Assembly: GCA_014904985.1 (NCBI GenBank)
Contig: MU128955.1
Coordinates: 62,001 to 126,000 of the forward strand
Direction of reading: 5' to 3'
Length of the DNA: 64,000 bases
DNA from: Hydnum rufescens UP504
Taxonomy: Eukaryota; Basidiomycota; Agaricomycetes; Cantharellales; Hydnaceae
Position numbers and translations under genes: made by a program
Shown: positions 1 to 64,000 of the stretch, in pieces
Position numbering within the stretch: position 1 is the stretch's first letter
How the letters are laid out: each line of letters begins with the position of its first letter
Notes under the pieces: model-generated
Database searches by the model: none
Seen by the model: the letters and a program-made list of their open reading frames with translations, nothing else
What the model was told of the DNA's origin: nothing

Positions 1-179
1 GTAGCACAATTGATGCTACAATGGGTGCTGGCCTCTCATATCATCCTCATAGACATGTTGTGCACTTGCCTTCCTGTGTTTAGAGTCAGAATAGGATGGG
101 GGAAGGAGGGAGGATGGAGAGGATGTGGTTTAAGAGTTAGTAGAAATGACAAGTCATGTATCAAGTCAACAGATAGATG

Positions 180-1270
180 CTACTGTGTTGACATTATAAG
201 CAGGAAATGGAGGGAGGAATCCAGCCACTGTCCACAATATGGAATCAAGAATGAAAAGAGGGGACCATGGGATCAATCTGAATGTTGAGGCTTGATGGAA
301 GGAAGGTCTTTTTGGATAGAAATCTATTGCTGTAAGCAACACCTGCTCAAGCAATACAACAAAGAATGAATCTGGGTCACAATACCACACCCTAAGGCTC
401 TCTCCTCTTGAGGCCCTAGACAAAGTGTAGTAGTCTTGGTGGAATTTACCCAAGGAACCAGTGGCAATACATCAGTGCCTCAAAACTGAGGAGGGGGAAG
501 ACTATGGAAATTCACATCTCCTGCACTTAATATACATACAGGGAAAATGCTATGGTAACCAGTGGAAGGGTGAGGTTAAGGTAAAATGATGAAAAAGGAA
601 TAAAATAAAAATCTTTAAAACTGAAGGAGATATTCAAAATCAGGGCAGAATAGGGGAATATGGCTTAACCAAGCTATTCCTACAAAATCCCTTGGGGAAT
701 GGGGTAACTAGTTGTCCTAGACATACCCTTTATCAGATATAAGAGGGGCAGAGAATAATTGCCATTAATAATAAAAAAAAAAGCAGAGGCAATAATGGAA
801 TGAGACATGGGGGAGTTGAATTGTAAAAGGGTGAATTCTTATCAGATCATTTTTTCCTTGGCACTTTTGGATGTGGACTGTCAACAGCCTTCTAGGTGTG
901 CTTGTCTCAAATGAATTGGATCAAAACTGACTGAGAAAATCAAAAAATACTGGTTGAAAATATGGAATACATAGTAAAAATGACCTGGAAAGTGCAGTTT
1001 TTATTAGTTCAGCTCATGTTCAGTACACTTTGTCTAGGGCCTCAAGAGGAGAGCCTTAGGGTGTGGTATTGTGACCCAGATTCATTCTTTGTTCTATTGC
1101 TTGAGCAAGTGTTGCTTACAGCATTAGATTACTATCTAAAAAGACCTTCCTTTCTTTGAGCCTTAACATTCAGATTGATCCCATGGTCCCCTCTTTTCAT
1201 TCTCAATTCCATGTCATGGAGTGTGGCTGGATTCCTCCCTTCATTTGCTGCTTCCAATGCTGGCAGCATA
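180..1270. repeat. Inverted repeat pair, ~245-bp arms around a ~590-bp spacer
   Basis: The stretch at about 180-430 reads as the reverse complement of about 1023-1270. Shared blocks include the segment ending CTTTGTCTAGGGCCTCAAGA and the segment around GGATTCCTCCCTTCATTT. The arms differ by scattered substitutions, so the duplication is old. The spacer at 431-1022 has no open frame worth calling. A weaker copy of part of the same sequence occurs at about 22,010-22,115 inside the Gypsy 2 gag insertion. What the arms belong to is unknown; terminal repeats of a decayed DNA element is one reading. Confidence 0.7.
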
Positions 1271-1279
1271 TAATGGAAA

Positions 1280-2568
1280 CACAAGACATGCACCATATGA
1301 AAGCTGCTTGTGCACAGAGAATGCACAAGCTCCTGGACCCCTATATGCTGGCAATGGTCAAAGTAATGAAGTGGATGGAGATACCAAAGTTGTTGAGGCT
1401 TAATCAACTTTGGTTGGAGGGGCTTCCTACTGTGGATGAATTTCCACTCTTAGGGAGTTGCATAGCCAATAAGTACTGAACATCCCACTGGAACAAGATG
1501 TATGAGGCCATTACTCATCCTGAATATTGTTGGATCTGCCTAGAAGAACTCCTGGAGTCTCCTCTAGACTCTGATGAGTCTGTGTTGCCAGTCATGATTG
1601 ATCACCATGGGCAAGTCCAGCACACCATTGGGAGTGTGGATTGTGCTAGAGCTTCAAATGACTGGTCTAGGGGTCCCACACTGGGGGGTGAAGGAATCAA
1701 CAGTCCAGTTCTGGATGAAGTCCTGGAGGAGAATGTGGGGAGCTCAATGGGGAAATGGAAGTATAGTGAATTGGGTAGAAGTCAGGACTCTGCAGGAAGT
1801 GGGCCTGGTCATGTGGCTGAGGATGCTGGGGAGCATGGTAGTGATGTAGAGGATGGGAGGCCAGTGAGAAGGAGAAGGAAGTCATGACTCCCAAGGAGAT
1901 CAATGTCTACAATTCCAGATGAACTCAACAAGTTGCCCACTCCTCTTTCTCCCAACTCACTCATCCATGCTCAGGCTAACCAGAGCCCTCCACCTTCACT
2001 CATGATGACTTCCACATCAAGCCATGTGGGAGCCACAGTGCCTTTGGTCAACAGCTGGGTTGCACAACTACATGAGATGCCAACATATTCAATAACCTTG
2101 GGGGTCTTGATGCCCTTGGATAATTTCTGTATGTCTGCAGCCCTCATCCAAGTGGACCCTCACAGGCCTCATTTTCACTGGCCAGCCTGCAGGTTCATCT
2201 CAGCACTGCAGACTTTGATGCACTTCAAATGAGCCTTGCTACTTGGGCAGGAAATGGAAATGTCTATGGTGCTGGGCTCTTGTAGACATGAGAATACTCA
2301 TATGTCCATATCACTCCATTCCTATCATAATACATCACTGTTATCATGGTTAGTAGTGTTCTAAGTTCTAAACATGAATGTTAAGTTTCTAGTGAGGTCT
2401 AAGGATCTGCCCTTCAAAAGCACAAGTTCCCCAAGTTGGGCCAAGGCAGCCACAAATGGGCCCAAGTTGGGCACAGTTGGGCCCAAAGACTTTAAGTCAC
2501 TGGGTATCAAAGACCCTGAATTGGACCCAATTATGATCCATATTGCTTGGGACCTAGTTAGGTATTAA
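1280..2568 (+). pseudogene. Degenerate coding-like stretch of unknown family
   Basis: Three short open stretches on + (about 1156-1479, 1498-1887 and 1903-2232) follow one another between stops and look like pieces of one decayed protein. The middle one is rich in Ser, Gly, Glu and Asp and ends in a basic VRRRRKS tail, as in a nuclear targeting segment. I recognise no domain. It lies directly upstream of KDZ copy 1 on the same strand, so it could be the decayed N-terminal part of that element or of a neighbour. Nothing supports a function. Confidence 0.25.
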
Positions 2569-2629
2569 AAACATTTTTTGACCTAAGGCAGGTGTCATAA
2601 CCAGTGACTGAGGTGTCCTGGTATGTATT

Positions 2630-4590
2630 GTTACTGCCAAGATGGATAAACAGATCAGTGTGGCACAGCATGTAGTCCTCTCACAAGACCCTGCTGATTG
2701 GGGTGATATCCAGAAACAAGAGTGTTACCCATAATCAATGACTCCATGCCTATAACAAATCATTTGTACATCAGTGTGCTGAGTCCTGATGGTTGGTCTG
2801 TTCACCAGCCCTCTACTTCCATCACAGAGAATTCTTCTCAGTCTCATGCAATTGTTCCACCTGTGCCCAACACTGACTTCCATACTCATTCTAACACCTG
2901 TTCTGTACCATCTGATTTCCTTCATTCTCAGTGTCTGTTGTGCTTCAGAGGTGATGTATCAGGAGGGGGTAAACTGTGAGCATTTTGCAATCCATCCTCA
3001 CATCTCTTGCTAATTTAGTGATGTGTTTTGCAGGCCCAACTTCTTATGCCTTGATGCCTGCTTCACCATCAGGAGGAACAAAGACTACAATTGGTGGCCA
3101 GGCCACAAAAAGCAACCAGACATTCAGGACCCTTGCATTGTTCCACCTGGAACCTGTGAATTGACCTGAAGTTTTCTGGAGATCTGGAAAGCAAGGGTTG
3201 AAGAAGCCCATCCTGGCAATACAGCTAGGTGGATGTCAAAGAAGGGAGAATATGCCCCAGACAGCCCAGATGCTGATGATGACATTATTGAGGCTGGGCT
3301 ACATGTCCCAAATTCATCACTAAATATCTGTGGTGAATCCTTCATTGCTGCAAATGGTGACAGGGTAAAAGCTCCTGGAGTGCACTTCTCACACACTGGT
3401 GTGATGGCAGGTGTCTGTCATCATGATCATGTGGTCATGTGGGTGAATATGTGGACCCCCAGTGAACAGGAATTCTATGCATTGGCTCTCATTGACATGA
3501 TCATGGCCAAGCTTCCCACACACTGGCAAGTTGGTATCCTGTACAATATCAGCTGCCAGATTCATTGCAGCATACTTAAGTGGAATCCATTGCCTTGGTG
3601 GATACCCCATATTGTGTTCAGAATAAGTGTGTTTAATGCATATTTCCATCAGTGGGTGTGCCAGCTATGGTACAATCATTGGAAGGGGGGTGTCTGGGGC
3701 CTCACTGATGGAGAGGGTTGTGAATGCCTTTGGAATGATCTTCAGCACCTCATTCCAAATCTCTGTGTAACCAGATTCCATCAATGTTTGTTTGTTTTGG
3801 ATCTCCAAATTGAACATCTGGACTGCTTGAAGATGCAACAGGCAGGTGTCTGGTTGGAGAAGCATGTTAAAGCTACAAAGGCTTGCCTCATAATTGCTCA
3901 GGAGAAGAGAGCCAGAATCCCACTCAGCAATGAGTTCCTGTGGTCTCAATTTAAAGAACAACAAGCCTACCAGAGCTGACCTCTCAAGCAACAATCAAAG
4001 AAAAAAGGATTCCTTGCTGTTGAGAAGATTCTGGCTGTCTGTCAATACCCTGATGCAGCTCAGGATCTTGTTGAGGCCCTCCAGAAGCAACTCATCATCA
4101 TACTAGTGTCTGATACCATTGCAACTTGGAATAAGGTCAGAGAGATTACATCTGCCCTTGCTGAACAAGAGAAAGTCATCTCATGCTTGTCAAAGCAAGA
4201 GGATGATTTAACTACCATCCTCAAGCTTGGAGACCCAGTATCATATGACAACCTCAAGAAAATGAAGGATCACCCATGGTTTGAACACCAACTTAATATG
4301 CATGTCCTTAAAGGGTGCATTCTTGCTAAGGCATGCCAGAGAAATTTCAAGGCACAGAATCTCACTGGTGCTTTCAGGAGAAAAGCATTATGTGAGTTAT
4401 TCATAGTTGGAGTTTAACTTGTATTATATTGTATTAACATTATTATCCTTGATGATAGATCACAGTACTGCAGAACACATAAATAAAGCATTGAAATGGT
4501 GGTATCAGTCAATCAAGAACCTTGTTGCAGACTACAATAAGTGCTGACTCAGTATGATCAAGCTTCATGGTGCATGGGATCACCTAACAC
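2630..4590 (+). pseudogene. KDZ (Kyakuja-Dileera-Zisupton) transposase, copy 1, decayed and truncated
   Basis: A cut-and-paste DNA transposase remnant. A cysteine-rich N-terminal region with LCLDACFTIRRNKDYNWWPG follows an intron at 2976-3033 (GTGAGC to TTGCAG). The catalytic core at about 3400-3960 has the family pattern: an aspartate in ILYNISCQIH, then SVFNAYFHQWVCQLWYN, then LTDGEGCECLWNDL carrying the acidic motif, then a heptad-like tail to 4417. Another exon follows a second intron near 4420 and reads into LKWWYQSIKNLVADYNK. There the gene stops: the C-terminal ~300 residues present in copy 2 (45,780-49,650) are missing because the 4,591-8,605 palindrome begins. A stop at about 3977 sits where copy 2 and the frame argue for Arg. 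The call to KDZ is firm; activity is excluded. Confidence 0.85.
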
Positions 4591-7500
4591 ACCCTCAAAA
4601 AGGTACCTCTTAGGTGGGTTCCAGTTGCATTGGCCTTTGACCTAAGAGGTGGTTTTCATATAGGCATGTCTAGGCAGCATCTAAAGGTGTTCAAAAGATG
4701 AAAATTTTCTAAGTCCCTATAATAGGTGTGCCTATCTGTGCCTGCTACAGGCGCCACTCCCAGGCTTTTTAACTATTTGATAGGGATTCTGGGGTTGATT
4801 TAGGCATGCCTAAATCAGTTGTGTCTAATGATGTCTAGAGCTTAATTATTGACTTTGAATTGAAGAGGCCTATCCAGGGTTGATTTAGACATGCCTAAAT
4901 CAGTGATGTCTAGTGATGTGTAGAGTCAGGTGCTGCTCCAGGGGTTTTACAATGACTTGATGGACACCCTGCAGTTGATTTAGGCATGCCTAAATCAGCT
5001 GTGTCTAGTCATGTCTAGAGCTTGTTATATCTCATTAGAGTTTCCTGGTGTGTCCATGAGGGCTTAGCATGCAGTGTGTCTACTAGTGGATAAATTAGAA
5101 CAGGTTGACCATCACCAGGAGGTGTCTAATTGTGTGCCTAAGCAAGTCTAAGCATGTCTAGGGGTGTCTAAGCTTGTCTGGGCATGTCTAGGTGTCTAGG
5201 CATGTCTAGGCAGGTAACTTGGGACTGAGTTTAGTACAAATATTATGTATTCCTAAATGGTATCCAGTTACATAATACATGTATCCTATCTTAAACAAAT
5301 GCCAAAAATGTGGAAATTAAATGAAGTACATCCAAAGAATATTTAGGCATCCAGCCCAATGGGGGCCCAGGACCAGGGGGAGGTGCCTGGGATGGATGGA
5401 TGGACCCCTGGGGACCCTGATAAAGTGAAAAAAATTAGGCCCAGGGCCAATGGTTAATCTCTGAAACAATGAGGGCAGGAAGAACAGCTCCAGAAGCACC
5501 GGAAGTTGCCGGAATCTAAGTGCTGAGTGGATCGGTCTGAAATTTGGGACATGACTAGAGACTATCTGGCCGCAAACCATATTAAAATTTCAGCCAAATC
5601 CATGCATTAGTTATTGAGATATGAGGCAAACAAGTTTGGATATTGAAAATTGATTTTCTCCTCCCATAGAATAGCTGGGGACTTGAAAATTTACAGGGAG
5701 CATAAAAATATAGTTTACTAATTATGTGCCAAAAATTATCCCAATCCATCCAGGTTAAGGCAGTGAACTGGACAGGGGGTACCAGAACCACTGGAAATTT
5801 CTGAAAAAGAACCACTGTGCAGATCACTCTGAAAATTGTCACGTGATTAGAAGATGCTTAGGCAAAAATCATATCAAAATTCCAGCCATACCCATCCAGT
5901 AGTTATGGAGTTATGGCAAACAAGTTTGAAATTGAAAATTAATTTACTCCCCTACAGACAGGATTAACTTGAATTTAAAATGGGTGATATGCCATATGAC
6001 ATGAACACTAATATGTGCCAAAATAGCTTTTTTTGTTTACTTTTAGGCATGCCACTCTCTTGGCAGGAAAAATGGGAACAAAACCCTACCATGAATGTGA
6101 GATCACTCCACCTCAGGCCTAAACTCGGGTGGATAAGCTTTGTTAGTGTGACCCTGATTATTCCAAAAATAGAATGATTGGATGTGTGGAAGTGCCTGAA
6201 ATTGAGGGGAGGGGGAGAAGGTCAAAGGGAATTACATCAAATGTAAGCTGGGGTGGCTTCTGATATTATAACCACATAGTCTAGCAACATATAATAGGGA
6301 GTACACATGCCAATATCAGCCTAACTGGACTCCATTTAGGCACTGCTCCACAGCCCTTCCCCAAAACAACAATTTCCCCAGAGTCTTCCATCCATGCAAT
6401 GGCCCTGAAAATTCACCCTTGGGTCATCCAAATATATTTATAACATCCCCCAAAATTTCAGATTCATGACTCCAGTGTGAGAGTTTCCATAATATTTTCA
6501 AGTTTCACTGACATACCCCCTCCAATTGGGGCACTTCCAGAGCTCCAATCACTCCCATTTTTTGTAGGCCACACCCGGCCACCATTTGAGGCTCAGGCCC
6601 AAAATTTCAGCCCATTCTAAGCACTTTTGACATTGGTCACATGACCAACATCCTCCCCTCCCCCTGCTTCACTCAGTGATCCAATCTGTATGAAAGTTGT
6701 TGATATCTGTAGTAGTAGTATGTAACAGTGTATGATTCAAATTTCAGAACATCCCATGCAATATTGATTGAGTTATTCAAGAAATATTCTCAATCTATTC
6801 AATTTGGGGGTTAGAGGTACAGTATATAGTGAAATTTCACTATATACTGTACCTCTAACCCCCAAATTGAATAGATTGAGAATATTTCTTGAATAACTCA
6901 ATCAATATTGCATGGGATGTTCTGAAATTTGAATCATACACTGTTACATACTACTACTACAGATATCAACAACTTTCATACAGATTGGATCACTGAGTGA
7001 AGCAGGGGGAGGGGAGGATGTTGGTCATGTGACCAATGTCAAAAGTGCTTAGAATGGGCTGAAATTTTGGGCCTGAGCCTCAAATGGTGGCCGGGTGTGG
7101 CCTACAAAAAATGGGAGTGATTGGAGCTCTGGAAGTGCCCCAATTGGAGGGGTATGTCAGTGAAACTTGAAAATATTATGGAAACTCTCACACTGGAGTC
7201 ATGAATCTGAAATTTTGGGGGATGTTATAAATATATTTGGATGACCCAAGGGTGAATTTTCAGGGCCATTGCATGGATGGAAGACTCTGGGGGGAAATTG
7301 TTGTTTTGGGGGAAGGGCTGTGGAGCAGTGCCTAAATGGAGTCCAGTTAGGCTGATAATTGGCATGTGTACTCCCTATATATGTGCTAGACTAGTGGTAT
7401 AATATCAGAGCCACCCCAGGTCTACATTTGATGTAATTCCCTTTTGACCTTCCTCCCCCTCCCCCTCAATTTCAGGCACTTCCACACATCCAATTCATTC

Positions 7501-8605
7501 TATTTTTGGATATAATCAGGGTCACACTAATCAAAGCTTATTCCACCCAGTTTAGGCCTGAGGTGGAGTGGCTCACATTCATGGTAGGGTTTTGTTCCCA
7601 TTTTTCCTGCCAAGAGAGTGGCATGCCTAAAAGTAAACAAAAAAAGCTGATTTTTGGCACATATGTAGTTCATCATATGGCCATACCCCATGTAAAGTTT
7701 CAAGTTCATATCCTGTCTGTAGGGGGAGTAAATTAATTTTCAATGTTCAAACTTGTTTGGCCCATAACTCCATAACTACTGGATGGGTATGGCTGGAATT
7801 TTGATATGATTTTTGCCTAAGCATCTTCTAATCACGTGACAATTTTCAGAGTGATCTGCACAGTGGTTCTTTTTCAGAAATTTCCAGTGGTTCTGGTACC
7901 CCTGTCCAGTTCACTGCCTTAACCTGGATGGATTGGGATAATTTTTGGCACATAATTAGTAAACTATATTTTTATGCTCCCTGTAAATTTTCAAGTCCCC
8001 AGCTATTCTATGGGAGGAGAAAATCAATTTTCAATATCCAAACTTGTTTGCCTCATATCTCAATAACTAATGCATGGATTTGGCTGAAATTTTAATATGG
8101 TTTGCGGCCAGATAGTCTCTAGTCATGTCCCAAATTTCAGACCGATCCACTCAGCACTTAGATTCCGGCAACTTCCGGTGCTTCTGGAGCTGTTCTTCCT
8201 GCCCTCATTGTTTCAGAGATTAACCATTGGCCCTGGGCCTAATTTTTTTCACTTTATCAGGGTCCCCAGGGGTCCATCCATCCATCCCAGGCACCTCCCC
8301 CTGGTCCTGGGCCCCCATTGGGCTGGATGCCTAAATATTCTTTGGATGTACTTCATTTAATTTCCACATTTTTGGCATTTGTTTAAGATAGGATACATGT
8401 ATTATGTAACTGGATACCATTTAGGAATACATAATATTTGTACTAAACTCAGTCCCAAGTTACCTGCCTAGACATGCCTAGACACCTAGACATGCCCAGA
8501 CAAGCTTAGACACCCCTAGACATGCTTAGACTTGCTTAGGCACACAATTAGACACCTCCTGGTGATGGTCAACCTGTTCTAATTTATCCACTAGTAGACA
8601 CACTG
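4591..8605. repeat. Long palindrome (foldback repeat) without spacer
   Basis: The arms meet at 6834/6835 (GAAA|TTTC) with no loop. Sequence from about 5065 to 6834 returns as its reverse complement from 6835 to 8605, so each paired arm is about 1.77 kb. The same 87-residue frame is found at 5317-5580 (-) and 8097-8360 (+). The arms differ by small indels and substitutions (for example near 6260 versus 7395), which argues against a simple assembly or read-chimera artefact. The left arm continues unpaired to about 4591 and starts with a short stem (GGTACCTCTTAGGT with ACCTAAGAGGT). The right arm is cut at 8605 by the Gypsy 1 LTR. No protein domain was recognised in it; the frames inside are mirror shadows. 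Confidence 0.85.
4790..5030. repeat. Three ~90-bp direct subrepeats each centred on a short palindrome
   Basis: GATTTAGGCATGCCTAAATC, itself a perfect palindrome, occurs at about 4797 and 4977, with a one-base variant (GATTTAGACATGCCTAAATC) at about 4885. Each is followed by a TGTCTAG-rich stretch (GTGTCTAATGATGTCTAGAG and variants). From 5110 to 5215 the motif GTCTAGG or GTCTAAG repeats about ten times. These lie in and next to the unpaired end of the left arm of the palindrome, where foldback elements usually carry tandem subrepeats. Confidence 0.75.
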
Positions 8606-9924
8606 TGTTATGAGTCATACTCGTAACCTGCTTATGTATGCAGAATAACCAAGCCAATCACGCCATCACATGACCTTCCCCCTTGCCACTATAGAAGAGA
8701 CCTAATGGGCTTTATTTGTTTTGATCAGCTAAAATGTTATAAGGGGTTTGTTTAGAATGTGTTAGATGAGGACAGATCAGTTTTGATGGGTTATGTGCCA
8801 CTCAACTGTTGTTTTGTACTAGTTTTGTTGTTGGTTTGACCTTAGGACTCGAACACAAGACTCCAAGATAGATGCTCAGCACAAGATTTGAACACAGGAC
8901 CTTCAGATACTCCAAAATGCAGATAGCCAGACACCAAGATTTGAACACAAGACCTTAAGACACTTTCAAGACACTTCAAGACACAACTGCAAGACTTGAG
9001 ATTCAAACACATGACTTCAAGAATGGATGTCTAGCAACTCCTACTCTGAGGGTTCTACAACTATCCACTATTCTTCACATGACTAAGCAAGACTGACACA
9101 CTCTGATTCTCTTATTCCCTTTTATACTCTTCTCCTTGTTTGAGATACAATTATTCTCTCTACTAATGGGTACTTGGATACTAGGGTACAATGATCCTCA
9201 GGGCACTTTGATCCTTGGAGGGGACTCCTCTTCAGATGCTCCTCTACACTAAATCCCTCCTCTCTTTATACCTTTCTGAACCCTCCACATGACTCATCCT
9301 TTTACTAATCCCTTTATTCATCCTTTAGTCATGCTCACTAATTGCCTTACCAATTGTCTTACTCATCTCCCTCCTTACTAACCTCATACTAGATCACCTG
9401 TCCTTAAGTCATGTGCCAAAATGCGGACTTCCTTAGTAGAAGTGGTTATACTTCTCTTCCAGAGTTCAATGCTGGTAAAATGCAGATTTTTTTTTTTGAA
9501 GGGCTTAACCCAAGGGGTTTTGAGGCTTGAATGTTTTCTCTTCTACACCGCCATTGTGCCTTCCTCTTTCAGCATTTCCTATTATATACATCCCTCCTTT
9601 ATTCAACACCCCTTTATCCATAAACCCTTTTGATCTCTAATAGTATAAGTAGTTACCTGATGTACACTTGCTCTTTAGAAGATCGAGAATATATTGTCAA
9701 CCGATTGAACTCCACTCTCGCGATCTCAGTTATTGCTCACGACTCTCATCTTAAAACCTTTGCCTATTAAGTCTCAAGAAGCTGGTCTTCCTTGTACATA
9801 CTCGTCTCTCGTGACTTATGTAATCCCCACTTTGCGACTCCCTTGTCAATCGCCTTAAGGGCATTTCCTTGTATTTGATCCAATTACGTCATCGTATCTT
9901 TCACCTTGAGTACAACCCTTAACA
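8606..9924 (+). repeat. 5' LTR of Gypsy 1, split by a nested repeat
   Basis: Positions 8606-8687 and 9550-9924 together match the 455-bp 3' LTR. The intervening 862 bp is a foreign insertion. The LTR starts TGTTATGAGTCATAC, against TGTTACGAGTCGTAC in the 3' copy, showing C-to-T change at CpG. Confidence 0.9.
8688..9549 (-). mobile_element. 860-bp non-coding repeat family, copy 1 (solo LTR or MITE-like)
   Basis: It interrupts the Gypsy 1 5' LTR. In its own orientation it starts TGTAGAAGAG and ends CTCTTCTATA, a 10-bp near-perfect terminal inverted repeat. A second copy in opposite orientation is at 43,360-44,204. Flanks compared with the intact 3' LTR give a 4-bp duplication GCGG with one copy decayed to GTGG. 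The interior carries degenerate repeats of a motif like GAACACAAGACCTT. No coding frame. A solo LTR of an unseen element or a DNA MITE are both possible. Confidence 0.75.
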
Positions 9925-9966
9925 GTATTCTTGATCTAAATAACTGACTTCCTTGAAAGACCCAAT

Positions 9967-10976
9967 ATGCCCTCCACTCGACAGAACCCACACCCACAAC
10001 CAGTCACCGACGACTATCGCAATGACACAGCCACTGTTGAAAGCACTTCTGCCCTCTCCTCGCCAATCATCCTCGAGGCGCCAATCACCCCTTGGATGAT
10101 GTATCCCACAATACAAACACCACCCAACTCGATGCAAGGTCTGCACATGGGAAACCCTCCCAGCGCCATGTCAACTTCGAGCACCAAGACAATGCTCCTA
10201 CACATGCTGCAACAAATGCAGGCAGACCTAGCATGCAGCATGCAGATACAAGCAGAAATGGCGTGCACCAACGCCCAGATGAACACTCACCTTGAAGAAC
10301 TCGTGAATGAAAACTGAGAGCTGCGCAATGAAGTTGCACACCGCAATTCATGGTTGCCCATCCTCAATGCAAATACATGACCGAGACAAGTAGTCTCACC
10401 CACAGTGCACAACTCGCAATTTGCACCTCACACCCTCACTCGAAGCCCCCACTTCAAGCCCCAAACCTACCCCAAGGAAAACAATGAGTTTTCACCTCAA
10501 AACCTCGACGACACACTGTGAGGCAATTCAGTCACATATGCACCACCTAGCAACATCGTGCAACCAACTCTGTGATGCGCAATGTTCAAGGATGCACACT
10601 CCACCCCCCCGTGCCTGGGCTCTGCGTTCAGGGCCCCAACTCCAGGCGTGGACCATCAAGGAACCAAACTTGAACACCTCCCCACCACTCCGCGATACCG
10701 CAAAACAGTGACAATCGCCCAACCCTCCATGCCCTTGGGACATGCACTTCGCAAACCCAAAATCAAAAAGCTGGAGATGTTCTCAGGGCACAACCCCTCT
10801 AAACTATACGGATTCCTGGTGCACTGCAAAATGGCATTCCGATTGCAACTGTCGCAATTCATGCTAGAGAGCGTGCACATCATCTGGGCCAGATCGTATC
10901 TCACAGATACAGCAAGGCAATGGTTCCAACACCTCATCATGGAAACAGAGGAATCCCCCACACTCTCCAGCCAGCC
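9967..10976 (+). pseudogene. Gypsy 1 gag (capsid), 3' truncated
   Basis: The frame starts at the first ATG after the 5' LTR (MPSTRQNPHPQPVTDD) and codes a Pro/Thr/Gln-rich leader with a helical MLQQMQAD segment. A Ty3-type capsid follows at about 10,750-10,976 with KLEMFSGHNPSKLYGFLVHC and SYLTDTARQWFQHLI. Stops at 10,315 and 10,378 are TGA in places where CGA (Arg) fits the frame. The rest of the capsid, any zinc knuckle, protease and the first half of RT are absent, replaced by the palindromic insertion at 10,977. As Gag it would have packaged the element RNA in cytoplasmic particles; this copy cannot. Confidence 0.8.
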
Positions 10977-12766
10977 CTGGCCATAAGATCATATGCTAAA
11001 AACCCATGAAGCTCATGTAGAAATTGATGCTAAGGCCAGGAGCTTCGTGGGATAGCATTATCCATGAGCTTCATGGGAGATAGCATCACACTACACATGA
11101 GCTTCATGCGATAGCATTACCCACAAGCTTCATGGGATAGCATAGCATTACACATGAAGACCCACAAGTGTTGCTAATGCTAAATATGGTAATAATGTGG
11201 TTAGGGTTAGGGTTGGAATTGTCTGGAGTCTACCCCCATGCCCAGTGAGGTTAGGGTTAGGGTTTAATAAATTACATAATATTCTATATTTGGCAATATT
11301 ACCTAATTAATTTCCACATTTGGCACCATTACATAATATTTGATTACCTAATCACTTTCCATATTTGAACATATTACATAATATTTGATTACCCAATTAA
11401 TTTCTATATATGAAAATATTACATAACATTTTTATTACCTAATCAATTTCCAAATATGGAAATATTACATAATTACATTCCATATTTGGAAAGCCTTACC
11501 TAAGCTACCATATATAGCTATATTACCTAATCTAATTACATAACCAAAAAAGCAGAAATGGGGGGGGCCCCAGGGGGATTTGTTGAAAGCCTTGAGCCTT
11601 ACAGCTGTTAAATTATTGATAGGCAGTTTGCAAAACACATAGCATTTGGGTAGCTCTGACCAAATGTATGGTTCCACATGTCACAAGACCTTCCAGGGCC
11701 TGTCGTCTTTGTCGTCCTGAGCCTATGGCTGGCCTTGATGCATGCCCTTTTGTCAGTGACTGCACAGTAAATGATGGTTGGTTTTCTCGCTAACCTGTCC
11801 GGCCATCATCGTCTCCTGCTGGCCATTATGACACAATCGGAACTTTCCACAATGGACCAGGACACCCAAGCCACCAGCAAATCTTCCCACAGGCTCCACC
11901 ATGTAAAAAATTGAAAACTGCCTATCAATAATTTAACAGCTGTATATGTTCCTCAGAATGTCTGTGTGTAGGGTTGACCCAGTTGTGGGATGTTTGAGTG
12001 TCATTTGGATTTAAATGACACTCAAACATCCCACAACTGGGTCAACCCTACACACAGACATTCTGAGGAACATATAAGGCTCAAGGCTTTCAACAAATCC
12101 CCCTGGGCCCCCCCCCCCATTTCTGTGTTTTTGCTTATGTAATTAGATTAGGTAATATAGCTATATATGGTAGCTTAGGTAAGGTTTTCCAAATATGGAA
12201 TGTAATTATGTAATATTTCCATATTTGGAAATTGATTAGGTAATAAAAATGTTATGTAATATTTCCATATATAGAAATTAATTGGGTAATCAAATATTAT
12301 GTAATATGTCCAAATATGGAAAGTGATTAGGTAATCAAATATTATGTAATGGTGCCAAATGGAAAGTGATTAGGTAATCAAATATTATGTAATGGTGCCA
12401 AATGTGGAAATTAATTAGGTGATCAAATATTAGGTAATATTGCCAAATATAGAATATTATGTAATTTATCAAACCCTAACCCTAACCCTGGCATGGGGGT
12501 AGATGTTCCCAACCACACTCCAGAGAATCCCTAACCACCAACCCTAACCACCAACTCCAACCCCCAACCCCAACCACCAACCCTAACCGCCAACCATCCC
12601 CAACCACCAACATTATTAGTATATTTGGCATAGCATCACTTGTGGGTCTTCATGTGTAATGCTATGGTAATGCCATTGCACGAAGCTCATGGGTAATGCT
12701 ATCTCACAAAGCTCCTGGCTTTAGCATCAATTTCTACATGAGCTTTGTGGAGAAATCTTATGGCCA
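10977..12766. mobile_element. Palindromic insertion with telomere-like repeats
   Basis: The tips are CTGGCCATAAGAT at 10,977 and ATCTTATGGCCAG ending at 12,766. The arms pair all the way to a centre near 12,008 (AGTGTCATTTGGAT / TTAAATGACACT). From outside in, each arm has GCTTCATGGGATAGCAT repeats, a telomere-like block (TTAGGG runs at about 11,212-11,280; CCCTAA runs at about 12,475-12,600), then tandem AT-rich units around CCATATTTGGAAAT. A 341-bp MITE sits in the left arm only. No coding frame. The element occupies the place of about 2 kb of gag-pol, so insertion was joined with a deletion, or happened at a rearrangement point. Confidence 0.8.
11602..11942. mobile_element. 341-bp MITE with 28-bp TIRs and TA target duplication
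   Basis: The ends are CAGCTGTTAAATTATTGATA at left and its reverse complement at right, the pairing running to about 28 bp. TA flanks both sides (11,600-11,601 and 11,943-11,944). The opposite arm of the surrounding palindrome (about 12,070) holds the empty site AGGAACATATAAGGCTC, so insertion and its boundaries are proven by the sequence itself. TA duplication and a CAG tip fit the Tc1/mariner/pogo superfamily. It is non-autonomous; the pogo-like transposase at 24.8-27.1 kb is a possible relative of its source but no TIRs link them. Confidence 0.9.
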
Positions 12767-15367
12767 GTGTTGGTGGCTCACATCATTTCGTACATGGTAT
12801 GGTGCATATGAGTGGCTTGTAATGCCAATGGGAGCAGCCAACTCCCCAGCACAGTTCCAGTATTTCATGAACAACTCGTTCCAGGATATGGTGGATCTGT
12901 TCATCATCATATATCTTGATGACATCCTCATTTTCTCCAATTCACGACAAGAACACTGTGAACATGTTCACTGTGTACTACAACAACTCCACGAAAGAAA
13001 CCTCTGTGCCAAGATCTTGAAGTGCACCTTCCACACAGACACTATTGAGTACCTTGGCTTCATCATCACCCCCTTGGGTGTCCAGATGGACCCTACGAAA
13101 TTTGACACGATCCTAAGTTGGCCCATGCCCACCTCGGTAAAAGAAATCTAGTCATTCCTAGGCTTCGCGAACTTCTACCGCCGCTTCATCACAACCTACT
13201 CAGACCTTGCGCACCCCTTAATCCATCTTATGAAAAAAGATGAAACCTTCGCATGGAACAATGAGACCCAATGAGCTTTCAAAAGCATCAAAAACGCCTT
13301 CGTATCAGCACCCATCCTCCACCACTTCGACCCTGAATTATGCATCATCGTGGAAACTGATGCGTCTGACTATGCCATCACCACAATCTTGTCACAAATT
13401 GACGAGAACAACAAAGTTTGACCCATCACATTCCGCTCGCGATCAATGCAAAGCATGGAACTGAACTACAACATCCATGACAAAGAACTCCTTGCGATCT
13501 TCAACGCCTTTTGTGCCTGGCGGGTGTACCTCGAGGGTGCCACTCACATGGTTTCCATCATCACGGACCACAAAAATTTGGAGTACTTCACCTCCATGAA
13601 ACTCCTCACTTGTCAACAGGCTCGATGGTCGGAATACCTCTCCTCCTTTGACTACATCATCATATATCGACCAGGATGACTCGGAGGAAAACCAGATGCC
13701 CTCACAAGGTGCCCTGACATTTATCCACCCAAATGAAATGAGGCCTATGCAACTGCGAACCCGCAAAACCTCCAAATGATCATTCGCAATGCCAAGCCTC
13801 TTGACTCGGACACAGCTCTTAGTGCATACTTAAGAGCGACCCTCAATGACCACCCTCTTGACTCCGAAATGACTATCACACTAATTTGTGAAGGCACTCA
13901 CAATGACACCATCGCAATGCAAGTGCATGAATGCATCGAGACCACCAAAGGTGACTTGACAGCCCCCCCACCTTCTTCTCACTCTCAGAGGACGCAACAT
14001 TACTACTACACAAAGGACACGTCTACATCCCTGACTATTGTGACCTCCGCCTTGACATCCTTCATGCTTCGCATGACCACCTCCTTGTGGGCCACCCAGG
14101 CATTCACAAAACCATCTGTCTTATTATGCGAAAATACTACTGGCCAGGACTAACGAAAATGGTCAAGGCATATGTATGATCTTGTGTCGTATGCGCTCGT
14201 GCGAAGTCCTCGCACCATGCCGCATATGGCCCCCTCAAATTCCTCTCCAGTGCCGATCAACCCTGGAACTCAATTGCGATGGACTTCATCACCGGACTCC
14301 CACCCTCCTCCCCATTTGACTCCATCCTCGTTATCATCGACCGATTCACGAAGATGGGTCTCTTCATCCCCACAGTCATGACACTCCAGGCAGAAGGACT
14401 CGCCAACCTAGTCATCAATTGGGTCATATCCAAACATGGTACACCCACTGATATTGTCTCAGATCACGGCTCACTGTTTATTTCCAACTTCTGGAAATCG
14501 CTCGCGAAGAGACTTGGCATCAAACTCAACCTCTCGACCATGTACCACCCTGAGACTGATGGCCAAACCGAGCGCCTGAACCAAATCCTTGAGCAGTACT
14601 TGTGAATTTACGTCGACTACCTGCAAGACGACTGGGCACTACTTCTCCCCCTCACAGAGTTCGCATACAACAACACCAAGCACTCCACGACGAACGTGAC
14701 ACCCTTCTTCGTGAATAAAGGCTTTCACCCCAACCTTGAGATCAATATTGAAGCAGTGCCTTCGACCGAGGCCAACCAAGCTGTGCTCAACCTTCACAAC
14801 ATACACAATTACATTCGTGACCAACTCGCGATCACATGACAACAAAATGAACAGCAAGTAGCTGGATTGTGACCCCCTTTCCCCACTCTCAACATCGGTG
14901 ATCAAGTGTGGCTCAACACGCGCAATATCAAAACAAAGTGACCATCAAAGAAACTTGACCACAAGAAACTCGGTCCCTTCCCAGTCACTGAGAAAGTTTC
15001 AACACATGCATATCGCCTCAGTCTCCCTTGCACCATGAATCAAATCCACAACGTCTTCCATGTGCGACTACTCAAGCCTGTTCACCCTGACCCCTTCCCC
15101 AATTGCACCCAACCACCTCCCCCACCTGTTGAAATCGATGGCGAACTCGAATATGAAATCGCAGAAATCGTCAACAGCAAGATCGATCGTCGCCGTCACG
15201 GTAACAGCTTAATCTATTGCATACGATGGTCCGGCTACGAGCACACCAATGACGAGTTTAGCTGGCTCCCAGCAGCAGAACTCACCAATGCTCATGAAGC
15301 AGTAATGGACTTTCATTGCGCACACCCTGAAAAACCAGGACAAGAAGTACTTGACCTGGCAGTATAA
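12767..15367 (+). pseudogene. Gypsy 1 pol: RT (C-terminal half), RNase H, integrase, chromodomain
   Basis: RT starts inside the fingers/palm with FRTWYGAYEWLVMPMG and has YLDD at about 12,912. RNase H follows with [10 protein letters not shown] and KELLAIFNAF, ending RPG-LGGKPDALTR near 13,700. Integrase has an HHCC zinc domain (HLLVGHPGIHKT, SCVVCARAK), then MDFITGLP, SDHGSLF and DGQTERLNQ for the DDE core at about 14,280-14,580. The C-terminal chromodomain at about 15,150-15,340 reads YCIRWSGYEHTNDEFSWLP and would steer insertion to heterochromatin. Stops at 13,272, 13,419, 13,677, 14,177, 14,603, 14,837, 14,870 and 14,939 are all TGA, mostly where Arg is conserved; one TAG is at 13,148. 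Family firm, function lost. Confidence 0.9.
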
Positions 15368-15594
15368 ATTGCAACAATCGCGACACTGCACTTTCGCAAC
15401 CATACCTCTCTTCCTCTCCCCACATTTCTCTACCCTTCTTCCTTGCTCCACATTTCTTTCTCTCTCACTGTCACTCTCCTCACATGTCTCTCTCACCTTC
15501 AGCATTTTTCTTCTTTTCCCTTTTCTTCCTTCTTAACCTCCGAATTTCAGTTTACTCTCAGACATCAGAAAATAAAAATGAAAATTTTATTGGT

Positions 15595-16708
15595 CTACTT
15601 GTTGTCCCTCAAATCGCACTGCTCCCTCGCGATCTCCTGCCCCGCCTCAGCATAAGCCACGACATCCCCCCATCGCTGTTGCACACCGTGTGCAACACTC
15701 ACCCGCGACTTTGCCACAGCCAAACCCTGCTCCAACTCCTGCACCCTCACCTCCTCCAGCTCCACTGCTGCGGATGCCTCCGCAGCTGCCCACCATGCGA
15801 GAACTGCGCATTGCACCAACTCAGGCATCAGGTCATCAGCCCACGTCTCCTCCATACACTTCAGGAGCACCTTGACCCACTGGATCAAGTCGCCCGCAGA
15901 CAACCCAGGCACAACCCCAGGCACCCCCCCAGGCACCTCCTCCTCAGCCTTGCCCCATCCGCACGAGAGGGCGAACCCTTTGACTCAGGTGATGCAATGC
16001 GTCATCACCTGGAGGACTGCGATGGCTCCTCATTGCCCTCAGTGCCCCACTTCAAGTGCCGATGGTTCACCGGCACAAGGGAACACTTCTTGTTCCACTT
16101 GGCACATGCTTGACAGTGGAACCAAGGACCAGACATGCACAGAGGCTCCTCCCCCTTCTTGCCACCTGTCACCCACCGAGTGTGCACAGATGCGCACCAA
16201 TCGCACTAAAAAACCCACATCAGCAACATCGCGACTTCAAATTTTTTTTACTCACCATTGACGACCCCTCATCCTCGCTCAAAACCAAAGGCATGTCTTT
16301 TGAGGCACCCTTGGCACCTCTGCCATGGCTGCACACCAAGCAGCGGCCTCAGCATCACGCCGTGCCTCAGCGTCAAGATGACACACCTCCTCTAACGCGT
16401 GCACCACTGCCTCCTCCTGGGCACGTCGAATGCCCACATTGTTCTTGATCTGCTCAACGCGCAGACACCAACGCGCAAGCTCCAACCCCATCTCAGGCAT
16501 GAGGGGCGAAACCTCAGGCAGCTGACCTTGCAGTTGCACCTGCCACTTTACCACAAATCAACATGACTTACAGAAAACCGGAAAAGTTCTCATCACTTAC
16601 CTCCCACTTCACCAACTTGACCTTCGCAGTCGCAACTGCCTCCTCAGTCTGGAGAATCTCCATCGCCGCCTTTGTCTTGATCAAAGAAAGAATGGCTTTG
16701 TTGGCCAT
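15595..16708 (-). pseudogene. Antisense intron-bearing Zn-cluster protein gene inside Gypsy 1
   Basis: The gene runs against pol, between the chromodomain and the 3' LTR. Exon 1 (16,708-16,601) starts MANKAILSLIKTKAAMEILQ and ends at GAG|GTAAGT; intron 16,600-16,540 ends GGCAG in phase 0. Exon 2 codes an Ala/Glu-rich helix (EEAVVHALEEVCHLDAEARR). A frame change near 16,310 leads to an acidic MPLVLSEDEGSSM, then a second intron (GTGAGT to TTTTTTAG, about 16,259-16,210). The next exon has CDWC, then FHCQACAKWNKKCSLVP, a C-x2-C-x5-C cluster. The 3' end (about 15,936-15,595) is another Ala/Glu helix with DLIQWVKVLLKCMEETWADD. The layout resembles cysteine-cluster coiled-coil proteins common in agaricomycete genomes. 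DNA or RNA binding is an inference from the cysteines. Decay is slight, so it was functional recently. Confidence 0.6.
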
Positions 16709-16843
16709 GTCAATGATGATGGTACGGAATCAGAAGTGAGTGCGACAAACCTGTCCTTTATAGTAACCACCACGGCAACCGCCAAAACTGCCAAAACACC
16801 CACCTCATAAAACTCGAGTATGTGCTTCGAGGGCTTCGCGCTC

Positions 16844-16853
16844 AAAGGGGGGG
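16844..16853 (+). promoter_or_regulatory. Polypurine tract of Gypsy 1
   Basis: AAAGGGGGGG lies three bases upstream of the 3' LTR start at 16,857, the expected place for plus-strand priming. Confidence 0.8.
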
Positions 16854-16856
16854 TAC

Positions 16857-17311
16857 TGTTACGAGTCGTACTCGTAACCTCGCTTACATACGAATAACCA
16901 AGCCAATCATGCCATCACATGACCTTCCCCCTTGCCGCCATTGTGCCTTCCTCTTTCAGCATTTCCTATTATATACATCCTTCCTTTATTCAACACCCCT
17001 TTATTCATAAACCCTTTTGATCTCTAATAGTATAAGTAGTTACTTGATGTACACTTGCTCCTTAGAAGATCAAGAATATATTGTCAACCAATTGAATTCC
17101 CCTCTCACGATCTCAGTTATCACTCATGACTCTCATCTTAAAACCTTTGCTTATTAAGTCTCAAGAAGCTGGTCTTCCTCGTACGTACTCGTCTCTCGTG
17201 ACTTACGTAATCCCCACTTCGTGACTCCCTTGTCAATTGCCTTAAGGGCATTTCCTTGTATTCGACTCAATTATGTCATCGTATCTTTTGCCTCGAGTAC
17301 AACCCTTAACA
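16857..17311 (+). repeat. 3' LTR of Gypsy 1 (455 bp)
   Basis: It runs from TGTTACGAGT to ACCCTTAACA and matches the two parts of the 5' LTR. It keeps more CG dinucleotides than the 5' copy at its start (TGTTACGAGTCGTACTCG) but has lost others (CAACCAATTG against CAACCGATTG). It abuts the truncated pol of Gypsy 2. Confidence 0.92.
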
Positions 17312-19253
17312 CCATCCTCCTCAGATCCATCTAGATCCTTTATTGCCTTGGCCACTGACTCATCTAAATCCTTTGAGTCACGGATCCTCTGCTGGAAATC
17401 AGCCCCAAGACCCGGTATGGGCAAGCTTTCTGTTGCCTTAATCTGGAAGAGCTTGGGTGGGAGAAGGGTCTGATTTTGGTTATCTTTCTCCCCATGATGA
17501 TGATCAGCTCGGTGAGATAAGGCATCAGGTTTAGTGGAACTCTTTCCAGGGTGGTGGGTGATGTGGAAATCAAAACGGGATAAGAACAAGGACCAGCGTG
17601 CCTGTCACTGATTGAGAGATTGGGCCATCATGAAATAGACAAGATTGCAGTGATCAGTCAAGATTTCTACTGGATGTGCCACTCCCTTGAGGAGGTGTCA
17701 AAATTCTTGTAAGCCATGGATGATTGCCAATAGCTCTTTGTCATGAATTTCATAATTGCACTCCACATCATTGAGACTTTTGGAAATAAATCCCACTGGG
17801 TGCCACTTGTCATCATCCCTTAGCTGGGAGAGGACAGCCCCTGTAGCGAAATCAGAACTATCTGCTTCCAGATGGTAGGGCCGATCAGCATCAGGATGCA
17901 CAAGAATGGGTGTTGAGGTGATGGCTGTCTTTAGTTGATCAAAGGCCTTCTGCTGATCCTTGGCCCACTTCCATGGTGCATCTTTCTGAGTGAGTTGGTG
18001 AAGGGGATGGGCAATATGTGAGAAATTTTCAATGAAGCATCAGTAAAAGTTGACAAAGCCAAGGAATGATTGAACCTCTTTGACTGTTGTAGGAGATGGC
18101 CATTCCCGAACTCCAGCAACCTTAACTGGATCCATTCCAACTTGTCCTGGGGATAGGATAAGTCCAAGATACTCCATGGTTGCAGCTCCAAAGGTGCACT
18201 TTTCAGCCTTGAGGAACAGATTATTTTCTCACAGGATTGGAGGACCTTCTGGACTACCTTGTAGTGTTGTGCAAGTGTTTCTGTAAACACCAAAATATCA
18301 TCCATGTACACGGCTACCACTCCTTCTGCAACAAGATCTTTGAAGAGGTGATTCATCATGGTTTGAAAGGTGGCAGGGCTATTAGTCAGCCCAAAGAACA
18401 TGACAAGTGGTTCGAAGAGTCCTCAGTTGGTGCAGAATGCTGCCTTCCATTCGTCTCCTTCATGCATCTAAATATTGTTGTAGCCCCATCGCACATCCAA
18501 CTTGGTGAAGAACTTGGCCTGAAGTGACTTGATTTAAGATGTCTGTCACCAGGGGGAGAGGATAAGCATTTTTCACTGTAGCAGCATTGAGCTTCCGATA
18601 ATCCTGGACAAATGTAGGCCTCCATCCTTCTTCTTAACAAAGAAGACAGGGGCAGCTATGGGTGACTTGGATGGGCAGATTCGTCCAGTCTCTAGGTGCT
18701 CCTTCAAGAAGGCATCCATCTCTTGCTGCTCATTAGGGGATAATGGGTATAATTTCACCCCAGTATGTGCAATGTCCTCTTTTAGCTCAATAGCATGGTC
18801 CCAGGGATGACATGTGGGGAAGGCAATCGAAGGATTCCTTAGCAAAGACATCATGGAAGTCATGTGGTACTGTTTGGGCACCATTTCTTCAAAGGGGCAC
18901 TTCCTAAAGGTCTTCTTATGCTGCTCAATGGCGAGGCAGGTGGATATAGATTCAGTTGCAGAGATATGCTCTTCAGGGTGAAGGAAGACTACAAAGATAT
19001 GATCTTCCCCATGCACATCTTCCCGGTTATCACCAGGCAAGCTCTTGCCCGTTTTCTTTGATAGAATACCTGGACTAGGCTTTTCTATTAAAGAGGAAGG
19101 CAAGGGCATGGTCTGGTAAAGTGAAGACAATGGGGACGAGTGGTGGTGTGGCAAATTTCTATCACCCTTGTGATCCCCCTTGGGCCTCAACTGTTGGGGT
19201 ATGCCCTGGAGATGCCCATCTCTCACGTTTGCCCAGAGGGACTGACTGGGCAA
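17312..19253 (-). pseudogene. Gypsy 2 pol: RT and RNase H, truncated before integrase
   Basis: Upstream Pro-rich linker leads into RT at about 18,800 with VKLYPLSPNEQQEMDAFLKE and PIAAPVFFVKKKDGG. Palm motifs follow in shifted frames: TKLDVRWGYNN, MFFGLTNSPATFQTMMNHLF and VYMDDILVF (about 18,300). RNase H reads LEADSSDFATGAVLSQ and NYEIHDKELLAIIHG near 17,800, then HHPGKSSTKPDALSHRAD. Several frameshifts and stops, including a TGA before GLFEP where Arg is usual, break the frame. It ends at the junction with the Gypsy 1 LTR. Confidence 0.88.
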
Positions 19254-19332
19254 AGGTAGGATAGGGTCTCCTTGGTGACTGCGTGATGGAAGAGGATCAG
19301 AGGGGAGATACAGATGTAGAGAGGTTGAGGCT

Positions 19333-19860
19333 TCATCCAGAGTGTTCCTTTGCTAAGACAATGTGGACATGTCGCAACCCACATCCATCAGGACACAGTG
19401 TCATTGCTACCTTACCTGTTGACCAGTTGATCTCAGGGTTATGATGAACAAGCCAGGTGTGCCCTACAATGAGGGGAACCTGTCCCAGGCTGGTCACAGC
19501 AAATGTACTTTTCTCTGAATGGTCACCAAAATGCATCAGGAGGTCAACTTCTTCTCGAACTGAGCCAGTGTCGTTAAGGGTGCCATCAATGTTGTAAAGC
19601 AGAATCAGCCACGGAAGTTGCCAAGTAGTAAGATTTTTGGCCTTGACAAACTCCTGATTGATGAACATCCCTGTTGCTCCCGAATCAAGCAGGGCATCAA
19701 CTGCCATAGGCTGGCCACTGTCTAGGGTCTGTAGGTGGACCTTTAGTTCAGTAGCTCGGCAAAGGTGTGTGGAATAGATATAGAGTGGTGGGCTTGTGGA
19801 TAATGACACATCTTCTCTTTCATGTAGGCCATCAATGTCAATGTGATCAAACATATCCAT
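19333..19860 (-). pseudogene. Gypsy 2 aspartic protease region
   Basis: A 175-residue open stretch with the retropepsin active site ALLDSGATGMFINQEF at about residues 55-70 and the later PLIVGHTWLVHHNPEINW, which matches the second flap/hydrophobic motif of Ty3-type proteases. It would have cut the Gag-Pol polyprotein. Frame and position between zinc knuckle and RT are as expected for the family. The open stretch itself is intact, but the element is dead. Confidence 0.85.
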
Positions 19861-20045
19861 TGTGGGTCCTACTGTACAAGTTGAAAGAAGAGAGAATCAG
19901 TTTGTTGAACAGGGCATGTCCTTCATTGTCAATGTCTTCAAAAATCCTTTGCCACACCCTCATTTCCATCCTCAGTAGATTTGGGTGCCAGGGTAGCACG
20001 AACTTTCTCTACCACTTCCTCCATCTGCTCAGATGACAGAGCACC

Positions 20046-20566
20046 TCAGACTGAATGAGAGCATGGGGGCTCAGGGCAGTCTCTGGCAATGTGGCCAGGT
20101 TTGTTACAATTCCAGCACAGGCCAGTGACTTGCCAAGGATTATTCTGACAATGATTGGAGTCTACATCCATAGGTTCATAAGTGGAGGAGGAGGGTACAG
20201 CAGCAGCAGGATGGAAGGAGGTTGGAAGAGTTTGAGGAGTAGTGGTGGGAGGATGGAAAGGTTGAATTGTTCCTGGATGATTGTCCTGGCAAGGGTTGGT
20301 GGGAGAGAAGGAGTGCTGTTCATTAAAGTGGCACCACAACTTATCAATGCAAGTGGCTTTGTCCTTCCATTCTTGAAGGGACATAGGGAGGGTGTCAAGG
20401 TGTATCTTCTTGACCAAGCTATGGAGCAATCCATGCTCATACACATCCATCAAGGCTCCATCATTAAAGCCTGTCTTCCCAGATATGGCTTCAAAGGCCA
20501 TTGTATACTCCTCAGCTGTCATCCCTTGAGTCATCTTCAAGGTATGAAGTTGCTGACAGTGTTGGA
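20046..20566 (-). pseudogene. Gypsy 2 gag, C-terminal part with zinc knuckle
   Basis: It starts inside the capsid at the insertion boundary (QQLHTLKMTQGMTAEEYTMAF), passes the capsid C-terminal helices (LMDVYEHGLL) and a Pro-rich linker, and ends in a CCHC knuckle CWNCNKPGHIARDCPE. It joins in frame with the N-terminal part at 22,142 once the 1.6-kb insertion and one 6-bp duplication are discounted. Confidence 0.85.
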
Positions 20567-22141
20567 GGGATAAATCCCTACATCATAGAATCCTCATCCT
20601 CGGCTCATTTTCCCTATGAACAAATCAATTATACATCACAGCACTCATTTAATTTTATCACCATTCATTTATTCAAGAAGTCAATTGGATTCCCACCCCT
20701 TTCCAACCCATAATATCACCTCATTCCTTTACCATGTCCACCAGTCAATTTATTGACTATCCTTCGGACTTCAACAGTCCTCATCAAAAAGGGGCAGTTT
20801 ATGCCCTACTTCAAGTCCTTTTTCTTTGGACAAGGCAATTCAACTTGCCATTCTTCCTCAAGACTGTATGGCTTGACTGTCTTTCCAAGCCATCCTACTG
20901 CCTTAAGGGATGAAAGGATATGATTATGAACAATTATAATCGGACTGGACTAGTTCTGAATATAATGGAATACAAGGAACATAACGAATAAAAAAAAAAA
21001 TGAAAAACAGAATAAGGAGAGATGAAACTAATCAAAAAAGAGGAATAAAAATATAAAATAAAGAAAATAATATATCTATAAGATATATAATAAGAAATGA
21101 AATAGATATAATAAAAAAAGAGAAAGGAAAAAAAAAGATCGAATCGATAAAAATATAGAAAGTACAAAAAAAAAAAGAAAAAAAGGAATTAAGAAGGATA
21201 TAGATAAATAAATATATGAAATAAAATAGAAGAATAAAATAATAAATTATATAGATAAATAAAATCAAGAAAAGAAAATAATATAATAAAGAGAAAATAA
21301 GAATATAAAATAGAAGAAGATAAGAAAAGAAGAAAATAGATATATAATAGAGATAGAACGGTAAAAGGGCAAAACGAACGATAGACTCAGATAAAATAAT
21401 TAAATAACAAAGACCAAATATAAATAATAGAATAAAAATATAGAATAAAAAAAAAATAGAAATACTGGAATTAGGCATATATAATATAAGAATAGAAAAG
21501 AAAAAGAGGACGAAAAAAAAAATAAATATAAATAAATATAAATAAATTAAAGAGATAAATAAATGAATATATTAAGGGAGAGAAAATGAATTATATAGAA
21601 AAAGTAGTTTTTAATAAAGATATCTAATAAATATAATAAATATAGATATAATGAAATAATCATAAAAAAGAATAAAATATAAATGCAGATTAAATAAGAG
21701 CTATAAAAAATATCAATAATAAATTCCTTGCTTCCCTTATCAAGCTTTTCTAATAGAGATAAATATAAAGTAGGTCCTGATGTTATAAGGGGAGAGGGCA
21801 AGATAAATAAAATATAAATATAGAGAATAATTTAATTAATAAAAAGATAGGATATGAAGTATAATAGCATAGAATGATATGGAAGGAGAAAATAAATAAT
21901 TCAATATGAATAGATAGTAGAAAGCATAAGAAAATAAGAAATAAGATAAAAGAAAGAGAATAAATAAAGAGGAAATGTGGATATAGAATTCATATTTGTG
22001 ACACTGATCTATTCCTTTGAGCAATCACTGTTCATTGGGATTTTCTATTAACCAGAAAGACCTTCATTTCCCTGGACCTGAATATTCGAATTGTCCCTGT
22101 GGCTCCCTTCATTTGTCCTCTCCTCAACAACGTGGACAGTA
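20567..22141. mobile_element. 1,575-bp AT-rich insertion in Gypsy 2 gag
   Basis: GTTGGA at 20,561-20,566 and again at 22,142-22,147 flanks it, a 6-bp duplication, and the gag frame is continuous across it. About 20,930-22,015 is extremely A/T-rich and purine-rich on +, with AATAAATATAAATA-like runs. The right end (about 22,010-22,115) matches the inverted repeat at 180-430 and 1023-1270 in a diverged form. The ends show no clear TIR. Long Phe/Tyr/Ile-rich frames here are composition artefacts. Confidence 0.7.
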
Positions 22142-22736
22142 GTTGGATTGGTTGATAACCATCCTACTTACAACAGGCATGAGCCTCTCAGTCTGCATCA
22201 CCGAAGGCTGCCTCAAAGTGGGTGCAAAAGGTTTCCCAACCAGGGAAAGGAGAATCACCATCAAGGATAGCACATGTGTAGTTGGAAGCCCAATCACCAG
22301 CACTGCCTCCTTGCATGTAGGAGAGGGCATAGAGGATCTTTGTCTGATCATTGGGAAAGGAGTTGGGTCAAATAGCAATGTTAAGTTTGAGAGCACGGAG
22401 GAAGGGATCAGCCTTCTTTCAATCACCACCAAAGACCTCTGGATCAGCTGCCTTTGGGGGACATGCAGAGATGGAAGGAGTAGTGGCAGGAGCAGGAGGA
22501 ACTTCAACAACAGGAGCAGGGAGGTTCTCAACAACAGCCTTGGTGATCACCCCGACTTCAGCCATCAGAGTTTCACAAGAAGAGGCATCAGTCTGAAGGC
22601 GAGTCACTAGGTTCTGGAGTACAAGGTTCTGTTGCTCCAACTGCTCATACCATCGTTGTTGTGCCTCCATCATTTGACAAAGGCCTTCTCCAGCAGCACC
22701 AAAGACAGTGAAGGCATCAGCAGGGATTTCATCCAT
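22142..22736 (-). pseudogene. Gypsy 2 gag, N-terminal part
   Basis: The chosen start is MDEIPADAFTVFGAAGEG at 22,736, 65 bases after the LTR. A helical QQRWYEQLEQQNLVLQNLV segment precedes the capsid motif DPFLRALKLNIAI and LSYMQGGSAGDWASNY. Three TGA stops (first at about 22,418) fall where Arg fits (GGD-KKAD, AI-PNSF, DAD-EAHA). Capsid identity is clear from the pattern around GDWA. Confidence 0.8.
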
Positions 22737-22801
22737 GAGGAGAGGAAGTAGAAGGGATAAGGAAGATGTTTGTGGGGTTGAAGAGATGAGTTTTGATCTT
22801 C

Positions 22802-23647
22802 TGTCAGGGCAACACTGCCATTGAAGCCACAAACAGAAAGAGGAAAGAGATTAATTAACCACATGCTATTGCAGTGGGAATCCTGAGTATACACCACACA
22901 ACAAGGGACACACAAGTCTCACACCTATCACAGTGGGAATCCTGAGAGATCAAACTGGTGGTCCCCCAACTGTGAAGGGCTATAAATACTATTTCCTGCA
23001 CACAGCCACCAGCCTTCCAGAGCCTTCCACTGTCTTCCATAACCTTCCAGATCCTCCTAGAATGCTGGCTCCACAGCCCATCAGTCAGCCTCCACAGCCA
23101 CCATCACTAAGCCTCACTAAGCTGATGCAGCCATGTTACGAATCCTGTGCACACCTCCACATGGCTATGCCCCAACTTCCATATGTATCCCCCTTAGCAT
23201 ATGTACTTCCAAGGCAGTGTATTCCTGGGTACTCCAAAGGTGTCCAAAGTGTCAAAGGACTGTAATGATGTGGATGGAGTACGGATTGGGACAGGTGATG
23301 TGGATTCAGGGACTGGGGGTGGAGGAGGAGGAGGGGGAGTCTGGATTGGCAACTCCATGGACTCACATGGGGAACAAGGGAACAACAGGTGCTGACAAGG
23401 GCACCAATGCTGCCACTGGTTGACTACCCAGCCCATAGCCTGCTGGCCGAGGCCCAATAGAATGAGGGCAATAATAATAAGAGAAATGCCAACAATGGCA
23501 AGGATGACAATAACCCCCATAGTGAATGGAGGGAGAGAGGAGATAAGAGCATTTGAGGAAGTAGGCGCCATATGATAGAGTTGATGAAGAATGATACTCT
23601 GACAGGTAAGTCCTTAGGCAGAAGCAAATGTCAATTTGATCCTGACA
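22802..23647 (-). repeat. 5' LTR of Gypsy 2 (846 bp)
   Basis: On + it runs TGTCAGGG to ATCCTGACA, with a 7-bp inverted repeat TGTCAGG/CCTGACA at the tips. The whole length matches the solo LTR at 44,426-45,272 with scattered transitions. It lies next to the gag start on the minus strand, which sets its orientation. Short frames within are shadows shared by both LTR copies. Confidence 0.88.
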
Positions 23648-23659
23648 CCTCCCAGCTCT

Positions 23660-24330
23660 TGTTGGTGTGGGTTGGATGTGGGGCTGGACATTCATCTTCA
23701 CAAGGCCAACCTACAATGCATATATGGTTTCATCAAAGCAGGCCAAGGATTCACACCCAAGGGACCAAAGCAGGGAACCATGTATGTCCATTCTCAATGA
23801 AGAGATTTCACAAGTATTTGGATGCAGCAGAGTATGCAGAATTGTGGCTCCTGAGTTCATCTTCTTGCTGTTTCTGCTCAGTCTCTTGATGCCACTTTGA
23901 AAGACCCCTCACATCCAACTGTTGAGTGAGAACTTTGACAAACAAGTCATCAAGTGTCTTCTTGAGATTGAATTCTTCCTCAGCTAGTCACTGTATTTCA
24001 GGGGAACTACAGAGTATTGCATTTTGTGCATACACAGTGTAGGTATCGGCACGACCACAAACAATGAACGAGATAGAGTGGACATCAAAAGTCCCCATGT
24101 GTGACATCTCACCCATGAGGTTCTTCTTCTTCCAAGAGATAAATTTGGCAAGTTTGGAGCCCATTGTAAGTGTGACATCATTGTCAACCTTTGAGCATCA
24201 GGCAAGCATGCAGAGTTCCTCCTGCCAAGCCTCTAGACCTTCAGGATCATCCTCATATTTCCCCTTCTCCTTTGCATATTCAGCAGAGAGCTCAGCCTGT
24301 GAAACTAAGAAAGACAGGGAGGACTGTTAC
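23660..24330 (-). pseudogene. Unrecognised decayed protein gene
   Basis: On the minus strand a broken frame reads EYAKEKGKYEDDPEGLEAWQ, then NDVTLTMGSKLAKFISWKKK and MSHMGTFDVHSISFIVCGRA, then a helical LKKTLDDLFVKVLTQQLD, crossed by four or more stops. Composition and the persistence of one frame show former coding. I do not recognise the family. It lies just upstream of Gypsy 2 and may be target DNA. Positions 24,331-24,800 hold nothing I can support. Confidence 0.45.
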
Positions 24331-24802
24331 AGTACATTATACATCCATGAAACAGCACCTGTATCTCTGTCAAAAATGACCCAAATTGCTTAGTTCCTTC
24401 AGCAGATTTTTCTCCAGTACCCAAAGAAGATATCTAGTTATATGAGAACACAGTGGGACTGTTGAGCAAGCCAGGAGTCATTGCTTAAGGCTAAATTTTT
24501 GGTTCCAAAAGTCCTAGGTGTTGAATATTGGACCACCCAAGCAGTTTCCCTGATCAGATATGCTTTATTTTTTGTAGAACAGTCCAGGAAGACCTAAGGA
24601 TGATTTTTTCTATAAGAAACAAGCCCCAGAAATGTGCTGGAAAACATTTATTGAGAGGTCTATCACAATGAAACAGAAACCAGTTTTCCAATTTTGGCAA
24701 CAGCACCAGAATTGCTTTTCAATCAGTGCCACATTCATATTGCACCCTGCTGCTTCTTGGACTTAATTCTGCTTACTCCTTATGGCTTGAGCAAAATCAG
24801 AC

Positions 24803-27148
24803 AAGGAATGTGCCCATATCAAGTCAGAAAAAAAGGCTGAACTCTACAAGCGTGCTGTCACTGACTATTGGGTGTCACATGCTGGTTTCCTCAAGACTAT
24901 ACATCCTCAAAGCCTTTGTGATATTCTCAATCGGCCCCAGTATGCAGGCCTCAGTATCAGTACACTCTCTTGCAGGATCAATGGAAAACAGGATATATGC
25001 AAGTTCAATGCCTCCAAATGCCGCTTCACTGATGAAGAGGCCAATATTCTTATTGACCATGCCTTACAAGAGGCAGAGCACGGCTTTCCTTTCACCCACC
25101 AGTCCCTGTATGAAAATGGACACAAGATCCTCAAGTGCAAGTGCGAAAGCCAAGACACACCATTCAACCCCTTGGGAAAGAATTGGACAAGTAACTTCCT
25201 GGGCAGATATTGACACCATATATCAACCTATTGGAGCACATCATTGCATGAGAGCCGAGGGCATGTGGTGAACACGCATACAAAGGATGGTTGGTTCAAA
25301 CTCTTAAGGCGGGCCTTGGATGGGGAGTTCAGCAAGGGTGTGCCAATTGACCCAGAGAATGTCAGTGGCTTTGATGAGACTGGATTTATTCCTTCACTTG
25401 GAACCACACACTGCGTAATTGGACAGATTGGCAAAAAGAGTCAGTATGAAATTGTGACAGGAAAATGTGAAACCATTACTGCAATGTGCACCATAATGGC
25501 TGACGGTACAAGTCTGAGACCAACTGTCATCTTCAAGGGATCATTACTTCAGACACAGTGGAAGTCCTCAAACCCAGACCACAATATAACTGGTGCCAAG
25601 TAAGCTGTATTGGCTTTCACTATAAATAACAAAAATACTCATAAGGTGCAGTATTGCTATGTCTGAGAAAGGGTGGACAGATGGTGACATCGGACTTGCA
25701 TGGCTGAAAGATTTTGACGAACAAACGAAAGAGAAGGCCAATGGACAGCCCCACCTTCTCCTTCTGGATGGTCATGTATCACACCTCACACTCGAGTTCA
25801 TACAGTATGCATGCACTCATGACATCATTACATTGTGTTATCCACCACATACCACACATGTATTCCAGGGACTCGATGTCACAGTTTTTGGGACATTCAA
25901 GACCTACTGGACTGAGGAGTGCCATAAATGGGAAAAGGATACTGGGGATGTTGTCAATAAGGACTCCTTCCTATTAATATTTGGTCGAGCATACCAATGG
26001 CCTTCACTAAACCCACTATAATTTCAGCATTCCAGAAGACAGGAACCATACCCTTCAATCCTAGTATCATTACAGCATCCTTGATGGCCCCATCTGTCAC
26101 CACATCTATCATCAGTGAACTCCCATTTACACAGCCACAGCCCATCCAAGCATTCATGACTGCATGGGGAATGTTGTCACCTACCAAACCACAGGATCGG
26201 GGCATCCATACCCACAGTCACAATCAGAGTGTGATAATTCCACAAATGGAACCAAGATCACCATGTCACACCAGAAATCCATTCCCTGCTGCTCCAATAT
26301 TTCCACTGTCAATCCCAGAATCCGCCATTGGGCAACTCTCACTAGAAGCTGCTAAGATGAAGCAGCATGCATCTGCTGTGCATGATGCATTGTCAGATTC
26401 CTCATTTGCTCATATGGTCTCATTGTCACCTGCTAAATCAGCAAAAGCATCCCTACCTCCCCTTTCATTACGGGCCCCTTTGCAGATTTGAACCCCAGAC
26501 TGGGGGCTCCTGGATGCAGCAGAAGGGGAGGATGATCTCAGCAAAGATGAGCTCCATGGGCTCATGACTAGGCTACGCACCAAACTCAAACTTTCGAAAA
26601 CCCATATTGAACACCTTGATGGGACTCTGAAGTCGTACTCCTCACAACTGATTCTACAAAATCTGTACTGCAAAAAAATCACCAATCAGCTCCAGCATCG
26701 AGAGGATAAAGCAAAACCTACCAAGAACATTGCTGTCAAGCTCAATGCAACAACAGGGTTGCTTGTATCATGTCAAGAGACTGAGGATCTGGTTAAGGGG
26801 GTGTGGGCCGCTCGCCAGAAGGCTGCCAATGAGAAGGCAGTGCACATGGAGAGGGCTGCAGCTGCAAAGGCCAGTGTGACATTGAAGAAGGTGGCCATCA
26901 AGGAATGGAAGAGATCAAGGGCCAAGCAATTGGCAGTCTGGGAGAAGGAGATTGTGGTATGGTCTGAGATGACCAAGGATTGGCCAAAAGGGAAGCAGAA
27001 GCCAAAACACCCCATTAAACCACCAGTGCACACTCCAAAGAAGGTTGCAGGTGACAGTGATGGTGGTGAAGAAATCATGGATTTAGATGTAGTTGGCGAT
27101 GAAAATGGCAGTGGTGAGTCATTGGAGGATGATGGGGAGGGGTTGTGA
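24803..27148 (+). pseudogene. Pogo-like (CENP-B/DDE_1) transposase with long C-terminal coiled coil
   Basis: The N-terminus has a pogo-type helix-turn-helix pair: YAGLSISTLSCRINGK, then CRFTDEEANILIDHALQEAE and GKNWTSNFLGRY. The catalytic core has GFDETGFIPS (first Asp), intron 25,600-25,651 (GTAAGC to GTGCAG, phase 2), LLLLDGHVSHLTLEF (second Asp) and FQGLDVTVFGTFK (third Asp), the DDD triad of pogo relatives. A frameshift near 25,985 precedes AFTKPTIISAFQKTGTIPFN. The tail (26,560-27,148) is a Lys/Ala coiled coil ending in an acidic VVGDENGSGESLEDDGEGL. One TGA at about 25,212 breaks the HTH. No TIRs were found, so the element ends are unknown. It would cut and paste DNA at TA sites. Confidence 0.85.
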
Positions 27149-27345
27149 CAAGCTCTGTACAAGGTTTGGGGGTGATCGGTGGTCAGTAGCAGGAGCAGTG
27201 ACTAATTCTTCCGAACCCATGTGTTTCACAGAGTTATTCATGGCCGTTCCCACCCCAACCAGTCTCTTCATGTGGATTATTTTCAATTCTTATTCTATGG
27301 TCCTGAAAATTTGCAAATATACTCTAAAGATACCTGTCCATCATC

Positions 27346-28571
27346 CTACATATGCAGATGGGGGGAATATGAAGAAATGTAAAAGAATTTCGACTTCACT
27401 GAGTTGTGTTTCAAGGATATATAAAGTACTGTACTAGATACTCTCATGGATTTGGTTAAGAATTGGGTATTTACATTGTGGAAGCCCAGCTGATTTATGT
27501 CTTCATGCATACCCATTAAAAGGGTTGGGCAAGCACTTTGCATGTATGGTACCTTCAAGGTTTGCAAGACAATGAACCATGGCAAGTGGGTGATTGTATT
27601 TTCTGCTGTGACCACCAGAGTGTGATCAAAGGCGTCTGTTATGGCCCGTACCTCCTCCAGTAGCTCCACAGGCAGTGGTCCTCTTTTGTATTGCTTCATA
27701 CAAGGGTTATTGTCAGCACTGCCTGCCTGTGACTCATGGAGGATGTCATCATCTTCCTCTTCCTCATTGAAATCATCATCCAGATTGGTGTCAGTGTCGG
27801 GATGGTTGTGGGAGACATTCAGCTCATTCTCGAAAGCCCTATGCACCATCTGGTCATATCTGACTTCAAATGGAACTTCAATAGTGCCAGCAGGCTTCCT
27901 AGAGTGTAGGCCATGAGATAATGATGGTGGGGGCTCCCTCACTGCTGCTGCTGGCTTCGATGGTGGACAGAGTGATGCAGGTGTGGCTATAAGAGGAGGG
28001 ATTGGTGACTTCACAGCCAAGTGAGAACTTTGCATGGTGGATTTCCATTCCACAGACCCAGATGCAGGAGACTGTCCACTGGAAAGAGAGAACAATTAGA
28101 TACAATGGATTCAAAAACAGATGAATGAATAAACATACTCTATGGTGCATGCAAGAGCCTTCCGCAACTTCAAGATCTTGACCTCAAACTGTTCCAGATT
28201 GAGACCATGAGTCTCAGCAAAGAATGAAAGTCCCTCAATAATGCCCAGAGCACCACAACAACCCCACCTCATCTCCTTGGCAAGATGGGAAACTGATACC
28301 CCTTGGAAAATGTGATTGAGGGTGCAATCAATGTACTCGCAATCCTCACAGGGGTCCTTCCCACCATCAGGCAAAGCCAATAAGATGGTGTGAACATCGG
28401 TGGCATCCCATACATGTAAGAAGTCCCCAGGACATGCCTCAGGAATGCTGGGAGGCAAACGAAGTGCTAACTCTCATGCCTCATTAAGTAATGTGAGAGG
28501 ATCATTGATTTTCCACACTTCATCAAGTAGTTGGCTTGGCATGTCAGATTGTGGTGAAGGAGGGGCATCAT
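27346..28571 (-). pseudogene. Unrecognised gene, 3' part, interrupted by a copia-like element
   Basis: Reading leftwards, NDAPPSPQSDMPSQ continues through PPSIPEACPGDFLHVWDATD and CEDCEYIDCTLNHIFQGVSV, over an intron of about 28,137-28,079 (GTATGT to TTCCAG), to a Pro/Ser linker, an acidic NLDDDFNEEEEDDDILHES and GPLPVELLEEVRAITDAFDH. One TGA lies at about 28,472. The copia-like element at 28,572-30,035 splits it; the same frame resumes at 30,041 in SPVFDISLDD. The family is unknown to me; acidic and Pro-rich linkers and an LxxC..C..C stretch are all that can be said. Confidence 0.5.
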
Positions 28572-28673
28572 TGTTGGGGATGACAAACTGCACCTGATTA
28601 CCTAATACATTCATGTATATAGTTTGGGCATTTTCTGCCCTCCCAAAAAAGGCTTTTCCTCCCCACTCCAACA

Positions 28674-28685
28674 GGTTATGGGCCC
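28674..28685 (+). promoter_or_regulatory. Primer binding site (complement of initiator tRNA anticodon region)
   Basis: GGTTATGGGCCC follows the 5' LTR directly. Its complement GGGCCCATAACC is the conserved anticodon stem-loop sequence of eukaryotic initiator tRNA-Met, the primer used as a half-tRNA by copia-type elements. Confidence 0.75.
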
Positions 28686-28814
28686 ATGTCTCTGAAGCCT
28701 GAGCTGAAATTGTGGCTTAAGCTACAAGCTATCAGGATTGACCTCTGAGGAGTGCACAAGGTGTACCAAGTCAATGGATTTAGCCTCTGAGAGAGCTTGG
28801 AACTTAAGGGGGAG

Positions 28815-28935
28815 TGTTGGAAAGTAAGTTCCATCTCCAGAACAGGAGGGATAGCTCAGTTGGTAGAGCACCTGACTAGAAGGCAGGAGGTCCCAGGTTC
28901 AAACCCTGGTTCCACCATAATTTTCAGAAATAACA
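28815..28935 (+). repeat. Second LTR-like block inside the gag-only element
   Basis: It starts TGTTGGAAAGTAAG after a purine tract (CTTAAGGGGGAG) and ends AAATAACA, followed at once by GGTTATGGGCC, a second primer-site-like sequence. That order, purine tract-LTR-primer site, is what a tandem LTR junction looks like. Its sequence is unrelated to the outer LTRs. It contains the tRNA-like sequence 28,845-28,917. Confidence 0.55.
28845..28917 (+). tRNA. tRNA-like gene, apparent anticodon AGA, type I fold
   Basis: Acceptor GGAGGGA pairs with TTCCACC with one A-A mismatch. The D arm is GCTC-AGTTGGTA-GAGC, the anticodon arm CCTGA-CTAGAAG-GCAGG with one A-G mismatch, the T arm CCAGG-TTCAAAC-CCTGG. 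A box TAGCTCAGTTGG and B box GGTTCAAACCC are good, and TTTT follows at 28,920. Anticodon AGA would be Ser, yet there is no long variable arm as Ser tRNAs need, so identity is doubtful. It may be a pseudo-tRNA or a SINE head trapped in an LTR. Confidence 0.6.
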
Positions 28936-29092
28936 GGTTATGGGCCTTCTTAGCTCTGTGCTTGTGGACTAGCCTCTACAGTTGATCTGGGTGATCCTGT
29001 ACTACTCTGAAACTACCCCTACAGTTGATCTGTGTGATCCTGAGCCCCACTGAAAATACATCCAGTCGTTACCCAACCCTTTTTTTCCCACT

Positions 29093-29911
29093 ATGGACTC
29101 CGACTACCCATGTAACACGGCATCAAAAATTGAACCCCTGGATGACCATAACTACTATGTGTGGAAGTACTGTATGGAGATGCTCCTGATTCAGAAGAAC
29201 CTCTGGGAAATTGTCTCCAGAGAGAGGACTCGCCCTGATGGCCCCAAGACCAGCCATGCAGTCAAGAACTGGACTACCCACAACTGTCTTGCTGTCACCA
29301 AGATTGTCCTTCATGTCAGCAACTCTCAAATCCAACACACATGGAAATCTCCTATCACAGCTGAGGTGTGGCACATCTTGTGAGAAGTTCATGAAGGGGT
29401 GGGCTGGGCCCAGCAAATCACCCTTTGCCAAAACCTCTTTACAATGCAATTTGATCCAACTGTAAACACTCTCCATGCCCATCTCCACTCCGTGGAAGAG
29501 ACAACAGACAAACTCGAGGCCTGTGGGATTGAGATCCATGAGGATCTCAAAATTATCACCCTCTTTGCATCACTCCCAACTGAATACAATCCCTCCATCA
29601 CCACTATTGTCTCCTCCCTCGAAGTTGCAGGCAGAGACCCATCCCTCATTCATTCAAAAACCAAGTTCGTTACAAACCTCCTTCTCAGCAAAGAATCCCA
29701 CCATATAGAAATCCAAGGCAAATGGGCCCCACACAAGGTTTCTTCACAAGCAATCCCCCAACCTCATGGGAAGCAACTGTGCTACATCTGCCAATCCCCA
29801 GACCACTACCAGGCCAACTGCCCCACTGTGGCCAAACCCAGCAAAATGGTGCAAGAACTCATAAATATGATACACCAAGACCTACCCGATTCAGAAGACA
29901 TCACATACTAA
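29093..29911 (+). pseudogene. Copia-type gag with zinc knuckle
   Basis: It starts at MDSDYPCNTASKIEPLDDHN, the usual copia Gag opening (LDD-NY-W). The UBN2-like body has NCLAVTKIVLHVSNSQ, TLHAHLHSVEETTDKLEACG and IITLFASLPTEYN, and ends with the CCHC knuckle CYICQSPDHYQANCPT and the stop at 29,909. One in-frame TGA at about 29,381 (HIL-EVHEG) stands where Arg fits. The polypurine tract TTTGAGGGGGGG comes 10 bases after the stop region, so no pol was ever present in this copy. Confidence 0.88.
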
Positions 29912-30035
29912 TCAGGCTCTGTTTGAGGGGGGGTGTTGGGGATGACAAACTGCACCTGATTACCTAATACATTCATGTATATAGTTCAGGCATTTTCTGC
30001 CCTCCCAAAAAAGGCTTTTCCTCCCTGCTCCAACA

Positions 30036-30745
30036 GTCATCCAATGAAATGTCAAAGACTGGAGACTGGAGGCACATGGGTGGGACCTCACCAGAAGTAT
30101 TGAGCATGGAAACCAGTGTGTCCTCAGACTCAAAACCCTCAAAGGCCTGAGATTGGTAATTGTCGCTGAAATTGGTGGTGTTGGAGGGAGAACCATATGC
30201 AACATCATTATCTGCATGCAGCTGGCTCCTGCTTGTGAACATTTGAGATTGGGACAAAGGCTTCTGCTTAGAGGGAACTGATGGCTGAGGTTGCATCTCA
30301 ACATATGCACAATTGGTCCAGGAAGTAGAAGGCACTGAGGTGGAGGTGGAGGCAGTGATGCGAACATTGCCTTTGTGTCATTTGACACCTGGAGGTCCAG
30401 ACTTCTGGGTCTGCAAGGTGTAGCATGTCAGAAAAAAATCATGATAGGGAATCACTGAAACTTATGGTATTTGGCAACTCATCCTCATCTGAGGGCTGTT
30501 CATCAGATCCATTGTGAATAGCCTTGTGTTTTCTGGCTTGGGTTTTTGAACATATCTGTTTTGAGAAGCTGGAAGCCTGTACCAAGCAACACATAAGAAA
30601 GGATTGCCAATGACATGGGCAGATTAGCGACATACTTTCTCAGGTACCTTGCTCCCATCTGAGGATTCCTCCACCTCCACAGACTCCTTGGCAACCTTGC
30701 AGCTTGTGAAGTGGGATTTTTGGTACATTTTTGGCTTTTTAGCAT
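30036..30745 (-). pseudogene. Unrecognised gene, 5' part (continues at 27,346-28,571)
   Basis: Frames on the minus strand include IHNGSDEQPSDEDELPNT, then MPSTSWTNCAYVEMQPQPSV and FSDNYQSQAFEGFESEDTLV, ending SPVFDISLDD where the gag-only element begins. Low-complexity Ser/Gln/Pro and acidic stretches dominate. No domain recognised. Exon limits upstream of 30,400 are uncertain. Confidence 0.4.
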
Positions 30746-30859
30746 TTGCTGAGGGTAGCAAAGAATGGCTGAGTGTAGATGACATTGTGAATCAGTACTC
30801 TAGCCGAGTCATTCAAGAATGGCTTCAGGGACTTCTCAGGCTTGAATACATGATACAAT

Positions 30860-31170
30860 GGGTTGCTGGTGGGTGTGTATGAGAAGCCCAGCTTGGGTGA
30901 GGAAAGGATAAAGAGCAGGTATCAAGTTAAGTGGAAAGGATATGGATCCAGAGGGAGTGTAAAGGCCACTAGCAGCAAAGATATCCAGATGCCCTATCTG
31001 AGAGGTTCAAGAAAAAATCCAGGAACCTCTCAAGATGAGGCAGTTTGGGTTGTGCAATGCTGGTCAGGTCAACTTGATTGAGATTGTTAAGTTCCACAAA
31101 ATGAGAGTAGACTGCACTCAGAGCACCACTTCCCACCTCTCTATCTGAGATGTTCAAGAGTAACCAGGAA
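30860..31170 (+). pseudogene. Chromodomain remnant, probably a Gypsy 3' end
   Basis: At 30,900-30,960 a frame reads GEERIKSRYQVKWKGYGSRG, the core of a chromodomain (YxVKWKGY). The adjoining bases in another frame give LSERFKKKSRNL, and a diverged second copy LSEMFKSNQEPL occurs at about 31,140. This suggests the tail of a chromodomain integrase partly duplicated. The rest of that element is not visible. Confidence 0.5.
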
Positions 31171-31300
31171 CCTCTCTAGACTGAGTGGTATGGGATAATG
31201 CGACATATGGGGTAGCCAAAAAAGCCAGAACTTGCCATGTCACTCAACATCAATTTGGCACATCTATAATAGGCATATTATTTATCAACATACATAGATA

Positions 31301-32901
31301 CTACAGGCAACAAATTGAACAAACACAGCAGGGAAAAATAATAGAGAGGAGAGGGACATGACAAGAAGAGAGAAGAGCAACACAAAATGAGGAGCAATGG
31401 GGATGAAGAGGAGTGTAACAGAAATGAAGAGAGGTGAAGGGCACAGAAATGAGGTGGACACTATCATGGCCACTGAACATGGGTGTACCAGCCTTTAAAA
31501 AGAGGGTGGGGTGTGGAGAGGATGAGTCCCATTCAATGAACCAGACTTGGGAGTCAAGGAATCCAAAGGCTTCCATATGGCATGGATGGGAGGGTTGGGA
31601 ATACAATATGGCTTGATCACCTGTGGCTGCAGTGGTTTTTGCCATTTGTCCAAGCTCATGAACCAGAACATTATACAGTCCATGAGTGATATAAAGTGGC
31701 ACCCAGAATGCCAAAAGATTCTGGTTGCACTGATCCATGTGAGCACTCATGAGCATCTTCAAGCAGCACCATATAACATCATATTCCTGGTCAAGTGTAG
31801 CCAGAAACCATGCTGTGGTGAATTCCACTCGATCTAACATGCACTGCAGATATTCGACCTCATCTGCAACCAATGGAGGAAAACAATGCAAGTCCAGGAA
31901 ACGGTATCAAATGAAGGTCCATATTCCTGAGTCTCCTTCAAGTGGGGGTGGAAAGAGATGAAGCATGTGAAGATTGCCAATCTCTCTGCAGGCAGGGGCA
32001 TTCTCCAGCATCAATGTCAAGTCATCAGCAGATTGCTGGTGTGCATAGCACATTTCAACATAGTCTGGATCCAACACCCATCAAAAGGAAGCAATGGACT
32101 CCTGGTGTGCCACTGCAATTTTGGTTGCCTCCTGAAAGTCAAACAGCCTAGATCCAGGGGAGTTCTGGAAACAAGAGAGCATGGCATCCCATCATGGCTG
32201 CAATTTGAAGGCCAACATGACCTCCTTCTTGAGGCGTACTAGGCCCTTTCCTCCCTTGTTCTTCTGGACACGAACACTGAATAAGTGGTCTTCTGAAAGA
32301 TGCTCAAAGACCTCCCTGATGTTCACATCACCAGTAATGCTGGAGAACTCAATGTGGAACCAATTGCCAACAAAAACAGGAGGATCCAGATTCACTGGAG
32401 AAGCCTCAGCAGTTTCATTACTCTCTGTGCCTGGCTGTCCATTGTCATCAGTCCAAATGTCAAGATCATCAAATTCACTTGAAGGAATGATGGGTGAATC
32501 CTTGGGAGAGACCTGCAAGCCCACTTGTCATGCATCCACTTGCATGGATGTGTCATGATCATGGTCAGAGGACACAGGACCAGGCAGCTGACTGTCTGTC
32601 TGCGCCTCTGGAGCCTGATCCTCCAACATGGCATTTTCTGGCTCTGGCTGATCATGGTGGAGCCCCTGTGTAATATCATGCTATCTGACTTCAAATATAC
32701 ACAAGAGTCATCATTGGATGAGACGGAGTTGACTTGCCTGTGAACTGAAAGGGAAAGGAAATCCTGCTGTTCTGAGCACTTGCTTCGAATGGGGAGACCA
32801 CATGTGAGGCTAGGCACTAGCTTCACCTCAAGTGTGGGAGAAGCAAGGGAAAGGGACAAGGGAATGGGAGGGTGGAGTGGCAGCTGTTGGCCAAGGGGCA
32901 C
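31301..32901 (-). pseudogene. Unrecognised minus-strand gene, decayed
   Basis: A single frame can be followed for more than 1.1 kb on the minus strand with few stops: SSEFDDLDIWTDDNGQPGTE, NIREVFEHLSEDHLFSVRVQ, KGLVRLKKEVMLAFKLQPWW, YAHQQSADDLTLMLENAPAC, FPPLVADEVEYLQCMLDRVE and WVPLYITHGLYNVLVHELGQ. The region upstream (to 32,901) is Ser/Pro-rich. The protein looks globular and helical but matches no family I know. It shares orientation with the unknown genes on both sides and may be part of one long gene. Confidence 0.5.
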
Positions 32902-33271
32902 AACAGCTGTCTAGAAGGTAGAAAGGGGGTGTTAGCAAATAGAGGCTAGGGGATGGACTTACTGCATGAGTTGCACTTGTATGCAACTCATACCCCAAAT
33001 CCTTCATATACAGTGGGCTCATGGAGTGGCTGTAGTTGTACCTGTTTGTACATTAGTATCATGGCTGCATCGCTGAGATGCAAGGCTAGACTGATAGAGA
33101 GAAAGTCACAGTTTCACACATTGCATAGAAGTCTGGGCAAAATATAACATTATTTACGGCTAGGCCCATGGCTACAATCCTTGCGACTACACTAATTACA
33201 TCAGCGACTAGATTAGGAAGGAGGTTAAGGGCGCTTCATGGGAGCATGTGCAATAGCATTTAATCACTATA

Positions 33272-33910
33272 TTACACCCTGAACTGAGGGGAAGTCCCGA
33301 TCAGGAGGGGGAATGTGAGGGGAAGCTGGGGGGGGTGAATGATGCATTGGGGAACACAAACAAGGGCCAAGAGAGGGCAAGCAGTTGCCAGAATGCCTGT
33401 CACAAGCAGGAGAACACAGGGCATGGTCAGAAGAAGAGGAGCCACCATGAGAATACAGGCAACATTCATGAGAATGTGAGTGATGGACAGATGGCAAACG
33501 ATGGCCAGGAGAGTATGAGTGATGATCACCAGACCATGAATGATGGTGAGGAGAACCCAAAGGACAGTGAGAACCTGAGCAGGGAAGACATGAGGGACCA
33601 ATGGGGGACTGTGAATGTCGAACAGGTGACCTTGCACAAGAGCGGGGGGGATACTGAACATGAGAAGGACAAGAGACGAATGAGGCAAAAGCATGATTGT
33701 GCTCAACACAGTCTCACTCAATACAGTCTTGCTCAACACAGTCATGCTCAGCATGGTCATGCTCAGCATGGTTGTGCTCAGCATGGTCGCGCTCAGCATG
33801 GTTGTGCTCAGACTCAAGGTACTCTTCTCCCCAGACAGGAGAACAAGACCATGACCAGCCTTGAGAGGGTCCATACTCGGCCTCATGCCGGGCACTCTTG
33901 GGCCTATCAA
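33272..33910 (-). repeat. Low-complexity tract with a ~15-bp minisatellite
   Basis: At about 33,695-33,820 a ~15-bp unit GCTCAGCATGGTTGT repeats about eight times with variation, giving TMLSTTMLS on one strand and AQHGHAQHG on the other. The remainder (33,300-33,560) is rich in CAGGAGAATG-type degenerate repeats. The long frames on both strands follow from the repeats and I do not call them genes. Confidence 0.6.
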
Positions 33911-34132
33911 TTGGTCCTAAGAAACGAGTTCATCTCCTTGCTCCTTAGTAATTACAAGCAATGTCTTACCTTGATCAGCATTGACCAAACAACAGTGCTT
34001 CTTTGCACACTTTGGGTAGCCTGGAGGCCCTGGAGGGGCAGAGCTCCATCTCTCCAGTACATAGTGCTCTAAGCCAGAACGGTAAACTCTGCACTTTTTC
34101 TGAGCCTCCTGGATGATAGAGAGAATGCACTC

Positions 34133-36117
34133 TCAGGGACCAGGAATTCCCAAGAATGCCATGGGGAAGTCTATTGTGACTGCTGCCCAACAGGGGTCCC
34201 TTTGTGCTTCCTCAAGATGCTGATCCTTGATGGATTGGCACCAATGTTTCTTCACAAAGTCATCATATGATGGCTCTTCTGAAGAATAACCCTCTTTGCC
34301 CTCGAATCCAAAGTAATGGATCGGGTCAGTAGTGAGGGCAGGTGTGTCAACAGCACTAGTGATGGGTGTGTCAACAGCACTGGTGAGGGGTGCATCAACA
34401 GCACTAGTGATGGGTGTGTCAACAGCACTGGTGAGGGGTGCATCAACAGCACTAGTGAGGGGTGCGTCAACAGCACTAGTGATGGGTGCGTCAACAGCAG
34501 GCTCAATGTCCATGTCATCAGGACATGAAGGGGATGGTGGGGGGGAAGGAGGATGAGGTGGCAGTGGCACCATATCACAGAGGCTGATGGAGGAAGGACC
34601 CAAAACATGGACTAGTGCACCAGCCATGGCACTGTCTACATCTCAAAGGTCAGACTCAAATACAGCTGTGTAGACATCCTGTTGATGCACATAGTCCTCT
34701 TTTTGTTGGATGGGTCGAATCATCCAGAGAGACAGATGCTTGACTTGGGCACCTTGTTTCATTCTCCAAATTTCCATGAATTCCCCATGGGCTTCATTGG
34801 GACCACATTTGGCCACCCCATTGGTGACAGCCTGGGACTTGGAAGATAAATCCCCTGCATGGGGATCAAGAGTATGGACTTCTCTGGGCTCCAGGATCCA
34901 GATACCATGAAGGGGGACACCATGTCACTCCAATTCTGCCATAGGGACATTGGGGTCATCCATGGAAATGAAAGCACCCACTAGATTGTGATCAACCCCA
35001 AAACATGGTAGCTCCAGACCAGCAACCAGGGCTATATGGTTGAGGGTCCTATGCATCAGAAGCTGCATGATGGCTTGAACTTCTGCCAGAGTATCCTCAA
35101 TCCTCACAATTTCACAATAGGCTGTAATCTTTGCAAAAGATTGTTCCATGTCACCCAGCAGAGAACCATCTTGGCCACTCTCAATGAGGGCTTTCATGAC
35201 ATCTGAGTGGGTGCCATGCTCCATGACTGGGATCCGATCAAGTTTGAGATGAAAAAAATGGAATGCCTTCAACCACAGATGATAAACATTGAAAGCATCA
35301 ATGAGGGCTTTTCACATGGTGATCAGCCAGCCATGCCCAAGAAAAAAATCTAGCACATAGCTGCCCCTCTTCACCACCTCCTGGAATGGAAATCAATGTT
35401 GGGGTAGATAGGGAACATGCAGGGAATTGTGAGTGTACATGTGTCTTGTGCACAGTTTGTTGAAGAATGCCCAAGTTAAAGGACTCAACCATGCCCTAGT
35501 GACATCATAGAATGGGTCAAAGTCATATCAATGCATAGTTTCCCTGAACTGAGAAACCACAGAGGGGGGGCTGCAGAATAATAAGTTGTGAGGATGGCAT
35601 ATTCTTTTGGGTTGGGGGTTTAACAGTTCAAGTAAATCGGGAGATGCATCACTCTCCCAGAGGGTGTTGGTATACTCTAGCACCCAGTCCTGGATGCTGA
35701 TGAAGTGTCTTTGGGAAGTGGGATGTTTGCCTCTGACTTCTGGGGACATTGAATTGTTGTCAGTCTGCAAGACAAGTCTGTGATGCAAAAAAAAAAAGTA
35801 CTGTTTAGGTTCTGCTTGAAGTAAACCAAATATCAAGTGCAAAGAGTTGGGAAGTGTTGGATAGAGCAGATCATTTCAGATGAAAGAGGGCTGGAAGACT
35901 CTCCATCGTCCCATCATAAAGGATCTATGGATGTACTGGGTGTGAGATCTGGAGGAGCCGCTGGTGGATCTGCCAATTTCTTGTTGAACTTGGGGAGCTT
36001 TGATTTCATTTATGGGGTGGCAGAGGAGATATCAGAAGAGGGAGCCAAGGCACTTGTGGATCCCAAGTTTTTCCCAGTTGGCTTTCTCATTTTTGTATTC
36101 ATCTGCTTTGGAGGCAT
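34133..36117 (-). pseudogene. Unrecognised minus-strand gene with an eight-residue repeat
   Basis: A plausible start is MPPKQMNTKMRKPTGKNLGS at 36,117. An intron-like gap follows, then IQDWVLEYTNTLWESDASPD, FLGHGWLITM, KAFHFFHLKLDRIPVMEHGT, EIVRIEDTLAEVQAIMQLLM, GVPLHGIWILEPREVHTLDP, and a tail with about seven copies of SAVDAPLT before YFGFEGKEGYSSEEPSYDDF. TGA or TAG codons interrupt at several points, at least one of them (PL-WDDG) where CGA fits. The order of segments in one direction supports a single former gene of more than 550 residues. I do not recognise it. Confidence 0.5.
34335..34505. repeat. 24-bp coding minisatellite, ~7 units
   Basis: GGTGTGTCAACAGCACTAGT recurs every 24 bp with small changes, coding SAVDTPIT or SAVDAPLT on the minus strand. 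The unit is a multiple of three, as expected where a frame was once selected. Confidence 0.85.
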
Positions 36118-37149
36118 GGTGGGAACTGTACAGATAGAGCAGTTGTCTCAACCACAGACTCTTATGACCCCAGAGCAGATTTACCACTCCAAAGCACATG
36201 AGTAAGCAGAGATCAAAGATATAACCCTGGATAGCAGTTTCAAGATGGAGGATGGAATCTCTCTCCACCCACTACACTCGACACATGGTGAAAAAACATA
36301 TGAGAGGCTGTAGAACTAACAAATCTTGTGGATCTGGAGCCCTGTGCCCACAGATTTTACAAGACATTAGGTTGGAGTTTGGTTCCACACTGCTGTGAAA
36401 TGCCGAAACATTCCCTAATTTGTCAGATTTTCAATAGTTACAAATTTGCATTTTCCCCACCTTCAGCAAAGAATTGTGCCTGAACCACCAGTCCATTCAT
36501 TGCCATTTTTTGTATGGACAAGGATTATCTAGGGTTACTATCTTTCTGTCAGTGATTTGGACCACTTTAAGTTCTCAAGGGTAGTTGGCACTCTGTGGCC
36601 ACACAACCTATCATATTTTTCTCATTCCATATACTTATATATACCACTACCACTCATATAGTTGCACAAGACAGAGCCTCTCCAAGTTGTGAAATACTGT
36701 ACCAATTTTGGCACAACCATGTGAATACTACCATATATTTCAACCATAGTGTCACAAGAATTCAAGTCAAAATAGTTGAGCACCTGTAGCTAATGATGCC
36801 ATGGTTTGGAGGATAAGCCTCCTAATGATGTCTCATCACCCAGGAACTTAATGGCTTGTATTATTTAAGGCAGTCTTCAATTGCATTTAAAAAAGACTTG
36901 ACCTAATTCAGTAGAGCTGACTATCTGATGATCCAATCCAAAAGCAATGTCTCCATATGGATCTCTGAATATTGAGTTGTGCACTTGCATCAAACAGTTT
37001 GATGCCTCCAGAATCACTGGGTCACTGCATGATGAGCATTTGCTCTACAGTATTTTGTTTGGTGTAGAATCATCAATTAATGACATAGGGATTGACAATC
37101 TAGCTTCCAGAAATTAAATGCAATGTGAATCCAGGAACTGGCAGCCCAG
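36118..37149. other. No gene called
   Basis: Short frames only. A minus-strand segment near 37,000 (SDPVILEASNCLMQVHNSIF) hints at old coding sequence, but nothing supports a family. Confidence 0.4.
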
Positions 37150-37450
37150 TTAATCCAAGAGCAGAAAAGTTGATGTCATACAGTATGCTTCCTTCTTAGC
37201 AATATCAAATCCTCCTGCAATCACTGTGGGATGAACTCCCTCGGATATATAGTGATCAGCTTTCAAAAGCTCTCCAACAAGGAGCACTATGTGGTACCAT
37301 CTCCAACCTGCCTGTCCTGGGCCACTGCTGTCTGAGCAATCACAGCCACAGTGGGGTTCTTGAGATATGATATGAGCTCTGAGCACAATATAGAGCCAAC
37401 TCAAATGTACATAGCATACTCGAATTTGCATCTCAGATGAAATATTTTGA
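37150..37450 (-). pseudogene. Fragment of a CCT/TCP-1 chaperonin subunit gene, zeta-like
   Basis: On the minus strand SEMQIR is followed by an intron-like GTATGC to GCTCAG stretch, then NPTVAVIAQTAVAQDRQVGD and GTT, the GDGTT nucleotide-binding signature of group II chaperonins. After a small frameshifting loss, LLVGELLKADHYISEGVHPT and VIAGGFDIAKKEA follow, which fit the zeta subunit (CCT6) best. Only about 75 codons remain, with a TAG at the frame break. A full CCT6 is about 540 residues. It looks like a captured piece of a host gene that kept an intron, so it is not a processed copy. Confidence 0.75.
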
Positions 37451-38060
37451 AGATGTGAAACAAGTCTTTTTTTGTTGATTTTATAGTACAAAGTTTTTCC
37501 AAATAGAGTCCAGACAGAGTAAGGCCTGTATTTACAAGTGTACATTGGTTTCCCTCCATTTTAGACTGTAATCCTTGTTACTACTGCAAATTCCAAAATC
37601 TGGTCAAGATGCCTTGCCCAGCATGCAGGGGGATTTGTTGATATGGCACATGAGAATCTGATGATGCAAGATGTGCCACTCAGAACCTTTCAATGAGATG
37701 CATTTGCAAAGGCATACCTTTGCAAGCATGGGTTCAAAGTCTTCCTGAGTGATGTGTTGTCGTCTCTCTCTCAGAGTGGGTACATTTCTCCATTAGAGAC
37801 ATACTGACCTTCCCCATAGCAAGACCACAGCCAAACCTGCATGGCATCATAGATATGGTGTGAACCACTGATCCTGCTGTTGTTGTTGATGCAAAAGGAC
37901 ATATGACTGTACAGTTGTACTTCATGCCAAAGATGTGTGTTTCTGAACATCACTTCTCCCCAGACAAGAGAACAAGACCATGACCAGCCTTGAGAGGGTC
38001 CATACTCAGGCTTTGTGACTGCAACCATGAGACTCTGGATGCAAACTGTGGCATTGGTTC
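37451..38060. other. No gene; contains a short segment duplicated from ~33.8 kb
   Basis: Positions about 37,957-38,008 (CTTCTCCCCAGACAAGAGAA and on to GAGAGGGTCCATACTC) repeat 33,826-33,877 almost exactly. A minus-strand frame of about 120 residues crosses it but has no recognisable motif. Confidence 0.5.
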
Positions 38061-39150
38061 CACATCTCATCCATATCACAAAATCTGTGGACAGACATTC
38101 CACTGGGTCTGTACATTCCAGATTTAGGTGATTTACCAACTTCTTGATTTTCTGCTGCCTCCCACTCTGTCAAAGCACGTTTTTGCCTATCTTCATTATT
38201 GTAAAACCTGTGGGTGGTCATTCTACCTAATCTGTGAGCCCCAGTTTTAGACAGCCTATCAGTTTCTCAACATCTTGCTACCCACAACATCAAGCCAGTG
38301 GTTTCACACTCATCTCCAACCAGTGTTTTCACAACTCATCCCCTCATTCTCCATATTGTAAAACCTGTGGACCAATATTCCACTTGGTCTGTGTGTTCCA
38401 GATTAGGCAATCCATCTACATCTTGCTACTCTCATCACTTACCTATTGGTTGAGGCATGTTTTTTCAACTTGCCTTATCTTTGTTATCATAAAACCTGTG
38501 GGGTGGTTGCCCTGTGAGTCCTAGGGTTATGCAGTCTATCAGTTTCTCAACATCCTGCCACCCAACAGCATCAAACTGGTGTTTCAACACTCATCTCCAA
38601 CAAGTGTTTTTGCAACCCATCCCCTCATCCATATCATAAAATCTGTGGATGGACATTCCACTTGGTCTGTGCATTCCATATTTGGGCAATCCATCTACTT
38701 CTGGACATCTCACTACTCTTGTCACTTACCTATTGGTTGAGGTGTATTTTTTCAACTTGCCTTATCTTTGTTATCATAAAACCTGCAGGGTGGTTGCCCT
38801 GTGAGTCCTAGGGTTAGTCAGTCTATCAGTTTCTCAACATCCTGCCACCCAACAGCATTAAACTGGTGTTTTCACACTCATCTCCAACAAGTGTTTTTGC
38901 AACCCATCCCCTCATCCATATTGTAAAATCTGTGGACAGACATTCCACTCAGTCTGTGCATTCCAGATTTGGGTGATTTATCAACTTCTGGACTCCTTGC
39001 TACTTTACTGGACCGAAATGGCATGTCTGCTCTTGCAAGATCCAGGTTTAGGTGATCTCTTGATTTATTCCACTACCTTCCACCATGTTTGTTGTCATAA
39101 AACCTGTGGATGAACATTCTACCCAGTCTGTACATTCCAGGTTTAGGCAG
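38060..39150. repeat. Tandem satellite, ~287-bp unit, about 3.5 copies
   Basis: The block starting near CTTATCTTTGTTATCATAAA recurs at about 38,187, 38,474 and 38,761, a spacing of 287 bp. Each unit contains CAGTTTCTCAACATC and TCATCTCCAAC and two diverged copies of an AAAACCTGTGG...CATTCCA segment, so the unit itself arose by duplication of about 140 bp. Partial copies flank both sides. Confidence 0.8.
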
Positions 39151-40274
39151 TTCACACATCTGCGGCATTTCACTTGATCATCTTCTCTGCTTCCATCTCA
39201 CTGTGAGTATTCATCATTGTTATCACCCTCTTGTGGCAGGTTATTGAATGCCACTTCTCAGGCTTGCAACTGGCATTATACAAAACCACACCCAACTGTT
39301 GTCTCTATCCATGCCCTTGAAATCAGGTTGGTCAGTCAAATTGGGGACCTAATTAGGTACCATTTTGGGGGAAGAAAATGGTACCTAATAGGTCCCCAGA
39401 CAGTATGGCCAAAATACAGCCAAAATATGGCCATTCCGATTCATTTCAGCCATGCCATGGCTGTGCTAGATTATTTATTTATTTATTGTTATTATTATTA
39501 TTATTACTATAATTATATACATATTATGCTATATACATATTATCCCCCCCCCCAGGGTCTGCCACCACAGGGGGGGCATGGTTTCTGCAGGTCACACACC
39601 TGCATATACCCACCACACCCAAGTGGGGTCCATATGCCCCAGTCAGGGCCAGGTCCATTTGGGTGCTCCCTCAAGGGAGCAGATTTTCATTCATGGGTGC
39701 TTGTTTGTGGTTTTCATTTGCGGCACGTCATTCAGCAGGTTTGTGGTTGGGGGTGTACATGAGTTCTGGTTCAGGATCTAGAGAAATTTAAAATGAAAGA
39801 TTAGTTGAACAGTAATGGAGTGCAAAAAGAGCAGCTTACACTGCTCTTTTTGCACCACAAGAATAAAAAATAAGAAGAAAAAGAAAACTGACCTTGCAGT
39901 ACCCCACACCCACTGCAGCAGGTGTCAGGTACTGAGGCCCTGTACTCCGGCTCATATGTATGGTGGGTTGTATAGGTCCTCCCTGCAGTTTTCATTTGTG
40001 GGGGGTCATTTGTGGGTTTTGTTCCCAGCATGTTGTTCCATGGGTTTATGATTGGGGGTTCAGGCAGGTTCTGGCCAGGATCTAGAGAAATAACAATAGG
40101 TTAGTAAAAAATGAATGAATGCAACACAAAAAGAGCAGGTGTGGGGTACTGGGACCATACTCTGGCTCATGTACAGCAGTTTGTGCAGGTCCCCCCAGGA
40201 CCCTGTTGCTCAGGTGTCAATAGGTGGGGTCAGGAGGGGGGGTTGTGTTGGTATTTGTTGGTACAAGAAGTAAA

Positions 40275-40383
40275 GACCTATAATAGAAAATTATAAATTA
40301 GTTAAGAATTAAGGACCACACAAAAAGAGCAGCTTTCACTGCTCTTTTTGCATGGTTGTAGCTACAGGGGCAGTGACTCACCT
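40275..40383 (-). other. Intron-like unit on minus strand (left half)
   Basis: Reading leftwards: donor AAG|GTGAGT at about 40,382, hairpin at about 40,319-40,353, TTAACTAAT branch, acceptor TTATAG near 40,275. A sister unit lies at about 40,882-40,783 with TACTAAC at 40,798-40,804. Further ones end near 40,085 (TACTAAC at 40,100-40,106) and 39,778. Confidence 0.6.
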
Positions 40384-41042
40384 TAAATAGGACTACACAC
40401 CCACCATGGTGGGTGTGTGGTTCCTGGGGCCCTCATATGGTGCAGTCATGTCCTTGTTTGGCATGTTACCATATGTCACATCCTCATTTGGTGCATTGCC
40501 ATCTATCGCATCATTTGGCATTGCCATGTATTGTGCCATTTGGCATGTTTCCATGTGTTGTGTCGTTGGTGTGGTGCTGTGTGTCGTGTCATTGGCATGG
40601 TGCCATGTGTCGCATTGTGGGCATGGTGCCATATGTCACATTGTTGGTGCTGTGCCATATGTCATGTGGTGAGCGCATTGCCATATGTCACGTCATTTGG
40701 GGTGTCTTTGTTCAGGGCATTGCCATTTGGGCCCTTGTTTCACAGGTTTTCATTGTGCCTTAGACCCCAGGTCTCACTCTAGAAGAATACAAGATATGTT
40801 AGTAAAAAGATTCAAAGAGGCACAAAAAGAGCAACTTCACTGCTCTTTTTGCACTGTTGTATCTACAAGCAAAAAAAACTCACCTTATGACCACACACCT
40901 GCTGTGGTGGGTGTGTGGTTGCACGCTTGCCTTTTCAGGTGGTTTGTTGTTGTGGTTGCAGAGATGAAAAAGAAGATGCAAAATTCAACACCAGCAATTG
41001 CCGATACTCAAGAAGCACCCAAGTGCTGGCACCGCAAGCACA

Positions 41043-41570
41043 GTACACAATAGTAGCAAGCATGTAGATATGGAATAGATAATATATAATAAATATTTAT
41101 CCAATAAAATGCAAAGAAGAAGAAAATAATGAGTCAGAGCTCAATAAGGCATGAGATGGCTAATTGCAGAGTGGATTGGGCCACTTCTATGCATCAGAAT
41201 TGGCCCAAATTTAAATATAGTAATGTTATATATACACTCTACATGGGTGATTGATTATCTCAGATGATTCTCACATTTTTCAAATTTTCATGCCTTCAAT
41301 TCCCTATTTAGGGAATTGAAGGCATGAAAATTTGAAAAATGTGAGAATCATCTGAGATAATCAATCACCCATGTAGAGTGTATATATAACATTACTATAT
41401 TTAAATTTGGGCCAATTCTGATGCATAGAAGTGGCCCAATCCACTCTGCAATTAGCCATCTCATGCCTTATTGAGCTCTGACTCATTATTTTCTTCTTCT
41501 TCGCATTTTATTGGATAAATATTTATTATATATTATCTATTCCATATCTACATGCTTGCTATTGATGTGT
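41043..41570. repeat. Central palindrome of the foldback element
   Basis: About 260-bp arms meet around a six-base loop TATTTA at 41,305-41,310 (AATTCCC / GGGAATT). Arms are nearly identical, more so than the outer units, suggesting correction between arms or recent origin. Confidence 0.9.
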
Positions 41571-41782
41571 GCTGTGCTTGTAGCACCAGCACTTGGGTGC
41601 TTCCCAAGTATTGGCAATTGCTGGCATTGAATTTTGCAACTACACAGCCACACCCAGCAACAGAAAGGCAACTGCACAACCACAACACAACACCAACAGC
41701 AACAGCAGAAACAGCAGCAGCCCTAGTGCATGACCACGACCACATGACCACACACCTGCTGAGGTGGGTGCATGGTCATAAG

Positions 41783-41886
41783 GTAAGTTTTGTCTCAATA
41801 CATACAATAGTGCAAAAAGAGTAGCACAAGCTACTCTTTTTGTACTGCTGTGAATTTTTATACTAACATAGCCTTTATTATTCCAG
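41783..41886 (+). other. Intron-like unit R0
   Basis: Donor AAG|GTAAGT, hairpin at 41,811-41,844 (TGCAAAAAGAGTAGC with GCTACTCTTTTTGTA), branch site TACTAAC at 41,861-41,867, acceptor TTATTCCAG ending 41,886. Length 104 bp. Confidence 0.65.
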
Positions 41887-42096
41887 ACCAAAACCAAAAC
41901 AAATGACAGGCTGCCCAATGAGTGGCCTGGGCCCCAGTGGAAATATGCAAAACCATGTGAAACAAAATGAAATGAAGCCAAATGAAACCATGCCCAACCC
42001 CCACACCACACCCAACAAAACAATGCCAAGTGAAAACATGAGAGGTGGCCATGTGAACCACACACCCACTGCAGCAGGTGTGTGGTTCTATACAAT

Positions 42097-42195
42097 GTAA
42101 GTAATCTTGTGCACCCCCAGTGGTGCAAAAAGAGCAGCAAATGCTGCTCTTTTTGTGCTGGTTTTAATTTTTTAACTGATAATGTTTTATTCTAG
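42097..42195 (+). other. Intron-like unit R1
   Basis: Donor GTAAGTAATC, hairpin at 42,124-42,155 (GCAAAAAGAGCAGC with GCTGCTCTTTTTG), CTGAT-type branch near 42,172, acceptor TTATTCTAG. A close relative (R2) spans about 42,333-42,441 but has AT instead of GT at the donor. Confidence 0.6.
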
Positions 42196-42607
42196 GTATC
42201 ACCACAAATGAAGACCCATGGAGTGAGCCCCTTGAGATCAAACTCCCACAAAACGAGACCCATGAGTGACAATGTGCCAAATGAAGACATGAACCACACA
42301 CCTGCTACTGCGGGTGTGTGGTTCTATACAAGATAAGTAATTAGTGCACCCCCCCCCCCTCACCAACACAAAAAGAGCAGCCCTTGCTGCTCTTTTTGCA
42401 TTTGTTTTAATTTTTAACTAATAAATTCTCTATTATTCTAGGCTGTTGCCTGAACCACCCACCAAACAAACCCCCTCTCCACAAAATGACAATGCAACAT
42501 GCCAAGGAACACCCCCCAGATGAAACCCGGGACCAAGAACACACAACAGGGCCACAGGGACCCCAGATGAACCACACCCACTTCAGCGGGTGTGTGATAA
42601 TTCTAAG

Positions 42608-42698
42608 GTAAATACAACCATGCAAAAGGAGCAGCATATGCTGCTCCTTTTGTGTGGCTCTTCTTTTTTTTTTTTTACTAACATATTTACTATTCTAG
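42608..42698 (+). other. Intron-like unit R3
   Basis: Donor AAG|GTAAAT, hairpin 42,621-42,652 (GCAAAAGGAGCAGC with GCTGCTCCTTTTG), TACTAAC at 42,676-42,682, acceptor CTATTCTAG. Units R4 and R5 start at 42,873 and 43,130 (GTGAGTAC) with TACTAAC at 42,944 and 43,200 but have lost a clear AG. Confidence 0.65.
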
Positions 42699-43359
42699 AT
42701 GGTCAAGCAAAATGACAACCTGCCAAACAAACCCACCCAACACCCCCCTGGGAATGATGATGCAACCCACCAAAACAACACATGCCAAACAAAACATGCC
42801 AATGACAACTGGCCAGACCAAACCCAAGAGAGTACCACACACCCACTTCAGCAGGTGTGTGGTAATTTTAAGGTGAGTACAACCATGCAAGAGGAGCAGC
42901 ATACGCTGCTCCTTTTGTGTGGCTTCTCTTGTTTTTTTTTTTTTACTAACATATTATTTATTATTTTATTTTGTCATCTGGACCCAACACCTGCAACCCT
43001 GCTGAATGAACACAAGAGAATGACAACCCACCTGCCAAATGAATCCCACAAACAGCAACAAGTCAAAACCACAATGCAAGCCCCAGACGAACCCCACACC
43101 TGCTTCAGCAGGTGTGTGGTAATTTTAAGGTGAGTACAACCACACAAGAGGACAGCATACACTGCTCCTTTTGTGTGGCTTTCCTTGTTTTTTTTTTTTT
43201 ACTAACACATTATTTATTATTTTATTTTGTCATTTGGACCCAACACCCATGACCCTGCCAAACAAACACAGGAGAATGATGACCCACCCACCAAATGAAT
43301 CCTGTGAACAGCAACAAGTCGAAACCATGATGCAAGCCCTGGATGAACCCTACACCCAC

Positions 43360-44204
43360 TGTAGAAGAGAAAATGTTCTGGCCTCAAAAACCCCTTGGTT
43401 AAAGCCCTTCAAGAAAATCTGCGTTTTCCCAGCATTGAACTCTGGAAGAGAAGTATAACCACTTATACTAAGGAAGTCCGCATTTTGGCACATGACTTAA
43501 GGGCAGGTGATCTAGCAAGAGGTTAGTAAGGAGGGAGATGAGTAAGACAATTGATAAGGTGATTAGTGAGCATGACTAAAGGGTGAGTAAGGGGATTAGT
43601 AAGAGGATGAGTCATGTGGAGGATTTAGAAAGGTATAAAGAGAGGGGGATTTAGTGCAGGAAGGGCATCTGAAGAGGAGTCCCCTCCAAGGATCAAAGTG
43701 CCCTGAGGATCATTGTACCCTAGTATCCAAGTACCCATTAGTAGAGGGAATAATAGTATCTCGAACAAGGAGAAGAGTATAAAAGGGAATAAGAGAATCA
43801 GAGTGTGTCAGTCTTGCTTAGTCATGTGAAGTATAGTGGATAGTTGTAGAACCCAGTTGCTAGACATCCATTCTCAAAGTTGTGTGTTTGAATCCTGAGT
43901 CTTGCAGTTGTGTCTTGAAGTGTCTTGGAAGTGTCTTGAGGTCTTGTGTTCGAATATTGGTATCTTGCTATCCATGTTTTGGAGTATCTGAAGGTCCTGT
44001 GTTCAAATCTTGTGCTGAGCATCTATCTTGGAGTCTTGTGTTCGAGTCCTAATGTCAAACCAACAATGAAACTAGTACAAAACAACAGTTGAGTGGCACA
44101 TAACCCATCGAAACTGATCTGTCCTCATCTAACACATTCTAAACAAACAACTTATAACATTTAAAACTGATCAAAACAAATAAATCCCATTAGGTCTCTT
44201 CCAT
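43360..44204 (+). mobile_element. 860-bp non-coding repeat family, copy 2
   Basis: It starts TGTAGAAGAGAAAATG and ends GGTCTCTTCCATA, the reverse orientation of copy 1 at 8,688-9,549. It splits an exon palindrome of the foldback element: CCAC before and CCGC after form a 4-bp duplication (one C lost to A at a CpG). Contains the same GTCTTGTGTTCAAATC-like internal repeats. No coding frame. Confidence 0.8.
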
Positions 44205-44234
44205 ACCGCTGAAGCAGGTGTGGTAATCTTTAAG

Positions 44235-44337
44235 GTAAGTATATATGTACATGTCCAACTATGCAAAAGGAGCAGCAGGGGCTGCTCCTTTTGCCTGGTT
44301 TTTCTTTTTTTAACTAACTTATTATTTATTATCATAG
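44235..44337 (+). other. Intron-like unit R6
   Basis: Donor AAG|GTAAGT, hairpin 44,262-44,294 (GCAAAAGGAGCAGC with GCTGCTCCTTTTGC), branch TAACTAAC near 44,311, acceptor ATCATAG ending 44,337. Its upstream exon-like stretch is split by the 845-bp insertion. Confidence 0.65.
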
Positions 44338-44425
44338 GTATTCTTCTGAACCCGCATCCCCCAACTGAAGCCATGACCCCACTGAGTGAAAACATGCGAC
44401 CATGGGTGAGGGGGAACCCCAATGG

Positions 44426-45272
44426 TGTCAGGGGGACACTGCCATTGAAGCCACAAACAGAAAGAGGAAAGAGATTAATTAACCACATCCTATTGCAGTG
44501 GGAATCCTGAGTATACACCACACAACAAGGGACACACAAGTCTCGCACCTATCACAGTGGGAATCCTGAGAGATCAAAACTGGTGATCCCCCAACTGCGA
44601 AGGGCTATAAATACTATTTCCTGCACACAACCACCAGCCTTCCAGAGCCTTCCACCATCTTCCACAACCTTCCAGATCCTCCTATAATGCCAGCTCCACA
44701 GCCCATCAGTCAGCCACCACAGCCACCATCACTAAGCCTCACTAAGCTGATGCAGCTGTGTCATGAATCCTGTGTGCACCTCCACATGGCTATGCCCCAA
44801 CTTCCATATGTATCCCCCTTAGTGTATGTACTTCCAAGGCAGTGTATGCCTGGGTACTCCAAAGGTGTCCAAAGTGTCAAAGGACCATAATGATGTGGAT
44901 GGAGTACAGATTGGGATGGGTGGTGTGGATTCAGGGACTGGGGGCAGAGGAGGAGGAGGGGGAGTCTGGATTGGCAACTCCATGGACTCACACAGGGAGC
45001 AAGGGAACAACAGGTGCTGACAAGGGTGCCAATGCTGCCACTGGTTGACTACCCAGCCCATAGCCCACTGGTCAAGGCCCAATAGAATGAGGGCAATAAT
45101 AATAAGAGAAATGCCAATAATGGCAAGGATGGCAATAACCCCCTTAGTGAATGGAGGGAGAGAGGAGATGAGAGCATTTGAGGAAGTAGGCACCATATGA
45201 TAGAGTCGATGAAGAATGATACTCCAATGGGTAAGTCCTTAAGTGGAAGCAAATGTCAATTTGATCCTGACA
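44426..45272 (-). mobile_element. Solo LTR of the Gypsy 2 family
   Basis: 847 bp from TGTCAGGG to ATCCTGACA, nearly identical to 22,802-23,647, with a perfect 5-bp duplication AATGG on both sides (44,421-44,425; 45,273-45,277). Inserted into the last exon-like stretch of the foldback element and later reduced by LTR-LTR recombination. Strand follows the orientation inferred for Gypsy 2. Confidence 0.92.
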
Positions 45273-45779
45273 AATGGTGAAGCGCGAAATAATGTCCCCA
45301 GTACCACACACCCACCCAAGCAGGTGTGTGGTGCTACTAGATAGTTGTTATTTTAATTTTTTTGTTCTTTGATTTCTATGGACAGTACCACACACCTGCT
45401 AGAGTGGGTGTGTGGTATAATTTTAAATAAATAAATAAATAATAAGAATGAAACACTGGACTCCTGAATGAAACCCTGCTGACCCAGGGTAGCATAAGTA
45501 TAATATAGTGATAATAAATAAATAATTATAAATGGAAGATATTATCCCTGATAAGCCTGTATGGCCTGCTGCAAGTCTGAGATTCTCTAAGTCCCAGTTT
45601 CAGCCAATTTTCAGCCATTTTGGCCAATTCTGGGCCAGGAGGTGAAATCATAAAAATGGCCATTTTGGCCAAAATAGTGATGGGACCTACTTAGGTACCA
45701 TTATCTGCCCCAGAAGTGGTACCTAACTAGGTAGGCTTAGATGACTGACCAAGGTGCTTGGAATCCTCTGATATCCACT

Positions 45780-48700
45780 CACCCCATCAAGGGAATAGCT
45801 CCCAATGCTCTCGCAAGTGTAAATGACATTTGAGCCCACTGGGAACATCACCCTCCCTATCACCATCCACCATGTACTCAAGTACACTCAACAAAAGCAT
45901 GAAGTTGTTTAAAGCTGTGATGGATTCTGTTTCAAGCATAAAGGAAACTGCTTCTGCCTGCAAGACCCCAAAGGCCCAGGAGAGTACCAGCCACACTGCC
46001 TACCCAAGACTACCATCAATGTCTATGCCCTCGCAAGACACTCATTCTCAATCCAGCATGCAGCACAGAGCATCTGCACTGGGCTCAACTTGGAAGTTGG
46101 ACAGAAATACTGGTACATTTGTGGCAGTTGTGCCAACAGTGCGAAGTACTGAGACATCCTGATCAGCACCCAGTGCCAGTATCTCTAAGCCCTGTTACCA
46201 CTGAAATAAGCAGCCCTCTGAGGCCTCTCATAGTGCCCATCCTAGTCCATCTATGTTTTCTGGGATTATCAAAGAGGGCTTGGGAACAGGTGGCAGCAAT
46301 GTTGGCTTGTCCCTAGGGGTGACTGAGCAGCCATTTGTCATTTGATATCTGATCCATGTGGGAGGTCAGAATGAACACTCTGTTGAGAAGAAGCTGTCTC
46401 ACCATGCATGTCGGCAGGCTGCTGCAGCACATCATTGGGATCGGGATGTCATACCTGCCTTGATTCATCCATACATGGAATACATGCACAAATCACAGCA
46501 AGGGCAGGTGCCTTTGGACTCTCCATCAATCCATTGCTCTTGTACTGGTCATACAGTGTTGAAACAGGTGATTGCTGTATATATGGATCATGAGTACATG
46601 GTTTATACTTGCTTGGACCAGAAACTGACCACCTTTGACTTAGGCCTAGACTATATTGAACTCTGCATTTGCCCTGCACACCTGCCCCTGTGCAGCTGGT
46701 GAAGCAGGGTCTATTTCCCTGCTCACCAGTCCATCCAGCCCTTGCTGTAAGCCTTGAAATGCTGGAGTTCATGTCCAAATTATTTGTGCATTTGGCTCCA
46801 AATGAGGCAGCATGGGCAGATATGCTAGTGAAGTTCTTAGCCAGGTGGGGCCATGTATTCAAAGCCCAGGATTTGCTCCATCAACAATTTGGTTCTGCTC
46901 TAGCCCAATACCAGGTCTTAGTGTGTGTTGTTGATGCTGAAATCAACAAGCAGATCAGTGTTGCTCACCATGAGGTCCTATCTCATGATCCTGCTGACTG
47001 GGACAATGTTGCTCCGGAGATGATAGTGCTGCCCAAGCTTGATGAATCCACACCTATAACAGCTTGATTGTATGTCAGTGCACATACTGATGGCCATTCC
47101 ATTCAGGAGCCCACCACTTCTACAATGAATGATCTCATTGAAGGAAGTGCAAATGAACCCACCATGTCATCACTACCCTTAGGCTCATGTAGTGGTCCCA
47201 ACCCTTGTGTTACTCCATCTGACTATCTTTGCTCACATTGCCCACTATGCTTTGGAGCATGTAACAAAGCTGGGGACAGCAAACTGTGAGTAATGCATAA
47301 TATATTCTCATGCTTGTCTTACTGATATACTGGTTATGTCTTTTAGTCCAGAGTTCTTCTTGTGCCTTGATGCATGCTTTGCCATCCAATGAAACAAGGA
47401 CTATGATTGTCATCCAGGCTGCAAAAAGCAACCAGGCAGCCAAGATCCTTGTATTATTCCACCAGGAACTCATGAACTACCCCAGAGCTTCCTGGAAGCA
47501 TGGAAAGCAAGGGTGGAGGCAGCACACCCTGCCAAGTCACACAACCATCATACTACATGTGTGTCTAAGAAGGGCGAGTATGCAGCCGATGTTTCAGATA
47601 CTGAGGATGACCATGTTGAGCCAGGGTTGCATGTCCCAAACTCATACCTTGATAGCTGTGGTGAGTCTTTCATGGCTGCTGATGGAGGGAGAGTGAAGAC
47701 TCCTGGGGGCACTTCTCAGACACTGGTGTGATGGCAGGTGTTTGTTGTCATGACTGAGTCATTGCCTGGGGCAATATGTGGACACCCGGCAAGCAGCAGT
47801 TCTATGCACTAGCCATAATTGACTTTGTTATGGCCCAGCTGCCTGTAGACTGGCGAGTTGGCATTCTCTATGATGTCGGCTGTCAAATTCACTGAAGTGC
47901 TCTCAAGTGGAACCTGGTACCATGCTGGATACCCCAAATCGTATTTGGGATTAGTGTATTCCATGCATATGGCCATCAGTGGGTATGCCAACTGTGGTAT
48001 CATCCTCAGAAAAGTGATGGCTGGGGTCTCACTGATGGAGAGGGTTGTGAGCATCTTTGGAGTGATCTCCGGCACCTCATTCTGAACCTCTGTGTTGCTG
48101 GTTTTCATTGCCAATTGTTCCTCTTGGATGTCCAGATTGAACACCTGGACTCTTCAAAGATGTGTGAAGCTGGTGTCTGGTTGGAGAAATGAGTTAAAGC
48201 AATGAAGGCACAGCTTGCTCTTGCTGAGGAGAAAAGAGCTAGGATCCACTATAGCAACAAGTATCTGCAGCTGCAGTTCAAGGAACAATGGGCCTATCAG
48301 AGCTGACCCCTGGAGCGACAATCAAAGAAGAAAGGCTTCCACGCTGTTGAGAAGATTCTATCTGTCCATCACTGTCTATACGTAGCTCAAGATCTTGTTG
48401 ATGTTCTTCAGAAGCAACTACTGTCTGTACCAGTATCAGACACTGTTGCCAGCCGGAATGAAATTGCGGAGATTACATCTGCACTTGTTGAGCAGGAGAA
48501 AGTTGTTGTTCAGCTGTCAAAACAAGATGATGATTTGATGGTGGTCCTCAAGCTGGGAGACCCCATGTCATATGACAATCTTATGAAAATGAAGGAGCAC
48601 CCTTGGTTTGAACACCAGCTCTCTGAAGGCATGTATCATTGCCAAGGCCTGCCAGAAGAATTTCAAGATGGATAATCTCACTGGTGCCTTCAGGAGCAAA

Positions 48701-49650
48701 GCTGTTGGTGAGCAACCTATACTAGGTAGAAAGCTTATAATATTTTACTAATTCGTGTTGTTATTTTAGACCACAATACAATGGAACATACCAGCAAGGC
48801 CTTGAAATGGCACTATTGCTCTGTCAAAAGCCTTGTTGTGGATTACAATAAACATTGTCAGAGCATGATCAAACTCCATGGCCAGCAAGGGATTCCTCAG
48901 AATGCAGTCATCCCTCCCCCCATCGACATCAAGGGCCTTTTCAACCTTGATGTGGACAATGACATCTGGCAGGATGTTGGGCTTGTGGATGACAAGTTTG
49001 AGGGGAAGGTGCTGCCTTGGCTTGGTGATGAAGATGTCTGAAATGGCATCTGACTTGTTCAAGAACTCACAAATTGTCATGATGAGCTTTCTCTCTGTGA
49101 ATGGGAGCTGTACTCATTGCAGCTTTGGTTTGAGGAAGAATCTGCAGCACTCATGGCAGCTTTGGGGGCTTGCAAAGGTGAGGAATTGATATTTCCATTT
49201 GTTGAATAATCTGCTGACATGGTCTGTCCTATAGGGGACCCTGATGTACATTTCCTCATGCTAGAGCATGTCCAGTGGCTTACAGACTTGGGCAGGAGGT
49301 GGGAACACTCAATTAATACTTTGTGCCCAACAGATGTATTGGATGGACTGGATGCACCTGATGCACAGAACACCCTCAGCAAACCTCAGTTGGATTGCAT
49401 GACTGTTTTAGCAGAACATGCTGGGATCCAACAACAGACAAGGCAACCTCTAGATGTTCTCCACAACCTGGATGCTGAGGAGAGTGTGGACAGCTCTGAT
49501 GATGGGGAAGACTTTGAGCTGGAACCCACTCCCATACCCAGGGATTCTGCCCTCATTGCTGCCATGGACTTGGTTGATAAGAATTGTTCAAGTGATGGAG
49601 GGAATGAGGTAGATAGCAGTGATGAAGAGGAATCTTCTAATGAGTTATAA
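45780..49650 (+). pseudogene. KDZ transposase, copy 2, near full length but decayed
   Basis: N-terminal region at about 46,380-47,060 has HHWDRDVIPALIHPYMEYMH and QGLFPCSPVHPALAVSLEML with FGSALAQYQVL, the conserved stretch before the cysteine cluster. CSHCPLCFG is at about 47,240, intron 47,286-47,346, then LCLDACFAIQ and an acidic linker. The core at about 47,730-48,300 has AGVC, ILYDVGCQIH (Asp), SVFHAYGHQWVCQLWYHP and LTDGEGCEHLW (acidic). An intron at 48,708-48,769 leads to the C-terminal exon (LKWHYCSVKSLVVDYNKHCQ) and a tail with SSDGGNEVDSSDEEESSNEL. TGA codons replace Arg at about 47,392, 47,756, 47,893, 48,190 and 48,303. It shares intron positions with copy 1. TIRs were not found. 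Confidence 0.88.
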
Positions 49651-49699
49651 GTTTTTGTAGTACCTACAGGTTTGTATGTGACCTTGGAAAATAATTATT

Positions 49700-50098
49700 G
49701 GTTTGAAGTTATTTTCCTAAGTTATTTTCTGGGGCCCCTAGTGGTGAACTTACAAAATGTATGGCCTTTGAAGTTGGTTCCGAGGGGCCCCAGGGGCCCC
49801 TGAGCTCCCTTGTTGATACCCTGAGGGGTCCCCTGGGGCCCCAGGCCTATATATCTAATTAGATGGTTTGAATGCAACTCTCATTGTATCTAGTTAGACA
49901 TAGATAATTGGCTGACCAGCCTGAGCCAACCCCCTAATGTAAAGGTAAGTATTGTTGTTTCTTTGGCTACAATTGCACAAGAAGAGCAGCCTCTGGCTGT
50001 TCTTCTTGGGTGCATGGGTGAGCCCACAGATGTATATAATAATGAATAATATGGCTAGGGGCCCCTGGGGGGCACCCAGTGTGAACATCTAGTTAGAT
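49700..50098. repeat. GGGGCCCC-rich repeat unit with the foldback-type hairpin
   Basis: GGGGCCCC-type palindromes cluster at 49,731-49,835 and 50,055-50,080. At 49,945 AAG|GTAAGT is followed by a hairpin GCACAAGAAGAGCAGCC with GGCTGTTCTTCTTGGGTGC at 49,972-50,012, the same plan as the units at 39-45 kb. A stretch starting AGATGGTTTGAATGCAA at about 49,862 recurs, diverged, at about 50,093, so this is a duplicated ~235-bp unit. Confidence 0.6.
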
Positions 50099-52160
50099 GT
50101 GATAAATGCAATGCAGATTATATCTAATATGATGGGGAAAGTGACTGACCAGGCTGTACAAAGCAAGCTTGGCAGCAAATCCCAATTATGTCTGTATCTT
50201 GGACATGCTGAGAATAAAAAAGCTTTCATGCTGTATCACCCTGAATCAAGGAAAATGGTGGAGTCATGTGATGTAGATTTCAATGAAGGATTGGGTGTGA
50301 ATGATCATGTGTCAATAAAGGTCCCAGATGGAAAAGAGGAAAGTGACAAGAAGGATGAGGCAGTAGTGGATTCAGGGGGGGAGAGTCTTGGTCTCAGAGA
50401 CCAGAGCCAAATTTGAATCCTACAACCCCCTCAGTCAAAAAGACCCTGGCCTTGGAAGATGATCCAGAAGCCATTCCATTACATCATTCTAGTTGCCAGA
50501 CCCTAGCCCCAGTACATGTGGATGAGGATCCATGGTTCAAGCTCACATCATATAACTGGCAAGCAAAACCCAGCTCCACTGGACATGAGGATTCAGTGGG
50601 TGACATTGTAAATGTCATGACTCACCCAGATGAGCCTACATCCTATGAGGATGCAATGTCATGACCTGAAGCTGAACTGTGGAAGCAAGCCTGTGCAAGA
50701 GAGATTGCTGCCCTAAAAGGCCTTGGAACCTTTAATGTATCCAAAAGGCCAGCAGATTGGTGTGTTGTCAGCTCACAATGGACCTTCAAGTTGAAGCATG
50801 GACCTGATGGAAAAATTGCTTTCTACAAGGCCTGGCTTGTTGAAAAAGGGTACTCAGAAGTCCCAGGAGTTGACTTTGATGAGACCTTTGCACTGGCCTT
50901 AAAGAAATCCTCTCTTCTCACATTATTTGCATATGCTGCTTAACACAACCTTGAAATAGAACAGATGGACATAAAGTCTGCATTCCTGAATGGGATCCTC
51001 AAAGAGGAAATCTATATGGAGGCTCCACCTGGCATCTCAATCCCAGAAGGAATGGTTCTCTGCCTAAAGAAGACCATCTACAGTCTCAGGCAGGCACCAT
51101 GTGAATGGTACAAGTGTATCCTGAAGATATTCTTGAAACTTGGCCACAAGTGCAGTGACACAGACCACTTGGTTTTCATCAAGAACCATGGTCAGATCAT
51201 TAACATTGTTGCCATGTATGTTGATGACCTACTTCTATTCTTGAATGACAAAAGAGAGATAGCAAAGACCAAAGTGGTGCTCAGAAGCAAATATGAGATG
51301 AAGGACCTCAGAAAGGCTTGATGGTTCCTCAGAATGGAGATAATCTGTGATCATAATGCCTGTTCCCTCTCACTCTCTCAATGTCAATATATCTTGACAA
51401 TTCTTTCTCAGTTTGGCATGGAAAATGCAAAGCCAGTTAGCTCTCCAGTAGCCACAGGCCTCAAACTTGAGTGCCTGGAATCAGCAACTGCCAATACCTC
51501 CCTATACCAATCTATGCTATGGTTGGAACATGCCTGGACATTGCATTTGCCATGTGCACCTTAAGTCAGCACTCCTCAGCCCCTGGCCCCACACATCTAT
51601 CTGCACTCAAATGAGTCTACCACTACCTATCCACTACAAAGGATGCCCTCCTTACTTTTAATGGCAAGACTGAAGAAAAGGGCCTCATTGGATATGTCAA
51701 CTCAGATTGGGCCTCAGACCCCATAGATTGAAAATCCATCACCAGATACATCTTTCTCCTTTATGGAAGCACTATCAGTTGGGCCTCAAAGAAACAGCCA
51801 ACCATCACACTCTCCAGCACTGAGGGAGAATACATGGCATCTGCTCAAGGCACTTGTGAGGCTCTGTGGCTCTGTCAACTACTCTCGGAAATAGGATACA
51901 ACATTTCCTCTCCAACACCTCTTCACATTGATAATCAGTCAGCCATTGCTATTGCATGAAATCCAACTTTCCATGTGAGATCCAAGCACATTGAGGTTTG
52001 ACACCATTTTGTATGTGAGAAACTAGTGGACAGCACTATCAACCTCATATATACCCCAATGGAAGATCAAGTTGTGGACATTCTCACAAAGGGGCTCCCT
52101 CTGGTGAAGTACAAGATGTTCTGCACAGCAATGGGAATCAGTGTTCCTGCACCCAGCTGA
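50099..52160 (+). pseudogene. Ty1/copia pol remnant: integrase tail, RT, RNase H
   Basis: It opens in the integrase C-terminal region (KLGSKSQLCLYLGHAENKKA, then SCDVDFNEG). RT has TFKLKHGPDGKIAFYKAWLV, MDIKSAFLNGILKEEIYMEA and YVDDLLLF at about 51,220. RNase H has GYVNSDWASDP, ISWASKKQPTITLSSTEGEY and LHIDNQSAIAIA, ending VDILTKGLP near 52,100. The family is certain from the order integrase before RT. Eight or so stops, nearly all TGA where Arg is usual (50,662; 51,319; 51,612; 51,729; ~51,957; 51,999), one TAA at 50,942. Gag, protease and the integrase core are missing at the left, where the 49.7-50.1 kb repeat sits. No LTR was found. Confidence 0.9.
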
Positions 52161-53028
52161 GTGGGTGTGTTTGAATACAGCTGGATGTGGCAACCTTGGT
52201 GGTTACCCCTTTTGGTATTCCCAGTGCATATCCACTTATTTTTGTTCATTCTATATCTGCTACCTAATCAGGCATGCAGCTTTACCATGTAGTTTAGTAT
52301 ATGAGTCTTCTGACTTTTCAGCTACCCCTCAGTTCTTTCTTCAAAGACTGAGGTTAGCCTGCATACTCATTCTTTGGTAGTTTACCAACTCATTAGCCTT
52401 TACTATAGTACCATTTGTCCTAGGTACTTTACATCAATGCATAGTTCTTTCTTCAAAGACTGAGTACCATTTGTCCTAGTATCCAAAACTCTGCCTTTAA
52501 TAACTGCCTACAACAACAAACCTAAGGAAGTTCCTGAAATGGGGGGCCTGAGGTGAACTGTCACAATCTCAGTCCCATCCAACCCAACACAACATGGCAG
52601 ATGACAGTGCCACATACACAGATACACAGAAACTGTGGAGGATGATAGCAATGCCCCATGGACATGGTTCTCACTCATATTAGTTCCAGGGAAGCTGGAA
52701 AAGGGTGGAGCATGCAAGATGGTGGACTTGAGTCCCTTGAGACTGTAGCTAAGGGGCCAACTATGACTCAGATGAAGTACTGTACAAAGAGTTGATAGCT
52801 GTTGAGGCTGATGAAGGGGATTGAGGGAAGAGGAGGAAATTGACAGGGAAGGTATTGGCCATGCTATCCTGATAGGCACTTGGCTCCTATCACCATACCT
52901 AATATAACATTTTCTGAGTCCTCCAAGTTCAGAGCCCTATTGGACACCAGACACACCCCATTTTGAGTTCAGTTCAGGAGGTCCTCGGACATCGGACTGA
53001 ATGATAGGTCATTTTAGTACAGCAGTCC
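52161..53028. other. No gene called
   Basis: Contains two copies of AGTTCTTTCTTCAAAGACTG (about 52,331 and 52,442), each next to TACCATTTGTCCTAG-like text, possibly LTR debris of the copia element. A 123-residue minus frame has no recognisable feature. Confidence 0.5.
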
Positions 53029-53030
53029 TA

Positions 53031-53902
53031 CTTGATCATGTGCACTGTCTGGTGTCCTCAGAGAGTCGGAATTTGAAGGTTTGGATGTTAAATCCTTACA
53101 GTTGGTATTTTAGATGAGCCACACAATACATTTATCATATCATTGTATCTGTAGCAGGATCTACCCTCTGGAAAAGAAATTAGCATAATATTCAGATATG
53201 CAGAGGTTTGAGTGGGGTGGCCACTGTATTTGTGTTTTGTGGACAAACCACAGTGAGCCAAGGAGCACAAATATCATAATCTTAGTGCTTCCATTTCCCT
53301 CCGCCTGCTGGAGCAAAAATCGGAGCCGTGAAAGAACATTTGATTTCTCACCGCACCATTTGTTGTGACCAGCGAGGCCGGCAGCAATGTAAACGCGACC
53401 CCTAAGAGCTAGAGCTATGCTGTCGACCTCGCCAATCTGGACGTCTGTTTTACTGGCAATTTTCTCGCCGGCACCACTGGCACTCAGACACTCTTTGCTT
53501 TGCTCTTCTTCTTTTCATGTGCTCTTTCACTTCCTGTACATCTTCCTGTACATAGTATTATCAAACGGTGGGCCCAGGCTCACCATAGAATATGGAATCT
53601 AAGGGATAAATGTCCATTCCCATCACTGTCTCTATTCTCCCATACCTGTAGTCCTCTGGTCTTAGCATCTGCTCTAACATCCAGCAGGAGACTCAGCAGA
53701 ATGTCATATTTCCACCTAAGGTGGATAGTGCAAAACCCGCTTAGTGAGATCAAATGTTGTTCGATGGCTCCGATTCTTGGCTCAAACAGGCAGAGGGAAA
53801 TGGAGGCTCTAAGATTATGATATTTATATTCCTTGGTTCACTTAACATCCAAACCTTCACATTCCGACTCTCTGAGGACACCAGACGGTGCACTTGATCA
53901 AC
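53031..53902. mobile_element. 872-bp TIR element with TA target duplication and CpG-rich core
   Basis: About 60-bp terminal inverted repeats: left CTTGATCATGTGCACTGTCT, right ends in AGACGGTGCACTTGATCAAC, pairing through GTGTCCTCAGAGAGTCGGAA to GGATGTTA. TA lies on both sides (53,029-53,030; 53,903-53,904), as in Tc1/mariner relatives. The core at about 53,320-53,480 is CpG-rich (GTAAACGCGACCCC, TGCTGTCGACCTCGCC), unlike neighbouring repeats, so it may hold captured host DNA. No transposase frame. Confidence 0.75.
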
Positions 53903-53904
53903 TA

Positions 53905-54944
53905 GAACTAGTTTGACCTGACACCTAGGGAGAATATTCAATATTGAATGAGATATATCACAATACTTTCCACAAGACGGTCGGCGTGCCCCGTATCTTT
54001 CCTGGTCCCTTCGTCCCGGCGTTGAGCCCTCCGCAACTGTTGCCAATGGCAACAACACCCGGATTTCCGAGTCGGACTCATCGACTGCATAGCCAGGGAT
54101 GGGCGGGTGAGACTCACGACTAAGCACCGACAAAAACCACTTCATCATCAACAGCTATAGGTGGGACAGGAAAAGACACAACAGCAGGGTTTTCCCTCCA
54201 GAACTCCTGCTGGCAGGGACAGCAAGACGAGATGAAACGAAGCGGAAGCCAAAGTTTCAGCGGTCTTCACTCCTTCCGCATACGACGCCCAGGGTGGTCC
54301 CACAGGAATATGTTGGGAGATCCCTGCACCAGGGATTGCAGAGAATTGGCTTTGAGACGAGACAAGCACGAACAACCTATAATCGAGGCTACCTCGACCC
54401 GCCAGCAAAGAGCATCACAATGAGCAAATGGGGAAGCTTGGGAAAGTCGAGGGATCGGTGAATTCCGAAATGGGAAAAGCCGCCGCGAGATAAAATGTTT
54501 GACCTGGCAACCGTAATCTAGTGACTTGGAGTCGGTTTGACCGACTTCTGTGACTTGTAAGGCGGAAGCGACTCGGCGCGACTCCGAACGACTTCCGACC
54601 TGAGGCAACACTATACAATACTGTTTTCATCTCCGTTGTCATTGGCTCGTTTGGGCCTCATATTCGAAATGGGGATTCTTCGGCTATACTTCGGAGAAGC
54701 GCGTTCCCATATTGCATTCAGTCCCCCTCCGGATTCTTCGGAAGATGGCCATTCATTTAATGACTGGGGTCCTTCATCGGAGCTTCGTAGAGATATCCGC
54801 AATCAGAACGCATCATTGTTACTGCGCTCCAAATCTTAAAGCCCCCCCTTGTCGGTGTAGGTCACAGTGTGATAATTCCCCGATTGAGCTATATCTGTAT
54901 TGTGCCCCCAGCCTCAAACTTGCAGCCCACACCTCCCGACGACG
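53905..54944. other. CpG-rich host-type DNA, no confident gene
   Basis: CG is frequent here, against near absence before 53 kb. Minus-strand frames of 114 and 133 residues exist but show no known motif and no clean exon structure. About 54,520-54,605 has irregular repeats of GACTCCG/GACTTC. This is the upstream region of the NLR gene. Confidence 0.5.
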
Positions 54945-56727
54945 ATGGAAAACCACATCTATACCGGTGAGTTGCATTTCAATCTCTCGTCCCGCTCCTC
55001 ATCCTCATTAGTTGCTGCCCTCAGGTTCTGGCGGTCATACGGTAAATGGCGGCCGTGGAGGGGACGTCTACATCCATCACACTAATAGTCAGTCCCTCCG
55101 GTATTTCGAATCCTTGTCCATAATCAATGTTCTTCCAGACAAGCCAGGTTCTTATGATATTTCCCATTTAATGGCCCTTCCTCGCGCTCTATACGCGGCG
55201 CACGACTCTCTCCGTGAGGATGGACCATCGTCATGTCTCGAAGGCACTCGTGTTGGTGTATTGAAGGAGATTCTGAAATGGTCGGAGAATGCGAGCGGCG
55301 AACGGCCGCCTGTATACTGGCTCAGCGGACTCGCTGGCATTGGGAAATCAACCATTGCGAAAACCGTCGCCGAACGGGCGCAAGAGAAAGCCATGCTAGG
55401 CGCCACTTTCTTCTTTTCTCGAGGCGACAACCCTTTACGGGATCCAAGGCTCGTACTGCCGACGCTCGCTTTTCAACTTGCGCAATCAGACAGTGCGTTC
55501 AAGGAGGTCATCGTCGAAACCCTAAGACAAGATCCAACAGTCGGACGAAAGGGACTGTTGTCTCAGCTTCAGGAATTAATCTTGACGCCCCTTCTCAATA
55601 TCAACCCCGGGGGCGCCCACTACTTATCGTCCTTGATGCCCTCGACGAATGCGAAGAACAGGGTGCTGTAGATATTTTGCAACTGGTGTTTACACACCTG
55701 ATCCGAATTCCCTTCCTACGTATCTTAATTACCAGTCGCCCACAACCTCGCTTGTCCTCAGTGTTCAACAAGCCCCAGACCTGGAAAAGATGGTCCTTCA
55801 CGATATCGACGCATCGGTCGTTCAACAAGACATTCGCCTTTACATCTCCACTGAACTGGCTAAAATCCCGGAGAAACTCGACCTTAAGATGCCTGGTGAT
55901 TGGGCAACAGAGGCCGAGAGGGACTGGCTTATAGAGAAATCCGGGACGTTATTCGTTTACGCAGCTACGGTGATCCGCTTCATCGGAGATGATCGTGCGC
56001 GAGATCCTCCCAGACATCTAAGGCTTGTACTTAATACCCAGTCCCTCCGACAAGCTGGTGTGACACCGCATTCCGCAGCTGGATGAGCTCTACATGCAGG
56101 TGCTCCTCAACTTCCTCTCTCCGTAATAATCATCGTCCAATCCTGGAGAGATTTCAAATCATCGTCGGGAGCATCGTACTGTTACGCGAGCCCCTTCCAC
56201 TCCATTCGTTGGCTGAATTTGTTCAGCACGAAAGACAAGTCGTTGAGGGTATTTTAGTCATCTTCACCCAGTCATCATCCCCCCTCATAACATTCATGAG
56301 GCCCCACGCATCTATCACTCCTCATTTCTTCGAATTTATTACCGATCCGTCACGATGTTCCATGGTCGGAATTCGTGATTGTTTCCGTGCCAGATCAGGA
56401 ACTGCGACATGCCATCCGATGCTTCGGCCTCATGGCGACATATCTGAAACGAGATGTAGCTGGAATTCGGACCCGTCACTTCTTAATTGGGAAGTTGATG
56501 GATTTGTGCACAAAGTGAGAACTGCACTGTCTCCTGAGGTGCAGTATGCATGCAGGTATTGGGCATCGCATCTATCTCATGTTGAGTACGGAGAGAAGAG
56601 GATGGTGGAAGCACTTGAGGTCTTCTCAATGTGGTCAATTTTGTGGTGGTTGGAGGCAATGAGCCTGATTGGAAGTCTCTCCACCGCAGTGAGCTCAATT
56701 CAGGAGGCACACCAGTGGGCGGTATGA
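54945..56727 (+). pseudogene. NACHT domain of an NLR-like (NWD) protein, frameshifted
   Basis: Start MENHIYTG is split by an intron at 54,967-55,024 (GTGAGT to CCTCAG, phase 1) and continues SGGHTVNGGRGGDVY, the Gly-rich leader usual in agaricomycete NLRs. Then SSCLEGTRVGVLKEILKW and the Walker A YWLSGLAGIGKSTIAKT at about 55,315-55,365. Walker B LLIVLDALDECEEQ (about 55,628) is in another frame, followed by RILITSRPQPRLSSVF and, in a third frame, DIDASVVQQDIRLYISTELA. The helical part continues to 56,727 (RFQIIVGSIVLLREPLPLHS, YACRYWASHL). At least four frameshifts or stops, the first in a GGGGGC run near 55,607. STAND NTPases of this type are thought to act in non-self recognition; this copy is broken. 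Confidence 0.88.
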
Positions 56728-56734
56728 TCATCAA

Positions 56735-58187
56735 TTATTCATTCTGGGGTGGATGGCTGACTGGACAATGGTTTTTGATGACAGATAAGCTCCAAATGCA
56801 AGCCAATCATAGTTGCAATTCTCTCTGATACCCATCACTTCCTTCTTGTCCATGATGAAGTGATAAGGATGAGTGCACTACATGTGTATCATTCTGCATT
56901 GCCTTTCACACCACACACCTCTGCATTGTACAAAGCATATCGCCAAGAGGATAGTAATTCTGTCAGGGTGATCCAAGGTGTGGAGTCTGGGTGGCCAGGG
57001 AACTGGAGCAATTCACTTGGTCATGATAATGGCATACCCATCACGGAACCAGACAGCCATCCTGATTCAGTTACTATCATTGCCTTTTCACCTGATGGAT
57101 TGCATCTGGCATCTGGCTCCAGTGATGGCACCCTGTGCTTGTGGAATGTTATCTCAGGGATGCCCATTACAGAATTGGTCAACCATTCTAATTCCATCAC
57201 AACAGTTGCATTTTCATCCAATGGATCATGCCTGGCATCTGGCTCTAATGATGGCACCCTATGCTTATGGAATGCTGTCTCCGGGATCCTCATCATGGAA
57301 CTGGCCAACCATTCTAATTGCATTTTGACTGTTGCATTTTCCCCTGATGGATCATACCTGGCATCTGGCTCTGATGAGGGCACCCTAGGCCTGTGGGATG
57401 GTCTCTCAGGGATGCCCTTGCAGAACTGGCTGGACACTCTAATCCAGTTACAGCTGTTGCATTTTCACCAGATGGGTCATGGCTGGCATCTGGCTTTGAT
57501 GATGGCACTCTATGCTTATGGGATGTTTTGTCAGGGGTGCCCATTGCAGAAATGGGAGGACATTCTCATTCTGTAATGAATCTCAGATTTTCACCTGAGG
57601 GATTGTCCCTGGCATCCAGCTCCCTGAATTACAATCCACACTTGAGGGAGTTGGGGGATCCCACATCTGATGCAGTCACTCCAAAATCAGAGGGCCCTTC
57701 TCATTGGGTTTCAGAAGTTGCATTTTCTATTGATGGCAGTACTTTGTTGACATCTGCAGGTGTGGAGACCTTCACCTGGGATTTGCTTTCCCAACCTCCC
57801 CATCACTTACTCCCTGGCTTATCAACACCCCCTGGCTCCACTCTGGGTTTGACCACCATTTGGTCTCTTCATGGGAGGTGGATCCAAGTGCAGGGCCCTG
57901 AAGATGATCGCATCCGGCGTGTTTGTTATATACCTCCCCATTACTCAATCAAGACTCACATCCTCATGTCTCGCTTCCGGATTGCATTTGGATGTGATGA
58001 TGGCCGCGTGATAATCCTTGCTATTGTAAGTGACTCATCTAGAGGTTGGCTGGGGGAGCATACTATTGGGTGGATTCCCCCACCTACTGCGGGAATTCAA
58101 CCATCACCCTCATTGCCTGTCACACCTCACAAACAAAAGCATCCCTGGGCTTTCCCTAACATCCTAAGGAGGATATTTGGGCTCTAA
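56735..58187 (+). pseudogene. Linker and WD40 repeats of the NLR-like protein
   Basis: The linker SALHVYHSALPFTPHTSALY is the conserved join between NACHT and WD40 parts. Four WD40 repeats follow at about 57,075-57,580 with a period of 126 bp: SPDGLHLASGSSDGTLCLWN and near copies. The DNA units are strongly alike. A one-base loss in the third unit (near 57,420) shifts the frame; the new frame runs to the stop at 58,185 through a decayed fifth repeat (FSIDGSTLLTSAG) and a C-terminal stretch ending PWAFPNILRRIFGL. WD40 arrays in these proteins are the presumed recognition surface. Confidence 0.88.
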
Positions 58188-59380
58188 TTTTATGATGATC
58201 TGGTAGGCCCTCTCATTTTTCTCAGTTCCCTACACAAGGAACCCCAGATACATCATGGTCCCCAACTTGTGTGGCAAGGTTCTCCCTTCTGCTGTCCTTC
58301 AATCCCACTTCTGTACTTTTCACTCTTTATCCCTTTATTGGTGCCTCTGTGCACTTAACTCCCTTAGTACACTTGGGGATTCAGATGTGTAAGCACTAAT
58401 CCACTATGTGTAAAAGGAAATACCATTTCTAATATGTGCAGTTGCTGACTCAGGCTGGTTGGCCAGAGCATATTCAAGCATGTCCATGATGGAGCCTCAC
58501 ATCTCTTGAACACACTTGTTGTTGACCGTCAAAAAGATACGTCGGAGCCGGTTCATTTGGAATTTTCCGCTAAGGGAAAGATGCCCCGACTCGACCGACG
58601 CTAGTACCACGTATGTCCTGCCTTGACCTCCCAGGATGCTGGAACCCGTCAAAGTACCCTGTGTGGATTAGTACAGTGCAAATCCTAACGTGATCTGTCC
58701 CCCAATCCTTACTGATTGTTTTGAGGTCGCCCCGGGGTCCACAATGTTTACATCAGGTTTGGGCAGCATTTCGGTAGGAATGCCCCTACAGCACTAAGAT
58801 GAGGTGAATATCTTGAGAAGGGTGAACTTACTGAAGCCCCGGTCCAGGTATCGTACAGATAGGGAGGTCGCCACACCATTCGCCACTCAAAGAGTGAACT
58901 GCCCCACCCGTCGATGTTTACGGCAACGGCCCAAATTGCGAGGTAAGGGGCATTTATGCTTATGGGACACCCGGCTCCCTTGCAGCTTGGAGGAGGAAGA
59001 GGCAGAATGCCACATCGAGTGTATCCAGAGACCTGCAAAGATCTTTGTAGATTATTGCAAATACAGATACCCATGTCTGTCGCATCTCTTCACTCACATT
59101 CGCTCTCCTCTCTAGCGGGTGACTGGATTCGACATTCCGAATCCCAGGAGCTTTCCAGACAACGAGTGGGCCAATGACTTTCCTAGCGAAAACCAAGCAT
59201 GACGCCATTCTCAAATGGGAGAAGCAGGTTAATCGCCAGGGAAGACAATAGAGCAAGGATGCGAGCGGGGGGCGTTAGTCCTCGGCCGAAGATGGATGCA
59301 GTAAGTGAAGGAGGTTGAGGTACTCCAGCGGGTAATCGGTGAGCACAGAGGGCTAGTGCCCTGTGCAGGGTCTCGTGAAT
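58188..59380. other. Downstream of NLR; no gene called
   Basis: 58,188-58,500 is low in CG, then CpG-rich again. Overlapping frames of about 100 residues on both strands near 58,750-59,250 lack motifs. Confidence 0.5.
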
Positions 59381-59383
59381 GAT

Positions 59384-60285
59384 TCAACAGAGTGCAATTG
59401 TCTCTTGGACGCCCCGCGGGTGGGGCACCGTTCCAGTTGACGACGGCGAGGAAATATTTTCAGGAAGTGACAGAAACGATGAATCAACCAGGTGGATGTC
59501 TTCCCAATGTCGGGATATTCGAGAATCTTCTTCTGAAGCGACAAAGGGTTCTCGAGCTATTATAGGTGATGGCGCCGTTGGAGACTGCGGTCCAGTCGGA
59601 TCAGAACGGAACCCTACAGTAGCGGCCCAAAAATTCTCAGGTTGTGACTCCCCCAGTTGTGAGACCTCGACGCGTTGGATCTTCCATGGCATTTAGTTGC
59701 TGAGTAGAACCAGGATCCTCCGTGGAATTGACGATTTCCAGGGATTCCCCTTCTCTAAGCTGCTTCCCTGGTGCCTCCGCCTCCCGCTTCTCCTCTGCGA
59801 GACGGCAGGCCTCCCATTCTGCACGACTACACTCGGCTTTGAAGCCTGCTAGTTCCGCTTCAGCACACGCAGTTTGCCAATTGGCGGTACATTCCACTTT
59901 CCATGAGTCCTCACAGTGAGCTTGGAACGGATAGATCGGCCGGTTGAAGCCTAGACGGATCAGGGGTGAATGAGGAAGAATCAATACGATCTACAGAATC
60001 GTTTGAAGCTCGGCCCTACGAAGGAAGATCCTGAAGGACGACAAGGCAGCCTAATGGTACAAGCGTTACACGATGGGTGGAACTGAAGTGCCAGGGAGTT
60101 AAAGTTTCATGAGCCCACCTGTAATAGAGCTTCATCACTCTCGTCGAGTTGTCTCGACATTTTCCGTTCTTACGGTAGCCGTTCCTGGGCTGAAGATAAC
60201 AGACAGCACAGGCTTCTACCCCGCCAGGATAAAGTGTCCGATCTTCATGGATGTTTGGGAGCGTCTCCCCACCCCCCGAAGACAC
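59384..60285 (-). pseudogene. Possible hypothetical gene on minus strand
   Basis: Minus-strand pieces line up: GVEACAVCYLQPRNGYRKNG, KCRDNSTRVMKLYYR with a candidate intron (GTGGGC to CACTTCAG), then an Ala/Glu/Cys-rich helix AEWEACRLAEEKREAEAPGK, then after a frame change PENFWAATVGFRSDPTGPQS. Codon-like CG content suits a host gene. No family recognised, and the frame change near 59,690 means it is broken or has an unseen intron. Confidence 0.3.
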
Positions 60286-60830
60286 TAAAATGGATGTGTA
60301 GGGCGGTCAATGCAACAAGAAGCGTGGGAAGAATCGGCATTTACCGAACCACCTTTTACCGAATGAGGGGACGTCGCATCCTCTTCGCCAGGCGAATCCC
60401 AGTCTGGAGAGCTTACTCCCGGCTAATCTAGAGTCCCGAGCAGGCCTGAAATCGAGCTTATTACCAAAACCCGACTCAGGAAGACGGTAAGGGAAGCAAA
60501 ACCTGAAACTGGTCCAGATTCATTCTCTTGTGATACCGTACTCCCGCGAAATGTATGAAAGGGATTTAGCGTTACGTTACGCTACTTACACTTGACAAAA
60601 AAAAAACCATTTGTTACGCGCTATGCCAAAAACTGAGAGATAGATACTTGCAAATATACGACCAAGCGACCAGTATGTACCCACCTCTCACGTACTTTAA
60701 TGCATGTCGTTAAGGTGATGTCCTCAAGGCTGCTATTGATCAAGATTATTTCACTCGACCCGTCTTCTCTCGCCGGGGAAAGAATGAGCACGTACGAAAA
60801 TCGTAGAAATACCGAGTTTCATGTGTAGCA
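60286..60830. other. No gene called
   Basis: Nothing beyond short frames; one poly-A run at about 60,597-60,607. Confidence 0.5.
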
Positions 60831-60836
60831 CAGCAC

Positions 60837-61565
60837 TCAATCTGCAATCGCCCCACTCCGAAACGTAGACACCTCGGGAGATGACCTTGAAGCCGTGGAA
60901 CTTGTCACCAAGGGATTCAGCGTGCTCTTGGCCCATTTTTGAATGTCAGTTTGGTGTTTTACACCGACATATTGGACGAGCTGTGAATGTTTCAAGCTTA
61001 GCAAGGATAATAGGCATCTTGGCACGAGAAAACGCGATAGACGCCAATGCGGGCCTGGTCTTGGCTGATCAGTAGCTAGGATCCAGGCAGGAGAGAACAT
61101 GAAAGATTTCAATGTGCATCTGGACTGTACTGATCGGTACCCGGGTACCAGGGTGTACGCCGCCGACGCGGTGTCCTGTTGTCTGGCCCCAATGGTGATT
61201 TTGAACTCGTTATCTGATTGTGCGAGTGTAGGCATCGGGAAGACGAGGATCAGATCGCACAAAGGTGCGTCGCTCCGGGAAAAGAAGAAACTCACCCACT
61301 ATTGTCCGCTCGCTCGCTCGCCCATTGTTTTCGCACTCACCGGTTCCGGTCAATGCAATGAGCCACAATATACAGGGGGGGTTCCACTTTCCATCCTCTC
61401 GAACTAATTCAGACGGAATATAAAGCCGCAGGTCTTCCTCGATCACGGAAGCTTCGACATCGGGAAGAACGCTCTTTGCGAGGTTCCTGGCATCATCGAA
61501 GATCGAGATATGGGGCTCCGGACGACTGATAATTAAGATACGAAGTAAAGGGTGTCATCGGCAGC
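60837..61565 (-). pseudogene. Scrambled fragment of a second NLR (NACHT) gene
   Basis: On the minus strand the first piece (61,565-61,395) is the distal NACHT part, RILIISRPEPHISIFDDARN and EASVIEEDLRLYIPSEL. It is followed directly by the proximal part: PPCILWLIALTGTGECENN, where the Walker A GKST has become GECE, then SFFFSRSDAPLCDLILVFP and LAQSDNEFKITIGA to about 61,180. So the order is inverted relative to a working NACHT domain (distal before proximal). The rest to 60,837 is unclear. It could come from tandem NLR copies joined by deletion. Confidence 0.7.
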
Positions 61566-61621
61566 AGGACTGTAGCCCATAGCATAACCATAACCAGGCA
61601 AACCAATTAAGCTGATGTGAA

Positions 61622-61685
61622 TGCCCCTCCAGGACTCGACCTGGCCACAGAGGCCAGACCAGTACACCACAATCCCGGTGGGGCA
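61622..61685 (-). tRNA. tRNA-like remnant (64 nt)
   Basis: The minus strand starts TGCCCCA and ends AGGGGCA, which pair. GGTGTACTGG resembles an A box and GGTCGAGTCC a B box short of one T; the T loop has six bases. GGCC-TCTGT-GGCC could be a short anticodon arm. Too short and irregular for a working tRNA; a pseudogene or SINE head is more likely. Confidence 0.3.
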
Positions 61686-61689
61686 TGCT

Positions 61690-62450
61690 ATGTACTTTAG
61701 CGTAATGAACCCCTTACCGGTGAACTGTCCTATGTGACAGTGACTTCGAGCCTCAAACTCCCTGGAAACAGTGCTAGGTAGGCGCCAAAAATCTCAAAAA
61801 TGTCCCGGTGGGTGCGTGCAGGGTGTTAACCCGAGTGACATGGGTCCTAGTCTTTCACAAGGATACGAATATGAAACACGGGGACGTCGGGTGTGTGAGC
61901 TGTTCCTTCGAGAATCTAGACATGCGCGCTGACTAAGCGTTGGGTGACGGAGGTCCCCCAACATCAATGGTACGTGTTTCTGGGTAAGGATGAAGGTCTA
62001 TTAGTTACCTCCAGTGTCCGGGTCACAGAGAATGTCAATGATCCGCGTCATGGGAGCATGAGCATCGCGGTAGCGTTATTATGTTGTGGAAACCTCGCGG
62101 CACCGTCCGTGAGAGTTTTAATGAGTGCAAAGGGATGTCCTTATGTAATGGATTCGTAAGAGTGCACTGCATTGGGTCCATCTCTCGGTTGATTTGCTCC
62201 TTGAGAGTTACTGAAGTGCCTTGGACGTACGGAGATACAGTAATTGATTGCACGGGCATCACCGCGCCCTGATTATATCATTGATGCATCATCTCATCTT
62301 TACGAAATACCAATTCGTATGGGCAAATTAAGCGCTCACTCGATTTGGTTTCCCAGCCACGTCTAGATCTATGTGGCCAAGTTCAATTGGCAAACTTGGG
62401 AAGCAAATCTCAGCCTCATTGTACACCGTCATCCCAACTCGCGCACTCGT
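61690..62450. other. Intergenic, presumed GST promoter side
   Basis: No coding frame supported. The last 100 bases before the GST start are the likely 5' leader (CGCGCACTCGTCCACT just before ATG). Confidence 0.5.
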
Positions 62451-62455
62451 CCACT

Positions 62456-63642
62456 ATGTCTTCAGTGCCCAAGAAACCTTTTGTACGAGCCCTACCCACG
62501 CCTCCATTCTACTGTAATGGACACTACAGGAACTCAAACGTGATCGATCCTGCAGGAAGTGTTCATCTCTTACGGAGGCGTGTCCCCTAGCGGCCAGAAA
62601 GTCACGATCGCGTTCGAGGAACTCAAGGCAGCCTACCCGAACTTGAGCAAAGAGCTCGATTACAGTGTCCACACTCTCAACTTTCAAGTTAAGGAACAGA
62701 AGTCAGACTGGTATTTGAAGGTACGTTCCTGGCCCAGCCTGTCGTGATGGCTGCACAGTTTGTCCATGTCTCCTACTGTACCGCTAACGCTAACCGTGCG
62801 CTTCGCTTGTGGTGACAGATAAACCCGGTTCGTCTCTTTCTGCTGTTTGCACAAACATGATGATTAATCAGCGACGTTGTGGGTGTAGAATGGCCGCATT
62901 CCTGCCTTGATCCATACCCGTCCCGATGGCAGCTCTATCAACGTGTTCGAGAGTGCTGGCATTATCCAATACCTCTTCGAACGCTTCGACACCGAGCACA
63001 AATTCACCTTCCCACAATTCTCCGATGACGCCGCTCACTCGAATAGTTGGATCTACTGGGCCCATGCTGGCATTAGCCCGACGCTGAGTCAAGGTACGTT
63101 CAAGGCTCCGCGCCACGGTTTTATTGCCTCTGAGAACAAGAAAAAGAAATGAGACAGTGTGTGGTTCTTAATTTTTTTTAGCTATTCATTTCCGGTACTT
63201 GGGCGAGAAGATTCCCTATGCTATTTCGCGCTACGTGCAGGAAATGAAGAGGCTGTATGCTGTTCTGGACACCCAGCTTGAGGGGCGCGATTATCTCGTT
63301 GGTCCTGGAAAAGGCGTTTATTCCACCGCCGAGATCAACATATGGTCCTGGTGAGTCCTCACGCGCTTATTAACGTGGGGGATGCTGAGTAGAGTGTGCG
63401 ACAGGACGCAAGGCTTTCATTGGGCGGGATTGACAAAGGCGGAAATAGAAACTGACTTCCCGAATTTGGATGTGGGTGTCCGCTGCTTGCGCATTTCTAT
63501 TTCCCCGTCGTTGCTTTACTAATGACTTTCTTCGCCCGCATGGTGACAGGCATGGATCACCCGTATCGCGCAACGACCCCAAGTTCTGGCGGAATCGAAG
63601 CTGGGAGGCCGAAAGAGTAAATTCGAAACACATTGTGTATAA
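62456..63642 (+). CDS. Glutathione S-transferase, Ure2/GTT type, seven exons, intact
   Basis: Cytosolic enzyme that conjugates glutathione to electrophiles or reduces peroxides. Exons: 62,456-62,482, 62,556-62,720, 62,819-62,827, 62,889-63,093, 63,182-63,350, 63,405-63,471, 63,550-63,642; all introns are GT-AG and the sum is 735 bases, 244 residues plus TAA, the usual length. The start is MSSVPKKPF. The thioredoxin-like N-domain has SPSGQKVTIAFEELKAAYPN, INPNGRIPALIH (cis-Pro) and VFESAGIIQYLFERF (the ES glutathione-binding pair). The helical C-domain has RYVQEMKRLYAVLDTQLEGR, DYLVGP, the TAEINIWSWTQGFHW segment and AWITRIAQRPQV. Exon 3 is only nine bases (ATAAACCCG, INP). It has no stops and keeps CGA for Arg. 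It is the only intact host gene in the window. Confidence 0.93.
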
Positions 63643-64000
63643 TCTGAAATTGTAATACCATTCCCAGAGCTTCTGGGCACCTTCTTTGAAATCCTCCTCC
63701 ATATGGGTGTTAGCATCCATTGCTTTCTCTACCGTGTCTCCTACTCCGCGACCCCGAAGTGACCGTGGGAGGTTGGTACTTGGGAATAAATAAAATACTG
63801 TCATGAAAATCTGCTCCGTCTGAAATGGTATGTGCTGTGTGGAGTGGCTGACTGATGCAGGCTCCGCGCGCTCTTACTGATCGACCTACGGGGAGCCGAT
63901 TAGGTGCAAGTAACAGCCGTAAGGGGATAAACCTATCTGGTAGCTGTAGGGTATGTATCCCTAAACGAGAAGTACAGTATGTGCTTCTCCCAATATTCTG
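63643..64000. other. 3' flank of GST
   Basis: AATAAATAAAAT at about 63,784 is a plausible polyadenylation signal. Nothing else recognised to the window end. Confidence 0.5.

What the first reader, a model, noticed from the sequence alone, without database searches (positions are those of the whole stretch)
39328..45752. Foldback element whose two arms are arrays of intron-like units
Seen: matching tips (TTGGTCAGTCA), AGGT on both sides, terminal stem-loops, inversion about 41,307, and repeated units with donor, hairpin, branch site and acceptor on + in the right half and on - in the left half. Known: foldback elements carry tandem subrepeats, and introner elements create introns. Inference: an element that multiplies a splicing-competent exon-intron cassette outward from a central palindrome. 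I know of no described family with this plan.
Basis: partly seen in the sequence, partly recalled or inferred. Interest (0 to 1): 0.92.

Follow-up and report, generated by a model that had tools for sequence, protein, structure and literature searches.

The report
KDZ-linked foldback transposon with intron-like arrays
A high-copy jumping element of a hedgehog mushroom carries two outward-facing rows of intron-like units around a central mirror-image sequence, and its ends resemble those of elements that encode a KDZ transposase, which makes it an unusual non-autonomous transposon rather than an intron-spreading machine.

Summary
True ends are 39324 and 45756. AGGT is the element's own end, not a target duplication. 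The duplication is 8 bp (CTTGAAAT/CTTGGAAT); 12 nearly full-length empty-site matches exist, and six of six read hold one copy. About 1.7 kb of the window copy is two later insertions. Donor, branch and acceptor occur together in 26 of 46 distinct unit types (shuffled mean 1.2, reverse strand 0). Both palindromes of the unit covary. All 150 scored units point outward. The 333-bp centre arms are homogenised within elements while the neighbouring intron is not. New here: KDZ-transposase loci of the same genome end in a similar tip plus terminal hairpin, 73-80% identical over about 85 bp to opened copies. I conclude it is a non-autonomous foldback relative of KDZ transposons whose arms are amplified, probably non-coding, spliceable transcription units. 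Splicing is untested. Introner-like lone copies were not seen in a small sample. My searches showed no description in print.

The parts
39316..39323 (.). left copy of 8-bp target duplication, CTTGAAAT
   Evidence: one copy at the six empty sites read
39324..39338 (+). left tip CAGGTTGGTCAGTCA (CAGGCTGGTCAGTCA in the other fetched copies)
39343..39397 (+). left terminal stem-loop
   Evidence: alignable with KDZ 3' ends
39778..39892 (-). left-arm intron-like unit with donor GTCAGT
   Evidence: read from sequence and alignment row
40278..40381 (-). left-arm intron-like unit
   Evidence: fold z -5.87
40779..40883 (-). left-arm intron-like unit nearest the centre
   Evidence: fold z -1.47, not significant
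40974..41306 (-). left arm of central palindrome (sense outward)
   Evidence: homogenised within element
41309..41641 (+). right arm of central palindrome
41783..41886 (+). right-arm intron-like unit
   Evidence: fold z -6.31
42055..42088 (+). exon-side palindrome (hairpin before donor)
   Evidence: covariation
42097..42195 (+). right-arm intron-like unit
   Evidence: fold z -3.26
42333..42441 (+). intron-like unit with defective donor (AT)
   Evidence: sequence; alignment
42608..42698 (+). right-arm intron-like unit
   Evidence: fold z -7.58
42834..43360 (+). two tandem units about 256 bp apart, donors present, acceptors lost
43361..44205 (.). later insertion, solo-LTR-like (inferred), about 5-bp flank duplication
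   Evidence: relative at 8732-9547 on the other strand
44235..44337 (+). right-arm intron-like unit
   Evidence: fold z -5.00
44428..45272 (.). later insertion; found by itself in L014 and L016; relative at 22802-23251
45303..45417 (+). two exon-type palindromes without intron hairpins
45682..45734 (-). right terminal stem-loop
45742..45756 (-). right tip CACCTTGGTCAGTCA
45757..45764 (.). right copy of target duplication, CTTGGAAT (one change)
46376..50156 (+). KDZ transposon body, in whose upstream part the foldback is inserted; its 3' end at 50142-50156 reads CAGCCTGGTCAGTCA

Best explanation
It is a non-autonomous foldback transposon that uses ends related to those of KDZ-superfamily elements and is most likely moved in trans by a KDZ transposase. 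Its body consists of two diverged half-elements joined head to head at a palindrome with 333-bp arms. Each half is an outward-facing tandem array of cassettes: C/A-rich exon-like stretch, palindrome, splice donor, palindrome, branch site, acceptor. Most likely the centre holds two divergent promoters and each arm is transcribed outward into a spliced, probably non-coding RNA. Arrays grew by tandem duplication of cassettes, and the centre is kept symmetrical by conversion between its arms. Shown: family, ends, duplications, empty sites, similar KDZ ends, outward polarity, splice-signal conservation, covariation, centre homogenisation. Inferred: transposition by KDZ in trans, promoters in the centre, actual splicing, non-coding nature, conversion as the cause of homogenisation.
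For: 716 tips against 3 control hits. 8-bp duplication; 12 empty-site matches covering 181-185 of 185 bases at 92-97%, plus one partial at 89%; six of six read single-copy. KDZ loci L038 (C309, 729-aa frame) and L039 (C1, 981-aa frame) end in CAGGCTGGTCAGTTA plus a matching terminal hairpin; against opened foldback copies these ends are 73-80% identical over 85-89 columns (12 left and 8 right ends). Of 20 full-length hits at >=96% to that 85-bp end, 10 lie 1,561-1,605 bp downstream of a KDZ domain in matching orientation. Outward units 150, inward 0. All three splice signals in 26 of 46 distinct unit types, shuffled mean 1.2 and maximum 5 of 200 shuffles, reverse strand 0. Covariation exceeds all 2,000 shuffles for both palindromes. 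Centre arms: 96.3% within element (13 pairs) against 91.0% and 90.8% between elements, 0 of 20,000 permutations; intron 1 next to it: 75.6% within (7 pairs) against 92.8% same side between. Literature passages: Kyakuja of Laccaria has 7-bp duplications and CA..TG ends, Zisupton 8 bp; Cryptococcus KDZ1 8 bp, KDZ2 and KDZ3 4-8 bp.
Against: No transcript evidence. 5 of 10 copies with both tips show no duplication, so many are rearranged. The other (5') end of the KDZ elements was not found, so a matching pair of KDZ ends is not shown. Nine of the 20 best KDZ-end hits have no listed KDZ domain nearby and one is inverted to its neighbour (the domain list is itself capped). Comparing tip and KDZ lists over C1-C20 found only one KDZ domain inward of a listed tip. 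Several units have broken splice sites, and 20 of 46 types lack at least one signal. CpG-intact exons are more open than shuffles, so a coding past is not excluded. One of six introns folds no better than shuffles.
Confidence: 0.7

Rival explanations
1. The palindromes work at DNA level, as arrays of binding sites for the transposase or as cruciforms for amplification and recombination; the splice-like motifs are fossils of an ancestral gene with a hairpin intron and are no longer used.
For: Foldback elements commonly carry sub-repeats in their arms (recalled; Tm1 passages); palindromes compensate; centre arms are homogenised; some units have lost donor or acceptor; half of the copies with both tips lack duplications, as expected of ectopic exchange.
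Against: Donor, branch and acceptor columns are among the most conserved outside the palindromes across 46 unit types, in one orientation only, with polarity outward in all 150 scored units; unused fossils should decay with the rest.
Confidence: 0.3
2. The exons are protein-coding: each arm encodes a repetitive protein, and stops in the window copy come from CpG decay.
For: CpG-intact exons have an open frame in 77% of 35 cases against a shuffled mean of 42% (maximum 66%); stops are fewest in one phase at the donor (12, against 29 and 39, 18 exons).
Against: Those exons are not independent: under a rule that merges more, only 4 remain and 91 of 1,000 shuffles match. CpG-decayed exons show no excess (26% of 19 against 30%). 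Upstream of the exon palindrome the phase bias falls to p=0.04, and counted from the acceptor to p=0.14; exon lengths are unconstrained mod 3 (7, 6, 5); six homologues of one exon measure 210, 227, 229, 229, 230 and 230.
Confidence: 0.15
3. An introner: single cassettes insert into host genes as new introns.
For: Intron with hairpin, high copy number.
Against: The three single-site places opened (C2:7606, C3:608581, C1:97101) were parts of arrays; tips and duplications belong to the whole element.
Confidence: 0.03

Closest known systems
KDZ superfamily (Kyakuja, Dileera, Zisupton) of fungi
   Same: CA..TG ends and 7-8 bp duplications as in published KDZ elements (passages); tip plus terminal hairpin alignable with KDZ-gene loci of the same genome.
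   Different: No transposase inside; instead intron-like arrays around a palindrome. Cryptococcus KDZ1-3 are about 9-11 kb with transposase genes and 139-241 bp terminal repeats; Laccaria Kyakuja has none (passages only).
Foldback elements: Tm1 of root-knot nematodes (Mutator), Galileo (P), FB, FARE
   Same: Compound inverted arms; transposase-bearing and other members; copies lacking duplications, one read as a crossover product (Tm1, abstract and passages of PMC3169594; Galileo from the listing; FB and FARE recalled).
   Different: Sub-units here are exon-intron-like cassettes with outward polarity, and the ends are KDZ-like.
Introners and introner-like elements of fungi and algae
   Same: Multi-copy introns with hairpins (the hairpin property of fungal introner-like elements is recalled; one search did not show it).
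   Different: Cassettes seen here lie inside a larger transposon; ascomycete introner families are reported without terminal repeats or duplications (PMC9860276 passages).

Membership tests
Non-autonomous KDZ transposon | ends shared with elements that encode a KDZ transposase | tested here: met
   3' end only: (73-80% over about 85 bp to opened copies; 10 of 20 best KDZ-end hits at a fixed distance from a KDZ domain)
Non-autonomous KDZ transposon | both ends match the two ends of one KDZ element | tested here: inconclusive
   5' end of the KDZ elements not located
Non-autonomous KDZ transposon | 7-8 bp target duplication and CA..TG ends | tested here: met
   5 of 10 copies with both tips show it
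Non-autonomous KDZ transposon | moved in trans by KDZ transposase | not testable with these tools
   needs a mobility assay
Foldback element | long inverted arms built of repeated sub-units, able to fold back | tested here: met
   beside the centre the two arms are only about 75% alike
Introner | single introns inserted at new sites in host genes | tested here: not met
   three single-site places were in arrays; a limited sample
Spliceosomal intron | donor, branch and acceptor conserved in one orientation | tested here: met
Spliceosomal intron | excised from RNA | not testable with these tools
   no RNA data held

The most novel reading that the evidence does not exclude
A class of transposon that amplifies working exon-intron cassettes as its cargo: divergent transcripts from a conversion-maintained central palindrome are spliced cassette by cassette, and the excised hairpins or the spliced RNA serve the element, for instance by avoiding or feeding small-RNA silencing. 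Borrowed KDZ-type ends provide mobility.
Probability: 0.35. Interest if true: 0.87.

Novelty: new variant of a known kind. Interest (0 to 1): 0.7.

Why it matters
It would be a non-autonomous foldback branch of the KDZ superfamily, with a body plan (outward intron cassette arrays) that my searches did not show. It offers a natural set of thousands of related intron-like units with covarying hairpins, in CpG-intact and CpG-decayed copies, to test what keeps splice signals in probably non-coding mobile DNA, and a many-copy system for measuring homogenisation of palindrome arms.

Tried and rejected
AGGT duplication: rejected. Rfam: 18 matches, each below its family's gathering score; those at the centre are microRNA precursor models, as a long palindrome gives; discarded. 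Protein coding: tested several ways, left as a weak rival. First covariation attempts were badly framed: on the exon hairpin showed no pairing excess because the regex end was off register, and on the outer intron-hairpin pairs showed only a small excess; on alignment columns replaced them. Its shuffles do not keep relatedness, and the anchor regex favours palindromes. The non-redundancy rule ignored gaps and left 4 exons. KDZ linkage by tip list alone suggested little association, because places were listed only up to C20 and KDZ tips differ in a few bases; fetching KDZ loci changed that. An 85% identity to foldback ends, taken at first, belongs to tips I did not open (for instance C14:179302); opened copies give 73-80%. 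A left border of the window's KDZ element at 37786 was tested and is only the end of shared sequence. Literature: searches (listings); passages of PMC12730594, PMC9860276, PMC12810828, PMC4457414, PMC3169594 and PMC7550596 and outline with abstract of the first; no paper read whole.
Full report
Setting. The window is G000:C47:62001-126000 of a 63.2-Mb, 539-contig assembly. A KDZ protein from contig C1 is 100% identical over 85% of its length to a protein of Hydnum rufescens UP504, and three listed proteins of that species lie on contigs as long as C6, C19 and C100 (539377, 426133, 215800); the identical protein's own contig (922706) is a little longer than C1 (919148). I take this to be that genome or a close version of it.

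Is it there? Yes. Repeat finding gives the centre palindrome with 333-bp arms (95%), 32 direct-repeat families and terminal matches. The region holds 19 hairpins, the centre included, in 6.7 kb against 12 in the other 57 kb. Genome searches give 237 matches to a two-unit probe (40 of 1,705 candidates scored), 42 to the right end (40 of 589) and 81 to the centre arm (40 of 598), mostly as adjacent inverted pairs. Exact tips: 357 + 359, control 1 + 2. Exact hairpin cores: 2,939 sites, control 0.

Ends and target site. Comparing 20 fetched loci with the window shows ends CAGG|CTGGTCAGTCA and TGACTGACCAA|GGTG, so AGGT belongs to the element. Of 10 copies with both tips in hand (L017 and L021 left out: adjacent elements, and a copy with two right ends), 5 show a 7-8 bp duplication (window and L020 8 bp with one change, L013 and L018 7 bp, L015 8 bp in a rearranged copy) and 5 do not (L014, L016, L024, L027, L031). 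Joined flanks of the window copy match 12 places over 181-185 of 185 bases at 92-97%, and one partly at 89%; the six I read all have a single CTTGAAAT. The target is an upstream part of a KDZ transposon: shared sequence runs from the target into the gene region that lies at 46376-49623 in the window, and three of the 12 places lie about 1.5 kb from a listed KDZ domain (C5, C90, C200).

Later insertions. Of the 20 fetched loci, nine join 43360 (or a few bases before) to 44206-44217 and ten join 44427 to 45273; none carries either insert there. In L014 the joins overlap by 5 and 7 bp. Without the insertions the element is 4,743 bp.

The cassette. Anchoring only on the two palindromes, 215 units were found in 21 sequences; a donor motif is present in 183, a branch motif in 204, an acceptor in 175 and all three in 144. 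They fall into 46 clusters at 85% identity. Outside the palindromes the median column conservation is 0.63, while donor, branch and acceptor columns are near the top. With stricter windows all three signals occur in 26 of 46 cluster representatives (donor 34, branch 38, acceptor 35), against a mean of 1.2 and a maximum of 5 in 200 base shuffles and 0 on the reverse strand. Five of six introns of the window fold better than all 200 shuffles; one does not. In the 15 sequences with a mapped centre, 150 units point outward and none inward; units outside the borders I set, and those in six other sequences, were not counted.

Palindromes covary. On the 46-row alignment, exon-palindrome cells pair (G-T allowed) in 81.8% (shuffle mean 76.3%, maximum 79.1%) with 33 double-changed cells, and intron-palindrome cells in 89.9% (mean 85.2%, maximum 86.9%) with 69; sliding the exon pairing by one column drops it to 30.5%. 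Some exchanges are transversions (A-T to C-G, A-T to T-A) and so are not CpG decay. Selection on a structure and DNA-level repair of palindromes can both cause this.

The centre. In 13 elements the two centre arms are 96.3% identical to each other, against 91.0% for same-side and 90.8% for opposite-side arms of other elements (arms under 290 bp dropped); 0 of 20,000 permutations reach this, and the own arm is the best partner in 9 of 13. Next to it, intron 1 of the two sides is 75.6% identical within an element (7 pairs) but 92.8% between elements on the same side (102 pairs). So the halves are old and distinct and the centre is homogenised, which fits conversion between arms (inferred).

KDZ link. 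A KDZ domain lies near a tip on C5. Fetching the C309 and C1 KDZ loci showed their 3' ends to be CAGGCTGGTCAGTTA followed by a terminal hairpin alignable with both foldback ends (scores 27-37 beyond the first 15 bp, shuffle maximum 5). Against 12 left and 8 right ends of opened foldback copies these 85-bp ends match in 63-70 of 85-89 columns, 73-80%. Searching the genome with the C309 end gave 41 matches (40 of 483 scored). Of the 20 full-length ones at >=96% (two more are partial), 10 lie 1,561-1,605 bp downstream of a KDZ domain in the same orientation (C309, C157, C67, C299, C131, C499, C300, C1, C424, C146), one (C191) is near but inverted, and nine have no KDZ domain nearby in the capped list. 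A further class of tips matches at 85%; I opened none of them, but C14:179302 is among the tips. The window's own KDZ copy ends in CAGCCTGGTCAGTCA at 50142-50156. The 5' end of these KDZ elements was not found.

Coding? The window copy is CpG-poor (observed/expected 0.13-0.14 in exons, window 0.30) and has stops in every frame, but other copies are CpG-intact. There, 77% of 35 exons have an open frame against a shuffled mean of 42%, while 19 decayed exons show 26% against 30%; with fewer, more independent exons the excess weakens, and lengths are not kept mod 3. I regard the arms as probably non-coding, at about 0.85.

Introner? The first 50 hairpin sites listed fall into 12 clusters. Three of the four single-site places were opened and are arrays; the fourth, C1:444892, is 2.4 kb from a listed tip and was not opened. 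I saw no lone cassette in a gene, in this small sample.

Known kinds. A foldback family with a transposase-bearing branch is known in Mutator (Tm1; PMC3169594, abstract and passages). KDZ elements with 7-bp (Kyakuja) or 8-bp duplications are described (passages of PMC12730594 and PMC12810828). In my searches (listings) I saw no non-autonomous foldback KDZ and no element with intron arrays. Verdict: new variant of a known kind, with an unexplained reason for keeping splice signals.

Noticed in passing
window 49909-50156: Two KDZ-type right tips 233 bp apart; between them a degenerate cassette (AAAGGTAAGT and an AAGAAGAGCAGC..GCTGTTCTTCTT hairpin), hinting that cassettes also rode with another KDZ subfamily.
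   Followed up: partly
L021:4265-5274: About 1-kb palindromic copy made of two right ends only, both tips of the CACC type.
   Followed up: no
L017:1-2400, L031, L020: CpG-intact arrays (observed/expected 1.09, 0.90 and 1.03 over spliced exons) beside strongly CpG-decayed copies: young and old, or differently methylated, subfamilies.
   Followed up: partly
L027:9187: One element appears inserted at the edge of an intron palindrome of another.
   Followed up: no
window 5072-8605: Large inverted repeat, 707-bp arms 100% complementary, with two further 318-bp arms directly abutting at its centre.
   Followed up: no
window 11249-12487: Telomere-like TTAGGG repeats at both ends of an inverted AT-rich repeat array.
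   Followed up: no
window 3233-3979: A second KDZ transposase gene (PF18758, E 1.4e-31).
   Followed up: partly
window 55012-58187: A frame with an NPHP3_N match, followed by WD40-repeat-like frames (WD40 recognised by eye), as in mushroom NLR-like genes (recalled).
   Followed up: no
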